Positions 1-64,000 of a DNA stretch of 64,000 bases are shown here, in pieces. This stretch comes from Erodium maritimum (Eukaryota > Streptophyta > Magnoliopsida > Geraniales > Geraniaceae). The position numbers and the translations under genes are program-made. Below the pieces are notes generated by a model that saw only the letters and a program-made list of their open reading frames with translations, was not told the origin of the DNA and made no database searches. Positions within the stretch are counted from its first letter, which is position 1. The number at the start of each line of letters is the position of its first letter. The stretch covers positions 55,344,959-55,408,958 of the forward strand of contig OY997589.1 of NCBI GenBank assembly GCA_963921825.1, in the 5' to 3' direction.

Positions 1-513
1 CATCCGGTATTAACTCTATAGAGCTACATCTCTCTACTTCCAAAGATTCATGGGTATTAGATACCAGGACTGAATCTCACACATGCACTTATATATGGTG
101 GCTGAAAGTAGGAGAGGTTTGGAAAGCACGAAGTGGACCTCAGAGTTGTGGCAACTGTTGTAGGATCCATGAGTCTTGCTTTGCCAAGAGGCCTTGTCTT
201 AGTACTGTATAATGTATATTGCATACCTACTTTTAGTAGGAATATTATATCTGTATCCGTGTTTGACAAGGAAGGATATAATGTTAATATTGGAAATGGA
301 GTTTTCAATGTTCTATGCAATGATATGTTTTATACCAGTACTGACTTGGTTGGAGGATTGTACATATTAGATATGGGTAACAATGCCTCAAGTTCTATAT
401 ATTCCGTTAATACCAAGAGGTCTAAATCCAACGATTTAAACCTAACTCTGTTATGGCACTGTCATTTATGTCGCATAAACAAGAAGCACCTATCAGCACT
501 TCAGAAGTGCTGA
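1..513 (+). pseudogene. Angela-1 pol remnant: pre-integrase (GAG_pre-integrs) region
   Basis: Translation shows the stretch between protease and integrase of copia pol: hydrophobic strands with NVYCIPTFSRNIISVS, then a histidine/cysteine-rich end (LWHCHLCRINKKHL) matching the start of the integrase zinc-binding region. Part of the broken Angela-1 polyprotein. Confidence 0.75.
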
Positions 514-599
514 CTTTCAGGTTCATTCGAATTCCATTCGATCGATAGGTGCAAGGTTTGTTTGATGGCCAAAATGACTAAAGTGCCCTTTTATCGATC

Positions 600-1380
600 G
601 CGATGAAAGGGCGGGTGAATTATTGGGGCTGATACACTCGAATGTGTGTAGACCAATAACTTCACTTGCCAGGAGGGGTTTTAGCTACTTTATCACATTT
701 ACTGATGATTACAGTAAATATGGTTATGTCTATTCGCTGAGACATAAGTCTGAAGCTTTTGATAAATTCAAAGAGTTTAAGATTAAAGTAGAAAACCAGT
801 TGGACAAAGGTATTAAGGCACTTCGATTGGATCGAGGTGGAAAATACTTGACCACAGAGTTATTAGATCATCTAAAAGAGAATGGGATCCTTTTGGAATG
901 GACTCCTCCTAGGTCACTGTAGTTGAAAGGTGTAGCCAAACGGAGAAATCGGACATTGTTAGACAATGGTCTGTTCCATGATTAGTTGGACTGATCTCCC
1001 AATCTCTTTTAGGGGTTTTGCTCTAGAGACGACCGCATTCATAGTGAATCGGGCTTCGACGAATGGTGTGGAAGGGACACCATTTTAAAAATGGTACGGG
1101 ATGATGCCCGCTTTGTCCTTCCTAAAGATTTGTGGTTGCGAGGCTTATGTGAAACATTTGGTTTCGACTAAGCTCGAACCAAGATCTGAGATATGCACCT
1201 TCGTGTGGTATCCCAAAGCAACAAGGGGATACTATTTCTACAATCCCAGTGAGAACATGGTGTTCGTCGCTTGGGGTGGGGTCTTTATGGAAAAGAAGTT
1301 TTGTTTCCAAAGACGTCATTGGGAGGACTGTGCATCTCGAAGAAATTCAGGATGGTACAGATCTGTCTAAACCAATTGGC
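600..1380 (+). pseudogene. Angela-1 pol remnant: integrase core
   Basis: Contains the DDE integrase signature region FSYFITFTDDYSKYGYVY and the downstream LRLDRGGKYL block, then the C-terminal integrase wording (LSFLKICGCEAYVKHL, GYYFYNPSENMVFVA) typical of copia elements. Part of a broken polyprotein. Confidence 0.8.
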
Positions 1381-1458
1381 AACCCAGTAGAAAGGAGCCA
1401 GAGATTGTCGTAGAGTAAGAACCAATTCCTGTTACAATTCCGGAAGGTCCAAGGCAAT

Positions 1459-2446
1459 TTGAAAGGATCAATCTTCCACCTCCAAGATATGGTATCCGGA
1501 GGTGACAATGAAGTCATGGTGGATCACGATGATCCAGCCACCTTTCAGGAAGTCGTGGATGGGCCCAACTCCGAGTTATGGCTGGGAGCCATGAGGGAGG
1601 AAATGCAATCCATGTCGGACAACCGAGTCTGGGAACCGGTTGATCCCATCAATGGTGTGAGGACCATAGGATGCAAATGGATCTTCAAGGTGAAGATGGA
1701 CATGGACGGCAACCCTCTGACCTACAAAGCTCAACTGGTGGCGAAAGGTTATAGGCAGATCCAATGGATTGACTATGAGGAAACCTTCTCCTTAGTGGCT
1801 ATGGTCAAAATCGATCCAAATTCTTCTTGACATAACTGCGTATCATAATTACGAGATATGGCAAGTGGATGTCAAAACCGCTTTCCTAAATGGAAATTTG
1901 ACTGAGTACGTTTGTATGTCTCGGCCCAAAGGTTTTGACGATCCGAAGAATAAAGGAAAGATTTATAAGTTGTTGAAATCCATTTATGGATTGAAACGAA
2001 CTTCTCGGAGTTGGATCCTTCGTTTTGATGAAGCTGTAATTGGATTTGGCTTAATCAAGAACGAGGATGAATCTTGCGTTTATAAGAAGGCTAGTGGGAG
2101 CAATATTACCTTTCTGGTTCTCATTGAAAACGACATCCCAACCTTGCACGAGACTAAAGCTTGGTTGAGGAAGTGTTTTTCAATAAAGGACTTAGGTGAT
2201 GCTTCTCATATCTTAAGGATTAAGATATGTAGAGATCGCACCAAGAGGGTCTTGGATTTAAGTCAGGGAACCTATGTGAACAAGGCATTGAGTAGGTTCT
2301 TAATGCTCGATTCAAAGAAAGGACTCTTACCCACTAGTCATGACATTCATCTCATCAAGACTCAGTGTCCTAAGACACCTGATGAGCTGAAAAGGATGAT
2401 GAGAATCCTATGCGCCTGGGGGCAGGATCGATCATATATGCCATGA
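1459..2446 (+). pseudogene. Angela-1 pol remnant: reverse transcriptase
   Basis: Copia RT: the N-terminal block WLGAMREEMQSMSDNRVWEP and IGCKWIFKVKMDMDGN, followed by DVKTAFLNGNL and KSIYGLKRTSRSW. In the second half the conserved RT region and the LSQGTYVNKALSRFLMLDSKKG segment are readable. It is fossil sequence and broken. The same region in Angela-2 (62817-63804) is nearly identical. Confidence 0.85.
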
Positions 2447-2579
2447 CATGTATGAGACCAGACGTCTCGTAAGCCTTATGTTGTACCAGTAGACATCATT
2501 CTAACCCGGGGGAAAGATGATGCTGAACTAGTCGTCGAAGGATGAGTAGACGCTAGTTTTCCAAGACAAATCCAGATGA

Positions 2580-3018
2580 CTTTAGAAGTCAATCAGGATA
2601 TGTGTTTACGCTGAATGGCAGAGCTTTAGCTGGGAAAGCGTAAAGCAAGATACCATTGCCGAATCTACGACAGAGGCCAAGTACATGGATGCTGCAGAGG
2701 CAGCTAAGGAGGCTATGTGGATTTGGAAATTCATGGCAGGGCTGGGTGTAATTAAAAACCCATCCAGTCCGGTGAATCCATTTTGCGACAACACAAGGGC
2801 CATTGCGCAAGCTAAAAGCCTAGATCGCATAACAAATCCAAACATGTACTGCGGCGTATCCACCTCATCAGATAAATACTGAACTGAGGTGAAGTGAAGA
2901 TAACCGATATTGCAACAGATGATAACATAGCCAACCCTTTGACTAAGGCAGTGTCACTGCCTGAACATGTTAGACATGTAAAGTCGATGGGGACATATTG
3001 GAGTTTAGATTGGAACTA
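2580..3018 (+). pseudogene. Angela-1 pol remnant: RNase H and pol C-terminus
   Basis: Copia RNase H wording (EAKYMDAAEAAKEAMWIWKFMAGLGV, NPFCDNTRAIAQAKS) followed by the usual C-terminal block read as ITDDNIANPLTKA before the purine tract. Broken fossil. Confidence 0.78.
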
Positions 3019-3033
3019 GGGCAAGTGGGAGAT
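3019..3033 (+). other. Angela-1 polypurine tract
   Basis: Purine-rich GGGCAAGTGGGAGAT directly before the LTR start TGTTAG. This is the expected plus-strand primer site of a copia element and fixes the left edge of the 3' LTR. Confidence 0.7.
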
Positions 3034-4720
3034 TGTTAGTCTTAGTGCCCGTAGTTCAATCCTAAATGTCCAAATGTATATATCATCGTTAGCAATAAAA
3101 TTAAAGCGGCTTTATATTACTTATGTGTTGGAGTAATATATCGATGTGTGCTCTGATCTATGCCCACCATGCGAATAGAACCATAGATCGAGATAGATCA
3201 CACTCGATGGGTCCCTAGTCAACAAAGCTTCACTAGAAGCGACTAGTATGAAAGATGGCTCTTTATGGCTTACGTTCTGTTAGTCATTGGAATGGGATTC
3301 CGGAGTCTGATCATAGATATCATGTGGGACATGATATTGGACGACCCGCCCTGAATATGTGCCATAGATTAAGTCATGAACATATTCAGTGTTGTAGCTT
3401 GTCATGTATCCTTAGACCAAGGAGTCTTTGTGATCGCTATGTAGTCAACAACTGAGTTTGACCTGAGCCTAACGTTGTCCGTAACAGGGCTTCCATAACG
3501 GCCAGGATTGGCTTGGGGACGGGCTACATGAGTGACACGAAAGACGGCTAAGGGATTTATCCCTCATACTAAGGTATGAGAAAGATATCGGTTCTCGGCC
3601 ACTTGATCGAGAGTGACTGGAAGAATAGCATGGCCATGCACATGATACTGGGTATCATATCTTCAGTCATCTCACATATCAAGGAACGGTGATTGAGAAT
3701 AATAAGGATGACGGCTCTATGCCTTATCTCAATCAGGATATCCGAGATAAAAGGATAATGACAGGGACGACGGAAAGGTTAGAATCGACAGGGTCGATTC
3801 GTTATGTAGTGTCAGGCAATACTAAAGTCTCGTTAGTTGCCACTTAAATAGGATCAAGTAAAATGGGATTTTACGTTGATCTATTGACATGCATAAACCT
3901 AAGGGTCACACCGGAGGATGAAACTCATTGACACATTTATGGAGAATGGCCAAAAGGGAGTTGTCTCGGGACATGACCAAAACTGGGTTTTGGGTCATGT
4001 GCCCGTAAGTGAATAGGACTTCACAGATCGAGACAAGGCTTGGAGTCTTGGGATTGATCGCGTCGGATAATGTTGGACATTTCCGGTATGGAAGGCATGG
4101 AGGCGATGAGCGAATCACGGGACCTCGTTGGAAATGACCACGGGCCATGTTCCAAGAGGCCCATGAAAGGCCCATGCAACCAAGGCCCATGGAACTAATT
4201 AATCAAGTCTTGATTAATTAGTACTAAGTAAGCAAGACAAGGATTAAGGTGTTGGTGATTCACCACCTAACCCAATCTTGTCTTGCCATACTTTGTCCTA
4301 TTTACACCTTACTTGACACCATACTTGTCCCATGCCTTTAGTTGGACAAGTATGGGTTTTGTTATGTTTAAGTCATCTTTTTTCAACATAACAAACACAA
4401 GACAAGAATAGGAAACACATTTTCTCTCCCTCTTCCATGGCCATTTCGGGTTTGGCTAGTTTCCACCTCCATGTTTGTGTTCTTGAGTCCTCAAAGAGAA
4501 GAACTACGTGGCTTTGATTCCCATGTGGATACGTAGGCGTCTTGGAGACTCAAGCCAATCATTCGTAACCGGTGTTCTTGTTTTGGTAAGAACTAGTGCT
4601 GAATTTTTCTCTTGTTAATCCATTCTTTGTTAGTTGTTTCATGGTTTTAATTGTCTCTTGGTTTTCATTGATTTTCCGCTGCGAGTTGGTTCATCTCCAA
4701 CCCTACCTCGAGACCCAACA
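3034..4720 (+). repeat. Angela-1 3' LTR
   Basis: 1687-bp LTR beginning TGTTAGTC and ending CCCAACA (TG...CA). The same sequence is present in inverted orientation at 60540-62229 and, more diverged and interrupted, as the Copia-A LTRs (4721-5243 and 26210-41737). The last part carries a leader-like stretch (GTGTTCTTGAGTCCTC) shared by all copies. Confidence 0.88.
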
Positions 4721-5243
4721 TTACATTCTATTAGTCATTGGAATGGGATTCCAGAGTCTGATCATAGATATCATGTGGGACATGATGTTGGACGACCCGA
4801 AATGAATATGTGCGATAGATCTAGTCATGCACATATTCATTATCGTAGTTTGTCATGTATCCTTAGACCAGGGAGTCTTAGTGATCACTATGCAGTAAAC
4901 AACTGAGTTTGACCTGAGCCTAACGTTGCTTATGACATGATTTGCATAATGGTCAAGATTGGATTGGGGACATATTGGTATGTTCTCTCCATATTTTTGT
5001 GTTCTTGAGTCCTCAAACTCAATAAATACGTTACTTTGATTCCTTGGAGGATACGTAGGCGTCTTGGAGACTCAATCCAAATCATTATTTACCCTGTGTT
5101 CTTGTTTTGGTAAGAAATTGTGCTGAATTTTGTCTTATGATTATAATCTTTGGTAGTTGTTTCATGGCTTACATGGTCTCTTGGTTTCAATTGTTATTCC
5201 ACTTCGAGTTGGTTCATCTTTTACCCTACCTCGAGACCCAATA
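4721..5243 (+). repeat. Copia-A 5' LTR, right-hand remnant
   Basis: Matches the downstream two thirds of the Angela-type LTR (TTAGTCATTGGAATGGGATT, the GTGTTCTTGAGTCCTCAA stretch) and ends GAGACCCAATA one base before a primer site. Its upstream part is cut by Angela-1 and lies left of the window. Confidence 0.8.
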
Positions 5244-5244
5244 G

Positions 5245-5257
5245 TGGTATCAGAGCC
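5245..5257 (+). other. Copia-A primer binding site (initiator Met tRNA type)
   Basis: TGGTATCAGAGCC one base after the LTR end is the standard plant minus-strand primer site complementary to the 3' end of initiator Met tRNA. Confidence 0.85.
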
Positions 5258-6571
5258 GTGCTACCTCCGAGATTCACAAAAGTTTGCTTGTAGTTTCGGT
5301 TTTGCTTGAATTTTTCACACTGTTTGATAACATGATTTAAATTCTTTCTTATGGGGTGTTTCCATGAAAATGTAATTTTTAAAGTTTATTCAAATCTGAA
5401 TTTTTTGATTTTTTTTTTGATTTTTCGGGTCTCGAGAGCAGGACTCTTGGGGAGCGAACCCGGGACCGAACGGGGCTCTGTTGGACGGAGATAGGCCAAG
5501 CATGACCATTGGATAGTTGAAATGCCAAGAAAAACCATTTAGTTAGTCATGACGAGTTTGGAACTGTCTTGACGAACTCAAAAATCAAATGTTCAAAAGT
5601 GTCAATTTTAAACGGTTTCGATAAACTGAGCATTAATTTTTTTTCGAAACTTGGCAATAAACTAAAACCAGAAAATCACATGTTGTGTGATAACATGCTT
5701 GAATGATAACATCTTGTGTGATGTGATTTTGGCATGATGCACGTAACAGTCCCGAGCTCGTATTAATTATTTATCGTTTTTACACGGTCTGCGTAATTAA
5801 TATTTTCGAGGTGTGGTCGTCGTACCACTTGTTTGTAATATTTATTATTTCCCAACCTGCGAGTCGTGTATTCAATTGTAATCTTTTTTCTCAAGACGAA
5901 GAAAGGGCGATAAAGATCAATTGGTGGCTATTCAAGTTTTAGCATCGGCTTAGAGTCGATGGAGCTCAAGTTTCTAGTGGGAGTTAGTTTAGGGGGCTAT
6001 TATGTGCACATTTATCGCTTTATGCTTGGTTTAGTTTTTGCATAAGTAATTCTAAGTGTATGATTAGAATTGCATGCTGAACTTTATTTACTGAGCATAT
6101 CACCTCACATGCAAAGATAAAATTGGAATTTTAATCCTTGTTTGTGAACCCTTAGAACCGTCTTTGAATTGGATGTAGTTGATGAGTTCAAAGGAAGAAT
6201 TACATTGGATGTATCATTACATTTGGAATGTAGTTGATGTGCTTATCACATCTAGGATGTGCCTAAAGTTTTAAACACAACCAGATAAGTAAAAACGGAT
6301 CATGTCAGATACCTCCCAATTATCAAGACCTTACTACCTCCCCGTCCTATGAGTGTTGTGCGCCTTAGCTGAGCATCCATGGGAAATAGGGTTTTTTTTT
6401 CTTGGATGACATATGTGGATGTCGTGTGCCTTATCGGAGCACCTACATAGTGACAGACCATAGTTGAAAATTGGTGGACCCGACTACGATTCTCAGCCAG
6501 GGGTGAGCTAGGGTTTCAGACAGAGTAAGCCGTGTACTTGAGTACATACCCTAGCCAAGAGTCACATTGGA
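5258..6571 (+). other. Copia-A untranslated leader, no gene seen
   Basis: 1.3 kb AT-rich sequence after the primer site with no convincing ORF. It carries several short T-runs and ends at the Copia-B insertion. The last bases, TTGGA at 6567-6571, are the likely target site copied when Copia-B inserted. Confidence 0.6.
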
Positions 6572-6648
6572 TGTTTTTAGAAGTTAGGCAATTTCCTATT
6601 TCTCTATGCATTAATTATGCTAGATATTTCCTATATTGTGAGGCTTCT

Positions 6649-7144
6649 TGTCACGCCCCAATTTCAGTAAACCGAACTCAGGACGCGAACGTTTAAAACA
6701 ATAAAACATTTTGAAACTTTTTACATAAATCACTTTAAAATCACCGTTTGTTCATCAAAATAATCATTTACAACTTAAAGGTACGTCCCAACAAATGGAC
6801 AAAATGCAAGGTATACGTCGCTAGACTCAAAATAAACCCATAATCCCGCTCCTAGCTCTTCAAGCTTCAGAAGCTCACCTAGTCTAACCTGCGACCGGTA
6901 CCTGTAGGAAAAGCAGCTAGGGGTGAGCGTTCGCTCACCACCACAGATAACAGACTGACTACGGCATACTTAGAAGATAAAGCCGGTAACACCAACAACC
7001 AACTCAACACCAGGGATCACTATCCCCAACTCAAGTACTCCGACTGACACACACCCACTATTACTTTCCTCAACCGACTCAACACTCGAACACGTAATGT
7101 AGACCTGACACAACGATTGATGACCTCCTCCAAAGACACGACAG
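6649..7144 (-). repeat. Gypsy-E second LTR, 3' portion only
   Basis: About 500 bp that align with 8908-9405, the 3' end of the full LTR, including the hairpin GGTGAGCGTTCGCTCACC and the CCTGTAGGAAAAGCAG block. Next to it, on the internal side, lies protease-region sequence. Confidence 0.8.
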
Positions 7145-8907
7145 ACACGACCTCGCAGTCTCTCTAAGACCTCGCTCCACTACCGTCGTCGTGCCTACCA
7201 ACTCCGAACATACCCGATCCTCGGGTGAGGACTCGATACAACATCAGGGCTCTTGAGCCCTCTCTCGAACCTCCTGTATCGGTTCGCTTCTTCAACTCCG
7301 CAGGCACGACCGACCCTAGTCAACACCACCCCACCACCAACCGGCGTGTCCAGACACAGGGGTGGACTCAACGGCTCTAACTCAGCCCCAACCTCTCAGC
7401 ACAACTCGACGAACAAACGAGTGTGACATCCCGGTATCCAATAAAACTAACGCCCAAATCGGAGACCGAACACCCAACTCCATTAGTCACTCCTGTAAGG
7501 TCTAGTGCAACCCTCACACGGTCCTCTATGCATTTACTTATAACTTTCCGCAACCAAACCAGTGTTCACTACTCGTCCCTTGCGGCAAAAGTAGTAAAGG
7601 GGATGAGCGTTATGCTCACCTCCACGGACACCCGTTCGATTATGGCATACTAGTAAAGCACTAAGGACTTACCGATCTAACCAGGGCAAACCACTACCTC
7701 AAAACCTGATGCCAAACGTCACACTGCTCATGCTATCAACACCTCAGTCCTCGCTCATGTAAGATAAACCTCGACACGGGAAACACGTCCTCAATTCAGT
7801 AAATCACTATTGGTCGCACTAACAATACCCCAATAACCCGATCACATAAGGAAACCTCAAATAACCCATTCATGTGAAGGAAACCTCAACCCCCCCGTTC
7901 ACGCGAGGGAAACCTCGAACACTCGTTCACATAGGGAAACCAAGTTCGTATGGCGCCGCAGCGCACCAACCCTAACCCTTCTCCGTGGTGAGACTCTCAC
8001 ACCAAGGCGTTGTATCACTACCGCAGGTTATTGATGAGTCTCGAACCCAAGACTTCATCCCTTAACACCGAACTTACGACCTCTACAACCAACACAACCG
8101 TGAACACCGCCACGCAAAACCAACACTCAAACTGCACAAACAAGACGGTGGAACAGACAGGGATCACGGACCCGTGACAGACCCCGTCACGGTTGGGGTC
8201 ACGGTGCCGTGACGAAGGCTCTAAAATGGCCAAAATGCGCTGCTCCGTCACAGATCCGTGACAGGGTTCGTGACACTCGCGCATGCCAGTTTTCCAAAAA
8301 CGTTTCAAACTCGACCCTTACTCCTTTTTAACCTCAAAAGAAACCTGGAACGACACACACGCTCGACCCACAATTTACCCACACATGTACAACAATTCAA
8401 GACCAAACGCAACTCACTCAACCTCAATCATAAGCCGACACGGCCAAACAACAACACAACAACACTCGCCAACCGGGCCAACCAACACCGAACCACGCCC
8501 ACCGGGCCAACCATAATCAAAACACGCCCACAGGGCCAACCAATTTTTAAAACCCTTCCTTTTCATTATAAAACTTCATTTCTTGACATCACGTAGTTAC
8601 AACTCGGTCCAGGCGTCCCCGAACTACATTGTACCCATTGATGTCAATACCGTCACGTTCGACTACAGGAGCGCTCCTGAGTCGAGTCGCGACAGCTTAA
8701 AAACGTTTCACGCAACAACAAACAATCAGTATGCCAGCAATAAAACACTGCACATACACACCAACACAAACAGGACTCAAAACACAACGGGTCTACACAC
8801 GGTTCCGACCTGCGTACCCAACGCACGACGGGACTGCACTGACTCGACTCTCCCCACCTAATTGACGTACAGTCCGAGGTGTGAAACCTCGAGCTCTGAT
8901 ACCAAGC
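7145..8907 (-). other. Gypsy-E internal region: leader plus protease-region remnant
   Basis: The minus strand starts with primer site TGGTATCAGAGC (8904 to 8893) and a 1.2-kb leader with GGCCAACC-type 30-bp repeats (about 8462-8556) and a cluster of GTCACGG palindromes (8160-8275). It ends in protease-region sequence (about 7640-7150) matching the one in Gypsy-C at 46760-47130. No gag is recognised. Confidence 0.7.
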
Positions 8908-9477
8908 TGTCACGCCCCAATTTCAGTAAACCGAACTCAGGACGCGAACGTTTAAAACAATAAAACATTTTGAAACCTTTTACATAAATCACTTTAAAAT
9001 CCCCGTTTGTTCATCAAAATAATCATTTACAACTTAAAGGTACGTCCCAACAAATGGACAAAATGCAAGGTATACGTCGCTAGACTCAAAATAAACCCAT
9101 AATCCCGCTCATAGCTCTTCAAGCTTCAGAAGCTCACCTAGTCCAACCTGCGACCGATACCTGTAGGAAAAGCAGCTAGGGGTGAGCCTTTGCTCACCAC
9201 CACGGATAACAGACTGACTACGACATACTTAGTAGAAAATGCCGGTAACACCAACAACCAACTCAACACCGGGGATCACTATCCCAAACTCAAGTAACCC
9301 GACCGACACCCACACACTGATACTTTCCTCAACCGACTCAACACTCGGACTCGTAATGTAGACCCGACACGACGATCGACGACATCCTCCAAAGACACGA
9401 CAGACCACCACGCAACACCCAAGATCACAAAGGATCGCACACCAAACAAGATCACAAAGGATCGCACTCCAGCTGCT

Positions 9478-9725
9478 CAGTAACCTCTCTCACTCACGCG
9501 CTTTGCCAGTCCCGGTCAGGCCAGGCGGTCGATCTGTCTCAGTAACCCCTCTCACTCACGCGCTTCCCCGACACGAAGTCGGGCCAGGCAGTCGACCTGT
9601 CTTAGTAACCTCTCTCACTCACGCACTTTGCCGATCCCTGTCGGGCCAGGCGGTCGACCTGTCTCAGTAACCTCTCTCAATCACGCGCTTTGCCAGTCCC
9701 GGTCAGGCCAGGCGGTCGACCTGTC
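9478..9725. repeat. Tandem repeat, about 62 bp x 4, in Gypsy-E LTR
   Basis: Four successive units starting CAGTAACC(T/C)CTCTCACTC and ending GGTCGACCTGTCT. The units differ at a few positions each. Confidence 0.85.
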
Positions 9726-9779
9726 TCAGTAACCACAATCACAATCACAAGCAAGTTAAACAAACAGTAACAACACAGG

Positions 9780-10350
9780 TTCAACACTCCACAGGCACTC
9801 ATGGCCACCCAAGACACACCGACAATAACTCACGAGCTCCACAACCCCACGGGCACTCACGGCCACCCAAGACACACCAACAGTAACTCACGGGCTCAAC
9901 AACCCCACGGGCACTCACGACCACCCAAGACACACCGACAATAACTCACAGGCTCAACCACCCCACGGGCACTCACGGCCTCCCAAGACACACCAACAGT
10001 AACTCACGGGCTCAACAACCCCACGGGCACTCACGGCCTCCCAAGACACACCAACAGTAAAGACACGGGTTCAACAACCCCACGGGCACTCACGACCTCC
10101 CAAGACACACCGATAATAACTCACGGGCTCAACAACCCCACGGGCACTCATGGCCACCCAAGACACCAACAGTAAAACACGGGCTCTCATGGCCACCCAA
10201 TACACAACAGTAATACGGGCTCTCATGGCCACCCAAGACACAACAGTAATACGGGCTCTCATGGCCACCCAAGACACAACAGTAATACGGGCTCTCATGG
10301 CCATCCAAGACACAACAGTAATACGGGCTCTCATGGCCACCCAAGACACA
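9780..10350. repeat. Tandem repeats in Gypsy-E LTR: about 59 bp x 7 then about 36 bp x 5-6
   Basis: The first array repeats CACGGGCACTCACGGCC ... CCAAGACACACC; from about 10165 it passes into a shorter unit, GGGCTCTCATGGCCACCC ... CAACAGTAATAC. Both share the core GGCC(A/T)CCCAAGACAC, so the short unit looks derived from the long one. Apparent ORFs here (repeated RALMATQDTTVI) are by-products of the repeat. Confidence 0.85.
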
Positions 10351-10360
10351 ACTACACAAT

Positions 10361-10520
10361 CAACCTCCGGGCATAACCAATGCCTCCAGCAATTCTAATA
10401 TCAACAAGTTCACAATCAACCTCCGGGCATGGTCATATGCCTCCAGTAATTCTAATATCAACAAGTTCACAATCAACCTCCGGGCATGGTCATATGCCTC
10501 TAGTAATTCTAATATCGATA
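10361..10520. repeat. Tandem repeat, about 58 bp x 3, in Gypsy-E LTR
   Basis: Three units with TCAACCTCCGGGCAT, ATGCCTCCAG and TTCTAATATCAACAAG in order. Confidence 0.75.
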
Positions 10521-12046
10521 AGTTCACTGCTCCTACGACACTACTAAGTGTCACATGCATTTCCAATCTTCGATAACCTACTTAACCCACGACACCCAAG
10601 TGTCACATGCATTTCTAATATTCGATAACCTACTTAACCCACGACACCCAAGTGTCACATGCATTTCTACTGTTAACTTTCCCTAGTCAGGGCCGAGATC
10701 CGGCTACTTTTCCCTACCTCTTGAAGCGTTTCACAACCGATGCTCGCTCTCCGGCAAAGCTCCAAATTTCCCGCTTAGCCTCCTCTTTCCACGGTAGGCG
10801 ACACGGTCTACAATTATTACAAATTACACACTTTTTAAGTAAGCATGCGAAACCCGAATTTAAAGAACTAAACGTCCAAACTCAACCCCGACAATGTCGA
10901 TCACTCCCAAACTTCCCAATTACTTGACATTGTCGATAATGGACCCGGAAAGCCCGATTCGCCCGACATGGCGAATCTGCCCGGGTTTTGGAAACGCCCT
11001 TCCGGGGCTCCGAAAATTCCCGTTTTCGTTTCTACGGTCTTAGAATAGTTCAAGGGTTCCTAGGCACTCGACGGAATCGAATTCCGACTTCCGAGTCATT
11101 TAATTAGCGTTTAAAGTTTCTAAACCCGTCAATTACAACTTTTACAATTTAATTCCAAATTTCGATCCGGTTGTAGATTAATTACTTGGGGAACGTTCTA
11201 AACCACCCGAACACGAAAACCCGATACCCGAGCATGTGGGCCCCACACGGCCACAATAGGAAATTTTCCTTTTCGCCCCAAAACGTTCCTAACGAACCCC
11301 AAACCTCAACCATTCATCTTTAAACCAATCTTAAACAAAACCCAACCTTAATCAAACCGTTTAAACTCAAACCCTAAATTTCAAACGTACCAAAACGAAA
11401 ATCGGTTAGGTGCTCACCGTAGAGAATGACGGTGTGAGCTTGAATCTTCTATCGTTGAGACGATCCAACGGGTTGATGAACGAGAAACGTCACAAATTCC
11501 CCAAGCCTCTTCTCTTTTTCTCTCCTCCTTGTCTCTTCTTTGCTCTCTCCAAAAGTCTATTTTTTTATAATTTGTGAAGTGTTGGCCGAGACCTCCCATT
11601 TGTGACATGTGGCAAGTGGGTCCCACACCTTTTGGAAAATATTTGCTAGATATTTTCCAATCAGATTCGCGAAATTCGGCCGTTTCGGGCCCCGAACGGG
11701 CACTTTTTCCAAGAAATTACGAAACTTCACAGGCTACAAGTAAACGGCTCAACTAAGACTGCTGCGATGATGGCTAAGATTTTTGGATCCAAAACGGTCC
11801 TCGAATGGACCAAAACGTCGCTCAGTTGACTTTTCCAACAAAAAGTCAACATTTCCCAAACTTGTCAGAAAGTTGCCCTGAGTCCCCCGGAACTCAATTT
11901 GGTCGATATCGGGGTCAACTTAAGTCCGGTATGACCCTCGGGGTCAATCTTAGGTTTAATTAAGTGTCTGCTTAAATTTTTTAATTTTTCCTGTTTTTCG
12001 CAGGGTTGACTAGCGTTGACCGAGAGTGGTTATTACACTTCTCCCC

Positions 12047-12053
12047 TATATAA
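12047..12053 (+). promoter_or_regulatory. TATA box of Copia-B LTR
   Basis: CCTATATAAAGGG, about 70 bases before the LTR end, is a good TATA box in the usual position for a short copia LTR. Gypsy-E inserted only a few bases upstream of it. Confidence 0.65.
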
Positions 12054-12120
12054 AGGGAGGTATCATTATATATTAGTCATTAAGAGCATAAATAATATTA
12101 TGATATTTTGATATTCATCA

Positions 12121-12132
12121 TGGTATCAGGGC
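12121..12132 (+). other. Copia-B primer binding site
   Basis: TGGTATCAGGGC right after the LTR end matches the initiator Met tRNA primer site at most positions. Confidence 0.75.
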
Positions 12133-12535
12133 CTTAGAGTTCTTGGGCCTCTCTTTCTCTTTTTTTCTTCTCTATTTTCTGCCGGAACAGTAACTCTGAC
12201 ACAGTAACTCTGCCGGAACAGTAAAATTTGTCCTGGTTGTCCCAGTTTTAGACCGTGCTCATCTCAGAGCAACCTGCGACGACCAGGTTCCAAACTGCGC
12301 CGCCCCAAGTCCCTCACGCCCCCCACACGCCTCCCGACCGTTCGAGTAGCTCTGGTTTCTTTTCCAGATCTACGAAAGTCCGGCGATCTTCTAATCTCAC
12401 CTCCAGCACCATCACAACCATAGGCTTTCGATCTACCGGAACTCTGAAATCACCGCCGCAGGAGCCGCCACGCGCCGCCCACGCGCCAGTCAGTTTCTAG
12501 TTTTTTGTTCCCCTTTTCCCCGATCTACTGTCAGT

Positions 12536-13497
12536 ATGTCAGATCTCCCAACCAATACGTTTTCTTCGTTTCTTTCTCCTCCAGTTATTACAACGGGGAA
12601 ATTATGTGGTAGTTCCAATTACACCTTATGGGTTACTTCTATTGCATTATGGTTTATGGGCTAAGGACTCGAAGATAATCTTACTCCACGTAGTGATGAT
12701 ATTGGTAAGGATAAACAGGCTCAATGGAAAAAAGTTGATGCCTTGTTGGTTACTATGTTATGGAAATCTATTGATCCGAAACTCTATTGTATCTATAAAG
12801 CATATCGTTCATGTGTCCAAGTATGGGACAAGGCTAAAGCCTTATACACTAATGATATTCAACAATTTTATTCTGTGATTTCTAATATGGTTCAGCTAAA
12901 GCAGTCAGGCTCGATACGACACAATTCATTGGTCGATTGAAGTCATTGAAAGAAAAGTTGAATGCACTTTTGCCGATTGCTGACAGCAAAGAAGTCCAAT
13001 TGGCCCAACGTGACAAATTGTTCATGGTGTTGGGACTTACTGTTGTGAGTCCTAAATTGTCCTCGGTTTGTGACCAAATCTTAGCTAGTGCTACTATCCC
13101 TACACTACAAGATTTTTCTTCCCGTCTATTGCGTGTTTCCTCTACTGTCACTACGCCTGAGGTTCTTCCTGCAGTATATGACTCCGCTCTTGCCTATCAG
13201 TATAATCCAAACTTTTCTTCTATAAGAAGTCGTGGAAGAGGTCGTCGTGGTGGTGGAGGTCGTGGTATTCTCGGTTTTGGAGGACGAGGGGGTTCTTACC
13301 AACGCAAAGATGTTCAATGTAGTCATTATCACAAGATGAGCCATACTAAGGAGGCATGTTATGAGTTACGTGGTTATCCTCTTAAAGCTGCTTATGATGC
13401 ACAAGACCCGACTGCCCTTCACAACCAGGTATCCCCCTCTATTTTTCTCACTGGTGTTGAGTACAACGACTATTTGCGACTTCGCTCTTCACAATAG
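12536..13497 (+). pseudogene. Copia-B gag remnant
   Basis: Starts MSDLPTNTFSSFLSPPVI and shows the retrotransposon Gag (UBN2-type) order: a GSSNYTLW-like start, helical middle (FIGRLKSLKEKLNAL-like), an Arg/Gly-rich tract (RSRGRGRRGGGGRG), then a zinc-knuckle-like end (CSHYHKMSHTKEACYELRGYP). Gag packages the element RNA. Fossil and broken. Confidence 0.78.
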
Positions 13498-13560
13498 ACA
13501 TCTTCACTAGATCAGAATGCTAATGTTGGTGCTAGTAATTCCATTGCTTGTTTAGGGAAT

Positions 13561-13646
13561 TCTCCACCTGCGGACCCTTCGATACTTGATTCTGGTGCTT
13601 CAAATCATATTTCTAGTAACTGACATCTTCTTACTCATATCTCTAC
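13561..13646 (+). pseudogene. Copia-B protease motif remnant
   Basis: SILDSGASNHIS contains the D-S-G active-site triplet of copia aspartic protease followed by SNHI, as expected just after gag. The rest of this stretch leads straight into the Tat-like solo LTR. Confidence 0.7.
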
Positions 13647-15027
13647 TGATGTGGACGCAAAATGCATCGGTTTTCGATGTTTTTAGATTAGGTTATTTTA
13701 AAGCATTTCTTCCTCCTTTCATGCAGTGGCCCTTATTTTAGAGTTTTCAAGTATTCGGAGAAAAACAAGGGAATTTAACGATAAATGATCAGAATTGATG
13801 AGCCAAGGCAGCTGTAGGACATAAACCCGAGGGAGCCAATGTCCACTGTTCGGACCCTCTGAGCCACACGTACCGGGCAGAAATCATAGCCGGATACAGG
13901 CTCGTTCCGGGCGGCCTTGCGGCCCAGCCCCCTACCCGTTCCGGGGTCCTAAGAGGAGACAAAGGCCTGAGCTCTTTGTTCTGACCCGGAACAAGACCCT
14001 TTTCGTGCTGCATAGCGGGCCGGTATGTGGCCCTTTCCGTGCCACGCTCCAGGCCGCGCGCGTCAGACCCTTTCCTGTTCTGTGTTTTTTTGAAAGCCCT
14101 ATTCAATAGAATTCAAGTTATATTTTTGGGGATACAAAGGAAGAGAAGTGTGTTGGAGCAAGGATTGAAGCTTGGATATTCATTTTTTCATTTGGGTATT
14201 GTGTATCAAACTCATTGAAATTATGTTTATATATAGTTCATTTTCATCTCTTTGCTTTTTCTTCTTCTTCATTATGATCTAAATTCCTATTGATCTAGGG
14301 CTATGTGAAACAATATGATGCATTGATTCAATGAGTTTGTGTTTAATTTGTGCAATTTGTGTTTAGAGTATTGTTTGCATAATTTGTATTTAATGCTTCA
14401 TAAAATTGGCCACTTGATAGTTGATTATGTTTTAGCATTCAACAATCGAGAGATGAGAATGACTAAAAGGACTAAGGATTATGCAACTCAGGTTTAAATC
14501 TAGTCTCTAGTAAAGTTAGGTTAACACGAGTGCAACAACTATATGCGTACAAACCCAAAAGTTAGATGAGTGCATGAATTTTAATGTTGTATGTCTCTCT
14601 ACAACTAGATTAGAAATAACTAGGCGGTCAGATTATACTAGGGTCCTAACTCGATCGAGAGACGTTTAGCACCAATTGAGAGAACTTCCGTTTCCCTCAA
14701 ACTTACCTTATTTGCACATGTAAACACAAATCCCTACGAATTAGTTGTCATATTGTGACCCCGTTAAAAGTCCTAGATCGCCTTTTCCCCTGAATTTCAC
14801 AAACACTTGAAATTTGTTCTCACTTTACTTTAACGGCTTTTTCAACTGTTATTTAAATGTTCAAAACCAAAACCAACCATTTTTAAGAAACTGATTAATA
14901 ATGGATTATAAATCGAGTGAATTTTTTACTTCTCCCTTGAGTACGATAATCGGACTTGAACCGATTTACTACTTGACGACCGGCGCGCTTGCCGTGCCCT
15001 TTTTGTGTGTTAATTCTCAAGGCGTCA
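13647..15027 (+). repeat. Tat/Athila-like solo LTR inside Copia-B
   Basis: 1.38 kb from TGATGTGGACGC to GGCGTCA. Its start aligns with the LTR at 52263 (TGATATAGACAT; both continue with CATCGGTTTT), and its end (CTTGACG...GCGCTTGCCGTG...GGCGTCAAG) is the typical Tat-type LTR end before a GCCGTTGCCGGGG primer site. Copia-B protease sequence lies left and pre-integrase sequence right, so it is an insertion without internal region. I could not find a clean 5-bp duplication; edges are good to about 10 bases. It holds a GC-rich block at 13820-14075. Confidence 0.65.
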
Positions 15028-16149
15028 AGTTAACTTCCTCACATCTCCAAGGTATTACTCTTGCAGACAAGTCTATATCCCAAGTGGAAGGAGTTGGTTC
15101 CGCGAAACCCTTATCGTCCTTACCTTTGGCATATGTTATTTTTGTCCCTAACAGTCCTTTTAATCTCATTTCTATATCTCAGATTACTCGAGCTCTTAAT
15201 TGTATTGTCACCTTTGATGCTGAGTTTGTGTTTGTGCAGGACCGCGGTACGACACAGGTGATTGCAGAAGGATATGAGTCTCAAGGATTATATTATCTTC
15301 AAGCAAAAGCGTCATACATAGCTTGCACCTCTACTGAGTCTCCCCTTACCATCCACAATCGTTTGGGTCATCCTATTCTCTCGAAACTAAAACGCTTAGT
15401 ACCGAGTCTTTCTCATTTATTTGCTTTAGAGTGTGAGTCTTGTCAGTTGGGAAAGCAAACTCGTACTTCTTTTCCTAAACGTATTTATAATCAGGCTTCT
15501 TGTCCTTTTGAATTGGTTCACACTGATATTTTGGGTCCGAGTCGTGTTCCCTCTATATTGGGTTATCGATATTTTGTTACCTTTATTGATGATTACTCTC
15601 GATGCACTTGGTTGTTTTTAATGACACACCGTTCTGAGTTATTTTCCATTTTCAAAGAATTTTTTGCTGAAATTCGAACTCAATTCAATGTTGACATACG
15701 TATTTTACGCAGTGGTACTGCTAAAGAGTATTTTACAGCACCTTTTACAGAGGTTATGCGTTCTCATGGTGTTCTTAACCAATCTTCGTGTACTTCGACC
15801 CCTCAACAATATGGCGTTTCCGAACGCAAAAATCGTCATCTAGTTGAAACTGCACGTACACTTATCATTCATCATCACGTGCCTCGTCGTTTATGGGCTG
15901 ATGTTGTTCTTGTTGCAGGGTATTTGATTAATCGTATGCCATCATCTGTTTTACAGGATCAAATCCCTTTTTTTATATTGTTTCCAGAGAAGTCATTATA
16001 TCCTCTTCCACTTCGTATGTTTGGATGTACTTGTTTTTGTTCATGATAAAACTCCAGGCCGCGATAAATTGTTAGCAAAAGCTATCAAATGTGTTTTCTT
16101 GGGATACTCACGCCTTCAAAAAGGGTATAAATGTTATCCTCCCACTACT
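15028..16149 (+). pseudogene. Copia-B pre-integrase and integrase remnant
   Basis: Reads SHLQGITLADKSISQVEG, VPNSPFNLISISQITRALNC, then the zinc-binding segment (NRLGHPILSKL, CESCQLGKQTR) and integrase core (VHTDILGPSRV, YFVTFIDDYSRCTWLF, YGVSERKNRHLVETARTLI, MFGCTCF). This is copia integrase, which joins element cDNA to the target. The region is cut by solo LTR F and picks up again after it. Fossil. Confidence 0.85.
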
Positions 16150-16753
16150 TGTAAGAACCGCCCCCGGTCGATCCCGGTCGAACCGGAGGTTTTTGGCGAA
16201 AGTTGATTTTTTCTGGAAAAGTAAACCGATGACTTCGGGAGTCATTCGGGCCCTTTCTGGGACCCAAAAAGCTTAGCCATCGTTACGATTAGCTTAGTTG
16301 GGTCATTTCCTTTCAAATGACACATTTTGTGAAAAAGTCAAACTCGGGTCAAACTAGGTTGATTTTGGATTATTAACGAATAAAATAATAAGAGATGAGA
16401 TATTTTGGGGTAGGAGTGGTCCCCACATGGACACATGTCCATGTTAGCTTGGAGGGGAAGAAAAGGGGGTTAAAAAAACAAATGGTCCCCACATATGGAC
16501 AAAATAGAGAGAGATGGGCTAAAGGACGAAATGGACTTTTCCACTTAGATGATAAGACCACATGGGGAAAAATTTCTGCTCATTCCCTCTTGTTGGCCGA
16601 ACCCTATAGAGAGAAGAGAGAGTGTGCAAAACTCCATTGAAGCTCCATTGAAGCTTGAAGAAGAAGCAAGAGAAAGGAAGCTTTTTTTTGGCCATTTCTA
16701 CACTAAATCTTCTCAAATTTACTTCATCTTCTTCATCTCATCATTTCCTAGAG

Positions 16754-19153
16754 GTTGGTATGCTTTATTTCCTTATTTGATGAAATTGGTGTTGTGGGTT
16801 TGAGTAGAGATGACTTGAGCTAGTGGGTTTTGGGTGTTGGAAGGTTTAAATGTTGATTTGTGAAGAAGAAGTGGAGTTTGATGATGGAAATCACTTGGTT
16901 TGAGTAATTTCTGATGAAACCCACCATGGGTCTTGAAACTCTGGATGATTTGAGGTGAAAATTGAAGTTCTAAAGCTTAAAAATGGAGAACCTAGAACTA
17001 GTTAGGAGCTTGTTGGAGAAAGTAGATATTTTTCCGGCGACCGGAGGCTCGCCGGAGCTCCGACTGGTCGCCAGAAACCGGCCACCGGAGGAGGAGATGA
17101 CCGGCCATGGTCGACCACCCTTAGAATCGGGACCGGCCATGGTCTGCCACCCATGAACCGTGACCGGCCGGTCCGATTTGGCCACACACGACCATGTGTG
17201 GCCGTGGGGCCCACATGGCCGGGTTTTGGTGGTTTTGTAAATGGGACGGTCGTGGATGAACCCCGGGACGATGTTTTCACACTCGGAACGAATTATGGTG
17301 TGACTCATGAAATTTCCGGAAAAACGCTTAGAAACTTTAAATGCGAATTTAGAACGCTCGGACCTCGGAATTTAATTCCGTCAAGTGCTTTGGAACAAGT
17401 AAATTAATTATGTTGGATAGACCCGAATAAGAAAACTTTCGGTGTCCCGAGGGACGTTTTCCCGATTCTGGGCAAAATGGGCCTTCCGGGCCCATTTTGC
17501 CAAGTTGAGCAATTGTGATTAATTTGGGTATTTCTCTCTTTAATCCACACTTGAACTAGCATTAATTCTTGTATTGCTTGTAATCTTAGACATAGGACCC
17601 GAGCTTTGCGGAGGAGGAGATTTTTGGACCCCGTGAAGTGACGAGGAGGAAGCTAGCCAGGTCGTCCGCTACTGGATTGGATTGCTTTTGAGGTAGGGAA
17701 AGTAGCGAATACCAGTTTAATTGCGGAAAGTTACTAGTATACATATAGGTTGTAATTACTTGATCTAATTGTTAGAATTGCATGATTAGGATGTGAGGAA
17801 CGAGTGAAATGAGGGATAGCTTACGAGCCATGTCGAGCCCTAAGTTTGGGAATTGCTGTGCTGTAGAAATGCATGCGGGCCATGTCGAGCCCTTAGGTTT
17901 GTGTGTTGATTGTAATGTCATGATCTATGATTGTGATGCTTGATGTGTGGTTTATCCGTTGTTAGGTTGAGAATCATGAAAGGGTATACTCGGTGCAGTA
18001 TGTTGCTATGTTTGGGCAAGTGTGCCATGCTTGATATGACGTGAACTATTGCTTGTGGTATGATCGGGTGATTGATAGACCGATATGATGTGTTTCGGTA
18101 AGATTTTTTTAGTAATGATACACTGTGTGTTTTGATAAGTACCTATACCGACGGAGATTTCGGTATAGGATATCCAGACTGGTGATGTGTTAGCATGATA
18201 GATTGGCATGATAGGTTAGTATGATATGTTGGTTGATATATTTGACATGATACGTTGGTGTGACGTGTGCTCGATGAGCGGATTATGTGGTAAGGTGCGC
18301 CTTCCTTCCGACCGGGTGTCGGTAAAATGAGTCGTGATTTCATGACGAGGTGCGTCTGCCTTCCGACCGGGTGTCGGTAAAATGAGTTGTGGTTACGTGA
18401 TAAGGTGCACCTGCTTCCGACTAGGTGTCGGTGAAATGTGCTATATTGGTGTAATCCTGAGTAGTATGGGAGACTCAATGTGCGTATTGTTAATGACTTG
18501 CTGCGTGGTTGCTATTGCTTTACCTGTGTGTTTGTATTGGCTGAACGATGTGAGTTGTGCCTAGTGTTGCGGGAAGATACCCGACCGTAGGAGGCTTCCG
18601 GTCCAGTATGTTATGAGTTGTACTCCGATGGGAAGATGTCTAGGCCGAAGTTAACTTCGGTACGGTGTGGTTGAGCCGGGCTATGGTAAGCCGGCGCATT
18701 GTTCTGGGATACCATAGGTGGTAGTGATTGTTGATATTGCTATGTGTTTTGATCTGTGTTGACTGCTGTAACTTCTTATGCATGCTAGGTGATCTTCTTG
18801 ATCTAAGATACAGTTTTACCTGAGTTTAGTGTATTGTCGTGCGGGTTCGCACGCGTGGTCGGTTGTGAGATAACCGTGGTTGTTGTCTATTGAGACTTGA
18901 GTGAACGGTAGTGGTCAAGGGCATAGATGAGAAAAGTGGTTTTAAGTTCGGTTCAGCGTCGAGGCTAATTTACGGGTTGTATCCGAGTGGGGACGAAGCG
19001 TTGTCTTGGATTTTCTGTTTAACTGTTCTTAGTTACTGTGCTTACTAGTATGTCCTAATTGGACGGTTACTCGTGGTGGTGAGCGGATACTCATTAACTT
19101 AACTACTTTTCCTACTGTGCGAAAGCTCACCCCTTTACTTTGTTGTTCCACAG
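16754..19153 (+). other. Splice-like signals in solo LTR F
   Basis: Weak donor-like GAG|GTTGGT at 16754, acceptor-like TAATCTTAG ending at 17589, a 103-bp block to TTTTGAG|GTAGGG (donor at 17693), then acceptor TTGTTCCACAG|G ending at 19153. The last intron-like interval is 1461 bp. Inference from motifs and shared order. Confidence 0.42.
18278..18440. repeat. Tandem repeat, about 62 bp x 3 (last partial), in solo LTR F
   Basis: Three units containing AAGGTGCGCC, CTTCCGACCGGGTGTCGG and TAAAATGAGT. Lies inside the second intron-like interval of this LTR. Confidence 0.75.
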
Positions 19154-19422
19154 GTTTTGAGCGGGAGTTGGTCTAGCGGGATTCTCAGAACCTGGGAGCT
19201 AGCGAGGGTCTTAGGCTAGTGTGGTCTAGAGACGTACATTCCATTTTTGCACGAAACATTTTGGTTATTACTGGATTTTCGAGCTGTGAACTCGTATCGT
19301 CAGATTTGATACTTTAAAAATGTTATTGGGGATTTATTTATTTTGAAGTTTCACATGTATTTATTATTGTTTTAGTTCACGTCTCGAATCCGGTTAAAAC
19401 CGAATTTGGGGCGGACACTACT

Positions 19423-19634
19423 AATCGTTATTTTATCTCTACTGATGTTTCCTTTTTTGAGTCAAGCTCTTACTTCTCCTCGTCGGAGTCTGATAATCAC
19501 AATATTTGTGATATCTTACCTGTTCCCTCGATCGTGTCCGTTCTAAAACCCATAGTTGCGCCTCCTCCTTTACAAATTTATTCTCGGCGTATACATGTCC
19601 CTTCAGTTGCAGACGTGGTCCTACCTACATAGCT
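19423..19634 (+). pseudogene. Copia-B pol remnant between integrase and RT
   Basis: After solo LTR F the frame reads STDVSFFESSSYFSSSESD and IYSRRIHVPSVADVV, the spacer that follows integrase in copia pol (compare Ser-rich, YSRR-type wording in relatives). No RT follows before Copia-A gag sequence begins. Confidence 0.65.
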
Positions 19635-20345
19635 CGATTGAGTGTAGAGCCTTCATTCAGCTTGATCGAGTGAATCAGGGATCTTGGTTTTAGATTCTAA
19701 ACTTTTAGAATCGAATGGTTCATGTTTAAATTTGATCTTCAGAAAATTTGTTCAGTTTACGGATTAAATTTTGTCTGTCGTGCACATCAAATGGAAAAAG
19801 TAAATAATAGTTTGTCATTAAAAACCATGCTTGACGGGTCAAACTATTAGGACTGGTACAAGAAATTTGAGGATAGTCCTCAAATATAAACGCAAAGAAT
19901 ATGACCTTGACAAGGCCATACCTTATGTCCTTAAAATGAAGGGGCGTCTCGAACATCTTAATGAATTGGGTCTTAAGATAGAATCAGAAATGGTAGTAGA
20001 TAGGGTTTTGCGCTCCTTTCCTCGTGCATATGTTGAGTTCACCACGAACTATCACATGCACGATATGGACATGACCATATCAGAGTTACATGGTGTGTTT
20101 GTAACTATTGAGAAGAATATTAGTGATCTTGGATCCAAGGATATTCTGGTGGTCAGAAAGGTATCCAGTTTCAAGAAAGGAATTGGAAGTGGCAATGGCG
20201 GGGGCCCTGGGCAGTTGGGAGGCAAGATAAGACACCCAGTGGCTTCTAATCCTCCAAGGATTGAGGAGTCCTCGAGGAAGGTTAAGGAAATTGAGAATGT
20301 CTGTTTCTCCTACCAGTAGCCTGGTCATTTAAAACGGGGTTACAT
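19635..20345 (+). pseudogene. Copia-A gag remnant
   Basis: Reads GTRNLRIVLKYKRKEYDLD, then AIPYVLKMKGRLEHLNELGLKIESEMVVDRVLRSFP and YVEFTTNYHMHDMDMTISELHGVFVTIEKNI, the Angela/BARE gag order, followed by a degraded zinc-knuckle region (CFSYQ...GHLKRGY). Fossil with breaks. Confidence 0.75.
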
Positions 20346-20479
20346 GAAATTCACGGCTGACTTGAAGAAGGGTGGTAAGATTGCGCCTTCATCAAGTAGC
20401 CTGGATGGTCTGAAAGAAGGGCGGTAGGATTGGGCCTTCATCAGATGACCTGAATGACCTAAGGAATGACGGTGGGACT

Positions 20480-21000
20480 GCACCTTCATCAGGTACTAAC
20501 TTTGTAGAGCTACATCTCTCTACTTCCAAGATTAATGGTATTGGATACCGGAGCTGAATCTCACGTATGCACTAACATGAAATAGATGTAAAGTAGGAGA
20601 AGCTTGAAAAGCACAAAGTGGACCTCATAGTTGTGGCAACTGTTGTATGATCCATAAATCTTTCTTTGCCAAGAGGCCTAGTTTTTTGCTTCATAATGTA
20701 TATTGCAAAACTACTTTTAGTAGGAAAATTATATCTGTGTCCAGGTTAGACAAAGAAGGATATGATTTTGATTTTCAATATTCTATGCAATGATATGTTT
20801 TATGCTAGTGCTAACATGGTTGGAGGATTTTACATATTAGATAAGGGTAACAATGCCTCAAGCTCTATTTATAACTTTAATATCAAGAGGTCTAAATCCG
20901 ACGATATAAACCAAAACTCTTATATGGTACTATCATTAGGGCTGCATAAACAAGAAACACATATCAACACTTCGAAAATGTAGAATTTTAAGTCCATTCG
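20480..21000 (+). pseudogene. Copia-A pre-integrase remnant
   Basis: Nucleotide and protein similarity to 1-513 of Angela-1 (NILCNDMFYASANMVGGFYILDKGNNASSSIY), more diverged. Broken. Confidence 0.75.
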
Positions 21001-22027
21001 AATTCAATTAGATTGATAGATGCGAGACTTGTTTGATGTGCAAAATAACTGAAGCACCCTTCATCGATCGCGGTGAAAGGGTGGGTGAATTATTGAGGGT
21101 GATACACTCGGAGGTCTGTAGACCAATAAGGGGTTTTAGTTACTTTATCACAATTATTGATGATTGCTAGTAAATATGGTTATGTCTATTCGATGAGGCA
21201 TAAGTCTGAAACTTTTGATAAACCTAAAGAGTTCAAGATTGAAGTAGAAAATCAGCTCGAGAAAAGATTAAAGGCACTTTGATCGGATTGGGGTGGAGAA
21301 TACTTGACCATGGAGTTTAAGATCATCTAGTAGAGAATGGGACCCTTTCAGAACGAACTCCTCCCGCGACACCGTAGTTGAACGGTGTAACCGAACGGAG
21401 AAATCAGACATTGTTAGACATGGTCTGATCCATGATCAGTTGGACTGATATCCCAATCTGTTTCTGGGGTTATGCTCTAGAGACGGCCGCATTCATAGTG
21501 AAACAGGCTCCGACGAAGGTTGTGGAAGGGACGTCATTTGAGCAATGGTATGAGAAGAAGCCCTTTTTATGTCTTTCCTGAAGATTTAGGGTTGCGAGGC
21601 TTATGTGAAAACGTTTGGTATCGACTAAGCTCAAACCAATATATGAGAAATACAACTTCGTGTGGTATCCCGAAGAAACAGGAGGGTATTACTTCTACAA
21701 AACTAGTGAGAACATGGTGTTCGTCGCTCGGGGTGGGGTCTTTATGGAAAAGGAATTTGTTTCCAAAGACGTCATGTCACGCCCCGAATTCGGTGTAACC
21801 GGACCCGGAACGCGAACGGTGAAATAGTTAAACAATTTTCAACATTTTAATAAACCGCTTGAAATCACCACTTAAGTTAATCAAAACAATATTTTTACAA
21901 CTGAAAATACGTCCAAAACAAGCGGACAAAAACCAAAGCGTACGTCGCTAAACTCCCCAAAACCCGGACTCCCGCTCCCAGCTCTTCAAGCTTCGAGAGT
22001 TCCCCTAGCCCGCCTCGCGACCAGTAC

Positions 22028-23810
22028 CTGTAGGAAAAGCAGCTAGGGGTGAGCGTTTCGCTCACCACTACGGATACCAGACTGACTACGGCATACTAGC
22101 AGAAATGTCGGGAACACCGACAACAAACAAAACACCAGGGACTACAATCCCCAAACTCAAATAACCCGACTGTCACACGAAAACTGTTACTTTCCCCAAC
22201 CAAAATAAACACCCGTGCCCGTAATGTAGCCCCGACACAGTAATGACGACCTCAAGAACTCAACACAAAAGTGATCAAAGTCACGCAAACCACAACCACA
22301 AGCCTCAGCACTTTACCGATCACGCGCCGGAAGGTACGATGCACCTGACGGGAACCACAGCCCTCAACACTTTACCGACCGCGCAGCGGAGGGTACGACA
22401 CACCCCTCGGGCATAAATCCAGCCTCATCACTTTACCAATCACGCGCCGGAAGGTACGACGCACCTGACGGGAACCACAACCCTCAGCACTTTACCGACC
22501 GCGCATTGGAAGGTACGACACACCTCTCGGGCACAGCTCAAGCCTCAGCACTTTACCGATCACGTGCCGGAAGGTACGACGCACCTGACGGGAACCACAA
22601 CCCTCAGCACTTTACCGACCGCGCACCGGAGGGTACGACACACCCCTCGGGCATAGCTCAACAGGTATCACTAGAACAATCACAGTCACAACCAAATACA
22701 CACAATACTCCGCATATAGAAGGAAAAAGAATATAACGACACGACTAACAACCACCCGGCAAGTCAGTCAACCAAAACATGTTCAACCCCCACAGGCACT
22801 CATGGTCACACACAAACACAAACAATTCACTCAACCTACGGGCACAACCAAAAGCCACATGCATTTCTAATGTTCGATACGTTCACTTATCCTATGACAC
22901 CACTAAGTGTCGCATGCATTTCTATTGTTCGATACGTTCACTTATCCTACGACACTACTAAGTGTCACATGCATTTCTATTGTTAACTTTCCCTAGTCAA
23001 GGCCGAGATCCGGCTACTTTTCCCTACCTCGTAACGCTTTCCCAAAAGTCCACGCCCAAGCTCCGGCGCGCTCGCGATCAATCGTCTAGCCTCCCCTTTC
23101 CGCGGTCGGCGGCACGATCTAACATGAACACAAATTAAAAAACTTTTTAAGTTCGCAGGCAAAGCTGAATTTTAATGAATTGACGCCCAAAAGCAACCCC
23201 GGTAATGCCGATCACTCCCAAACTTCCCAATTACTCGACATTGTCAACAATGGGCCCGGAAAGGCCCGATTCGCCCGGCTCGGCGAATCTGCCCGGGATC
23301 GGAAAACGCCCTTCCGGGGCTCCGAAAATTCCCGTTTTCGTTTCTACGATCCTAAAACAATTCAGGGTTCCAATGCAATCGACGGAATCAATTTCCGACT
23401 TCCGAGCGATTTAATTCGCGTTTAAAGTTTCTAAACCCGAAATTTCCAACTTTCACAATTTAATTCCATAATTCGTTCCGGGTGTGAATTATCTATTCGG
23501 GGATCGCCTAAAACCACCCGAACACGAAAAACCCGAGACCCGACACGTGGGCCCCACCCGGCCACCATTACCCGTGGGTGGCTGGACCGGTTTTGGACCG
23601 GTACACCACAGTGGTGGCCGGTCCCAGCTCCGGCCAGCCACCACGCATGGTGGCCGGAGCTCGCCCGAGCCTCCGGTCACCAGAATCTGGTCATTTTCGC
23701 CCCAAAACGTCCCCAACGAACCCTACACCTCAACTCATCCATATTTAACTCGTTTAAACTCAAACCCTAATTTTCAAACGTACCAAAACGAGAAACAAAA
23801 GTGTTCTCAC
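22028..23810 (-). other. Splice-like signals in solo LTR H
   Basis: Minus strand: donor-like CTACG|GTGAGAAC at 23810, acceptor-like CATGTTAG ending at 23119, a 91-bp block to CGAG|GTAGGG (donor at 23027), acceptor TTTTCCTACAG|GTAC ending at 22028 (interval 1000 bp). Confidence 0.45.
22304..22663. repeat. Tandem repeat, 120 bp x 3, in solo LTR H
   Basis: Three units of about 120 bp, each itself two related halves: CACTTTACCGATCACGCGCC ... and CACTTTACCGACCGCGCA .... Sits in the second intron-like interval. Confidence 0.85.
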
Positions 23811-24619
23811 CGTAGGGAATGACGAAGGGAGCTCGATTCTACAACCGTTGAGACGATCCGTCAGTCGGATTTTCGGGAAATCGACAAACCCTAAACTTCT
23901 CTCCTCTTTTCTTTTCCTTTTCTCCTTCTCCTTCTTCTCTCTTCTTTCTCTGTCCTTTTTTTTTTCTTTCTTGAATGGCCGAACACCCCTCTTGTCCTTC
24001 CTTTTGTTTTGTTCAAAAATAAAAACTACCACCACTTGTGTGACAAGTGGCAAGTGGGTCCCACCTTTAAAAAAAATATTTTTGTAGATATTTTTCTGTC
24101 AGATTCGCGAAATTCGGCCGTCTCGGGCCCTGAATAGGCCCATTTTCCAAGAAATTACGAAATTTCACGTGCTACAAGGAAACGGCCCAACTAAGACCGC
24201 TGTAACGACGGCTAAGCTTTTTGGATCCAAAACGGGCCTCGAACGGACCAAAACGTCGCTCGGTTGACTTTTCGGCAAAAAGTCAACCTCTCCCAAATTG
24301 GTCAAAAAGTTTCCCTGAGTCCCCCATAACTCACTTTGGTCGATATCGGGGTCAACTTAAGTCCGATATGACCCTCGGGGTCAAATTTAGGTTCATTTAG
24401 GTGTCCGTCCCAAAATTTTAAATTTTTCTGTTTTTCCGCTGATTTGACCAGCGTTGACCGGGAGCGGTTCTTACACGTCAGTGAGAGGACTGTACATGTA
24501 GAAGAAATTCAAGATAGTACATATCCATCTAAAACACTTAAAACCTAGTAGAAAGGGAGGAGCCAGAAGTGGGTGTAGAGTAGGAAACAATTCCTATCGC
24601 AATTCTGGAAGTTCCAAGA

Positions 24620-25580
24620 CAATATGAAGGATCAGTTGTCCACCTCCGAGATATGGTTACTTTGTGTATGAAGGTGACGGTGAGCTTATGGTATATCATT
24701 AAGATCCATCTACCTTTTAGGAAGCCGTGGATGGGCCCTAACTCTGAATTATAGCTGAGAGCCATGAGGGAGGAAATGCAATCCATGTCGGACAAACATT
24801 TCTGGGAATTGGTTGATCTCATCAATGGTGTGAGGACCATCGGATGAAAATGGATCTTCAAGGTGAAGATGGACATGGACAGAAACCCTCAGACCTACGA
24901 AGCCCGATTAGTGGGGAAAGGTTTTAGGCAGATCTAAGGGATTGACTGCGAGGGAACCTTCTCCCTAATGGCTATGGTCAAAATCGATCCGGATTCTTCT
25001 TTCCATAATTGTGTATCACAATTATGAGATATGGAACATGGATGTCAAAACCACTTTCTTAAACGGAAGTTTAATGGAGGACGTTTATATGTCTCTGCCC
25101 GAAGGTTTTGTCGATCCGAAGAATAAGGGAAAGATTTGTAAGTTGTTGAAATCCATTTATGGACTGAAACAAGCTTCTCGGAGTTGGAACCTTCATTTTG
25201 ATGAAGTTGTAATTGGATTTGGCTTTACCAAGAACAAGGATGTACCTTACGTTTATAAAAAGGCTAGTGGGAGCAAGATTACCTTTCTAGTGCTCATTGG
25301 AAACGACATCCCAACCTTGCATGAGACTAAGAGCTTGGTTGAGGAAGTGTTTCTCAGTAAATGACTTAGGTGATGATACTTATATCGTAGGGATTAAGAC
25401 ATATATAGATCGCCCCAAGAGGGTCTTGGGTTTAAGTCAGAGCACCCATATGAACAAGGCATTGAGTAGGTTCTCAATGCTCGATTCAAAGAAAGGAATC
25501 TTACCCGCTCGTCATGGCATTAAACTAATCAAGACTCGGTGTCCTGCGACACCTGATGAACTGAAAAGAATAATGTGAAT
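24620..25580 (+). pseudogene. Copia-A reverse transcriptase remnant
   Basis: Matches Angela-1 1459-2446: WNMDVKTTFLNGSLMEDVYMSLPEGFVDPKNKGKICKLLKSIYGLKQASRSWNLHFDEVV and LSQSTHMNKALSRFSMLDSKKG. Fossil with several breaks. Confidence 0.82.
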
Positions 25581-25689
25581 CCTATACATTTTGGGATAGG
25601 ATCGATCATATATGCCACGATATGTATGAGACCGAGTGTCTCGTATGCCATGATACGTACCAGCAAACATCAGTATAACTCTAGGGGGA

Positions 25690-26170
25690 AGATGATGTTG
25701 AACTGGTCGTCAATGAAAATGTAGATGTTGGTTTCCAGACATATCCAGATGACTTTAAAAGTCAGCCAGGACATGTGTTTATGCTGAATGACGGAGCTTT
25801 TGACTGGAAGAGTGTGAAGCAAGATACCGTCGCCAATTCTACGATAGAGGCCGAGTACATGTTTGCTGTAGAGGCAGCTAAGAAGGCAATGTGGATTTGG
25901 AAATTCACGGCAGGGTTATGTGTAATTAAAAACCCATCCATCCTGGTAAATCTATTTTGCGACAACACAATGGGCCATTGCGCAAGCTAAAGAGCCCAGA
26001 TCACATAAAAAATACAAATATGTACTACGGCGTTACCACCTTACCGGAGACATTCTGAATAGAGGTGAAATAAAGATCACCTATATTGCAACGGATGATA
26101 ACATACCCGACCCTTTGACTAAGGAAATTTTGTTTCCTAAACATGAGACACATGTAAGGTCAATGAGAAT
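25690..26170 (+). pseudogene. Copia-A RNase H remnant and pol end
   Basis: Reads HVFMLNDGAFDWKSVKQDTVANSTIEAEYMFAVEAAKKAMWIWKFTAG, the copia RNase H block, then the C-terminal ATDDNIPDPLTK-like end before the 3' LTR. Confidence 0.78.
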
Positions 26171-26676
26171 AGATTAGAGTTTAGATTGGAACTAGGGAAA
26201 GTGGAGGATTATTAATCTTGGTGCCCGTAGTTCAATCGTAAACATTCAAATGTATATATCATCGTTAGTAATAAAATTAAAGTGGCTTTATATTACTTAT
26301 GTGTTGGAGTAATATATAGATGTGTCATCTGATCTATGCCCACCATGAGAAATAGAACCATAGATCGAGATAAACCACACTCGATGGGTCCCTAGTCAGT
26401 AAAGCTTCATTAGAAGCGACTAGTGTCACGCCCCAAATCCGGTTTTGACCGGACTCGAGACGAGAACTAGGAATAATACAAAAATGATAATAAAAGTAAT
26501 TTAAACTCCAAATTTTAGTTCCAAATAACATGAATCCAACGTTCAAATCCAAATGACTAAAACAAAGTTTAGTTCATAAACATAAAATAGACAATACGTC
26601 TCCACTACATAAACCACCCGGATCCTCAAAGCTCCCGAGCCCTGAGACAACCTCTAGGTCTACTCATCGACAAAAC

Positions 26677-28465
26677 CTGTAAAAACAATAAACACGAAGG
26701 GGGTGAGCTTACGCTCAGTAGGAAAAAGCAAAAGAGGAAAAGGACCCCCGCTTTGTTTCCAAAATTCTTGATTAGTACAATTACCAAAAGACGACACAAT
26801 TAGAGATCAAAAGGAAATGCAATACTTAATAAAGTAACGAATCAAAAGGAGATCAACGGGGAGACAACTTATTCACCAATATAAACCAACTAAAGAGACA
26901 CACGAGTACCAAAATAGATATAATTAAACCATAAGACTTCGAACCACACACCAACACACATATCGTACCGGAATACACATCGACCTAGATATCTTCCCAG
27001 AACTCACATCATAGGGGTGAAACAAGTCTTCCTGGAACACGTAGCATCGGGTTAAGACAATAATATACCATACCGGAATGTCCCTTGGCCTAGGTCTTCC
27101 CGGAACACGTAGCATCGGGGTGAAGCAAGTCTTCCCGGAACACGTAGCATCAGGTTAAGACAACAATATACCATACCGGAATGTCCCTCGGCCTAGGTCT
27201 TCCTGGAACACGTAGCATCAGGGTGAAACAAAAAGATAAGAATATCGGACCGGCACAACCCTCGTTCGGATAGCCTCCCAGAAACACACCTCGGGGCAAG
27301 TAAACCACAATGCACGCAACACCAAACTCATATTATCAACCAAGCTTACCGGCATGACTTACCAAACACGTCCCATCGGTCTATCATTCACCCGATCATC
27401 GTACCAGGCACCAACATATCACATTCAACACAATCACTCAACCAATCATGTCACAGAGCAACCATTCATATCATACTCATCCTATTTCATCTAGTTTAAT
27501 AAGACTCTTATATTAATCAAAGAATGGAACATGCATCGACATTTGAGGACAATGATCACAATCCAACACAATCACAATCAATCCTAAGGCTCGACATGGC
27601 CATTCTACGAGCACGACAATTCCCATAATTGAAAGCGATTAATCTAGTGAATCACATCCTATATGCAAACTAAGACTCTTCCGGTTATTATCGTAATTGA
27701 AAGCGGTTATTCTAGTGAATCACATCCTATATGCGAACTAGGACCTTTCCGATTATTATCATCCTATATGCATACTATTACCATTTATTAATTAAAAGCA
27801 GAAATTTATTACTCTTCCCTACCTCAAAAGCTTTCCAAAGCTCAATCACACAACCGGCGAGTAGCCCCCTCCTCCGAGCTCGAGAACAAGGTCTAGGAAC
27901 ATAAATTAATGCTATAATTAAAGACTAAACGAGGGTGGATTAAGAGGCAAACATCCAAGTTAATATCCCCAAACATTCGGTTCAAAGTAACCTTTCGAAT
28001 TAAACGAAAAACACCCAAGAATGACTCAAAAGGGCCAAAACTGGTCTGCCAAGGTTCTGGTCACGGAGCCGCGAGGCTACCCGTCACGGATGACGTCACG
28101 GACCCGTGACGTGTTCCGTCACGGATCCGTGACGGCCCAGACCTGCTTCGTCCTTCTTCTTCCTCCAGCCTCCTTTCCTTGAAATTAACACCCAAAACTC
28201 CATTTTCAGCCACCCAAAACCTCCAAAACAGTCACATAACTTCAATCATTCACTACCCAAAGTGGGATTCATCAAAACAAAAAATACCCAAGAGATTTCC
28301 AATCCAAAAACAATCAAAACCCATTGATTTCTACATAAATGAATCATCTACTTCTCTACAACATCATCTAACAACATAGAACTCAAAACCTATCTAGTTT
28401 AAGCAATTTCCATGAAAACCCATAACTTGAAATGAATTGAAATGAGATTGTGAGAGTTTACTTAC
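26677..28465 (-). other. Splice-like signals in solo LTR G
   Basis: Minus strand: strong donor AAAG|GTAAGTAAA at 28465, acceptor TTATGTTCCTAG ending at 27893, a 70-bp block to TTTTGAG|GTAGGG (donor at 27822), acceptor TTTTTACAG|G ending at 26677 (interval 1146 bp). The first donor is the best consensus match in the window. Confidence 0.48.
26985..27225. repeat. Imperfect tandem repeats in solo LTR G
   Basis: CTTCC(C/T)GGAACACGTAGCATC recurs five times with alternating spacers (GTGAAGCAAGT and TTAAGACAA...CCATACCGGAATGTCC). Lies in the second intron-like interval. Confidence 0.75.
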
Positions 28466-29825
28466 CTTTAGAATGATGAGATGATGAAGATGGTGGACTT
28501 TTGGAGAAGAAAGGGTGAAGAAATGGCTTAAAAGGAGGTTCTTTTCTCTTGCTTCCTCTTCAAGCTTCAATGAAGGCTCCTCTTCTTCCTCTCCATTGTG
28601 ATTTTCGGCCAGCACAATGAAGTGGCTGAAATGTGCTCCCAATTGCTTTAAAAACCTAAATTAGTGAAAGACCATAGTGCCCCTTAGGTCCAATTCCTCT
28701 ATTTTGGCTTATGTGAGGGTAAATGGGTCATTAAAGCCCAATTTCTTCTCCTCCAAGCCACCATGGACACATGTCCAAGTGGGGACCACCTTGTCCTTAA
28801 CTATTTCCCGCAACACTAACTTAATTATTATTAGTCGATAAAAAGTCGTCGTTTCACCGAAAGTTGACTTTTTCGCAAAGACAGTCAAACGAAAGGAAAC
28901 GACCCAACTAAGCTAGCCGTAACGACGGCTAAGCTTTTTGGGTCCCGGAAGGTCCCGAATGGCTCTCGGAGCCATCGGTTGACTTTTCCGGCCGAAAGAC
29001 AAACTTCGCCAAAAATCACCGGTTCGACCGGGATCGACCGGGGGATGTTCTTACAACTAGTATGAAAGATTATTCTTCATGGATTATGTTCTATTTAGTC
29101 ATTGGAGTGAGATTCTGGAGTCTGATCATAGATATCATGTGGGACATGATATTGGACGACCCGCCATGAATATGTGCCATAGATCTAGTCATGAACATAT
29201 TCATCATTGTAGCTTGTCATGTATCCTTAGACCAAGGAGTCTTTATGATTACTATGCTGTAAACAACTGAGTTTGACCTTAGCCTAATGTTACAAGTGAC
29301 AAGGTTTCCGTAATGGCCAGGATTGGCTTGGGGACGGACTACATGAGTGACACGAAAGACGGGTAAGGGATTTATCCATTATACTAAAATATAGGAAAGA
29401 TATCGGGTCTCGACCGCTTGATCGAGAGTGACTGAAAGAATGGCATGGCCATGCACATGATAGTGGGTATCATATATTCAGTCATCTCACATATCAAGAA
29501 AAAATTATTGAGAATAACACGGATGATGACTCTATGCCTTATTAGAATTAGGATATCAGCAATAAAAGGATACTAACATAGACAACAGAAAGTTTAGAAT
29601 CGATAGGGTCGATTCGTTATGTAGTGTCAGGCAATACTAAAGTCTCGTTAGTTGCCACTTATGCAGGATAAAGTAAAATGAGATTTTGTTGATCTATCGA
29701 CATGCATAAATCTAAGGGTCACACCTGTAAAGACCTAAGATTTCTATTTCGATAAATTATCGTTTGGAACGTCGTCGAGTTGGGGAACGAGTCGATTATC
29801 GGATCGATTGCAAAAAAAAGAAGAG

Positions 29826-29828
<3 letters not shown>

Positions 29829-29860
<32 letters not shown>
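29829..29860. repeat. (TA)n microsatellite in Gypsy-I LTR1
   Basis: Sixteen TA steps; the matching tract in LTR2 at about 38140-38164 is shorter, so tract length has drifted since insertion. Confidence 0.95.
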
Positions 29861-29864
<4 letters not shown>

Positions 29865-31412
29865 ATGTATCTGAGCTGGACCAGGCCAGGCCAAACCTTT
29901 CGGCCGAGCCAGTCCGAGCCTCTTCGCGCGCGCAGGAACTGGGCCAAGCCCACGCCACGAAAACCCTAATCACAAAACATCGAACTGCGCCACTTCAGAT
30001 TCATTTTTTACTAGCACGATTCTCGAGGCAGCCTTCTCTCTCATGTGTCTCTCTCCCTCAAGCGTCTTCATCCTCGTTCTCTCGCTCAGCCGGGCGTCGC
30101 CGGAACTCCGACCGGCTTCTCCTTCTAGTTCTTCTTCTCCTTCAGCACCCGTGACTGAAACCTCCAAACCCAGAAGCCAAAATCCCCCTTGTTCTCTCTA
30201 CTTCTCGCTCGATTCGAAACGAATCGTCGCCGCCGAACCTCGCCGTACCAGATCCGAGAAGGAACTGTGACGGCGAGCACGTTTCCCGTCCAGTTCCACT
30301 TCCCCCGACGCCCTCTCTCTCACCTGTTACCTGACCACTCGAAACCCAGACGGTCGCTACCCACGCTAGAGAGCTCAGCTCAGATCTGCGCCTCGAGCTC
30401 TATTTTGAGCTCGGAGAGGTCATAGATCCTCGACGGGTGTGGTCTGCCGGAAAAGATAACCAGACCCGCGACGGGGATCAACTCCCATCGTCGCACGTTC
30501 TCTCCGAGCTCTTGCCGCCGACGTCGCCGACGAACTGAGACGAGGCCTCGCCGCCCCTCTCCCCGTGGTCGAAGATTCTAGACGGACCGATCCTGGACTG
30601 GGCCAGAAGGACTGGGCCGGACGAGGAAGTCTGGACCTCGGGACAACCAACAACAGAGGACGGGCATTGGGCCCAGTGTGGACTCGGGCCAGGCTCAGAC
30701 ATGGATTTGGATCCGAACCCTGACCGGATCTGGGCTCGGGTCGGGCTTGGATCCGGGTCGGATCCGGGTCAACCCAGTTTTAAAGAAAATCATTTTAAAA
30801 TCAGGTTAACTAATTGTTTAACTAATTTAATTTGGACAATTAAAGGACAAATTTGGACAAGTACCGATTTTGATTGGACTTTTTATTTGTCAAAACTAGA
30901 CGGGACACCGCCCGAGAACAAAGAACTTGGACTCGAGCTAGAAGAACGAAGATCACGCCGGAACGCTTGTGAAGAACGGAGTAGAGGCTAATCGACTTTC
31001 AGCAGAGTATTTAGAGGAAGACCATGCTTAGGCCGTGATGAGCCCTCGGATTAGTTGTGTGCTAGGTTCACATGCTTGGTTGCTAGTTATTAGGATAATC
31101 AAGAGTCTAATGAAACTAGTTTACTTTATGTTTGATTGGTTGATCGTTTATTTGCTTGGTTGAGTGGGTACGTGTTGAATTATTTGTTGATGGAACGGAT
31201 GATCGAGTATGACTAATTGTGCCAAGGGGCACAATTAGGTGATCGATGTACTGATGGTTCGTGGCAGGTAAGTATACGGTAAGTGTGGAGTGTTATTGGA
31301 TGTCTTTGCTGTGATGAAAGTGTGATTCGAGAAGTGTTTATGAATGGATTAATTATAATGTTTTTTTTTCTTTATTCTTATTTTGTTTGGTTGTTCGGTT
31401 CGGTACTACACC

Positions 31413-31433
31413 GGGGGGGGGGGGGGGGGGGGG
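31413..31433. repeat. Poly(G) tract in Gypsy-I LTR1
   Basis: Uninterrupted run of 21 G. The LTR2 equivalent (39900-39922) has a T inside. Exact length may be an assembly estimate. Confidence 0.9.
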
Positions 31434-32435
31434 TAATCCGGTGTCGTTGTGGTGGTTGGAGTTTGACAGATACTGTGAGATATTGGTTGAGTATTGGAGC
31501 CTGAGGGCATTGATTACTGGATATATAAGGTTTGATTATTGGAGCCTGAGGGCATTGGTTACTGGATATTATGAGGATTGATTATGGGAGCCTGAGGGAA
31601 TTGGTTATTGGACCCTACAGGGCAATTGGATGATTATTTCGTGAGAGATGGTTACTATGGTTTCACCCAAGTGTATGCGTCCTACGGGAGCACTACCTTG
31701 GTTCCCTATGACCTATGGTCCTTTGGGGGCATTTCCGGGAATCCCGACGATGAGCGTCCCGAGGGGATGGTTTCTGGTAGCCCCGATGTTATGTGTCTCC
31801 TCTAGACCGAGGGAAAATATGATATGATATGGGTACTCTGGTGGATCGGAATTATGGGAACCGATGTGATCCCAGAATCTACCCATGGATCGGAGGCTTG
31901 AGAAAGCAAGTGGTTAGCGTGATATTAATTACTCCCATTTGACTCTTATTGATTCGTTATAGTACTTGTTATGAACTCCTTTAAGTTAATGTCATCTTTA
32001 AGAGCACGGTGCTATTGTGATCTATTCTGTTTATTTGTATGTCCGTTGTTAATCGTATTCAATATTTATTTGCGTTATCTGTTTAAGCAGTTAAGTATTG
32101 ATCTAAGGGTTGAATTGTTAAGGTTTTCCCTACTGAGCGCAAGCTCACCCCTTTGTTTTTACAGGAGTACCGGATGTTTAGAGAGTTCGAGGCTTGGGAG
32201 CTTCAGTCTGTCTTTGAGTTTATCATAGATTTGTGTTGGTCTTTTGTACTAAACACTTTATACCTTACTCTTTATGTCGAGCTGTGACTCATTGGAGATT
32301 TGAACTATTTACTGATGATTTGAGAAAGTTTATTTGATATTTTAAAGGTTTATGTCATTCATTCATCGTTTTTCTATTATTAACTCTGGTCACGTCTCGA
32401 GTCTGGTCAAAAACCGGATTTGGGGCGTGACAATT

Positions 32436-32448
32436 TGGTATCAGAGCC
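32436..32448 (+). other. Gypsy-I primer binding site
   Basis: TGGTATCAGAGCC three bases after LTR1, complementary to initiator Met tRNA. Confidence 0.85.
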
Positions 32449-34047
32449 AAGTTTCATTTGAAACAGGTTGTAAATTTTGAACTTGTTTTCAAAACCTCGG
32501 ACCAACGTCAATTAGGTGGGTAGAGTTAGGAGGTCTAAGTCGTGTGCTCAGTGACGCAAGTGAAAATATTTGATGCATAGAGTGGGAACGACATTAGTCT
32601 TAATTGTTTCAATGGTTCTTTAAATTCGAATCTTTTTACTATGATGGTTACATCGCTTGGGTGGTATCCTTACCCTATGGACTGTAAGATACAGTGATCG
32701 GTGAAACCGAACGGTTGAGATCGGTATTGGGTTAACGAGCGGTTATCGAGCCGTTATAAATTGGTTGTTGAGTAAATCGTTTGTTCAGAAAGATTGTTAA
32801 TTTGAGTTTTGTGGTTTTGTGGCAATAGTGCGAGTTGCTAAGCTAAGAGTGTACTACGACTGTTTGAGGGATGATTTTGTTAAGGTGTACACACCTTCCG
32901 ACTAGAAGTCGGTAAAGCGTGCAACGATTCTGAGATTTTGGGGAACGAGCACCCCGTGGTATTTGGGAGCATGAGCACTCCGCATACCGATGGTATTGAG
33001 AATTTTGGGGCACGAGCACCCCGTGGTAATTTGGGAGAGCACGAGAACTCCGTACACTGAGAACTTCGAGGAACATGGGAACTTCGGTTATTGATTGTGT
33101 TGTATACTTTGAAGAGTATGAGAACCTTGTGTATTGATTGTGTTGTGTACTTTGCGGAGCGTGAGAACTCTAAGTGTTGAATGCCTTGCTAAAATTTAAT
33201 TGGTAATTATCGATTTGTTTAAGTGCCCACCGTTCTTTAAGAATTAAAGCTGAAATTGATATTGAGTCGAAATCGATAGTGAGTTTGAATTTTACTTTGA
33301 GTTTGAAATGGAAAGTAAGTCGAGACAGAGATTGAGATTGAAATTAAGATCGGGTTTAAATCGGATGAACGAGCGATGCTCGGGTTGGTTATGACACGTT
33401 GGTTAAATAATTAGTGAAGGATTTTCCGTTTGGGGCGACCGTTAATTTCTAAGTAAAACCTGAAGGGTTAAATTTAACCGGGTAATATTGAGATATTTGC
33501 TAAGGCCCGCGTGGGTTACTGTAGTGTTCAAGATATTGTGTAATTGAGGTGTGTGTGTACCTTATGGGTAAGACTCTGTGTACAGGTTATTATATAAATG
33601 TCCCGCTTAAACGGATGGTTAGAAGAAAATACAAATGGGTCATGCCGAATTCTCGGTAGAAACTGAAGTGTTTGCACTATCACGGGCTGACTCAGGGGCG
33701 CCACTGTAGTCGAGCGTGATAGAGGGATGTCAAGTGGTTACAACGAGATTCGGGGACGCCTGAATCGGGTTGTAACGACGTGAGATCGACATGAATGTTA
33801 TAAGGAAAAAGTAAGGGATGGAGATTATGGAAAAGAGTTGAGAGCACAAGTTGTGAGATTTATCGTGTTGCGATTCTAGACCCTAGTGTTGGGAAGAGAC
33901 CCAATCGAGGGGTATGCTTGTTGCTTTGCGAATTGTGTGAATTGATTGAGATTGTTCCTCCTATGGGAGTTGATTGATTTGATTGAACACCGTTGATTGC
34001 TGTTGTGAGATGCAGTAAGTTGCGGCCTTGTCTGCCTATATATAAAG

Positions 34048-34103
<56 letters not shown>

Positions 34104-34590
34104 ACTGAGCCAAGTGCGGTTGGTCTTTTTATGATCTTTGTGGGACGCGCGTAAACGTCCTTGTGTTTTGATCGAACCTGTTGTTCTAAATGAGACTTCG
34201 TGCTAGCAATCGAAGTGGGATCCCTTTAAGACGCATGAGAACGCCCCTTTATGATAAATCGAACCACTTGAGTTAAATTGCATTATGAGTACTTACGTTT
34301 TAAATGCAACAAGTACATAAGATGTTCCGGGTTTATAGTCCGACAGGGACCAGGAGTCGCCCCGCTGTGGGGCAGAGCCAGATACCAGCCGTTAGTCTGG
34401 CAGGGATAGCGAGCACCAGGGTACGGTTTCCACAGGGCGCCAGAGTTTTGAGGTAGACCGGTAGGGTCACCGTCGAGCGTTCCTCCAGTCGCAGAGTCGA
34501 CTCAGGCGACCCCTATGGATAAGGTGGTTCGCGCAGTACCAGCAGCGCTCAACGCTCGGCAGGAGACTGCAGTAACGGCACCAGAGTCTG
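32449..34590 (+). other. Gypsy-I leader, no gene seen
   Basis: 2.1 kb without a convincing ORF. It has repeats of AACGAGCACCCCGTGGTA and related GAGCA(C/T)GAGAACTCCG units at about 32935-33185, a CTTCCGACTAGAAGTCGG stem like those in solo LTR F, and a long TA microsatellite at 34050-34101. Confidence 0.6.
34050..34101. repeat. (TA)n microsatellite in Gypsy-I leader
   Basis: About 52 bp of near-perfect TA repeats, just upstream of the gag remnant. Confidence 0.95.
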
Positions 34591-34599
34591 TGCCTACGG

Positions 34600-35560
34600 C
34601 CGACGCCGTCACTATCGAGAGGCCAGGCCAGATGCACCGCAACACGACCAGGCTCTCAGAAATTTTCGTAATTTGAGTACGCCAATCAATCCCGGGGGTT
34701 CAGACCCCGAGGCAGTTATAGTATGGTTGGAGTGGATTACCCGCAACTTTGTTAGTTCGAGAGTATTCGGATGATCATCTGAGAATGTTTTCACGACCGT
34801 TCAGCTTGAGAAAGAAGCATGATACTGGTGGCAGTTGTGTGGATCATGGTTGGAGGTGACTTTTAGTTGTTCATTAGATTGTTCATGGAACAATATCTTT
34901 CCCTCGATCCGTTCGAGAGGACCAACACCAGCGGTTGTTTGATATGCAACAGAGAGGGATGATCGTCTCTAAGTATGAGGCGAGGTTCACGTTCCTGTAC
35001 CACTTCGCGCCGAGATGGTGCAAACCGAGGAGAGCCACCGCAGGCGTTCGAGATAGGACTCACCCAGTCTTTCGCGGATCGAGTTATTACCTTCAGGATG
35101 AGGATTAAGAAGCGTCTTCGGGAGACCGCCAAAGCGCGGAGGACCAGGCCGAGGCCGAGTGACTTCCTAAGGTCGTCAAGGAGTCGTAATATTAAGAGGC
35201 AGAGGACCTCAGGATTGTTTCAACCGCGGATCCAGTTCAGTGGGACACGACGGGTTGGGGCAGCAGCGTCGGTTGGATCTACCCCGGTGGCACAGTTTTG
35301 TCCTTCGTGCAGATAGTTAGGACATATGGGCCGGGACTACCCATGGAACGTTGGATCCACAAACCGTCGTGCAGGTCAGCCTACGAGAGCCGATAAGAGG
35401 ACATGCTATTACAGCAGCAGATTCTCTCATCACCATCGAGAGGAAGACTTCTGATTCAGCAGGGCCGAGCATACGCGATTGCCGGGCCCCGAGCTGAGGG
35501 ACTTGATACTGATCTTGAGATCACTTAGAGTACCTGTTTACGATTTATGTTTTGGACTTC
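34600..35560 (+). pseudogene. Gypsy-I gag remnant
   Basis: Short readable stretches match chromovirus gag (W..W..., a FMEQYLSLDP-like segment, YEARFTFL-like, then a zinc-knuckle region CPSC...GHMGRDYP near 35299-35345). Broken. Confidence 0.6.
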
Positions 35561-36059
35561 TTGGTCACTGACACTTAAGTATTACACTTGGTTGTGTCGT
35601 TTCGTGATTACTTTATGATGGATCGAGTTTCAAACTGGTAAGCCCACTCGTATCTTAAACACACCGACCAAAGGTACGGTAGTACCAACGAACGCCAGTT
35701 TGGGGTTTGAACGAGGAGTAACAGACCTAGTAGTACGGGAAGTTCTTTTCCTTCTTCGCTTAGAGAATCGAGTTTTAAGAATCGATTGGTGAAACATCAG
35801 ACGTTCGTCGAACGCTATTGGCAGCGAATGCCCGAGCAGTGAAAGGCTGCGGCCTTGACCAGTTAACGGTCCAAACGGTCACAAGAGATGACGGAGCAAC
35901 GATAAGATCAGAGTAGCGCAGCGGAAGCGTGGTGGGCCCATAACCCATAGGAGTAGTAATCTCCAGCTTCTTCTACCTGCGCTAGAAGGTTTAGGTCATA
36001 AGATTCGAACCTTCAAGGCAATCTTGTTTCAAAATCCCGTTTAACGAGCGAAAAGTTTC

Positions 36060-36260
36060 ACAAGTGTGTGCCGTACTTCAGAGATTGGATTAGAATATGC
36101 TCCCTACGTTCGTCCCGGAGGGACTAAACGGTTTGCCGCCAGTTCACGCGGAACGGGCGAATAACATCGAGAGTTGTTCAGACGACTTTCCCAGCAGAGA
36201 AGAATACGGAAAACAAGAACCGGGTACCGAAGTGTACCTTTGCCAGCAAGAGAAGAAAGC
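36060..36260 (+). pseudogene. Gypsy-I remnant of the start of RT
   Basis: The frame reads LPTFVPEGLNGLPPVHAE, matching the FPxxLPGLPPxRE segment that precedes the gypsy RT core (compare 60100-60160 in Gypsy-D). Only a short remnant. Confidence 0.55.
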
Positions 36261-36639
36261 ATGTCAAACGTCCCGCGAGGACTAAGCATAACCATAAGGT
36301 TACGCCATAGAAGTGAGAGCATCTCACGTTGAAACCCGGCAACAAATAGTCGAGGGCGACTACCACAAGCTTCCAGGCCAGTAACAAGATGGCACCGAAC
36401 GAAGCGTTTTGTGGTAGGTCGGATTTTTGTGCCATGCATGGGCACATGTAAGGTTAGGAGTTAATCGTTGTTGGTTTTAAGTTGTTCGAGGAATGATGGA
36501 AGGAACCGCGCTAGTGTCTGAACTGTTCAAATTATCGAGATCTTAGTGCATGATGATTACTCATTATGGGGTGACTTGGATGGACTTGGCTATAAGTCGT
36601 TTTGATCGACAGCTTGTGAACGAGTGTCAACGGTATAAG

Positions 36640-37300
36640 GATTACCGCCGATCGAGATAAACCTTATTGATAAATCTTGGATTGTGTTTCGCTATCGAGT
36701 GTGATTATTGTACGTTTATTTTGGTGTCTAGAAGGATGCCTACTTTCGGCTAAATGCCAGTACGAGGTTCCACCGTTCTTGTTGTTGTGCGTCGTTCGTC
36801 CGACAAGATGTTGGTAGAGTTCGTGGTTGTGCGGAACCGTGCACCGGGTTTGAGAACCGTGGTCTCGCAGATACAATGACTTAGATGAAACGACTTGTAA
36901 GATGGTTTTGGCAGAAGTGTCAACTGGTATCGACGGTAAGAGAATTATAGCAAGTTGGGTAACTTTCGTGATCGACCGTAGTTGAAATTTGTTAGTTTCT
37001 CCTTTTTCTAGAATCGTGTTACTTGATGAGTGGTTGAATCATTATCAGGGTGAGAGTCTTGAAAGGATTTACCAGGTGTGACATGTCGATAGGATTGGGC
37101 AAGTGTGTCGCACTTTGGATACCGTGAGCTTCTAATCGTAGTTTGTTATGAGGCGTGCCACCTCCCGACTAGAGGTCGGTGCATTGCATCATTCACTTGA
37201 TTGAGGTACGCCTACCTTTCCACGAGTTGTGAAGAAAAGAACGATTGTTCCAGACCATGCAGTGTTACTGAGATCTTTTGTTTGTTTGGGTGAGTGCGTA
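36640..37300 (+). other. LTR-like stretch inside Gypsy-I internal region
   Basis: Resembles the middle of solo LTR F (17960-18440): both have GTTGGGCAAGTGTG-type and GCCTTCCGAC...GTCGGT segments in the same order. No coding content. It may be an old LTR fragment or a shuffled module. Confidence 0.4.
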
Positions 37301-37689
37301 CTACTTTCTTGTAAGTTGTTTATAGTCAGTCTTGACTTGTTAGTATTTGAGTTCCATTGGGATTAATCCCGTGGTGATCACTAAGGAGAAAGTGGTTGAG
37401 TTACGTTTGCGTGTGCTTCCGACTCTGTTCGACTTGCAGAGAGTTCGAGCAGGATACCTGGACGACGAAAGTTCCGGTGTGGGATATCGAGATCCTCACT
37501 TTAGTTTTCTTAAGTGTTCAGATGTTTCTCGACTTGTGTTGTTACCCGGTATTCTTGAGTTGGTAAAACGTTGCGCGTGTTTTCGTGAAGTTGGGTGAGA
37601 CGGTTTTGTACCGCCAAGTATGGCGTTTGAGAAGTTAGCGTGATCTAGTGAAGCACGATTAAGTGAATGTTGCGTAAATTCGGAAACGG

Positions 37690-38005
37690 TTAAAGACCGT
37701 GCAGAGCAGACAAAAGATTTATGCAGTTAGAAGGCGCAGACCTCTGGAGGTTACGCTCGGTGAGCACGTACTACTGAAAGTGAGCCTAAGAAGGACTTTT
37801 AGCGGTTCGACCGCGTCGGAGGCAAGTTGGCCCCGCTTTTCATCGTACTTTTTGAGGTCTTCAGACAGAACCAGAACCGTTGCCTGGCAGCTTCCACGTG
37901 TTCCCAAACTACGGAAATACATCGCGGCTCCCTTGCTAGTGAGTCTTAAGCGAACATTACCTAAGATAAGCACAAGAGGAGCGCGTTCACTTTCAATTTC
38001 GAGGA
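37690..38005 (+). pseudogene. Gypsy-I integrase C-terminal remnant
   Basis: Short readable pieces (RRRPLEVTLGEHVLLKVS-type and KLAP-F-V-FEV-like wording) match the segment after the integrase core in chromoviruses (RxxxLEFxVGDxVxLKVSP). It ends in a CGAGGACAAAATTCTTTTAAG stretch that leads into the purine tract. Confidence 0.65.
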
Positions 38006-38010
38006 CAAAA

Positions 38011-38030
38011 TTCTTTTAAGGGGGGTAGAC
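38011..38030 (+). other. Gypsy-I polypurine tract
   Basis: TTCTTTTAAGGGGGGTAGAC directly before LTR2, the standard plant chromovirus plus-strand primer. Confidence 0.8.
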
Positions 38031-38130
38031 TATAAAGACCTGAGATTTCTATTTCGATAAATTATCGTTTGGAACGTCATTGAGTTGGGGAGCGAGTCGA
38101 TTATAGGATCGATTGCAAAAAAAAAACAGA

Positions 38131-38169
<39 letters not shown>

Positions 38170-40933
38170 ATGTATCTGAGCTGGACCAGGCCAGGCCAAC
38201 CCTTTGGGCCGAGCCAGACTGAGCCTCTTCGCGCGCGCAGGAACGGGGCCAGGCCCACGCCACGAAAACCCTAATGACAAAACATCGAACTGCGCCGCTT
38301 CAGATTCATTTTTTCCTCGCACGATTCTCGAGGCATCCTTCTCTCTCTCTCATGCATCTCTCCCCCTCGAGCGTCTTCATCCTCATTCTCTCGCTTAGTC
38401 GGGCGTCGCTGGAACTCCGACCGACTTCTCCTTCTAGTTCTTCCTCTCCTTCTACACCCGTGACTGAAATCTCCAAACCCAGAAGCCAAATACCCCCTTC
38501 TTCTCTCTACTTCTCGCTCGATTCGAAACGAATCGTCGCCGCCGAACCTCGTCGTGCCAGATCCGAGAAGGAACTGTGACGGTTAGCTCGTTTCACATCC
38601 AGTTCCACTTCCCCCGACGACCTCTCTGTCACCTGTTACCTGAGCACTCAAAACCCAGACGGTTGCTACCCACGCCGGAGAGCTCGGCTCAAATCTGCGC
38701 CCCGAGCTCTATTTTGAGCTCCGAGAGGTCGTAGATCCTCGACGGGTGTGGTCTGCCGGAGAAGATCACCAGACCCGCGACGGGAATCAACTCCCATCGT
38801 CGCACGTTCTCTCCGAGCTCCTGCCGCCGCCGTCGCCGGCGAACTGAGACGAGGCCTCGCCGCCCCTCTCCCCGTGGTCGAAGATTCTAGACGGACCGAT
38901 CCTGGACTGGGCCGGACGAGGAAGTCTGGACCTCGGGCCAACCAACAACAGAGGACGGGCCTCGGGCCCAGTGTGGACTCGGGCCAGGCTCAGACATGGA
39001 TTTGGATCCGAACCCAGACCGGATCTGGACTCGGGTCGGGCTTGGATCTGGGTCGGATCCGGGTCAACCCAGTTTTAAAGAAAATCATTTTAAAATCAGG
39101 TTAATTAATTGTTTAACTAATTTAATTTGGACAAGTACCGATTTTGATTGGACTTTTTATTTGTAAAAACTAGACGGGACTCCGCCCGAGAACAAAGAAC
39201 TTGGACCCGAGCTAGAAGAACGAAGATCACGCCGGAACCCGTGTGAAGAACGGAGTAGAGGCTAATCGACTTTTTGCAGAGTATTTAGAGGAAGACCACA
39301 AGGTAGGGGAAATCCTAACTACTCGAGTAATTTCAATAATAGTATGCTTATTAGGATAATAAAATCGGAAAGGTCCTAGAATTGCCTATAGGATGCGAAT
39401 AACTAGATTAATCGTCTTTCAATTATTAATAACCGGAAGTGTCTAGAATGCATGCTTAGGATGAGAATAACTAGTGTAACTCGCTTTCAATACTTGGGAA
39501 TTGATTTACTGGTAGAGAGGCCGTGATGAGCCCTCGGATTAGTTGTGTGCTAGGTTCACATGCTTGGTTGCTAGTTATTAGGATAATCAAGAGTCTAATC
39601 AAACTAGTTTACTTTATGTTTGATTGGTTGAATGTTTATTTGCTTGGTTGAGTGGTTACGTGTTGAATTATTTGTTGATGGAACGGATGATCGAGTATGA
39701 CTAATTGTGCCAAGGGGCACAATTAGGTGATCGATGTACCGATGGTTCGTGGCAGGTAAGTATACGGTAAGTGTGGAGTGTTATTGGATGTCTTTGCTGT
39801 GATGAAAGTGTGATTCGAGAAGTGTTTATGAATGGATGAATTATAATGTTTTTTTTCTTTATTCTTATTTTGTTTGGTTGTTCGGTTCGGTACTACACCG
39901 GGGGGGGGGGGGGGGTGGGGGGTAATCCGGTGTCGTTGTGGTGGTTGGAGTTTGACAGATACTGTGAGATATTGGTTGAGTATTGGAGCCTGAGGGCATT
40001 GATTACTGGATATATAAGGATTGATTATTGGAGCCTGAGGGCATTGATTACTGGATATTATGAGGATTGATTATGGGAGCCTGAGGGCATTGGTTATTGG
40101 ACCCTACGGGGCAATTGGATGATTATTTCGTGAGAGATGGTTACTATGGTTTCACCCAAGTGTATGCATCCTACGGGAGCACTACCTTGGTTCCCTATGA
40201 CCTATGGTCCTTTGGGGGCATTTCCGGGAATCCCGACGATGAGCGTCCCGAGGGGATGGTTTCCGGTAGCCCCGATGTTATGTGTCTCCTCTGGACCGAG
40301 GGAAAATCTGATATGATATGGGTACTCTGGTGGATCGGAATTATGGGAACCGATGTGATCCCAGAATCTACCCATGGATCGGAGGCTTGAGAAAGCAAGT
40401 GGTTAGCGTGATATTAATTACTCCCATTTGACTCTCATTGATTCGTTATAGTACTTGTTATGAACTCCTTTAAGTTACTGTCATCTTTAAGAGCACGGTG
40501 CTATTGTGATCTATTCTGTTTATTTGTATGTCCATTGTTAATCGTATTGAATCTTTATTTGCGTTATCTGTTTAAGCAGTTAAGTATTGATCTAAGGGTT
40601 GAATTGTTAAGGTTTTCCCTATTGAGCGCAAGCTCACCCCTTTGTTTCTCTTACTGTTTTTACAGGAGTACCGTATGTCTAGAGAGTTCGGGGCTTGGGA
40701 GCTTCAGTCTGTCTTGGGGTTTATCATAGATTTGTGTTGGTCTTTTGTACTAAACACTTTATACCTTACTCTTTATGTCGAGCTGTGACTCATTGGAGAT
40801 TTGAACTATTTACTGATGATTTGAGAAAGTTTATTTGATATTTTAAAGGTTTATGTCATTCATTCATCGCTTTTCTATTATTAACTCTGGTCACGTCTCG
40901 AGTCTGGTCAAAAACCGGATTTGGGGCGTGAGA
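38031..40933 (+). repeat. Gypsy-I LTR2
   Basis: 2903 bp, from TATAAAGACC to GGGGCGTGAGA, aligned to LTR1 over its whole length. Holds the same microsatellite, G run (39900-39922), and GAGCCTGAGGGCATTG repeats (about 39985-40110). Confidence 0.86.
39172..40665 (+). other. Splice-like signals in Gypsy-I LTR2
   Basis: Acceptor-like AAAACTAG ending at 39173, a 129-bp block to CACAAG|GTAGGGG (donor at 39303), acceptor CTGTTTTTACAG|G ending at 40665 (interval 1363 bp). LTR1 keeps the acceptors but I do not see the GTAGGGG donor there. Confidence 0.42.
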
Positions 40934-41737
40934 ACACCGGAGGATGAAACTCATTAACACATTTATGAAGAATGGCCAAAAGGGAAGTTGTCTCGGGACA
41001 TGACCAAAACTCGGTTTAGGGTCATGTGCCCGTAAGTACATAGGACATTTCGGATCGAGACAAGGCTTGGAGTCTTGGGATTGATCGCGTCACGGGAGGT
41101 GCAGAGGCTATGAGCGCGTCACGAGACCTCGATGGGAATGGCCACGGACCATCACCCACGAGGCCCATGGGAAGCCCACGCCATCAAGGGCCCAAGGAAC
41201 TAATTAATCAAGTCTTGATTAATCAGTACTAAGTAATCAAGACTAGATTAAGGTGTTGGTGATTCACCACCAACTCCCATCTAATCTACACATACTTCCC
41301 ACCATGCTTGTCATCTTTACACCATGCTTATCACCATCCTTATCCTATTTACTATTATTCTATTATGTTTATAGGAGATGCTGACTTAATAGTCATCTTT
41401 TCAACAAAATAAACACACAAAAGAGAGAAAACACCAACACTTCCTCTCTCCCCTTGCAATTTAGGTTTTGGCATGTTATCTCCATATTGTTGTGTTCTTG
41501 AGTCCTCAAACTAAAGAACTACGTGGCTTTGATTCCTTGGAGGATACGTAGGCGTCTTGGAGACTCAAGTTAAATCATTCTGTACCCCGTGTTCTTGTTT
41601 CGGTGAGAAATTGTGCTGAATTTTTGTCTTGTGATTCTAATATTTGGTAGTTGTCTCATGGCTTACATGGTATCTTGGTTTCAATTGTTATTCCACTGCG
41701 AGGTGGTTCATCTCTTACCCTACCTCTAGACCCATCA

Positions 41738-42521
41738 ACTGATTAGCCCTTGTAGCGCCTTCAAGCTATCTTTTCCACTTTCCGGTCAGCCCACAGGTTC
41801 AAGGCCCGCCTCTCTCCGCCTCTCTGGCGGTTGGAACCATTGTTGGAGAAGGTTCACCAGATCTACTATGGTGGCCACGCTTCCTTAAAGCTTTAGTGGT
41901 CTATGTTTTGTTATATTCTTCAGGTGGTGGTTCGGTGACAATCTGTGCCATTGCGGTTGTGCTGTGGTAATATTTACTATAGAGGTCGTAAAAAATGCTT
42001 GACGCTCAGGTGGGGGCACGGTTCCCAACTTCCGTTTTGACCCTGTGACTATTAGTAGCGTCTCCGGTGATTGTTCTCGAGGTGAGACACTTGTCAGCTT
42101 TTACTCCTAACTTCTTTGTATTGCCACTGCTTCCTTTTAGAATCGAATTCCTGTTAGGTTTTCCCCTCTCCATGTCCGCTTGTCGGTTGAGGCCTCATCT
42201 TTTTTATAAGTGTTTGCCTACGACGAGCTGTCTTAGCCTGTTGGCTTGTTTTGAATACCTAGGCGAAATTCAGTTTTAAGGGGTTGGGTAATCCGGTGGC
42301 AGTTTGACCACCAGACCTATTTATGTCGGTTTGCGATGTTGTCCACCCGACGTATTGGTTGCCGTCAAACTCTTTATTGTGAGAGGAAGGAGGCACCAAT
42401 GTTTCAGGATCTTCCATTGTTTTTTGGCTGTTTCTGGGCTGATGGGAGTGGTTGTTAGTTGTTGTGATGGTGGTCGTATGTTTATTTCTTGGGCTTAATG
42501 ATTGAAAAATCTGGGTTATGG
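41738..42521. other. Unassigned DNA, first part
   Basis: Between the Copia-A LTR end and the Gypsy-C duplication. Moderately GC-rich, with no recognised domain; one 49-codon open stretch from an ATG on the minus strand (MEDPETLVPPSSHNKEFDG...) has no match I know. It continues at 51359 after Gypsy-C. It could be host intergenic DNA, a gene fragment or part of a LINE. Confidence 0.5.
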
Positions 42522-43230
42522 ACCCATGTAAGAACCACTCCCAGTCAACGCCAGTCAAATTGGCGAAAAATAGTAAAATTTTGGGACAGACACCTAAATG
42601 AACCTAAATTTGACCCCGAGGGTCATATCGGACGTAAGTTGACCCCGATATCGACCAAACTGAGTTCTGGGGGACTCAAGGCAACTTTTTGACCAATTTG
42701 GGAAAGGTTGACTTTTTGTCGGAAAAGTCAACCAAGCGACGTTTTGGTATGTTCGAGGCCCGTTTTGGATCCAAAAAGCTTAGTCGTCGTTACAGTGGTC
42801 TTAGTTGGGCCGTTTCCTTGCAGCACGTGAAATTTCGTAATTTCTTGGAAAATGGGCCCGTTCGGGGTCCGAGACAGCCGAATTTCGCGAATCTGACTGA
42901 AAAATATCGATATAGATATTCGTCAAAGTAATGGGACCCACTTGACACTAGTCACACATTTGGTGGTTGGTTTATAAAATAAAGAAAAGGAAAGGGGAAT
43001 GGTAGTTTGCTAAATATGAGATGTAGTTGGTATTTTGAACAAATAAAGAGAAGAAAGGTAAGGTGTGGTCTCGGCAAAACAGAAAAAAAAAAAAAAAAAA
43101 AGAGAGAGAAGAGAGAGAAAGGGAAGGAGAGAAAGAAGAGAGAAGTTGGGTTTGTGGTGATTTCCCGACGATCCGACCGACCGATCGACTCAACGACTGC
43201 GGATTCAAACTCCCCTCGTCATTCCCTACG

Positions 43231-45151
43231 GTGAGAACCCATTCTTTTCTCGTTTTGGTACGTTTGAAAATTAGGGTTTGAGTTTAAACAAGTCAAATAT
43301 GGTTGGGTTTTGTTTAAGATTGGTTTAAAGATGAATGGTTGAGGTTTGGGGTTCGTTAGGAACGTTTTGGGGCGAAAAGGAAATTTTTCCTTTGGGGCCG
43401 TGTGGGGCCCACTTGCCCGGGCCTCGGGTTTTTCATGTTCGGTTGGTTTTGGACGATCCCCGAATCGATAATTCACACCCGGAACGAATTATGGGATTAA
43501 ATTGTGGAAATTGGAAATTTCGGGTTTAGAAACTTTAAACGCGAATTAAATCGCTCGGAAGTCGGAAATTGATTCCGTCGATTGCATTGGAACCCTTGAA
43601 TTATTTTAGGATCGTAGAAACGAAAACGGGAATTTTCGGAGCCCCGGAAGGGCGTTTTCCAATCCCGGGCAGATTCGCCGAGCCGGGCGAATAAGGCCTT
43701 TCCGGGCCCATTATTGACAATGTCGAGTAATTGGGAAGTTTGGGAGTGATCGGCATTGTCGGGGTTGCGTTCGAGCGTTAAAGTCATTAAATTCAGGTTT
43801 CGCCTGCTTATTTAAAAAGTGTGTTAATTGTAATCATTGTAGACCGTGTCGCCGACCGTGGAAAGAGGAGGCTAAGCGGGTGATTCTGGAGCACGCCGGA
43901 GCTTGGGCGTGGACTTTTGGGAAAGCGTTACGAGGTAGGGAAAAGTAGCCAGATCTGGCCCTGACTAGGAAAAGTTAACAGTAGAAATGCATGTGACACT
44001 TGGCTGTCGTGGGATAGGTAAGTTTATCGAATAATAGAAAGGCAGGTGACACCGGGTGGTGTCGTATGATATGTGAACGTATCGAACAATAGAAAGGCAT
44101 GTGACACTTACTAGTGTCGTAGGTTAAGTGAACTTATCAAACATTAGAAATACTGGAGGCATTTGGTTGTGCCCGGAGGTTGATTGAATTGTTTGTGTGT
44201 CTTGGGTGGCCATGAGTGCCCGTGGGGAGTTGAACCCGTATTTTACTGTTTGTGTGTCGTGGGTGGTCAGGTGTGTCTTTGGGGTGTTGACCCGTGTATT
44301 ATTGTTGGTGTGTCGTGGGTGGCCATGAGTGCCTTTGGGGTGTTGACCCGTGTACTACTGTTGGTGTGTCGTGGGTTGCCATGTGTGCTTTTGGGGTGTT
44401 AACCCGTGTATTACTGTTGGTGTGTCGAGGGTGGCCATGAGTGTCTTGGGGTATTGAACCTTGGGTGTTGATTGTGATTGCCTGAGGTTGGGGGCCCGCC
44501 TGACAATAAAGGGGTCCTGTGGTCGCGCGCGTGGGGTTTGGATAGCCTTCCGACTAACCATCGGTAAACTTGTGTATTCTTCTGCCTGAGGTTGGGGGCC
44601 CGCCTGACAATAAAGGGGTTCTGTGGTCGCGCGCGTGGGGGTTGGCTAGCCTTCCGGGTTAACCACCGGTAAAGTTATGCATTCTTTGGCGATGGAGGGC
44701 GGCTCCCCTTCCGACCAACTATCGGAAAAGTATTGCGGCATATATCGCTAACAGGTCGACCGCCTGGCCCGACAGAGATCGGGGAAAGTTGTGTGGGGCA
44801 GGCTCGAGCCCAGCCGGTTAGCAACCGACACTGAGCAGCTGGAGTGCGATCCTTTGTGATCTTGTTTGCCGTGTGCGATCCTTTGTGATCTTGGGTGTTG
44901 CGTGGTTATTTTTCGCGTTTTGGGTTGAGGTCGTAACCGTTGTGTCGGGTCTACATTACGCGTTCGGGTTTGAGTCGGTTGGGGAAAGTAACAGTTTTCG
45001 TGTGACAGTCTGGTTACTTGAGTTTGGGGATAGTAGTCCCCGGTGTTTGGGTTGTTGTTGGTGTTTCCGGCATTTTCTGCTAAGTATGCCGTAGTCATTC
45101 TGGTATCCGTGGTGGTGAGCGAACGCTCACCCCTAGCTACTTTTCCTACAG
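43231..45151 (+). other. Splice-like signals in Gypsy-C LTR1
   Basis: Donor CTACG|GTGAGAACC at 43231, acceptor AATCATTGTAG|ACC ending at 43842, a 92-bp block to TTACGAG|GTAGGG (donor at 43935), acceptor TTTTCCTACAG|GTAC ending at 45151. Intervals are 612 and 1217 bp. The hairpin GGTGAGCGAACGCTCACC (45115-45132) sits just before the last pyrimidine tract. Same arrangement in LTR2 (48777-51096; intervals 612 and 1616 bp). Confidence 0.48.
44195..44455. repeat. 58-bp tandem repeat x 5 in Gypsy-C LTR1
   Basis: Units carry GTGTGTC(T/G)TGGGTGGCCATG, GTG(C/T)C(C/T)(G/T)TGGGG and TTGA(A)CCCGTGTA. LTR2 has twelve units in the same place. Confidence 0.85.
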
Positions 45152-45411
45152 GTACTGGTCGCGAGGCGGACTAGGGGAGCTCTCGAAGCTTGAAGAGTTG
45201 GGAGCAAGAGTCCGAGTTTTTGAGGGTTTAGCGACGTACGCTTTGTTTATTTTGTCCGCTTGTTTTGGACGTACTTTTAAGTTGTAAAAGATTATTTTGA
45301 TTATCTAAATGGTAATTTTAAGCAGTTTACTTAAAAGGGTTTGAAAATTGTTTTATTGTTTCACCGTTCGCGTTCCGGGTTCGGTTCTACCGAATTTGGG
45401 GCGTGACAGTT

Positions 45412-45423
45412 TGGTATCAGAGC
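45412..45423 (+). other. Gypsy-C primer binding site
   Basis: TGGTATCAGAGC three bases after LTR1, complementary to initiator Met tRNA. Confidence 0.85.
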
Positions 45424-46740
45424 TCGAGGTTTCACACCTCGGACTGTACGTCAATTAGGTGGGGAGAGTCGAGTCATTAAAAGTCCCGTCGTGCGTTGGT
45501 TGCGCAAGTCGGAAACCATGTGTAGACCCGTAGTGACAGGATTCCTGTTTGTTGTTGTGTGTATGTTCAGTACTGTGGTTACTGGCATAACGTTTGTGTG
45601 TTGCTGAGTGAAACGTTTTTAAGCTGTCGCGACTCGACTCAGGAGCGCTCCTGTAGTCGAATGTGACGGTGCTGATATCAAGTGGGTACAAGTTAGTTCG
45701 GGGACGCCTGGACCGGGTTGTAACTACGTGATGTCAAAAATGAGACTTTATGATGAAAGGGAGAAAAGTTTTAAAATTGGTTGGCCCTGTGGGCGTGTTT
45801 TTAAATTTGTTGGCCCGGTGGGCGTGTTTTAAAATTGGTTGGCCCGGTGGGCGTGTTTTGAAATTGGTTGGCCCGGTGGGCGTGTTTTGAAATTGGTTGG
45901 CCCGGTGGGCGTGTTTTGAAGTTGGTTGGCCTTGTGGGCTTGTGATTGAGGTTGGGTGACTTGAATTTGTCTGTGAATTGTTGTGCGTGTGGTCTATAAT
46001 TTTGGTGATCGAGCGTGTGTGACGCTTAAGGTTGATTTTAGGGTAAAAAGGGGTAAAGATCGAGTCTGAAACGAATTTGGAAAACAGGACCGTGACGAGG
46101 TCTGTCACGGATCCGTGATTCCTGTCTTGTCCCACCGTCTTGATTGTGCAGTTTGAGTATTGGTTTTGCGTGGCTGTGTTCATGTTGGTGTTGGTTGTAG
46201 AGGTCGTAAGTTCGGTGTTCAAGGGTGAGGTCTTGGGTTCGAGACTCATCAATAACCTACGGTAGTGATACAGCGCCTCGGCGTGAGAGTCTCACCACGG
46301 AGAGGGGTTAGGGTTGATGCGCTGCGGCGCCATACGAACCAGGTTTCCCCTACGTGAACGGGTGTTCGAGGTTTCCCTCGCGTGAGCGGGTGGTTTTTCC
46401 CTCACGTGAATGGGTTGTTTGAGATTTCCCCTGTGTTATCGGGTAATTGGGGTCTTGAGTTTGTGAGCAATAGTGATTTGCTGAATTGAGAACATAACCC
46501 CCGTTTCGAGGTTTCCATTACGTGAGAGAGTATTTGAGGTATTGATAGCGTGAGCAGTGTGACGTTTTGGTATCAGGTTTTGAGGTAGTGGTTTTCCCTG
46601 GTTAGATTGGTAAGTCGTTAGTGCTTTACTAGTATGCCATAATCGAACGGGTGTCCATGGAGATGAGCAGAATGCTCATCCCCTTTACTACTTTTCCCGC
46701 AGGGGACGAGTAGCGAATACTGGTTTGGTTGCGAAAAGTT
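45424..46740 (+). other. Gypsy-C leader without recognisable gag
   Basis: 1.3 kb with no gag motif or long ORF. Includes a 30-bp tandem array (45779-45946), GTCACGG palindromes (46088-46118) and, at 46625-46710, a module resembling the LTR end: a GATGAGCA...TGCTCATC hairpin, then ACTACTTTTCCCGCAGG. Protease-region sequence follows directly. The same layout is seen in Gypsy-D and, as far as it goes, Gypsy-E. Confidence 0.65.
45779..45946. repeat. 30-bp tandem repeat x 6 in Gypsy-C leader
   Basis: Units GGTTGGCCCGGTGGGCGTGT plus TTTGAAATT. Related, less regular units occur at 58355-58470 (Gypsy-D) and 8462-8556 (Gypsy-E, minus). Confidence 0.85.
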
Positions 46741-46744
46741 ATAA

Positions 46745-47130
46745 GTAAATGCATAGAGGATCGTGTGAGGGTTGTGCTATACCTTATCGGTGTGACTAAT
46801 GGAGTGGTTGTTCGGTCTCTGATTTGGGCGTCGTTTTTATTGGATATCGGGGCGTCACACTCGTTTGCTTCGTCGAGTTGTGCTGAGATGTTGGGGCTGA
46901 GTTTAGAGCCGTTGAGTCCACCCCCGCGTCTGGACACGCCGGTTGGTGGTGGTGTGGTGTTGACTAGGGTCTGTCGTGCCTACGAAGTTAGAGAAGCGAA
47001 CTGATACAGGAGGTTCGAGAGAGGGCTCAAGAGCCCTGATGTTGGATCGAGTCCTCACCCCGAGGTTTCGGGTATGTTCAGAGTTGGTGGGCACGACGGC
47101 GGTAGTGGAGCGAGGTCTTAGAGAGGCTGC
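46745..47130 (+). pseudogene. Gypsy-C protease-region remnant
   Basis: Reads FLLDIGASHSFASSSCAEMLGLSLEPLSPP and TPVGGGVVLTRVCRAY, the retropepsin-like region of gypsy pol (active-site D-T-G-A-SHSF type motif, here DIGASHSF). Fossil. Confidence 0.75.
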
Positions 47131-47205
47131 GAGAGTCGCATTATTCGCGTCTGATAGTGCACGTGGGTAGCACTAAAAGGAGCGCGACATCAGGCGGCAT
47201 ATCTA

Positions 47206-48050
47206 GTGGAGCGGGATGCGGAGAGCGGTTGCGAAGTTAGTATCGCGGTGCCTCACTTGTCAGCAGGTGAGAGCCGAACATCAGCGTCCCGCTGGGTTAT
47301 TGCAGCCACTGTCGGTTGCACGGTGGAAATGGGGGCACGTCACGATGGATTTCATGAGTGGTTAGCCGAGTTCGCCTACAACTACAACTTTCAGGCCAGT
47401 ATCGAGATTGCACCGTTCAGAGTATTGTATGGTAGGCAGTGTCGGTCGCCCGTGTGCGGGGCGTAAGTGAGGAATGAGGGTTTACTGGGTCTAGAACTGG
47501 TCCAAGAGACAGCTGAGTCGGTCGTGCTGAAGCGCGAGTGGTTGAAGACCGCGTAGAGTCAGTAGGAGCTATGCTGACAGACGGCGCCGACCTCTCGAGT
47601 CAGCAGTCGGTGACCATGTATCCCTGGAGGTGAGTCCGAAAGGTGGACTGGTGCGTTTCAACCGCGGCGGAGGCAGGTTAGCCCGCGGCGTATCGGGCCT
47701 TTCGAGGTCTTGAGTGGAGTGGGAGCAGTTGCATACCGACTTGCACTGCCACCGCAGCTTGGGAATATCCACGTTTCCCAGTTGCGGAAGTATATGCGGA
47801 CCCCTCGCACGTCTTTGAGTGGGCAGATGTCAAGGTAACGGGTGATGTCTTGTATAAGGAGAAACCTGTTTGGGAAATGGATCTACGGGAGCAGGTGCTG
47901 CGCGGGAAAGGTTATCCGCTTAGAACAGGTGCAGTGGCGGCACCACGAGGCTGAGTCGACTTGGGAGCGCGAGGACGAGGTTCGCGCGAAGTACCCCGAT
48001 GTGTTCGACTCCTGAGGTACGTCTGTTATAAATTTCGCGGACGAAATTCC
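47206..48050 (+). pseudogene. Gypsy-C integrase C-terminus and chromodomain-like remnant
   Basis: Begins within integrase (HEWLAEFAYNYNFQASIEIAPFRVLYGRQCRSPVC), continues through the post-core segment, and ends in ESTWEREDEVRAKYPDVF, the typical end of a plant chromovirus pol with chromodomain. Broken. Confidence 0.75.
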
Positions 48051-48065
48051 TTTAAGGGGGTATAT
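48046..48065 (+). other. Gypsy-C polypurine tract
   Basis: ATTCCTTTAAGGGGGTATAT, immediately before LTR2. Confidence 0.8.
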
Positions 48066-51000
48066 TGTAAGAACCACTCCCGCTCAACGCCAGTCACATC
48101 GGTGAAAAACAGGAAAATTTAAAATTTTGGGACAGACACCTAAATGAACCTAAATTTGACCCCTAGGGTCATATCGGACGTAAGTTGACCCCGATATCGA
48201 CCAAAGTGACTTTCTGGGGGACTCAAGGCAACTTTTTGACCAATTTGGGAAAGGTTGACTTTATGCCGGAAAAGTAAACCGAGCGACGTTTTGGTCCGTT
48301 CGCGGCCCGTTTTGGATCCAAAAAGCTTAGTCGTCGTTACAGCGGTCTTAGTTGGGCCGTTTCCTTGCAGCGCGTGAAATTTCGTAATTTCTCTGAAAAT
48401 GGACCCGTTCGGGGCCCGAGACGGCCGAATTTCGTGAATCTGACTGAAAAATATCTAGAAAGATATTCTTCTAAGCAGTGGGATCCACTTGACACTTGTC
48501 ACACATTTTGGTGGTTGGTTTTTAAAATAAAGAAAAGGAAAGGGGAATCGTAGTTTGGTAAATATGAGATGTAGTTGGTATTTTGAACAAATAAAGAGAA
48601 GAAAGGTAAGGTGTGGTCTCGACAAAACAGAAAGAAAAAAAAAGAGAGAGAGAGAAGAGAGAGAAAGGGAAGGAGAGAAAGAAGAGAGAAGTTGGGTTTT
48701 TGGTGATTTCCCGACGATCCGACCGACCGATCGACTCAACGACTGGGGATTCGAACTCCCCTCGTCATTCCCTAGGGTGAGAACCCATTCTTTTCTCGTT
48801 TTGGCACGTTTGAAAATTAGGGTTTGAGTTTAAACGAGTCAAATATGGTTGGGTTTTGTTTAAGATTGGTTTAAAGATGAATGATTGAGGTTTGGGGATC
48901 GTTAGGAATGTTTTGGGGCGAAAAGGAAAATTTTCCTTTGGGGCCGTGGGGGGCGCACTTGCCCGTGCCTCAGGTTTTTCGTGTTCGGTTGGTTTTGGAC
49001 GGTCCCCGAATCGATAATTCACACCCGGAACGAATTATGGGACTAAATTGTGGAAATTGGAAATTTCGGGTTTAGAAACTATAAACGCGAATTAAATCGC
49101 TCGGAAGTCAGAAATTGATTCCGTCGATTGCATTGGAACCCTTGAATTATTTTAGGATCGTAGAAACAAAAACGGGAATTTTCGGAGCCCCGGAATGGCG
49201 TTTTCCAATCCCAGGCAGATTCGCCGAGTCGGGCGAATCGGGCCTTTCCGGGCCCATTATTGACAATGTCGAGTAATTGGGAAGTTTGGGAGTGATCGGC
49301 ATTGTCGGGGTTGCGTTCGAGCGTTAAGTTCATTAAATTCGGGTTTCGCCTTCTTATTTAAAAAGTGTGTTAATTGTAATCATTGTAGACCGTGTCACCG
49401 ACCGTGGAAAGAGGAGAGTAAGCGGGTAATTCTGGAGCACGCCGGAGCTTGGGCGTGGACTTTTGGGAAAGCTTTACGAGGTAGGGAAAAGTAGCCGGAT
49501 CTCGGCCTTGACTAGGAAAAGTTAACAGTAGAAATGCATGTGACACTTGGGTGTCGTGGGATAGGTAAGTTTATCGAATAAGAAAGGCAGGCGACACTGG
49601 GTGGTGTCGTATGATACGTGAACGTATCGAACAATAGAAAGGCATGTGACACTTAGTAGTGTCGTAGGGTAAGTGAACTTATCAAACATTAGAAATACTG
49701 GAGGCATTTGGTTGTGCCCGGAGGTTGATTGAATTGTTTGTGTGTCTTGGGTGGCCATGAGTGCCCGTGGGGAGTTGAACCCGTATTTTACTGTTTGTGT
49801 GTCTTTGGTGGCCATGAGTGCCCGTGAGGAGTTGAACCCGTATTTTACTGTTTGTGTGTCTTGGGTGGCCATGAGTGCCCGTGGGGAGTTGAACCCGTAT
49901 TTTACTGTTTGTGTGTCTTGGGTGGCCATGAGTGCCTGTGGGGAGTTGAACCCGTGTTTTACTGTTTGTGTGTCGTGGGTGGTCAGGAGTGTCGTTGGGG
50001 TGTTGAACCCGTGTATTACTGTTGGGGTGTCGTGGGTGGCCATGAGTGTTGTTGTGGTGTTGAACCCGTGTATTACTGTTGGTGTGTCGTGGGTGGCCAT
50101 GAGTGCCGTTGGGGTGTTGAACCCGTGTTTTACTGTTTGTGTGTCGTGGGTGGCCAGTAGTGCCCGTGGGGAGTTGAACCCGTGTTTTACTGTTTGTGTG
50201 TCGTGGGTGGTCAGGTGTGTCTTTGGGGTGTTGACCCGTGTATTACTGTTGGTGTGTCGTGGGTGGCCATGAGTGCCTTTGGGGTGTTGACCCGTGTACT
50301 ACTGTTGGTGTGTCGTGGGTGGCCATGTGTGCCTTTGGGGTGTTAACCCGTGTATTACTGTTGGTTTTTCGTGGGTGGTCATGAGTGCCTTTGGGGTGTT
50401 GAACCTTGGGTGTTGATTGTGATTGCCTGAGGTTGGGGGCCCGCCTGACAATAAAGGGGTCCTGTGGTCGCGCGCGTGGGGGTTGGCTAGCCTTCCGACT
50501 AACCATCAGTAAAGTTGTGCATTCTTCTGCCTGAGGTTGGGAGCCCGCCTGACAATAAAGGGGTTCTGTGGTCGCGCGCGTGGGGGTTGGCTAGCCTTCC
50601 GGGTTAACCACCGGTAAAGTTATGCATTCTTTGGCGATGGAGGGCGGCTCCCCTTCCGACCAACTATCGGAAAAGTATTGCGGCATATATCGCTAACATG
50701 TGGACCGCCTGGCCCGACAGAGATCGGGGAAAGTTGCGTGGGGCAGGCTCGAGCCCAGCCGGTTAGCAACCGACACTGAGCAGCTGGAGTGCGATCCTTT
50801 GTGATCTTGTTTGCCGTGTGCGATCCTTTGTGATCTTGGGTGTTGCGTGGTTATTTTTCGCGTTTTGGGTTGAGGTCGTAACCGTTGTGTCGGGTCTACA
50901 TTACGCGTCCGGGTTTGAGTCGGTTGGGGAAAGTAATAGTTTTCGTGTGACAGTCGGGTTACTTGAGTTTGGGGATAATAGTCCCCGGTGTTTGGGTTGT

Positions 51001-51353
51001 TGTTGTCATTTCTGACATTTTCTGTTAAGTATGTCGTAGTCAGTCTGTTATCCGTGGTGGTGAGCGAACGCTCACCCCTAGCTGCTTTTCCTACAGGTAC
51101 TGGTCGCGAGGCGGACTAGGGGATCTCTCGAAGCTTGAAGAGTTGGGAGCGAGAGTCCTGGATTTTGAGGGTTTAGCGACGTACGCTTTGTTTATTTTGT
51201 CCGCTTGTTTTGGACGTACTTTTAAGTTGTAAAAGATTATTTTGATTAACTAAATGGTGATTTTAAGCGGTTTACTTATAAGGGTTTGAAAATTGTTTTA
51301 TTGTTTCACCGTTCGCGTTCCGGGTTCGGTTCTACCGAATTTGAGGCGTGACA
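48066..51353 (+). repeat. Gypsy-C LTR2
   Basis: 3288 bp, TGTAAGAACC to GAGGCGTGACA. 406 bp longer than LTR1, equal to seven 58-bp repeat units. Confidence 0.88.
49738..50415. repeat. 58-bp tandem repeat x 12 in Gypsy-C LTR2
   Basis: Same unit as in LTR1. The first unit and the last four align to the five of LTR1; the seven between have no partner there. A long apparent minus-strand ORF (repeats of HGFNSPRALMATQDTQTVK) is an effect of the array. Confidence 0.85.
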
Positions 51354-51358
51354 ACCCA

Positions 51359-51936
51359 TTTATGTTTTATGTGCTTCATGGTTGTAAAATTAAGGTTTTA
51401 AGCCTATTTTTGTAAGTGTTTTTCCCCTTGTTGTGATCTTCCCGTCCGAGCTTTAAGTTGGGAAAATTTGGATTCTGACCCTCTTGATCGAGGCTGAGGC
51501 TTGTCTCAGACCACTTTGTTTAATTTATGTTCCTTCCGAAATGTTTATTCTGTGATCTTGAGAGGTAACAGATAGGTAGTACTCTCGTCCTGCAATTTAC
51601 TTCAAAATGTTGGGTTAATAAACCTTCTTTTGCTGATAAAAAAGTATTCAAAACCTCATAAATCAACAAAAACACAGAGATTTCTAGTGGATTATTCCTA
51701 AAATTTCGATTGAAGCCGGACTTTCTTCTCTATTTGATAAAAAATGGTATTCTACTTATAAAGTGGAGAGATTATGCTCATCAAAATTTGCATCCTAAAT
51801 TCCATCCTCAAAAAATGGTAATAATTCTTTATTAGTCATTTCAACGTAGAGATCGTAATGAGGCTGTGTTTGTTAGGACATATGTGATCCCTTTTATACT
51901 TTGTAGAACAAGCATAACACATACCATTTTTAGTAT
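51359..51936. other. Unassigned DNA, second part
   Basis: Continues the sequence cut at 42521. No ORF of note. GGGTTAATAAACCTTCTTTTGC followed by an A-rich stretch (about 51610-51650) resembles the 3' end of plant LINEs, but no LINE coding domain is seen, so this is only a suggestion. Confidence 0.4.
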
Positions 51937-51945
51937 TTTCTTCAA

Positions 51946-52249
51946 GGGTTAATTACCTTTAATACCCTTAATGTATTGGTAACACACTTTTAGTACCCCT
52001 TACGTATTGGTAACACACCGGACAAAATTTTGGTCAAGTTTACACCATTTTGATGATCTGATACCAATTCACACGGCTTGTAATTGTTCTGTTACCAATA
52101 CATAAAAGGTATTAAATGATATGTGACCAATTCACAAAGGGTACTAAAGGTGAGTCACCAAAACGCAAGGACTCTTATAGAACATTATAAAATTGTGGGG
52201 TACTAAAGGTGTGTTACCTATTCAAAAGGGGGAAAAAGGTAATTAACCC
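51946..52249. mobile_element. MULE-type MITE, 304 bp, 9-bp TSD
   Basis: Inverted ends GGGTTAATTACCTTT... and ...AAAGGTAATTAACCC. Similarity of the two arms extends for roughly 40 bases (both reach GGTAACACAC). Flanked by a perfect TTTCTTCAA at 51937-51945 and 52250-52258. A 9-bp duplication is the hallmark of Mutator-like transposons. No ORF, so it is non-autonomous and would be moved by a MULE transposase in trans. The middle holds a repeated ATTGGTAACACAC motif. Confidence 0.85.
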
Positions 52250-52262
52250 TTTCTTCAATGCT

Positions 52263-53218
52263 TGATATAGACATAAATTACATCGGTTTTTGATGATGTG
52301 TCATAAGCGGAACCGTGACAGCACCCAGAACCGTGAGAGGAACCGTGACGCGTTCATAACCAGTTTTCCAGATCCAATTTTAAGAGGGGGAAAAAGGAAA
52401 ATTTCCTCTTACCAAGTCCGGTTTTGGGGAGAAAATGACCACCTTAAGTCCTATAAATAGGGGGAGCTAAGCTAGAGAGATATACATTTTTTTTGGCATA
52501 ACCCTAGAGTAGCTAAAACTCCATATTCTAGGGTTAGGGAGGATTAGAAGTTTGCATGATGTTGTGGAAGTTGAATCTAGGTTAGGGTTTATTATTGATT
52601 TACTCTTAATGTTCTATCTCCCTTGTAGGTGTGATAGATGATGGGAATTATGGTCTAATACTCGTGAGATGAGGATCTTAATTAGTCTTGAATCAATAAT
52701 AAGTTGGGCTTAAACATAAATTGTGGATAGTTAGGTTAACACAATTGCAATAGCCATAGTTTTATCTGCAAAGCTAGAAATTATCAAGGAACGTCGTGCT
52801 TTGGATCTTCATATATTTATAATCTTAGAGAAATAGGTGATTAGATTCCATTAGTGTCAAAACATAAAAGTTAAGACTAACTTAGAGATAATTCATTACC
52901 CTTATAATAGTCAAACTTCACAGTAATTATTGTTATTCAATATGTGGTAATAATCTTTATGAACCCAACCCTGAATTGATTTTTCTTTGATTCAAAACTC
53001 ATCTGATTTTCCTGACTACTTGCCTTAATTATTTGTTTACATTACATGTTTTAAAATCAAAAGCCATATTTTAACGAAACAGTTTAATAACGACTCTAAA
53101 TAGAAATTATTTGTCTTATGCTCCTTTGGGTTTGATAACTCGGAACTAAAAATTTCGAATACAAATTTTCGATCAGTACGCTTAACGTGCTTTTATGTGC
53201 TAAAACCACAAGGCATCA
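52263..53218 (+). repeat. 5' LTR of the Tat/Athila-like element
   Basis: About 956 bp, TGATATAGACAT to AAGGCATCA. Start and end align with the solo LTR at 13647-15027. Holds GTGACGG-type motifs at 52311-52345 and a TATA box. Confidence 0.65.
52452..52459 (+). promoter_or_regulatory. TATA box of the Tat/Athila-like LTR
   Basis: GTCCTATAAATAGGGGG is a good plant TATA context in the first quarter of the LTR, followed by a likely untranslated leader. Confidence 0.6.
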
Positions 53219-53224
53219 AGTTAA

Positions 53225-53243
53225 TGCTGCCGTTGCCGGGGAG
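53225..53243 (+). other. Primer binding site of Tat/Athila type
   Basis: TGCTGCCGTTGCCGGGGAG, six bases after the LTR, matches the TGGCGCCGTTGCCGGGGA primer site of Tat/Athila elements with few changes. Confidence 0.75.
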
Positions 53244-53334
53244 AAATTAATGTAACCTTTTTTATATGTATTGTATTACAACTGCTTCATTTTTTATATA
53301 GATTTTTAGTCGATTCTTTGCAATATAACTTTTT

Positions 53335-53607
53335 ATGGAGAATTGGTTTTATAATAATGTGTATTGTGATATATGTGGAGCTAATGATCATTTCAATTAC
53401 AATTATGAGTTTCATGTTCGTTCAAGCGCCTGTAGTCAAAATTGGGGAGACGCTTCCTCTTTTGAGCAAGGTTATCATGTGGAACCACAATTTCCTTATG
53501 ACGAGTTGTCGAAACTTTTCCGTTTTATCTTGAACCAACTATTGGAGAAGGAGAAGAAAGACAATGCGCATATTCGAGAAATGTATCAACGACTCCAAAA
53601 ACAGTAG
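53335..53607 (+). CDS. Small gag-like zinc-knuckle ORF in the Tat/Athila-like element
   Basis: 90 residues, MENWFYNNVYCDICGANDHF..., with one zinc-knuckle-like cluster (CDICGANDHFNYNY; the last ligand is unclear) near residue 10, aromatic-rich middle, and a helical charged C-terminus (LNQLLEKEKKDNAHIREMYQRLQKQ) that could form a coiled coil. Similar CDLCG...H...YNC segments are known at the C-terminal side of gag-like proteins of short plant gypsy elements. Likely RNA binding if it was ever used. The start is the first ATG after the primer site in this frame. Fossil context. Confidence 0.5.
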   Translation: MENWFYNNVYCDICGANDHFNYNYEFHVRSSACSQNWGDASSFEQGYHVEPQFPYDELSKLFRFILNQLLEKEKKDNAHIREMYQRLQKQ

Positions 53608-54673
53608 GATCATGTGAATGATCTCATGCAAGTGATGAATGAGATAGTTCTGCATAGTCAAGAAATTGACATTGATGATAATCATTCCGAGTACTTATGT
53701 GACACAACGAAGCAAGAAACTCATGATTCAACCATGAGTTTAGAGATAAATGCTGAATGTGAGGTATAGAATTCCTATCCATCTTGTATAATCTCAATTC
53801 CATCTCCATATAGTTTTGATGTATTGAATTTTGTAAATATAAATAATGATTGCGTAGTTGTAGAAAAGAGTTCACAAACTCTTGTTGAGCCAAATCTTCC
53901 CATAGCATCTAGAGTTGCCCGACTGATCTATTAGATATCCAAGGGGTATTATGGAAGATGCTTTCAAGAGAGGAGATGTGTATGAATCTCCCATTGATTT
54001 TATTTTGCTAGACATCAAGCATGATGTCGAAATTCCTTTAGTGTGAGAGATTCATATTTGGATTTTAACAAATAAACTCTATACGTTCAACATATACCAT
54101 TGGTTTTTAAATTTAATATTGAGCATAGAGTTGTTGATATTAAACATGAATTTTTTGACACATTTGCTAGTCTTCAATCCCTGTTGTGAACTATTTTTCT
54201 ATTTCGGTAGATACTATTGACCCTTGTTGGCAGGTGCATTTCTGCTTCATGGGATTCATATCCCTATCAAGTTGTGCCAAGATGAATTTGATCACAATTA
54301 TTTTGTTAAGGCAAGCTTGACGAAATTGGCCTTGAGTTTGAAGTTCTTACAAAACTCAAGGTAGAAGTTCTTATGCTACATTGTGTTGCTTCTCCCGCCT
54401 TCACATCCATTCTCGAAGAGGAGGAGGTAATGGAAGTATGATATTTTTGGGAGGCCTCCTGATTAAACCTCCTACCCGTCAAGCTAATGACAATAAATAA
54501 ATGCGCTTGTTGGGAGGCAACTCAATATCCCTACCCCTATTTGTTGTGTATATGTTATGTCTCACTCTTATTTTTTGACAATCTGTGCAAGTTGGTGATA
54601 CAAGATGAAAGCGTGAGAATTAAGGTTGTATTTGTTGGCGCCGAGTTCTTGTGAACTCACTTGGGAGAAGTAG
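53608..54673 (+). other. AT-rich internal stretch of the Tat/Athila-like element
   Basis: About 1 kb with only short open stretches on either strand and no domain recognised. Contains the GCGCTTGTTGGGAGGCAAC motif. AGTAG at 54669-54673 is the likely left target duplication of Gypsy-D. Confidence 0.5.
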
Positions 54674-55199
54674 TGTAATAACCACTCCCGGTCAACGCCA
54701 GTCAAATCTGCGAAAAACAGGAAAATTTAAATTTTGTGAGCAGACACTGAATTGAACCGCAATTGGACCCCGAGGGTCATGCCGGACTTAAGTTGACCCC
54801 GTTATCGACCAAAATGAGTTCCAGGGGACTCAGGGCAACTTTCTGATCAATTTGGGAAATGTTGACTTTTCGCTGGAAAAGTCAACCGAGCGACGTTTTG
54901 GTCCATTCGAGGACCGTTTTGGATCCAAAAAGCTTAGCCGTCGTCGCAGCGATCTTAGTTGATCCATTTCCTTGTAGCCCGCGAAGTTTCATAATTTTTT
55001 GGAAAAAGTGCCCGTTCGGGGCCCGAAACGTCCGATTTTCGCGAATCTGATTGGAAAATATCTTCTAGATATTTTCCCAAAAAGGTGTGGGACCCAACTT
55101 GCCACTTGTCAAGCAAGTGGTGGTGTTAGGTGTGGGACAAGACAAGGAAGACTACTTTAGGTGTTAGTTTGTAATTAAGTACTAGTTTGATGTTTTTTT

Positions 55200-55208
55200 T
55201 ATAAATAA
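55200..55208 (+). promoter_or_regulatory. Possible TATA box of Gypsy-D LTR
   Basis: TTTTTATAAATAAAAC, about 215 bases before the first splice-donor-like site. Other copies of the family have only AT-rich sequence here, so the call is tentative. Confidence 0.4.
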
Positions 55209-56499
55209 AACAAAAGGGAAGAATGAGTACACGTCCATACAATGTAAAAAGGGAAAAGAAAATGGAAAAAGAGAGTTAGTTTTTAGAGAGAGAAGGAGAA
55301 GGAGAAGAAGAGAGAAAAGAGAAGGAGTTGGGGTTTGTGGTCACTATTCACGAGCATCGAGCCATGGGTTTGTCTCAACGATAGTAGATTCGAGCTCACA
55401 TCGTCTTCCTCTACGGTAAGAACCTAACCGATTTTCATTTTGGAACGTTTGAATTTTATGGCTTGAGTTTAAACGGTTTGATTAAGGTTGGGTTTTGTTT
55501 AAGATTGATTTAAAGATGAATGGTTGAGGTTAGGGGTTCGTTAGGAACGTTTTGGGGCGAAAAGGAAATTTTCCTAATTGTGGCCGGGTGGGGCCCACGT
55601 TCCCGAGTATCGGGTTTTCGTGTTCGGGTGGTTTAGGACGATCCCCAAGTAGTTAATCCACACCCGGATCGGAATTTGGAATTAAATTGTGAAAGTTGGA
55701 ATTTCGGGTTTAGAAACTTTAAACGTCAATTAAATGACTCGGAAGTCGGAATTCGATTCGGGCAAGTACATTGGGTTCCTTGAATTATTCTAAGACCGTA
55801 GAAACGAAAACGGGAATTTTTGGAGCCCCGGAAGGGCATTTCCAAAACCCGGGCAGATTCGCCATGTCGGGCGAATCGGGCCTTTACGGGTCCTTTATCG
55901 ACAATGTCGAGTAATCGGGAAGTTTGGGAGTGATCGACATTGTCGGGGTTACGTTTGGGCGTTAAGTTTATCGAATTTCAGTTTATTCCTGCGAGTTTAA
56001 AGGTGCCTTGAAATTATGTTCTTTTAGGTCGTGCTGCGGATCGAGGCAAAGGGAAGCTAGGCGAGTGACTGAGATCACGCCGGGGCTTATTTGGGCACTC
56101 TTGGAGAACACGCACGAGGTAGGGAAAAGTAGCCGGATCTCGGCCCTGACTGGGGAAAGTTAACAGTAGAATTGCATGTGACACCGGGGTGTCGTGGGTT
56201 GAGTAGGTTATTTAATTATTAGAAAAGCATGATACGGGATTGTAGCGTTTATTAGAAAAACATGTTACGGGAACTTAGTAATTATTGGAAAGGCATGTGA
56301 CACTTAGTAGTGTCGTAGGAGCAGAGAACTTAGCGTAATTGATTTACTGGAGGCATATGACCATGCCCGGAGGTTGTTTGTGAACTTATCGATATTAGGA
56401 GTACTGGAGGCATATGACCATGCCCGGAGGTTGATTGTGAAACTGTTGATATTAGGACTGTTGGAGGCTTGGGTTAAGCCGGAGGTTGATTGTTTATTT

Positions 56500-56980
56500 T
56501 GGCGTCTTGGGTGGCCTTGAGAGCCCGTGTATTATTATTGTTGAGTCTTGGGTGGCCTTGAGAGCCCGTGTTATTATTCGTGTTTGGGTGGCCATGAGAG
56601 CCCGTACTTTACTGTTGGTGTTTAGCTGGCTTACGAGTTAGAGTCTCGGTAAGTTGCAAGCGTGTTATTTATTGTTGAGTTTGGGTGGCCTTGAGAGCCC
56701 GTGTTATTTATTGTTGAGTTGGGTGGCCTTGAGAGCCCGTGTTATTTATTGTTGAGTTTGGGTGGCCTTGAGAGCCCGTGTATTTAAATTGGTATCTTGG
56801 GTGGCCATGAGTGCCCGTGTCTTACTATTGATGTTTTGGGGTGGCCGTGAGTGCCGTGGGGTTGTTGAACCCGAGTCTTGACCGTTGGTGTGTCTTGAGT
56901 GGCAGTGAGTGCCCGTGGGGTTGTTGAACCCGAGTCTTGATTGTTGAGGTGTTTTGAGTGGCCTTGAGTGACTGTGTGAT
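56500..56980. repeat. Degenerate tandem repeats in Gypsy-D LTR
   Basis: About ten units of 35-60 bp sharing TTGGGTGGCC(T/A)TGAG(A/T)GCCCGTG; the same core is seen in the arrays of Gypsy-C and Gypsy-E. Confidence 0.75.
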
Positions 56981-57021
56981 TGAACTTGCATGTGATTGTG
57001 ATTGTGGTTACCTGAAGTTGT

Positions 57022-57357
57022 GAGTTCTAAAGGTCGACAGCCTGATCCGACTTAGTGTCGATGAATTGCGAGTTCTAAAGGTCGACAGCCTGATCCGACT
57101 TAGTGTCGATGAATTGCGAGTTCTAAAGGTCGACAGCCTGATCCGACTTAGTGTCGATGAATTGCGAGTTCTAAAGGTCGACAGCCTGATCCGACTTAGT
57201 GTCGATGAATTGCGAGTTCTAAAGGTCGACAGCCTGATCCGACTTAGTGTCGATGAATTGCGAGTTCTAAAGGTCGACAGCCTGATCCGACTTAGTGTCG
57301 ATGAATTGCGAGTTCTAAAGGTCGACAGCCTGATCCGACTTCGTGTCGAGGAATTGC
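57022..57357. repeat. 48-bp minisatellite x 7 in Gypsy-D LTR
   Basis: Seven head-to-tail units starting GAGTTCTAAAGGTCGACAGC; the first six are identical by eye and only the last differs slightly. Since 48 is a multiple of three, one frame stays open across the array (16-residue repeat VLKVDSLIRLSVDELR). It lies in the intron-like interval and has no gene context, so I do not call it coding. Confidence 0.93.
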
Positions 57358-57939
57358 GATAGGTCGATCCCTGACCTGATTGAGATTGGTTACTGAGCAG
57401 CTGGTGTGCGATCCTTTGTGATCTTGTTTGGCGTTGTGTAGTCTTTCTGTCGTGTCCTTGGAGGAGGTCGTCGATAGTTGTGTCGGGTCTACGTGGTGTT
57501 ATCGAGTGTTGGGTCTGTTGAGGAAAGTAACGGGTTGTGGGTCAGTTGGGTACTTGAGTTGGGGACTGTAGTCCCGGTGTTGGGTTTGGTTTTAGTGTTA
57601 CTGGCTTTTCTGCTAATTATGCCGTAGTCAGTCTGTTATCCGCGGTGGTGAGCGAACGCTCACCCCTAGCTGCTTTTCCTACAGGTATCGCTCGTAGGCT
57701 GGACTAGGTGAGCTTCTGAAGCTTGAAGAGCTTAAAGCGGGTTTCTGGGAGTTTTGAGTCTAGCGACGGATACCTTGTTTTTAGTCCACTTGTTGGGACG
57801 TGTTTTAAACTGTATTTATTATTTTGTTGAACAAATGGTACTTTTAAAGTGTTTAATGAAAACAGGTTTTCAAGTGTTTCTATGTTTTAAAATGTTCGCG
57901 TCCCTAGTTCGGTTTTACTGAAATTGGGGCGTGACAGCT

Positions 57940-57951
57940 TGGTATCAGAGC
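57940..57951 (+). other. Gypsy-D primer binding site
   Basis: TGGTATCAGAGC, three bases after the LTR. Confidence 0.85.
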
Positions 57952-59460
57952 TCGAGGTTTCACACCTCGGACTGTACGTCAATTAGGTGGGGAGAGTCGA
58001 GTCGGTAGAGTCCCGTCGTACGTTGGGTACGCAGGTCGGGAACCGGGTGTAGACCCGTGGTGTTGTGAGTCCTGCTTGTGTTTGTGTGTACGTGCAGTGT
58101 TTTCTTGCCGGCTTGCTGATTGTTGTTGCTGCGTGAAATGTTTTTTAAGCTGTCGCGGGTCGACTCAGGAGCGCTCCTGTAGTCGAACGTGACGGTGCTG
58201 ATATCAAGTCGGTACAACGTAGTTCGGGGACGCCTGGACCGGGTTGTAACCACCTGATGTCAAGAGTTGAGGTTTTAATGAAGTGGAGAAAACTTTAAAA
58301 GAAATTTGAGTGTTTTGATTTTGTTTGACGCCGTGGGCGTTTGTGTTTGACTTCGATTGGCCCTGTGGGCGTACTGTGTTTGTTGTTGGTTGGCCCGGTG
58401 GGCGTGTTGTGGAGTCTTGTTTGGCCCGGTGGGCAAGGTTCGACTTTGGTTGTTGGCCCGGTGGGCGGGTGTCGTTGTCCTTGTTGTTGTAGTTATGACT
58501 GTTCGGCCGGGTTGGCTTGTGGTTGAGGTTGAGTGACTCGTGTTTGGTCGTTGTTTTGGTACTTGGGTTTTATGATTAGTGGTCGAGTGTCTGCGACGCA
58601 CAAGCGTGTGGGTCGCTAGGAGAAGGGTAGGATGCGAGTGTCCTAGGATCGACGTGGCGGGCAGTTAGGGGCGAAACGGTCGCGGCTACGGGACGGACCA
58701 CGGGCCGACCTGGTACGAGACCAAGAAGGACTCGCTGGTCCGGTCCGGCAGCCAGCATGGACTGGCTGGCATACCGGCCCGTCAACCAGCCCGGCACGGA
58801 CGGCGTGCCGGCCCGGAAGCCCACATGGACCGGCCCACCTACCGAACCGGTCCAGCCAGTTTCAAAAAAAAAAGGAGAAAAAGGAAGAAGGGGTTTGTTT
58901 CGTTGTGCGTTTAGGTTTGTGGTTGTGTGACTCGGTTCTTGTTCGTGTGGTTGAGCGTTGGTTTTACGGGTTTGTGTTCGCGGTTGTGGGTTGTAAAGGC
59001 CGTGGGCCTAGTGTACGGTTGGGTTGTTGTTGAGTTTTTCGCTTCGCATTATTATAAATTAGGCATTAATAGTGTGAGCAATGGTGTGTGCTCATCTGAG
59101 AGCATGATCCCCGTCTTGAGGTTTCCTTACGTGATCGGGTATTTGGGTGTTTGAGGTTGTGAACAATAGTGATTACTGAATTGAGAAAGTGTTTCCCGTG
59201 TCGAGGTTTATCTTACATGAGCGAGTACTTGAGGTGTTGTTAGCATGAGCAGTGTGACGTTTGGCATCAGGTTCTGAGGTAGTGGTTTGCCCTGGTTAGA
59301 TCGATAAGTCTGTAGTGCTGTACTAGTATGCCATAATCGAACGGGTGTCCGTGGAGGTGAGCATAACGCTCATCCCCTTTACTACTTTTCCCGTAAGGGA
59401 CGAGTAGCGAACACTGGTTTGGTTGCGGAAAGTTACAAGTAATGCCTGGAGGACCGTGTG
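57952..59460 (+). other. Gypsy-D leader without recognisable gag
   Basis: 1.5 kb with no gag motif. Includes GGCCCGGTGGGCG repeats (58355-58470), a GC-rich block full of CCGGCCCG and GGACCGG (58640-58860), and the hairpin GGTGAGCATAACGCTCATCC followed by ACTACTTTTCCCG (59356-59395), as in Gypsy-C. Confidence 0.65.
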
Positions 59461-59985
59461 AGGTCTACACTAGACCTTACCAGGGTGACTAATGGAGTGG
59501 GTGTTCGGGTTCCGTTTTGGGCGTCGGTTTCATTGGATGCCGGGTTATCACACTCGTTTGTTCGTCGAGTTGTGCTGAGAGGTTGGGGCTGAGTTTAGAG
59601 CCATTGAGTCCACCCCTACGTCGGGACACGCCGGTTGGTGGTGGGGTGGTGTTGACTAGGTTCTGTCGTGCCTGCGGAGTTAGAGAAGCAAACCGATACA
59701 GGAGGTTCGAGAGAGGGCTCGAGAGCCCCGATGCTGGATCGAGTCCTCACCCCGAGGATTCGGGTATGTCCGGAGTTGGTAGGCACGACGACGGTATTGG
59801 AGCGAGGTCTTAGAGAGACCGCGAGGGTCCGTGAGTTTTAGCAGCGACTGAGCTTGTGCGTGTATCCGTGGGAAGGATACCCACGAAATGACCGCCTTGA
59901 CGTGATCCTGGGAATGGATTGGCGAGCGAAGTACCAAGTCATTATCGACTGTTATAGACGACGAGTGACGGTGTCAACAGGCAAC
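59461..59985 (+). pseudogene. Gypsy-D protease-region remnant
   Basis: Wording such as CAERLGLSLEPLSPP, TPVGGGVVLTRFCRA and, at its end, [23 protein letters not shown] shows gypsy aspartic protease and the link to RT. Fossil with a few breaks. Confidence 0.78.
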
Positions 59986-60539
59986 ACGAAAGGTTCGTGT
60001 ATTCTGGGCAGTAGGAGCGGAGTTTCTCCTGTCGGCTTGTCTGCAGTAAAGGAAGTATCGGTCGTGCAGAGCCGAGAATTATCGCGAGTGGCGTGCGAGT
60101 TCCCCGAGGTCTTCCCTAAGGAATTGAGCGGGTTGCCACCAGTTCGTGAGGTGGAGTTCGGGATTGACCTGATGCCGGGAATGGCAGCGATATCGATGGC
60201 GCCTTACAGGTTCGCGCCAGCCGAGTTGACCGAGCTGAAGAGTCAGCTCGAGGAACTTCGGGAGAAGGGGTTTATTCGTCCGAGCACATCGCCATGGGGA
60301 GCGCCAGCACTCTTCGTGAAGAAGAAGAGTGGAGAGCTTCGGATGTGCATGGACTACCGGAAACTGAACCGGGTTACGGCGAATGACCGATACCCGATGC
60401 CGAGAATCGACGACCTGCTCTACCAGTTGAGAGGGTCGGCATACTTCTCGAAGATCGACCTGGGATCCGGATACTACCAGTTGCGAGTCCGAGAGGGGGA
60501 CGTCGCAAGGACTGCATTCCGGACATGCTATGAACATTA
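59986..60539 (+). pseudogene. Gypsy-D reverse transcriptase, cut by Angela-2
   Basis: Reads [28 protein letters not shown], then [38 protein letters not shown] and the palm motif [15 protein letters not shown], the classical first half of a gypsy RT. The frame is open over about 180 residues up to the Angela-2 edge; the catalytic YxDD part would lie beyond that insertion, outside the window. Gypsy RT copies the element RNA into DNA. Confidence 0.85.
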
Positions 60540-62229
60540 TGTTGGGTCTCGAGGTAAGGTTGGAGATGAACCAACTCGCAGCGGAAAATCAATGAAAACC
60601 AAGAGACAATTAGAACCATGAAACAACTAACAAAGAATGGATTAACAAGAGAAAAATTCAGCACTAGTTCTTACCAAAACAAGAACACCGGTTAACGAAT
60701 GATTGGCTTGAGTCTCCAAGACGCCTACGTATCCACATGGGAATCAAAGCCACGTAGTTCTTCTCTTTGAGGACTCAAGAACACAAAAATGGAGGAGGAA
60801 ACTAGCCAAACCCGAAATGGCCATGGAAGAGGGAGAGAAAAAATGTGTTTCCTATTCTTGTCTTGTGTTTGTTATGTTGAAAAAAGATGACTTAAACATA
60901 ACAAAACCCATACTTGTCCAACTAAAGGCATGGGACAAGTATGGTGTCAAGTAAGGTGTAAATAGGACAAAGTATGGCAAGACAAGATTGGGTTAGGTGG
61001 TGAATCACCAACACCTAAATCCTTGTCTTGCTTACTTAGTACTAATTAATCAAGACTTGATTAATTAGTTCCATGGGCCTTGGTTGCATGGGCCTTTCAT
61101 GGGCCTCTTGGAACATGGCCCATGGCCATTTCCAACGAGGTCCCGTGATTCGCTCATCGCCTCCAAGCCTTCCATACCGGAAATGTCCAACATTATCCGA
61201 CGCGATCAATCCCAAGACTCCAAGCCTTGTCTCGATCCGTAAAGTCCTATTCACTTACGGGCACATGACCCAAAACCCAGTTTTGGTCATATCCCGAGAC
61301 AACTCCCTTTTGGCCATTCTCCATATATGTGTCAATGAGTTTCATCCTCCGGTGTGACCCTTAGGTTTATGCATGTCAATAGATCAACGTAAAATCCCAT
61401 TTTACTTGATTCTATTTAAGTGGCAACTAACGAGACTTTAGTATTGCCTGACACTGCATAGCGAATCGACCCTGTCGATTCTAACCTTTCCGTCGTCCCT
61501 GTCATTATCCTTTTATCTCCGATATCCTGATTGAGATAAGGCATAGAGCCGTCATCCTTATTATTCTCAATCACCGTTCCTTGATATGTGAGATGACTGA
61601 AGATATGATACCCAGTATCATGTGCATGGCCATGCTATTCTTCCAGTCACTCTCGATCAAGTGGCCGAGAACCGATATCTTTCCCATACCTTAGTATGAG
61701 GGATAAATCCCTTAGCCGTCTTTCGTGTCACTCATGTAGCCCGTCCCCAAGCCAATCCTGGCCGTTATGGAAGCCCTGTTACGGACAACGTTAGGCTCAG
61801 GTCAAACTCAGTTGTTCACTACATAGCGATCACAAAGACTCCTTGGTCTAAGGATACATGACAAGCTACAACACTGAATATGTTCATGACTTAATCTATG
61901 GCACATATTCAGGGCGGGTCGTCCAATATCATGTCCCACATGATATCTATGATCAGACTCCGGAATCCCATTCCAATGACTAACAGAACGTAAGCCATAA
62001 AGAGCCATCTTTCATACTAGTCGCTTCTAGTGAAGCTTTGTTGACTAGGGACCCATCGAGTGTGATCTATCTCGATCTATGGTTCTATTCGCATGGTGGG
62101 CATAGATCAGAGCACACATCGATATATTACTCCAACACATAAGTAATATAAAGCCGCTTTAATTTTATTGCTAACGATGATATATACATTTGGACATTTA
62201 GGATTGAACTACGGGCACTAAGACTAACA
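60540..62229 (-). repeat. Angela-2 3' LTR
   Basis: 1690 bp, minus-strand start TGTTAGTC at 62229 and end CCCAACA at 60540. Differs from 3034-4720 by scattered single bases, on the order of one or two percent by eye. Confidence 0.88.
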
Positions 62230-62244
62230 ATCTCCCACTTGCCC
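62230..62244 (-). other. Angela-2 polypurine tract
   Basis: On the minus strand GGGCAAGTGGGAGAT precedes the LTR, as in Angela-1. Confidence 0.7.
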
Positions 62245-62700
62245 TAGTTCCAATCTAAACTCCAATATGTCCCCATCGACTTTACATGTCTAACATGTTC
62301 AGGCAGTGACACTGCCTTAGTCAAAGGGTTGGCTATGTTATCATCTATTGCAATATCGGTTATCTTCACTTCACCTCAGTTCAGTATTTATCTGATGAGG
62401 TGGATACGCCGCAGTACATGTTTGGATTTGTTATGCGATCTAGGCTTTTAGCTTGCGCAATGGCCCTTGTGTTGTCGCAAAATGGATTCACCGGACTGGA
62501 TGGGTTTTTAATTACACCCAGCCCTGCCATGAATTTCCAAATCCACATAGCCTCCTTAGCTGCCTCTGCAGCATCCATGTACTTGGCCTCTATCGTAGAT
62601 TCGGCAATGGTATCTTGCTATACGCTTTCCCAGCTAAAGCTCTGCCATTCAGCGTAAACACATATCCTGATTGAGTTCTAAAGTCATCTGGATTTGTCTT
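62245..62700 (-). pseudogene. Angela-2 RNase H remnant
   Basis: Minus strand reads MDAAEAAKEAMWIWKFMAGLGV and NPFCDNTRAIAQAKS, identical in wording to Angela-1. Confidence 0.78.
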
Positions 62701-62816
62701 GGAAAACTAGCGTCTACTCATCCTTCGACGACTAGTTCAGCATCATCTTTCCCCCGGGTTAGAATGATGTCTACTGGTACAACATAAGGCTTACGAGACG
62801 TCTGGTCTCATACATG

Positions 62817-63804
62817 TCATGGCATATATGATCGATCCTGCCCCCAGGCGCATAGGATTCTCATCATCCTTTTCAGCTCATCAGGTGTCTTAGGACACTG
62901 AGTCTTGCTGAGATGAATGCCATGACTAGTGGGTAAGAGTCCTTTCTTTGAATCGAGCATTAAGAACCTACTCAATGCCTTGTTCACATAGGTTCCCTGA
63001 CTTAAATCCAAGACCCTCTTGGTGCGATCTCTACATATCTTAATCCTTAAGATATGAGAAGCATCGCCTAAGTCCTTTATTGAAAAACACTTCCTCAACC
63101 AAGCTTTAGTCTCGTGCAAGGTTGGGATGTCGTTTTCAATGAGAACCAGAAAGGTAATATTGCTCCCACTAGCCTTCTTATAAACGCAAGATTCATCCTC
63201 GTTCTTGATTAAGCCAAATCCAATTACAGCTTCATCAAAACGAAGGATCCAACTCCGAGAAGTTCGTTTCAATCCATAAATGGATTTCAACAACTTATAA
63301 ATCTTTCCTTTATTCTTCGGATCGTCAAAACCTTTGGGCCGAGACATACAAACGTACTCAGTCAAATTTCCATTTAGGAAAGCGGTTTTGACATCCACTT
63401 GCCATATCTCGTAATTATGATACGCAGTTATGTCAAGAAGAATTTGGATCGATTTTGACCATAGCCACTAAGGAGAAGGTTTCCTCATAGTCAATCCATT
63501 GGATTTGCCTATAACCTTTCGCCACCAGTTGAGCTTTGTAGGTCAGAGGGTTGCCGTCCATGTCCATCTTCACCTTGAAGATCCATTTGCACCCTATGGT
63601 CCTCACACCATTGATGGGATCAACCGGTTCCCAGAATCGGTTGTCTGACATGGATTGCATTTCCTCCCTCATGGCTCCCAGCCATAACTCGGAGTTGGGC
63701 CCATCCACGACTTCCTGAAAGGTGGCTGGATCATCGTGATCTACCATGACTTCATTGTCACCTCCGGATACCATATCTTGGAGGTGGAAGATTGATCCTT
63801 TCAA
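62817..63804 (-). pseudogene. Angela-2 reverse transcriptase remnant
   Basis: Minus-strand copy of Angela-1 1459-2446, with MDVKTAFLNGNLTEYVC, LLKSIYGLKRTSRSW and LSQGTYVNKALSRFLMLDSKKG; only a few residues differ. Broken in the same way. Confidence 0.85.
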
Positions 63805-64000
63805 ATCGCCTTGGACCTTCCGGAATTGTAACAGGAATTGGTTCTTACTCTACGACAATCTCTGGCTCCTTTCTACTGGGTTGCCAATTGGTTTAGACAG
63901 ATCTGTACCATCCTGAATTTCTTCGAGATGCACAGTCCTCCCAATGACGTCTTTGGAAACAAAACTTCTTTTCCATAAAGACCCCACCCCAAGCGACGAA
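63805..64000 (-). pseudogene. Angela-2 integrase C-terminal part, cut by window end
   Basis: Minus-strand match to 1263-1458 of Angela-1, the region after the integrase core. Confidence 0.7.

Follow-up and report, generated by a model that had tools for sequence, protein, structure and literature searches.

According to a 2025 review, plant LTR retrotransposons are generally without introns, Ogre and EVADE being notable exceptions. Both are plant LTR retrotransposons with facultative splicing, like that considered below, and differ in its position, the intron of Ogre (Tat) lying between gag-pro and RT-RH-INT and splicing of EVADE (Copia) removing the protease region (PMC12786077, PMC6317226). 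In maize, spliced cDNAs have been described from CRM4TR, tandem repeats that derive from the LTR/UTR of a CRM-clade chromovirus (PMC3648361). An earlier note on the DNA analysed here had proposed two 5'-UTR introns within long gypsy LTRs and judged this unusual for a retrotransposon, a judgement that needs tempering because spliced chromovirus LTR/UTR cDNAs from maize were already published (PMC3648361).

The sequence analysed, hereafter the window, is a 64,000-nt stretch of Erodium maritimum (GCA_963921825.1, contig OY997589.1, 55,344,959-55,408,958, forward strand). It contains nine long Ty3/gypsy LTRs of 2.6-3.3 kb with a common ordered set of splice-like sites, compared here as three groups (C/D/E/H, F/G and I1/I2). 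Element C has a 5' LTR, C1 (42527-45408, +; TGTAAG...GCGTGACA, PBS next, TSD ACCCA), and a 3' LTR, C2 (48066-51353, +); element I likewise has I1 (29726-32432, +; TSD ACACC) and I2 (38031-40933, +). LTR D (54674-57936, +) is followed by a PBS from 57939, E is a 5' LTR (8908-12037, -; TSD AGAAG), and H (21775-24475, -; TSD TGACG), F (16150-19417, +; TSD CTACT) and G (26424-29055, -; TSD CTAGT) are solo LTRs. The PBS TTGGTATCAGAGC, which we take to be the complement of initiator tRNA-Met, follows C1, D, E and I1, and an initiator tRNA-Met PBS is usual for the Tekay/Del clade. Eight of the nine LTRs start with TGTAA (I2 with TATAA) and six end in GGGGCGTGACA (C1, D, E, H, G and I1), the variants being GAGGCGTGACA in C2, GGGGCGGACA in F and GGGGCGTGAGA in I2. 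These ends agree with those of Tekay/Del, with a U3 att from TGT and a U5 att of type A (GGG at -8 to -10, terminal CA) as defined in PMC4029996. The 5-bp TSDs could be read from the flanks of C, E, H, G, F and I, the 3' end of element D being missing; they are not clade-specific, because 93.4% of plant LTR elements have them (PMC6317226). Overall, the source elements look like members of the Tekay/Del clade of Ty3/gypsy chromoviruses.

Gypsy-type protease (RVP_2, in C and D) and reverse transcriptase (RVT_1, in D) domains scored above Pfam cut-offs. Element C also matched SH3_Tf2-1, a domain of the integrase C-terminal type, and Retrotrans_gag reached 17 bits in element I, below its 24.1-bit cut-off. 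Pfam gave no match to an integrase core in the gypsy ORF pieces of the window, nor to a chromodomain in 20 ORF pieces, including 47682-47951 in the degenerate internal end of element C; no long open frame is left in the gypsy internal regions of the window. Rfam returned no match at the gathering threshold and no tRNA gene was found in the window. Patterns joining LTR end and PBS were unmatched in viral, bacterial and archaeal collections, and the RT fragment of D, searched as protein in such collections, yielded 10 viral-contig and 162 genome-contig pattern matches, none of them a confirmed relative; collections of this kind are little informative for a plant element.

The predicted layout is most easily followed in C1 (+ strand). 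The last 130 nt of putative exon 1 (43101-43230), without ATG and GA-rich at their start, precede a putative intron 1 of 612 nt (43231-43842), a putative exon 2 of 92 nt, also without ATG (43843-43934), a putative intron 2 of 1217 nt with 56-nt tandem repeats (43935-45151) and a putative exon 3 reaching the LTR end (45152-45408); a candidate branch point, GCTCACC, lies at 45125-45131 with its A at -23. The same predicted succession of intron 1, exon 2 and intron 2 recurs in C2 (+; 48777-49388, 612 nt; 49389-49480, 92 nt; 49481-51096, 1616 nt with 57-nt tandem repeats), D (+; 55416-56027, 612 nt; 56028-56118, 91 nt; 56119-57684, 1566 nt with tandem repeats, a 48-nt unit among others), E (-; 10808-11417, 610 nt; 10718-10807, 90 nt; 9161-10717, 1557 nt) and H (-; 23119-23810, 692 nt; 23028-23118, 91 nt; 22028-23027, 1000 nt). 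It is also found in F (+; 16754-17589, 836 nt, donor GTTGGT; 17590-17692, 103 nt; 17693-19153, 1461 nt) and G (-; 27893-28465, 573 nt, donor AAAG|GTAAGT; 27823-27892, 70 nt; 26677-27822, 1146 nt). I2 has a putative exon 2 of 129 nt (39174-39302, +) with no first donor found upstream and a putative intron 2 of 1363 nt (39303-40665, +), and I1 keeps the last acceptor, with a putative exon 3 starting at 32165. A putative intron 2 of the spliceosomal U2 type (GT...AG) is therefore present in eight of nine LTRs and intron 1 in seven, the two together amounting to 1.7-2.3 kb in the seven that carry both; they lie wholly inside the LTR and not at the Ogre-type position between gag-pro and RT-RH-INT.

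The coordinates and lengths given in the earlier note, including those of the middle block in all eight LTRs, were reproduced, as were the exact 612 nt of intron 1 in C1, C2 and D (573-836 nt in the other LTRs) and the lack of a first donor in element I, where none was found in either I1 or I2. Two of its statements need correction. The first donor CTACG|GTRAG, ascribed to C, D, E and H alike, is CTAGG|GTGAG in C2, and the order of sites described for element I is that of I2, the note having omitted the I1 LTR, in which the GTAGGG donor is deleted.

The last acceptor, CAG|G, recurs in all nine LTRs and thus in all three groups, 252-268 nt from the LTR end, and with splice weight matrices built from generally known frequencies it is the best-scoring acceptor of its own LTR in eight (second in H). 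The second donor, AG|GTAGGG, occurs in eight of nine LTRs. The first donor has the top donor score only in D and G, ranking 14th in C1, 22nd in C2, 6th in E and 9th in H; that of F, previously called weak, ranks 15th of 265 with a score of 5.3, and is no special case because C1, E and H score alike (5.4-5.5). Against shuffled LTRs, a refutation test set beforehand in the earlier note, splice scores were mostly no better: of 300 dinucleotide shuffles per LTR, the score of the real last acceptor was reached by 60 in C1, 164 in C2, 141 in D, 139 in E, 159 in H and 172 in F, and by few in G (5), I1 (20) and I2 (10). A short remnant of the 3' LTR of E (7146-6649), left out of scoring altogether, looks like a deletion rather than a splice junction, and no intron-less retrocopy was seen by eye in alignments and BLAST comparisons of the LTRs of the window. 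Upstream of the last acceptor, CTCAC, a yUnAy match within GCTCACC, places an A at -18 to -30 in 9/9 LTRs, and a TGAGC/GCTCA stem with a 4-5-nt loop lies just upstream of this acceptor in eight of nine, with one mismatch in F. At the first acceptor the T content is 40-44% over 50 nt of intron 1 versus 8-28% over 50 nt of exon 2 (9/9 LTRs); no T step was seen at the second donor in six of eight LTRs (C1, C2, D, E, H and F).

The last acceptor is also the top conserved acceptor of each group (1st of 44 in C1, C2, D, E and H, of 53 in F and G, and of 134 in I1 and I2). Among conserved sites of C1, C2, D, E and H, the proposed acceptors rank first and second of 44 AGs and the proposed donors second and third of 72 GTs, the first-ranked GT being that of the CAG|GT acceptor itself; between F and G, at least eight conserved donors outrank the first donor, and the first acceptor comes sixth of 53. 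In the C/D/E/H alignment the second donor falls within an invariant run of 19 nt, the second longest anywhere in the LTR, and two further runs, of 14 and 15 nt with a single column between them, cover the last acceptor. Conservation is not limited to splice sites, because the longest invariant run sits inside intron 1. That the LTR groups align poorly outside the sites, as stated in the earlier note, holds only in part, as blocks of U3, intron 1 and intron 2 do align: U3 blocks between C/D/E/H and F/G at 70-85%, intron 1 of F with that of C/D/E/H at 68-80%, and intron 2 of G with that of I2 at 78%. By BLAST, F and G are similar from their first base until 2 nt beyond the first donor, and again from close to the end of exon 2. 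The last-acceptor block was linked by BLAST between C or E and F, between F and G, and between F or G and I, with no direct match of this block between C/D/E/H and G or I.

The strength of the signals, taken by itself, mostly does not exceed chance; what does is the loss of ATG from predicted exons 1 and 2. In column shuffles keeping relatedness, from which I1 was left out, exon 1 (taken as its last 130 nt; seven LTRs) contains one ATG against 15.9 expected (p=0.0005; two against 18.7 in a 150-nt version) and exon 2 (eight LTRs) none against 12.3 (p=0.0005). By the same shuffles, ATG counts were 25 against 24.7 in the first 130 nt of intron 1, 23 against 24.4 in those of intron 2 and 19 against 23.5 in the 150 nt upstream of exon 1. 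ATG is also scarce towards the end of intron 2, with 6 against 16.2 in its final 130 nt (p=0.028). When the counting intervals were shifted along the LTRs, the single ATG compared with a mean of 24.1 (p=0.00005). The exon/intron ratio of ATG (0.03) is the lowest of 12 trinucleotides (permutations of A, T and G plus reverse complements), followed by GTA (0.24) and AGT (0.32); that of antisense CAT is 1.38. In column shuffles CAT is slightly scarce in exon 2 (p=0.063) and exon 3 (p=0.048). The bounds of exon 2 had been set by the earlier note before the ATG test, and the ATG pattern was not used in choosing sites. The spliced leader would not be AUG-free, because exon 3 holds 28 ATGs in nine LTRs (49.6 expected) and the internal leaders have their first ATG at +110 (C), +202 (D), +153 (E) and +141 (I), with more beyond. 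Coding of a protein by the exons was considered and rejected, because exon 2 has no ATG in 8/8 LTRs.

The near-absence of ATG from exons 1 and 2 and its abundance in the introns suggest that the element mRNA is spliced before translation. On this evidence we consider it probable, with moderate confidence, that splicing out two 5'-leader introns within the LTR clears 1.7-2.3 kb of AUG-rich RNA for Gag-Pol translation and that the unspliced RNA serves as genome. Of the readings considered, two 5'-UTR introns are best supported by the DNA through the ranks of conserved sites and the ATG loss, and are weakened by the shuffle test and the sites missing in element I. Chance would produce a similar picture if a search by eye of an LTR of about 3 kb found ordered GT and AG dinucleotides that common descent then copied. 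Column shuffles of the C1/D/E/H alignment, without C2, indeed gave near-equal acceptors and donors (p=0.063 and 0.68 for the top acceptor and donor), about one in four of these dinucleotides in D is conserved across C1, E and H in any case (GT 89/305, AG 52/226), and some LTRs lack some sites. We nevertheless regard chance as quite unlikely, since it leaves unexplained both the ATG pattern, which played no part in site choice, and the last-acceptor block shared by LTRs otherwise hard to align (I versus F and G).

The conserved blocks might instead be a promoter, a poly(A) signal or an RNA structure for packaging or strand transfer, with CAG|G and GTAGGG as accidental look-alikes. The conservation of intron 1 and U3, the TGAGC/GCTCA stem and the splice scores mostly within the range of shuffles all fit such a function; yet it predicts neither ATG-depleted exons 1 and 2 beside introns in which ATG returns immediately nor CTCAC at branch-point distance in every LTR, and we hold it to be unlikely. 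Genuine splice sites could also serve read-out from solo LTRs, as a three-exon noncoding RNA or a host first exon, rather than element expression. The solo LTRs F, G and H do retain the layout, and a splice in the rice MIKKI transcript joins solo-LTR sequence to that of another element (PMC5599236, as excerpted). But solo LTRs are leftovers of full elements, the same sites stand in both LTRs of element C and in the PBS-bearing D and E, and ATG loss in untranslated exons is expected of the leader of a translated mRNA and not of a noncoding RNA, so that this possibility appears highly improbable.

The DNA shows the order of the sites, the last acceptor recurring in three LTR groups and the depletion of ATG in exons 1 and 2; from these we infer use of the sites, a transcription start, a poly(A) site and a sorting of RNA pools. 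Under the preferred reading of two leader introns, the transcribed part of the LTR would form an untranslated leader of exon 1, intron 1, exon 2 (70-129 nt), intron 2 and exon 3, with the PBS and gag-pol after it. In a fraction of 5'-LTR transcripts the spliceosome would take out both introns, leaving a shorter leader, nearly AUG-free through exons 1 and 2, along which scanning ribosomes could reach gag. Transcripts escaping splicing would keep the whole LTR sequence and be able to renew intact LTRs, and could therefore serve as genome, so that splicing would split one transcript into a messenger and a genome pool. More tentatively, and with some doubt on our part, two regulated LTR introns may decide between messenger and genome in Tekay/Del elements generally, the hairpin at the branch point keeping splicing incomplete; folding of TGAGC/GCTCA over the branch point of intron 2, with CTCAC mostly in the 3' arm, would then protect the genome pool.

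If true, a fixed two-intron LTR leader would make splicing a testable sorting step. Solo LTRs would then come equipped with a promoter, first exon and donor from which new host transcripts could arise, and erroneous multi-exon gene models annotated in LTRs would have an explanation. Regulated LTR introns, if true and general in the clade, would help explain the ~3 kb LTRs of Tekay/Del.

Among more distant systems, foamy virus and HTLV/BLV have splice donors in the R region of the LTR with acceptors downstream of the LTR, and Penelope has a 5' intron. They resemble the Erodium LTRs in that the repeat of a reverse-transcribing element carries signals for splicing, but are animal elements with one donor only or a short intron. 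Caulimoviridae such as CaMV and RTBV have no LTRs. A review of foamy viruses names a major splice donor (PMC7828637). CaMV and RTBV share a uORF-rich leader with a splice donor, and in CaMV some messages acquire a shorter leader by splicing, whereas it is the unspliced pregenomic RNA that undergoes reverse transcription; however, CaMV has a single leader donor with its acceptor inside a coding region, and uses ribosome shunting (PMC5902531). Barley BARE1 similarly keeps separate RNA pools for translation and replication, the translated pool being partly spliced, but it belongs to the Copia superfamily, its 104-nt intron lies at the gag end and not in the LTR, and two promoters, together with caps and poly(A), determine its pools (PMC3735527). 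Retrosat2 and other Tekay/Del elements have long LTRs with the same ends (GGGCGTGACA) and, by these marks, would belong to the same clade as the LTRs of the window; in the main texts, 'intron' has no match in PMC3485330 or PMC4029996, and 'splic' none in PMC4029996 and one in PMC3485330. Among the matches listed for the open-licence literature, by titles and the starts of abstracts, none reports two introns inside a Tekay LTR, and open-licence matches for a UTR intron in an LTR retrotransposon concern moss and yeast genes only. The transcripts of maize CRM4TR also derive from plant chromovirus LTR/UTR sequence, but CRM4TR is of the CRM and not the Tekay clade, the transcripts are satellite-like repeat transcripts and not those of the element, the intron lies mainly in the internal UTR, and the excerpted text holds no two-intron LTR layout or ATG analysis (PMC3648361). 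Splicing in LTR/UTR transcripts of a plant chromovirus is already published, and the two-intron LTR leader predicted here would be a variant of it.

Judging from the element types, the window reads as a stretch of nested plant LTR elements, in which nine long gypsy LTRs were delimited by their ends and flanks. Element C carries the 5′ LTR C1 (42527-45408) and the 3′ LTR C2 (48066-51353; TSD ACCCA), and element I likewise carries I1 (29726-32432) and I2 (38031-40933; TSD ACACC). LTR D (54674-57936) is followed by a PBS and broken internal DNA and then by copia-type DNA, while H (24475-21775, minus strand; TSD TGACG), F (16150-19417; TSD CTACT) and G (29055-26424, minus strand; TSD CTAGT) are solo LTRs. 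Next to LTR E (12037-8908, minus strand), element E (6649-8907) retains a PBS, an internal piece and a scrap of the 3′ LTR consisting of its last 498 nt only (7146-6649); since its TSD, AGAAG, is undamaged on both flanks, a deletion probably removed internal DNA along with most of the 3′ LTR. Copia-type RT (RVT_2) DNA is also present near the window ends in two inverted, 99% identical copies (1263-4721 and 60539-64000), and an open frame of 383 aa, matching copia-type GAG-pre-integrase and integrase core, lies at 14895-16043, just upstream of solo LTR F.

Eight of the nine LTRs start with TGTAA and I2 with TATAA; six end in GGGGCGTGACA, the remaining three deviating by a single base or a 2-nt gap, and C1, D, E and I1 are each followed by the PBS TTGGTATCAGAGC. 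The ends match the type A U5 att described for Del elements (PMC4029996) and the ends given for Retrosat2 (PMC3485330). Pieces of the internal regions had Pfam matches to RVP_2, RVT_1 and SH3_Tf2-1 and a gag match scoring below the Pfam cut-off, and no chromodomain was found among the internal pieces scanned. On the basis of the LTR ends, the PBS and these Pfam matches, we call the elements Tekay/Del-like.

The earlier note had proposed, from sequence alone, an ordered set of splice sites in eight of these LTRs, and its intervals were reproduced to the base, so that the observation of ordered splice-like sites stands. The predicted layout is exon 1, intron 1, exon 2, intron 2 and exon 3, followed by the PBS, with intron 2 bounded by a GTAGGG donor and a last CAG/G acceptor. 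In C1 the predicted splice junctions would connect 43230 with 43843 and 43934 with 45152. Putative intron 1 measures 612 nt in C1, C2 and D, 610 in E, 692 in H, 836 in F and 573 in G; exon 2 measures 92 nt in C1 and C2, 91 in D and H, 90 in E, 103 in F, 70 in G and 129 in I2; and intron 2 measures 1217 (C1), 1616 (C2), 1566 (D), 1557 (E), 1000 (H), 1461 (F), 1146 (G) and 1363 nt (I2). The first donor is present in seven LTRs and was not found in I1 or I2, the second is present in eight and deleted in I1, and in all nine the LTR end lies 252-268 nt from the last acceptor. The length gap between the introns 2 of C1 and C2 comes mainly from the copy number of 56-57-nt tandem repeats (4.8 copies at 44190-44457 vs 11.8 at 49735-50405), and tandem repeats also occur inside the other introns 2. 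In the intron 2 region of the I LTRs, a perfect donor CAG/GTAAGT (39756 in I2, 31268 in I1) is the best donor of both, and by eye an apparently matching place holds GTAAGT and CCG/GTAAGC in G and GTAAGA in F; the F, G and I LTRs may thus have an additional or alternative exon.

If exons 1 and 2 form the leader of a spliced messenger, AUG should be absent from them, and the introns would be free to keep it. Within the exon 2 bounds, which the earlier note had set ahead of this test, no ATG occurs in any of the eight LTRs (758 nt, for which base composition predicts 11.8). Column shuffles, which preserve sequence relatedness (2000 shuffles, smallest possible p=0.0005), gave 0 ATG vs 12.3 expected for exon 2 (p=0.0005) and 1 vs 15.9 for the last 130 nt of exon 1 in seven LTRs (p=0.0005). 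Counts were 19 vs 23.5 in the 150 nt upstream of exon 1, 25 vs 24.7 at the start of intron 1 and 23 vs 24.4 at the start of intron 2, and windows shifted along the LTRs gave p=0.00005 for the loss in exons 1 and 2 jointly. Antisense CAT was not depleted in exon 1 (22 vs 13.2 expected) and was slightly low in exon 2 (2 vs 7.1, p=0.063). Downstream, the pattern is less clean: column shuffles show ATG depletion at the end of intron 2 as well (6 vs 16.2, p=0.028) and in exon 3 (24 vs 44.5, p=0.007), where CAT is low too (p=0.048), and a slight one at the end of intron 1 (12 vs 20.5, p=0.10).

Depletion of start codons from exons 1 and 2 is a better ground for the splicing interpretation than splice-signal strength, which by itself says little against chance. 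With weight-matrix scoring, the last-acceptor score was reached, among 300 dinucleotide shuffles per LTR, by 60 for C1, 164 for C2, 141 for D, 139 for E, 159 for H, 172 for F, 5 for G, 20 for I1 and 10 for I2, and for the C1/D/E/H alignment, column shuffles put the best acceptor at p=0.063 and the best donor at p=0.68; as a statistical ground, signal strength therefore mostly fails. Only in D and G does the first donor outscore every other donor of the LTR; in the other five it ranks 6-22. Among sites conserved in C1, C2, D, E and H, the last and first acceptors rank 1st and 2nd of 44 AG, and donors 1 and 2 rank 2nd and 3rd of 72 GT, behind the GT within the last-acceptor CAG/GT. For sites conserved between F and G, the last acceptor ranks 1st and the first acceptor 6th of 53, with the GTAGGG donor 1st of 56 and the first donor outside the top eight; in the I LTRs the last acceptor heads the list of 134 conserved acceptors and the first acceptor lies outside the top eight. 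These ranks are not an independent test, because the sites had been picked for looking good.

Introns of plants are reported to be U-rich compared with exons (PMC3735527). T content rises at the first donor in all seven LTRs that have it and changes sharply at the first acceptor in 9/9; a step at the second donor is absent in six of eight. BLAST finds F and G similar from base 1 to 2 nt beyond donor 1, finds no match in intron 1, and picks up similarity again close to where exon 2 ends. Intron 1 of F resembles that of C/D/E/H, so the introns are under some constraint. In the C/D/E/H alignment, intron 1 contains the longest invariant run (20 nt); the second longest, of 19 nt, extends across donor 2, and the last acceptor is covered by two runs (15 and 14 nt) that lie one column apart. 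BLAST links the last-acceptor block of C1, C2 or E with F, F with G, and F or G with I, with no direct link between C/D/E/H and G or I. In all nine LTRs, GCTCACC, which holds a branch-point-like CTCAC, has its A 18-30 nt upstream of the last acceptor, and I1 and I2, which differ by an indel between this motif and the AG, both keep within that spacing. Sequences and folds show a potential TGAGC/GCTCA stem near the last acceptor in eight LTRs, with one mismatch in F. This hairpin, TGAGC(N4-5)GCTCA (45110-45131 and the equivalent place elsewhere), overlaps the presumed branch point in 8/9 LTRs, and its loop is GNAA in F (stem mismatched), G, I1 and I2. Its 3′ arm contains the presumed branch point, so this stem might slow splicing.

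We consider splicing of these LTRs, as deduced from DNA, moderately probable. Transcription would begin inside the LTR, upstream of donor 1 and, for the model to hold, no farther from it than about 130-250 nt; part of the transcripts would lose both introns, leaving a short leader that ribosomes would scan to gag, and unspliced transcripts, retaining the LTR sequence, would serve as the copied template. Inspection of alignments and BLAST matches by eye revealed no LTR in the window with clean loss of either intron, so the RNA that was copied had probably not been spliced. The ATGs that remain in exon 3 and in the first few hundred bases past the PBS are a weak point of the spliced-leader model, which would need either reinitiation or one more intron, located between the PBS and gag. 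A motif around ACGTCAATTAGGTGGG past the PBS is common to C (45409-45470), D (57937-58000), E (8907-8845, minus strand) and I (32433-32530), whose leader otherwise looks unlike the others, and could be a third splice donor or a packaging signal.

A 2025 review describes introns as generally absent from plant LTR elements and singles out Ogre and EVADE as notable exceptions (PMC12786077), and a paper on BARE adds BARE1, Bagy2 and CRR (PMC3735527). Among the literature matches listed, drawn from open-licence papers, there was none on Tekay LTRs with a fixed arrangement of two introns. The nearest known case is that of the maize CRM4-derived repeats, for which most of the UTR was reported as spliced out in three of three full-length cDNAs, one of which carried an extra LTR splice (PMC3648361); for a plant chromovirus, splicing in the LTR/UTR is thus already known in kind. 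The separate RNA pools described for BARE (PMC3735527) and the spliced leader described for CaMV (PMC5902531) follow the same logic as that proposed here, although with a different anatomy.
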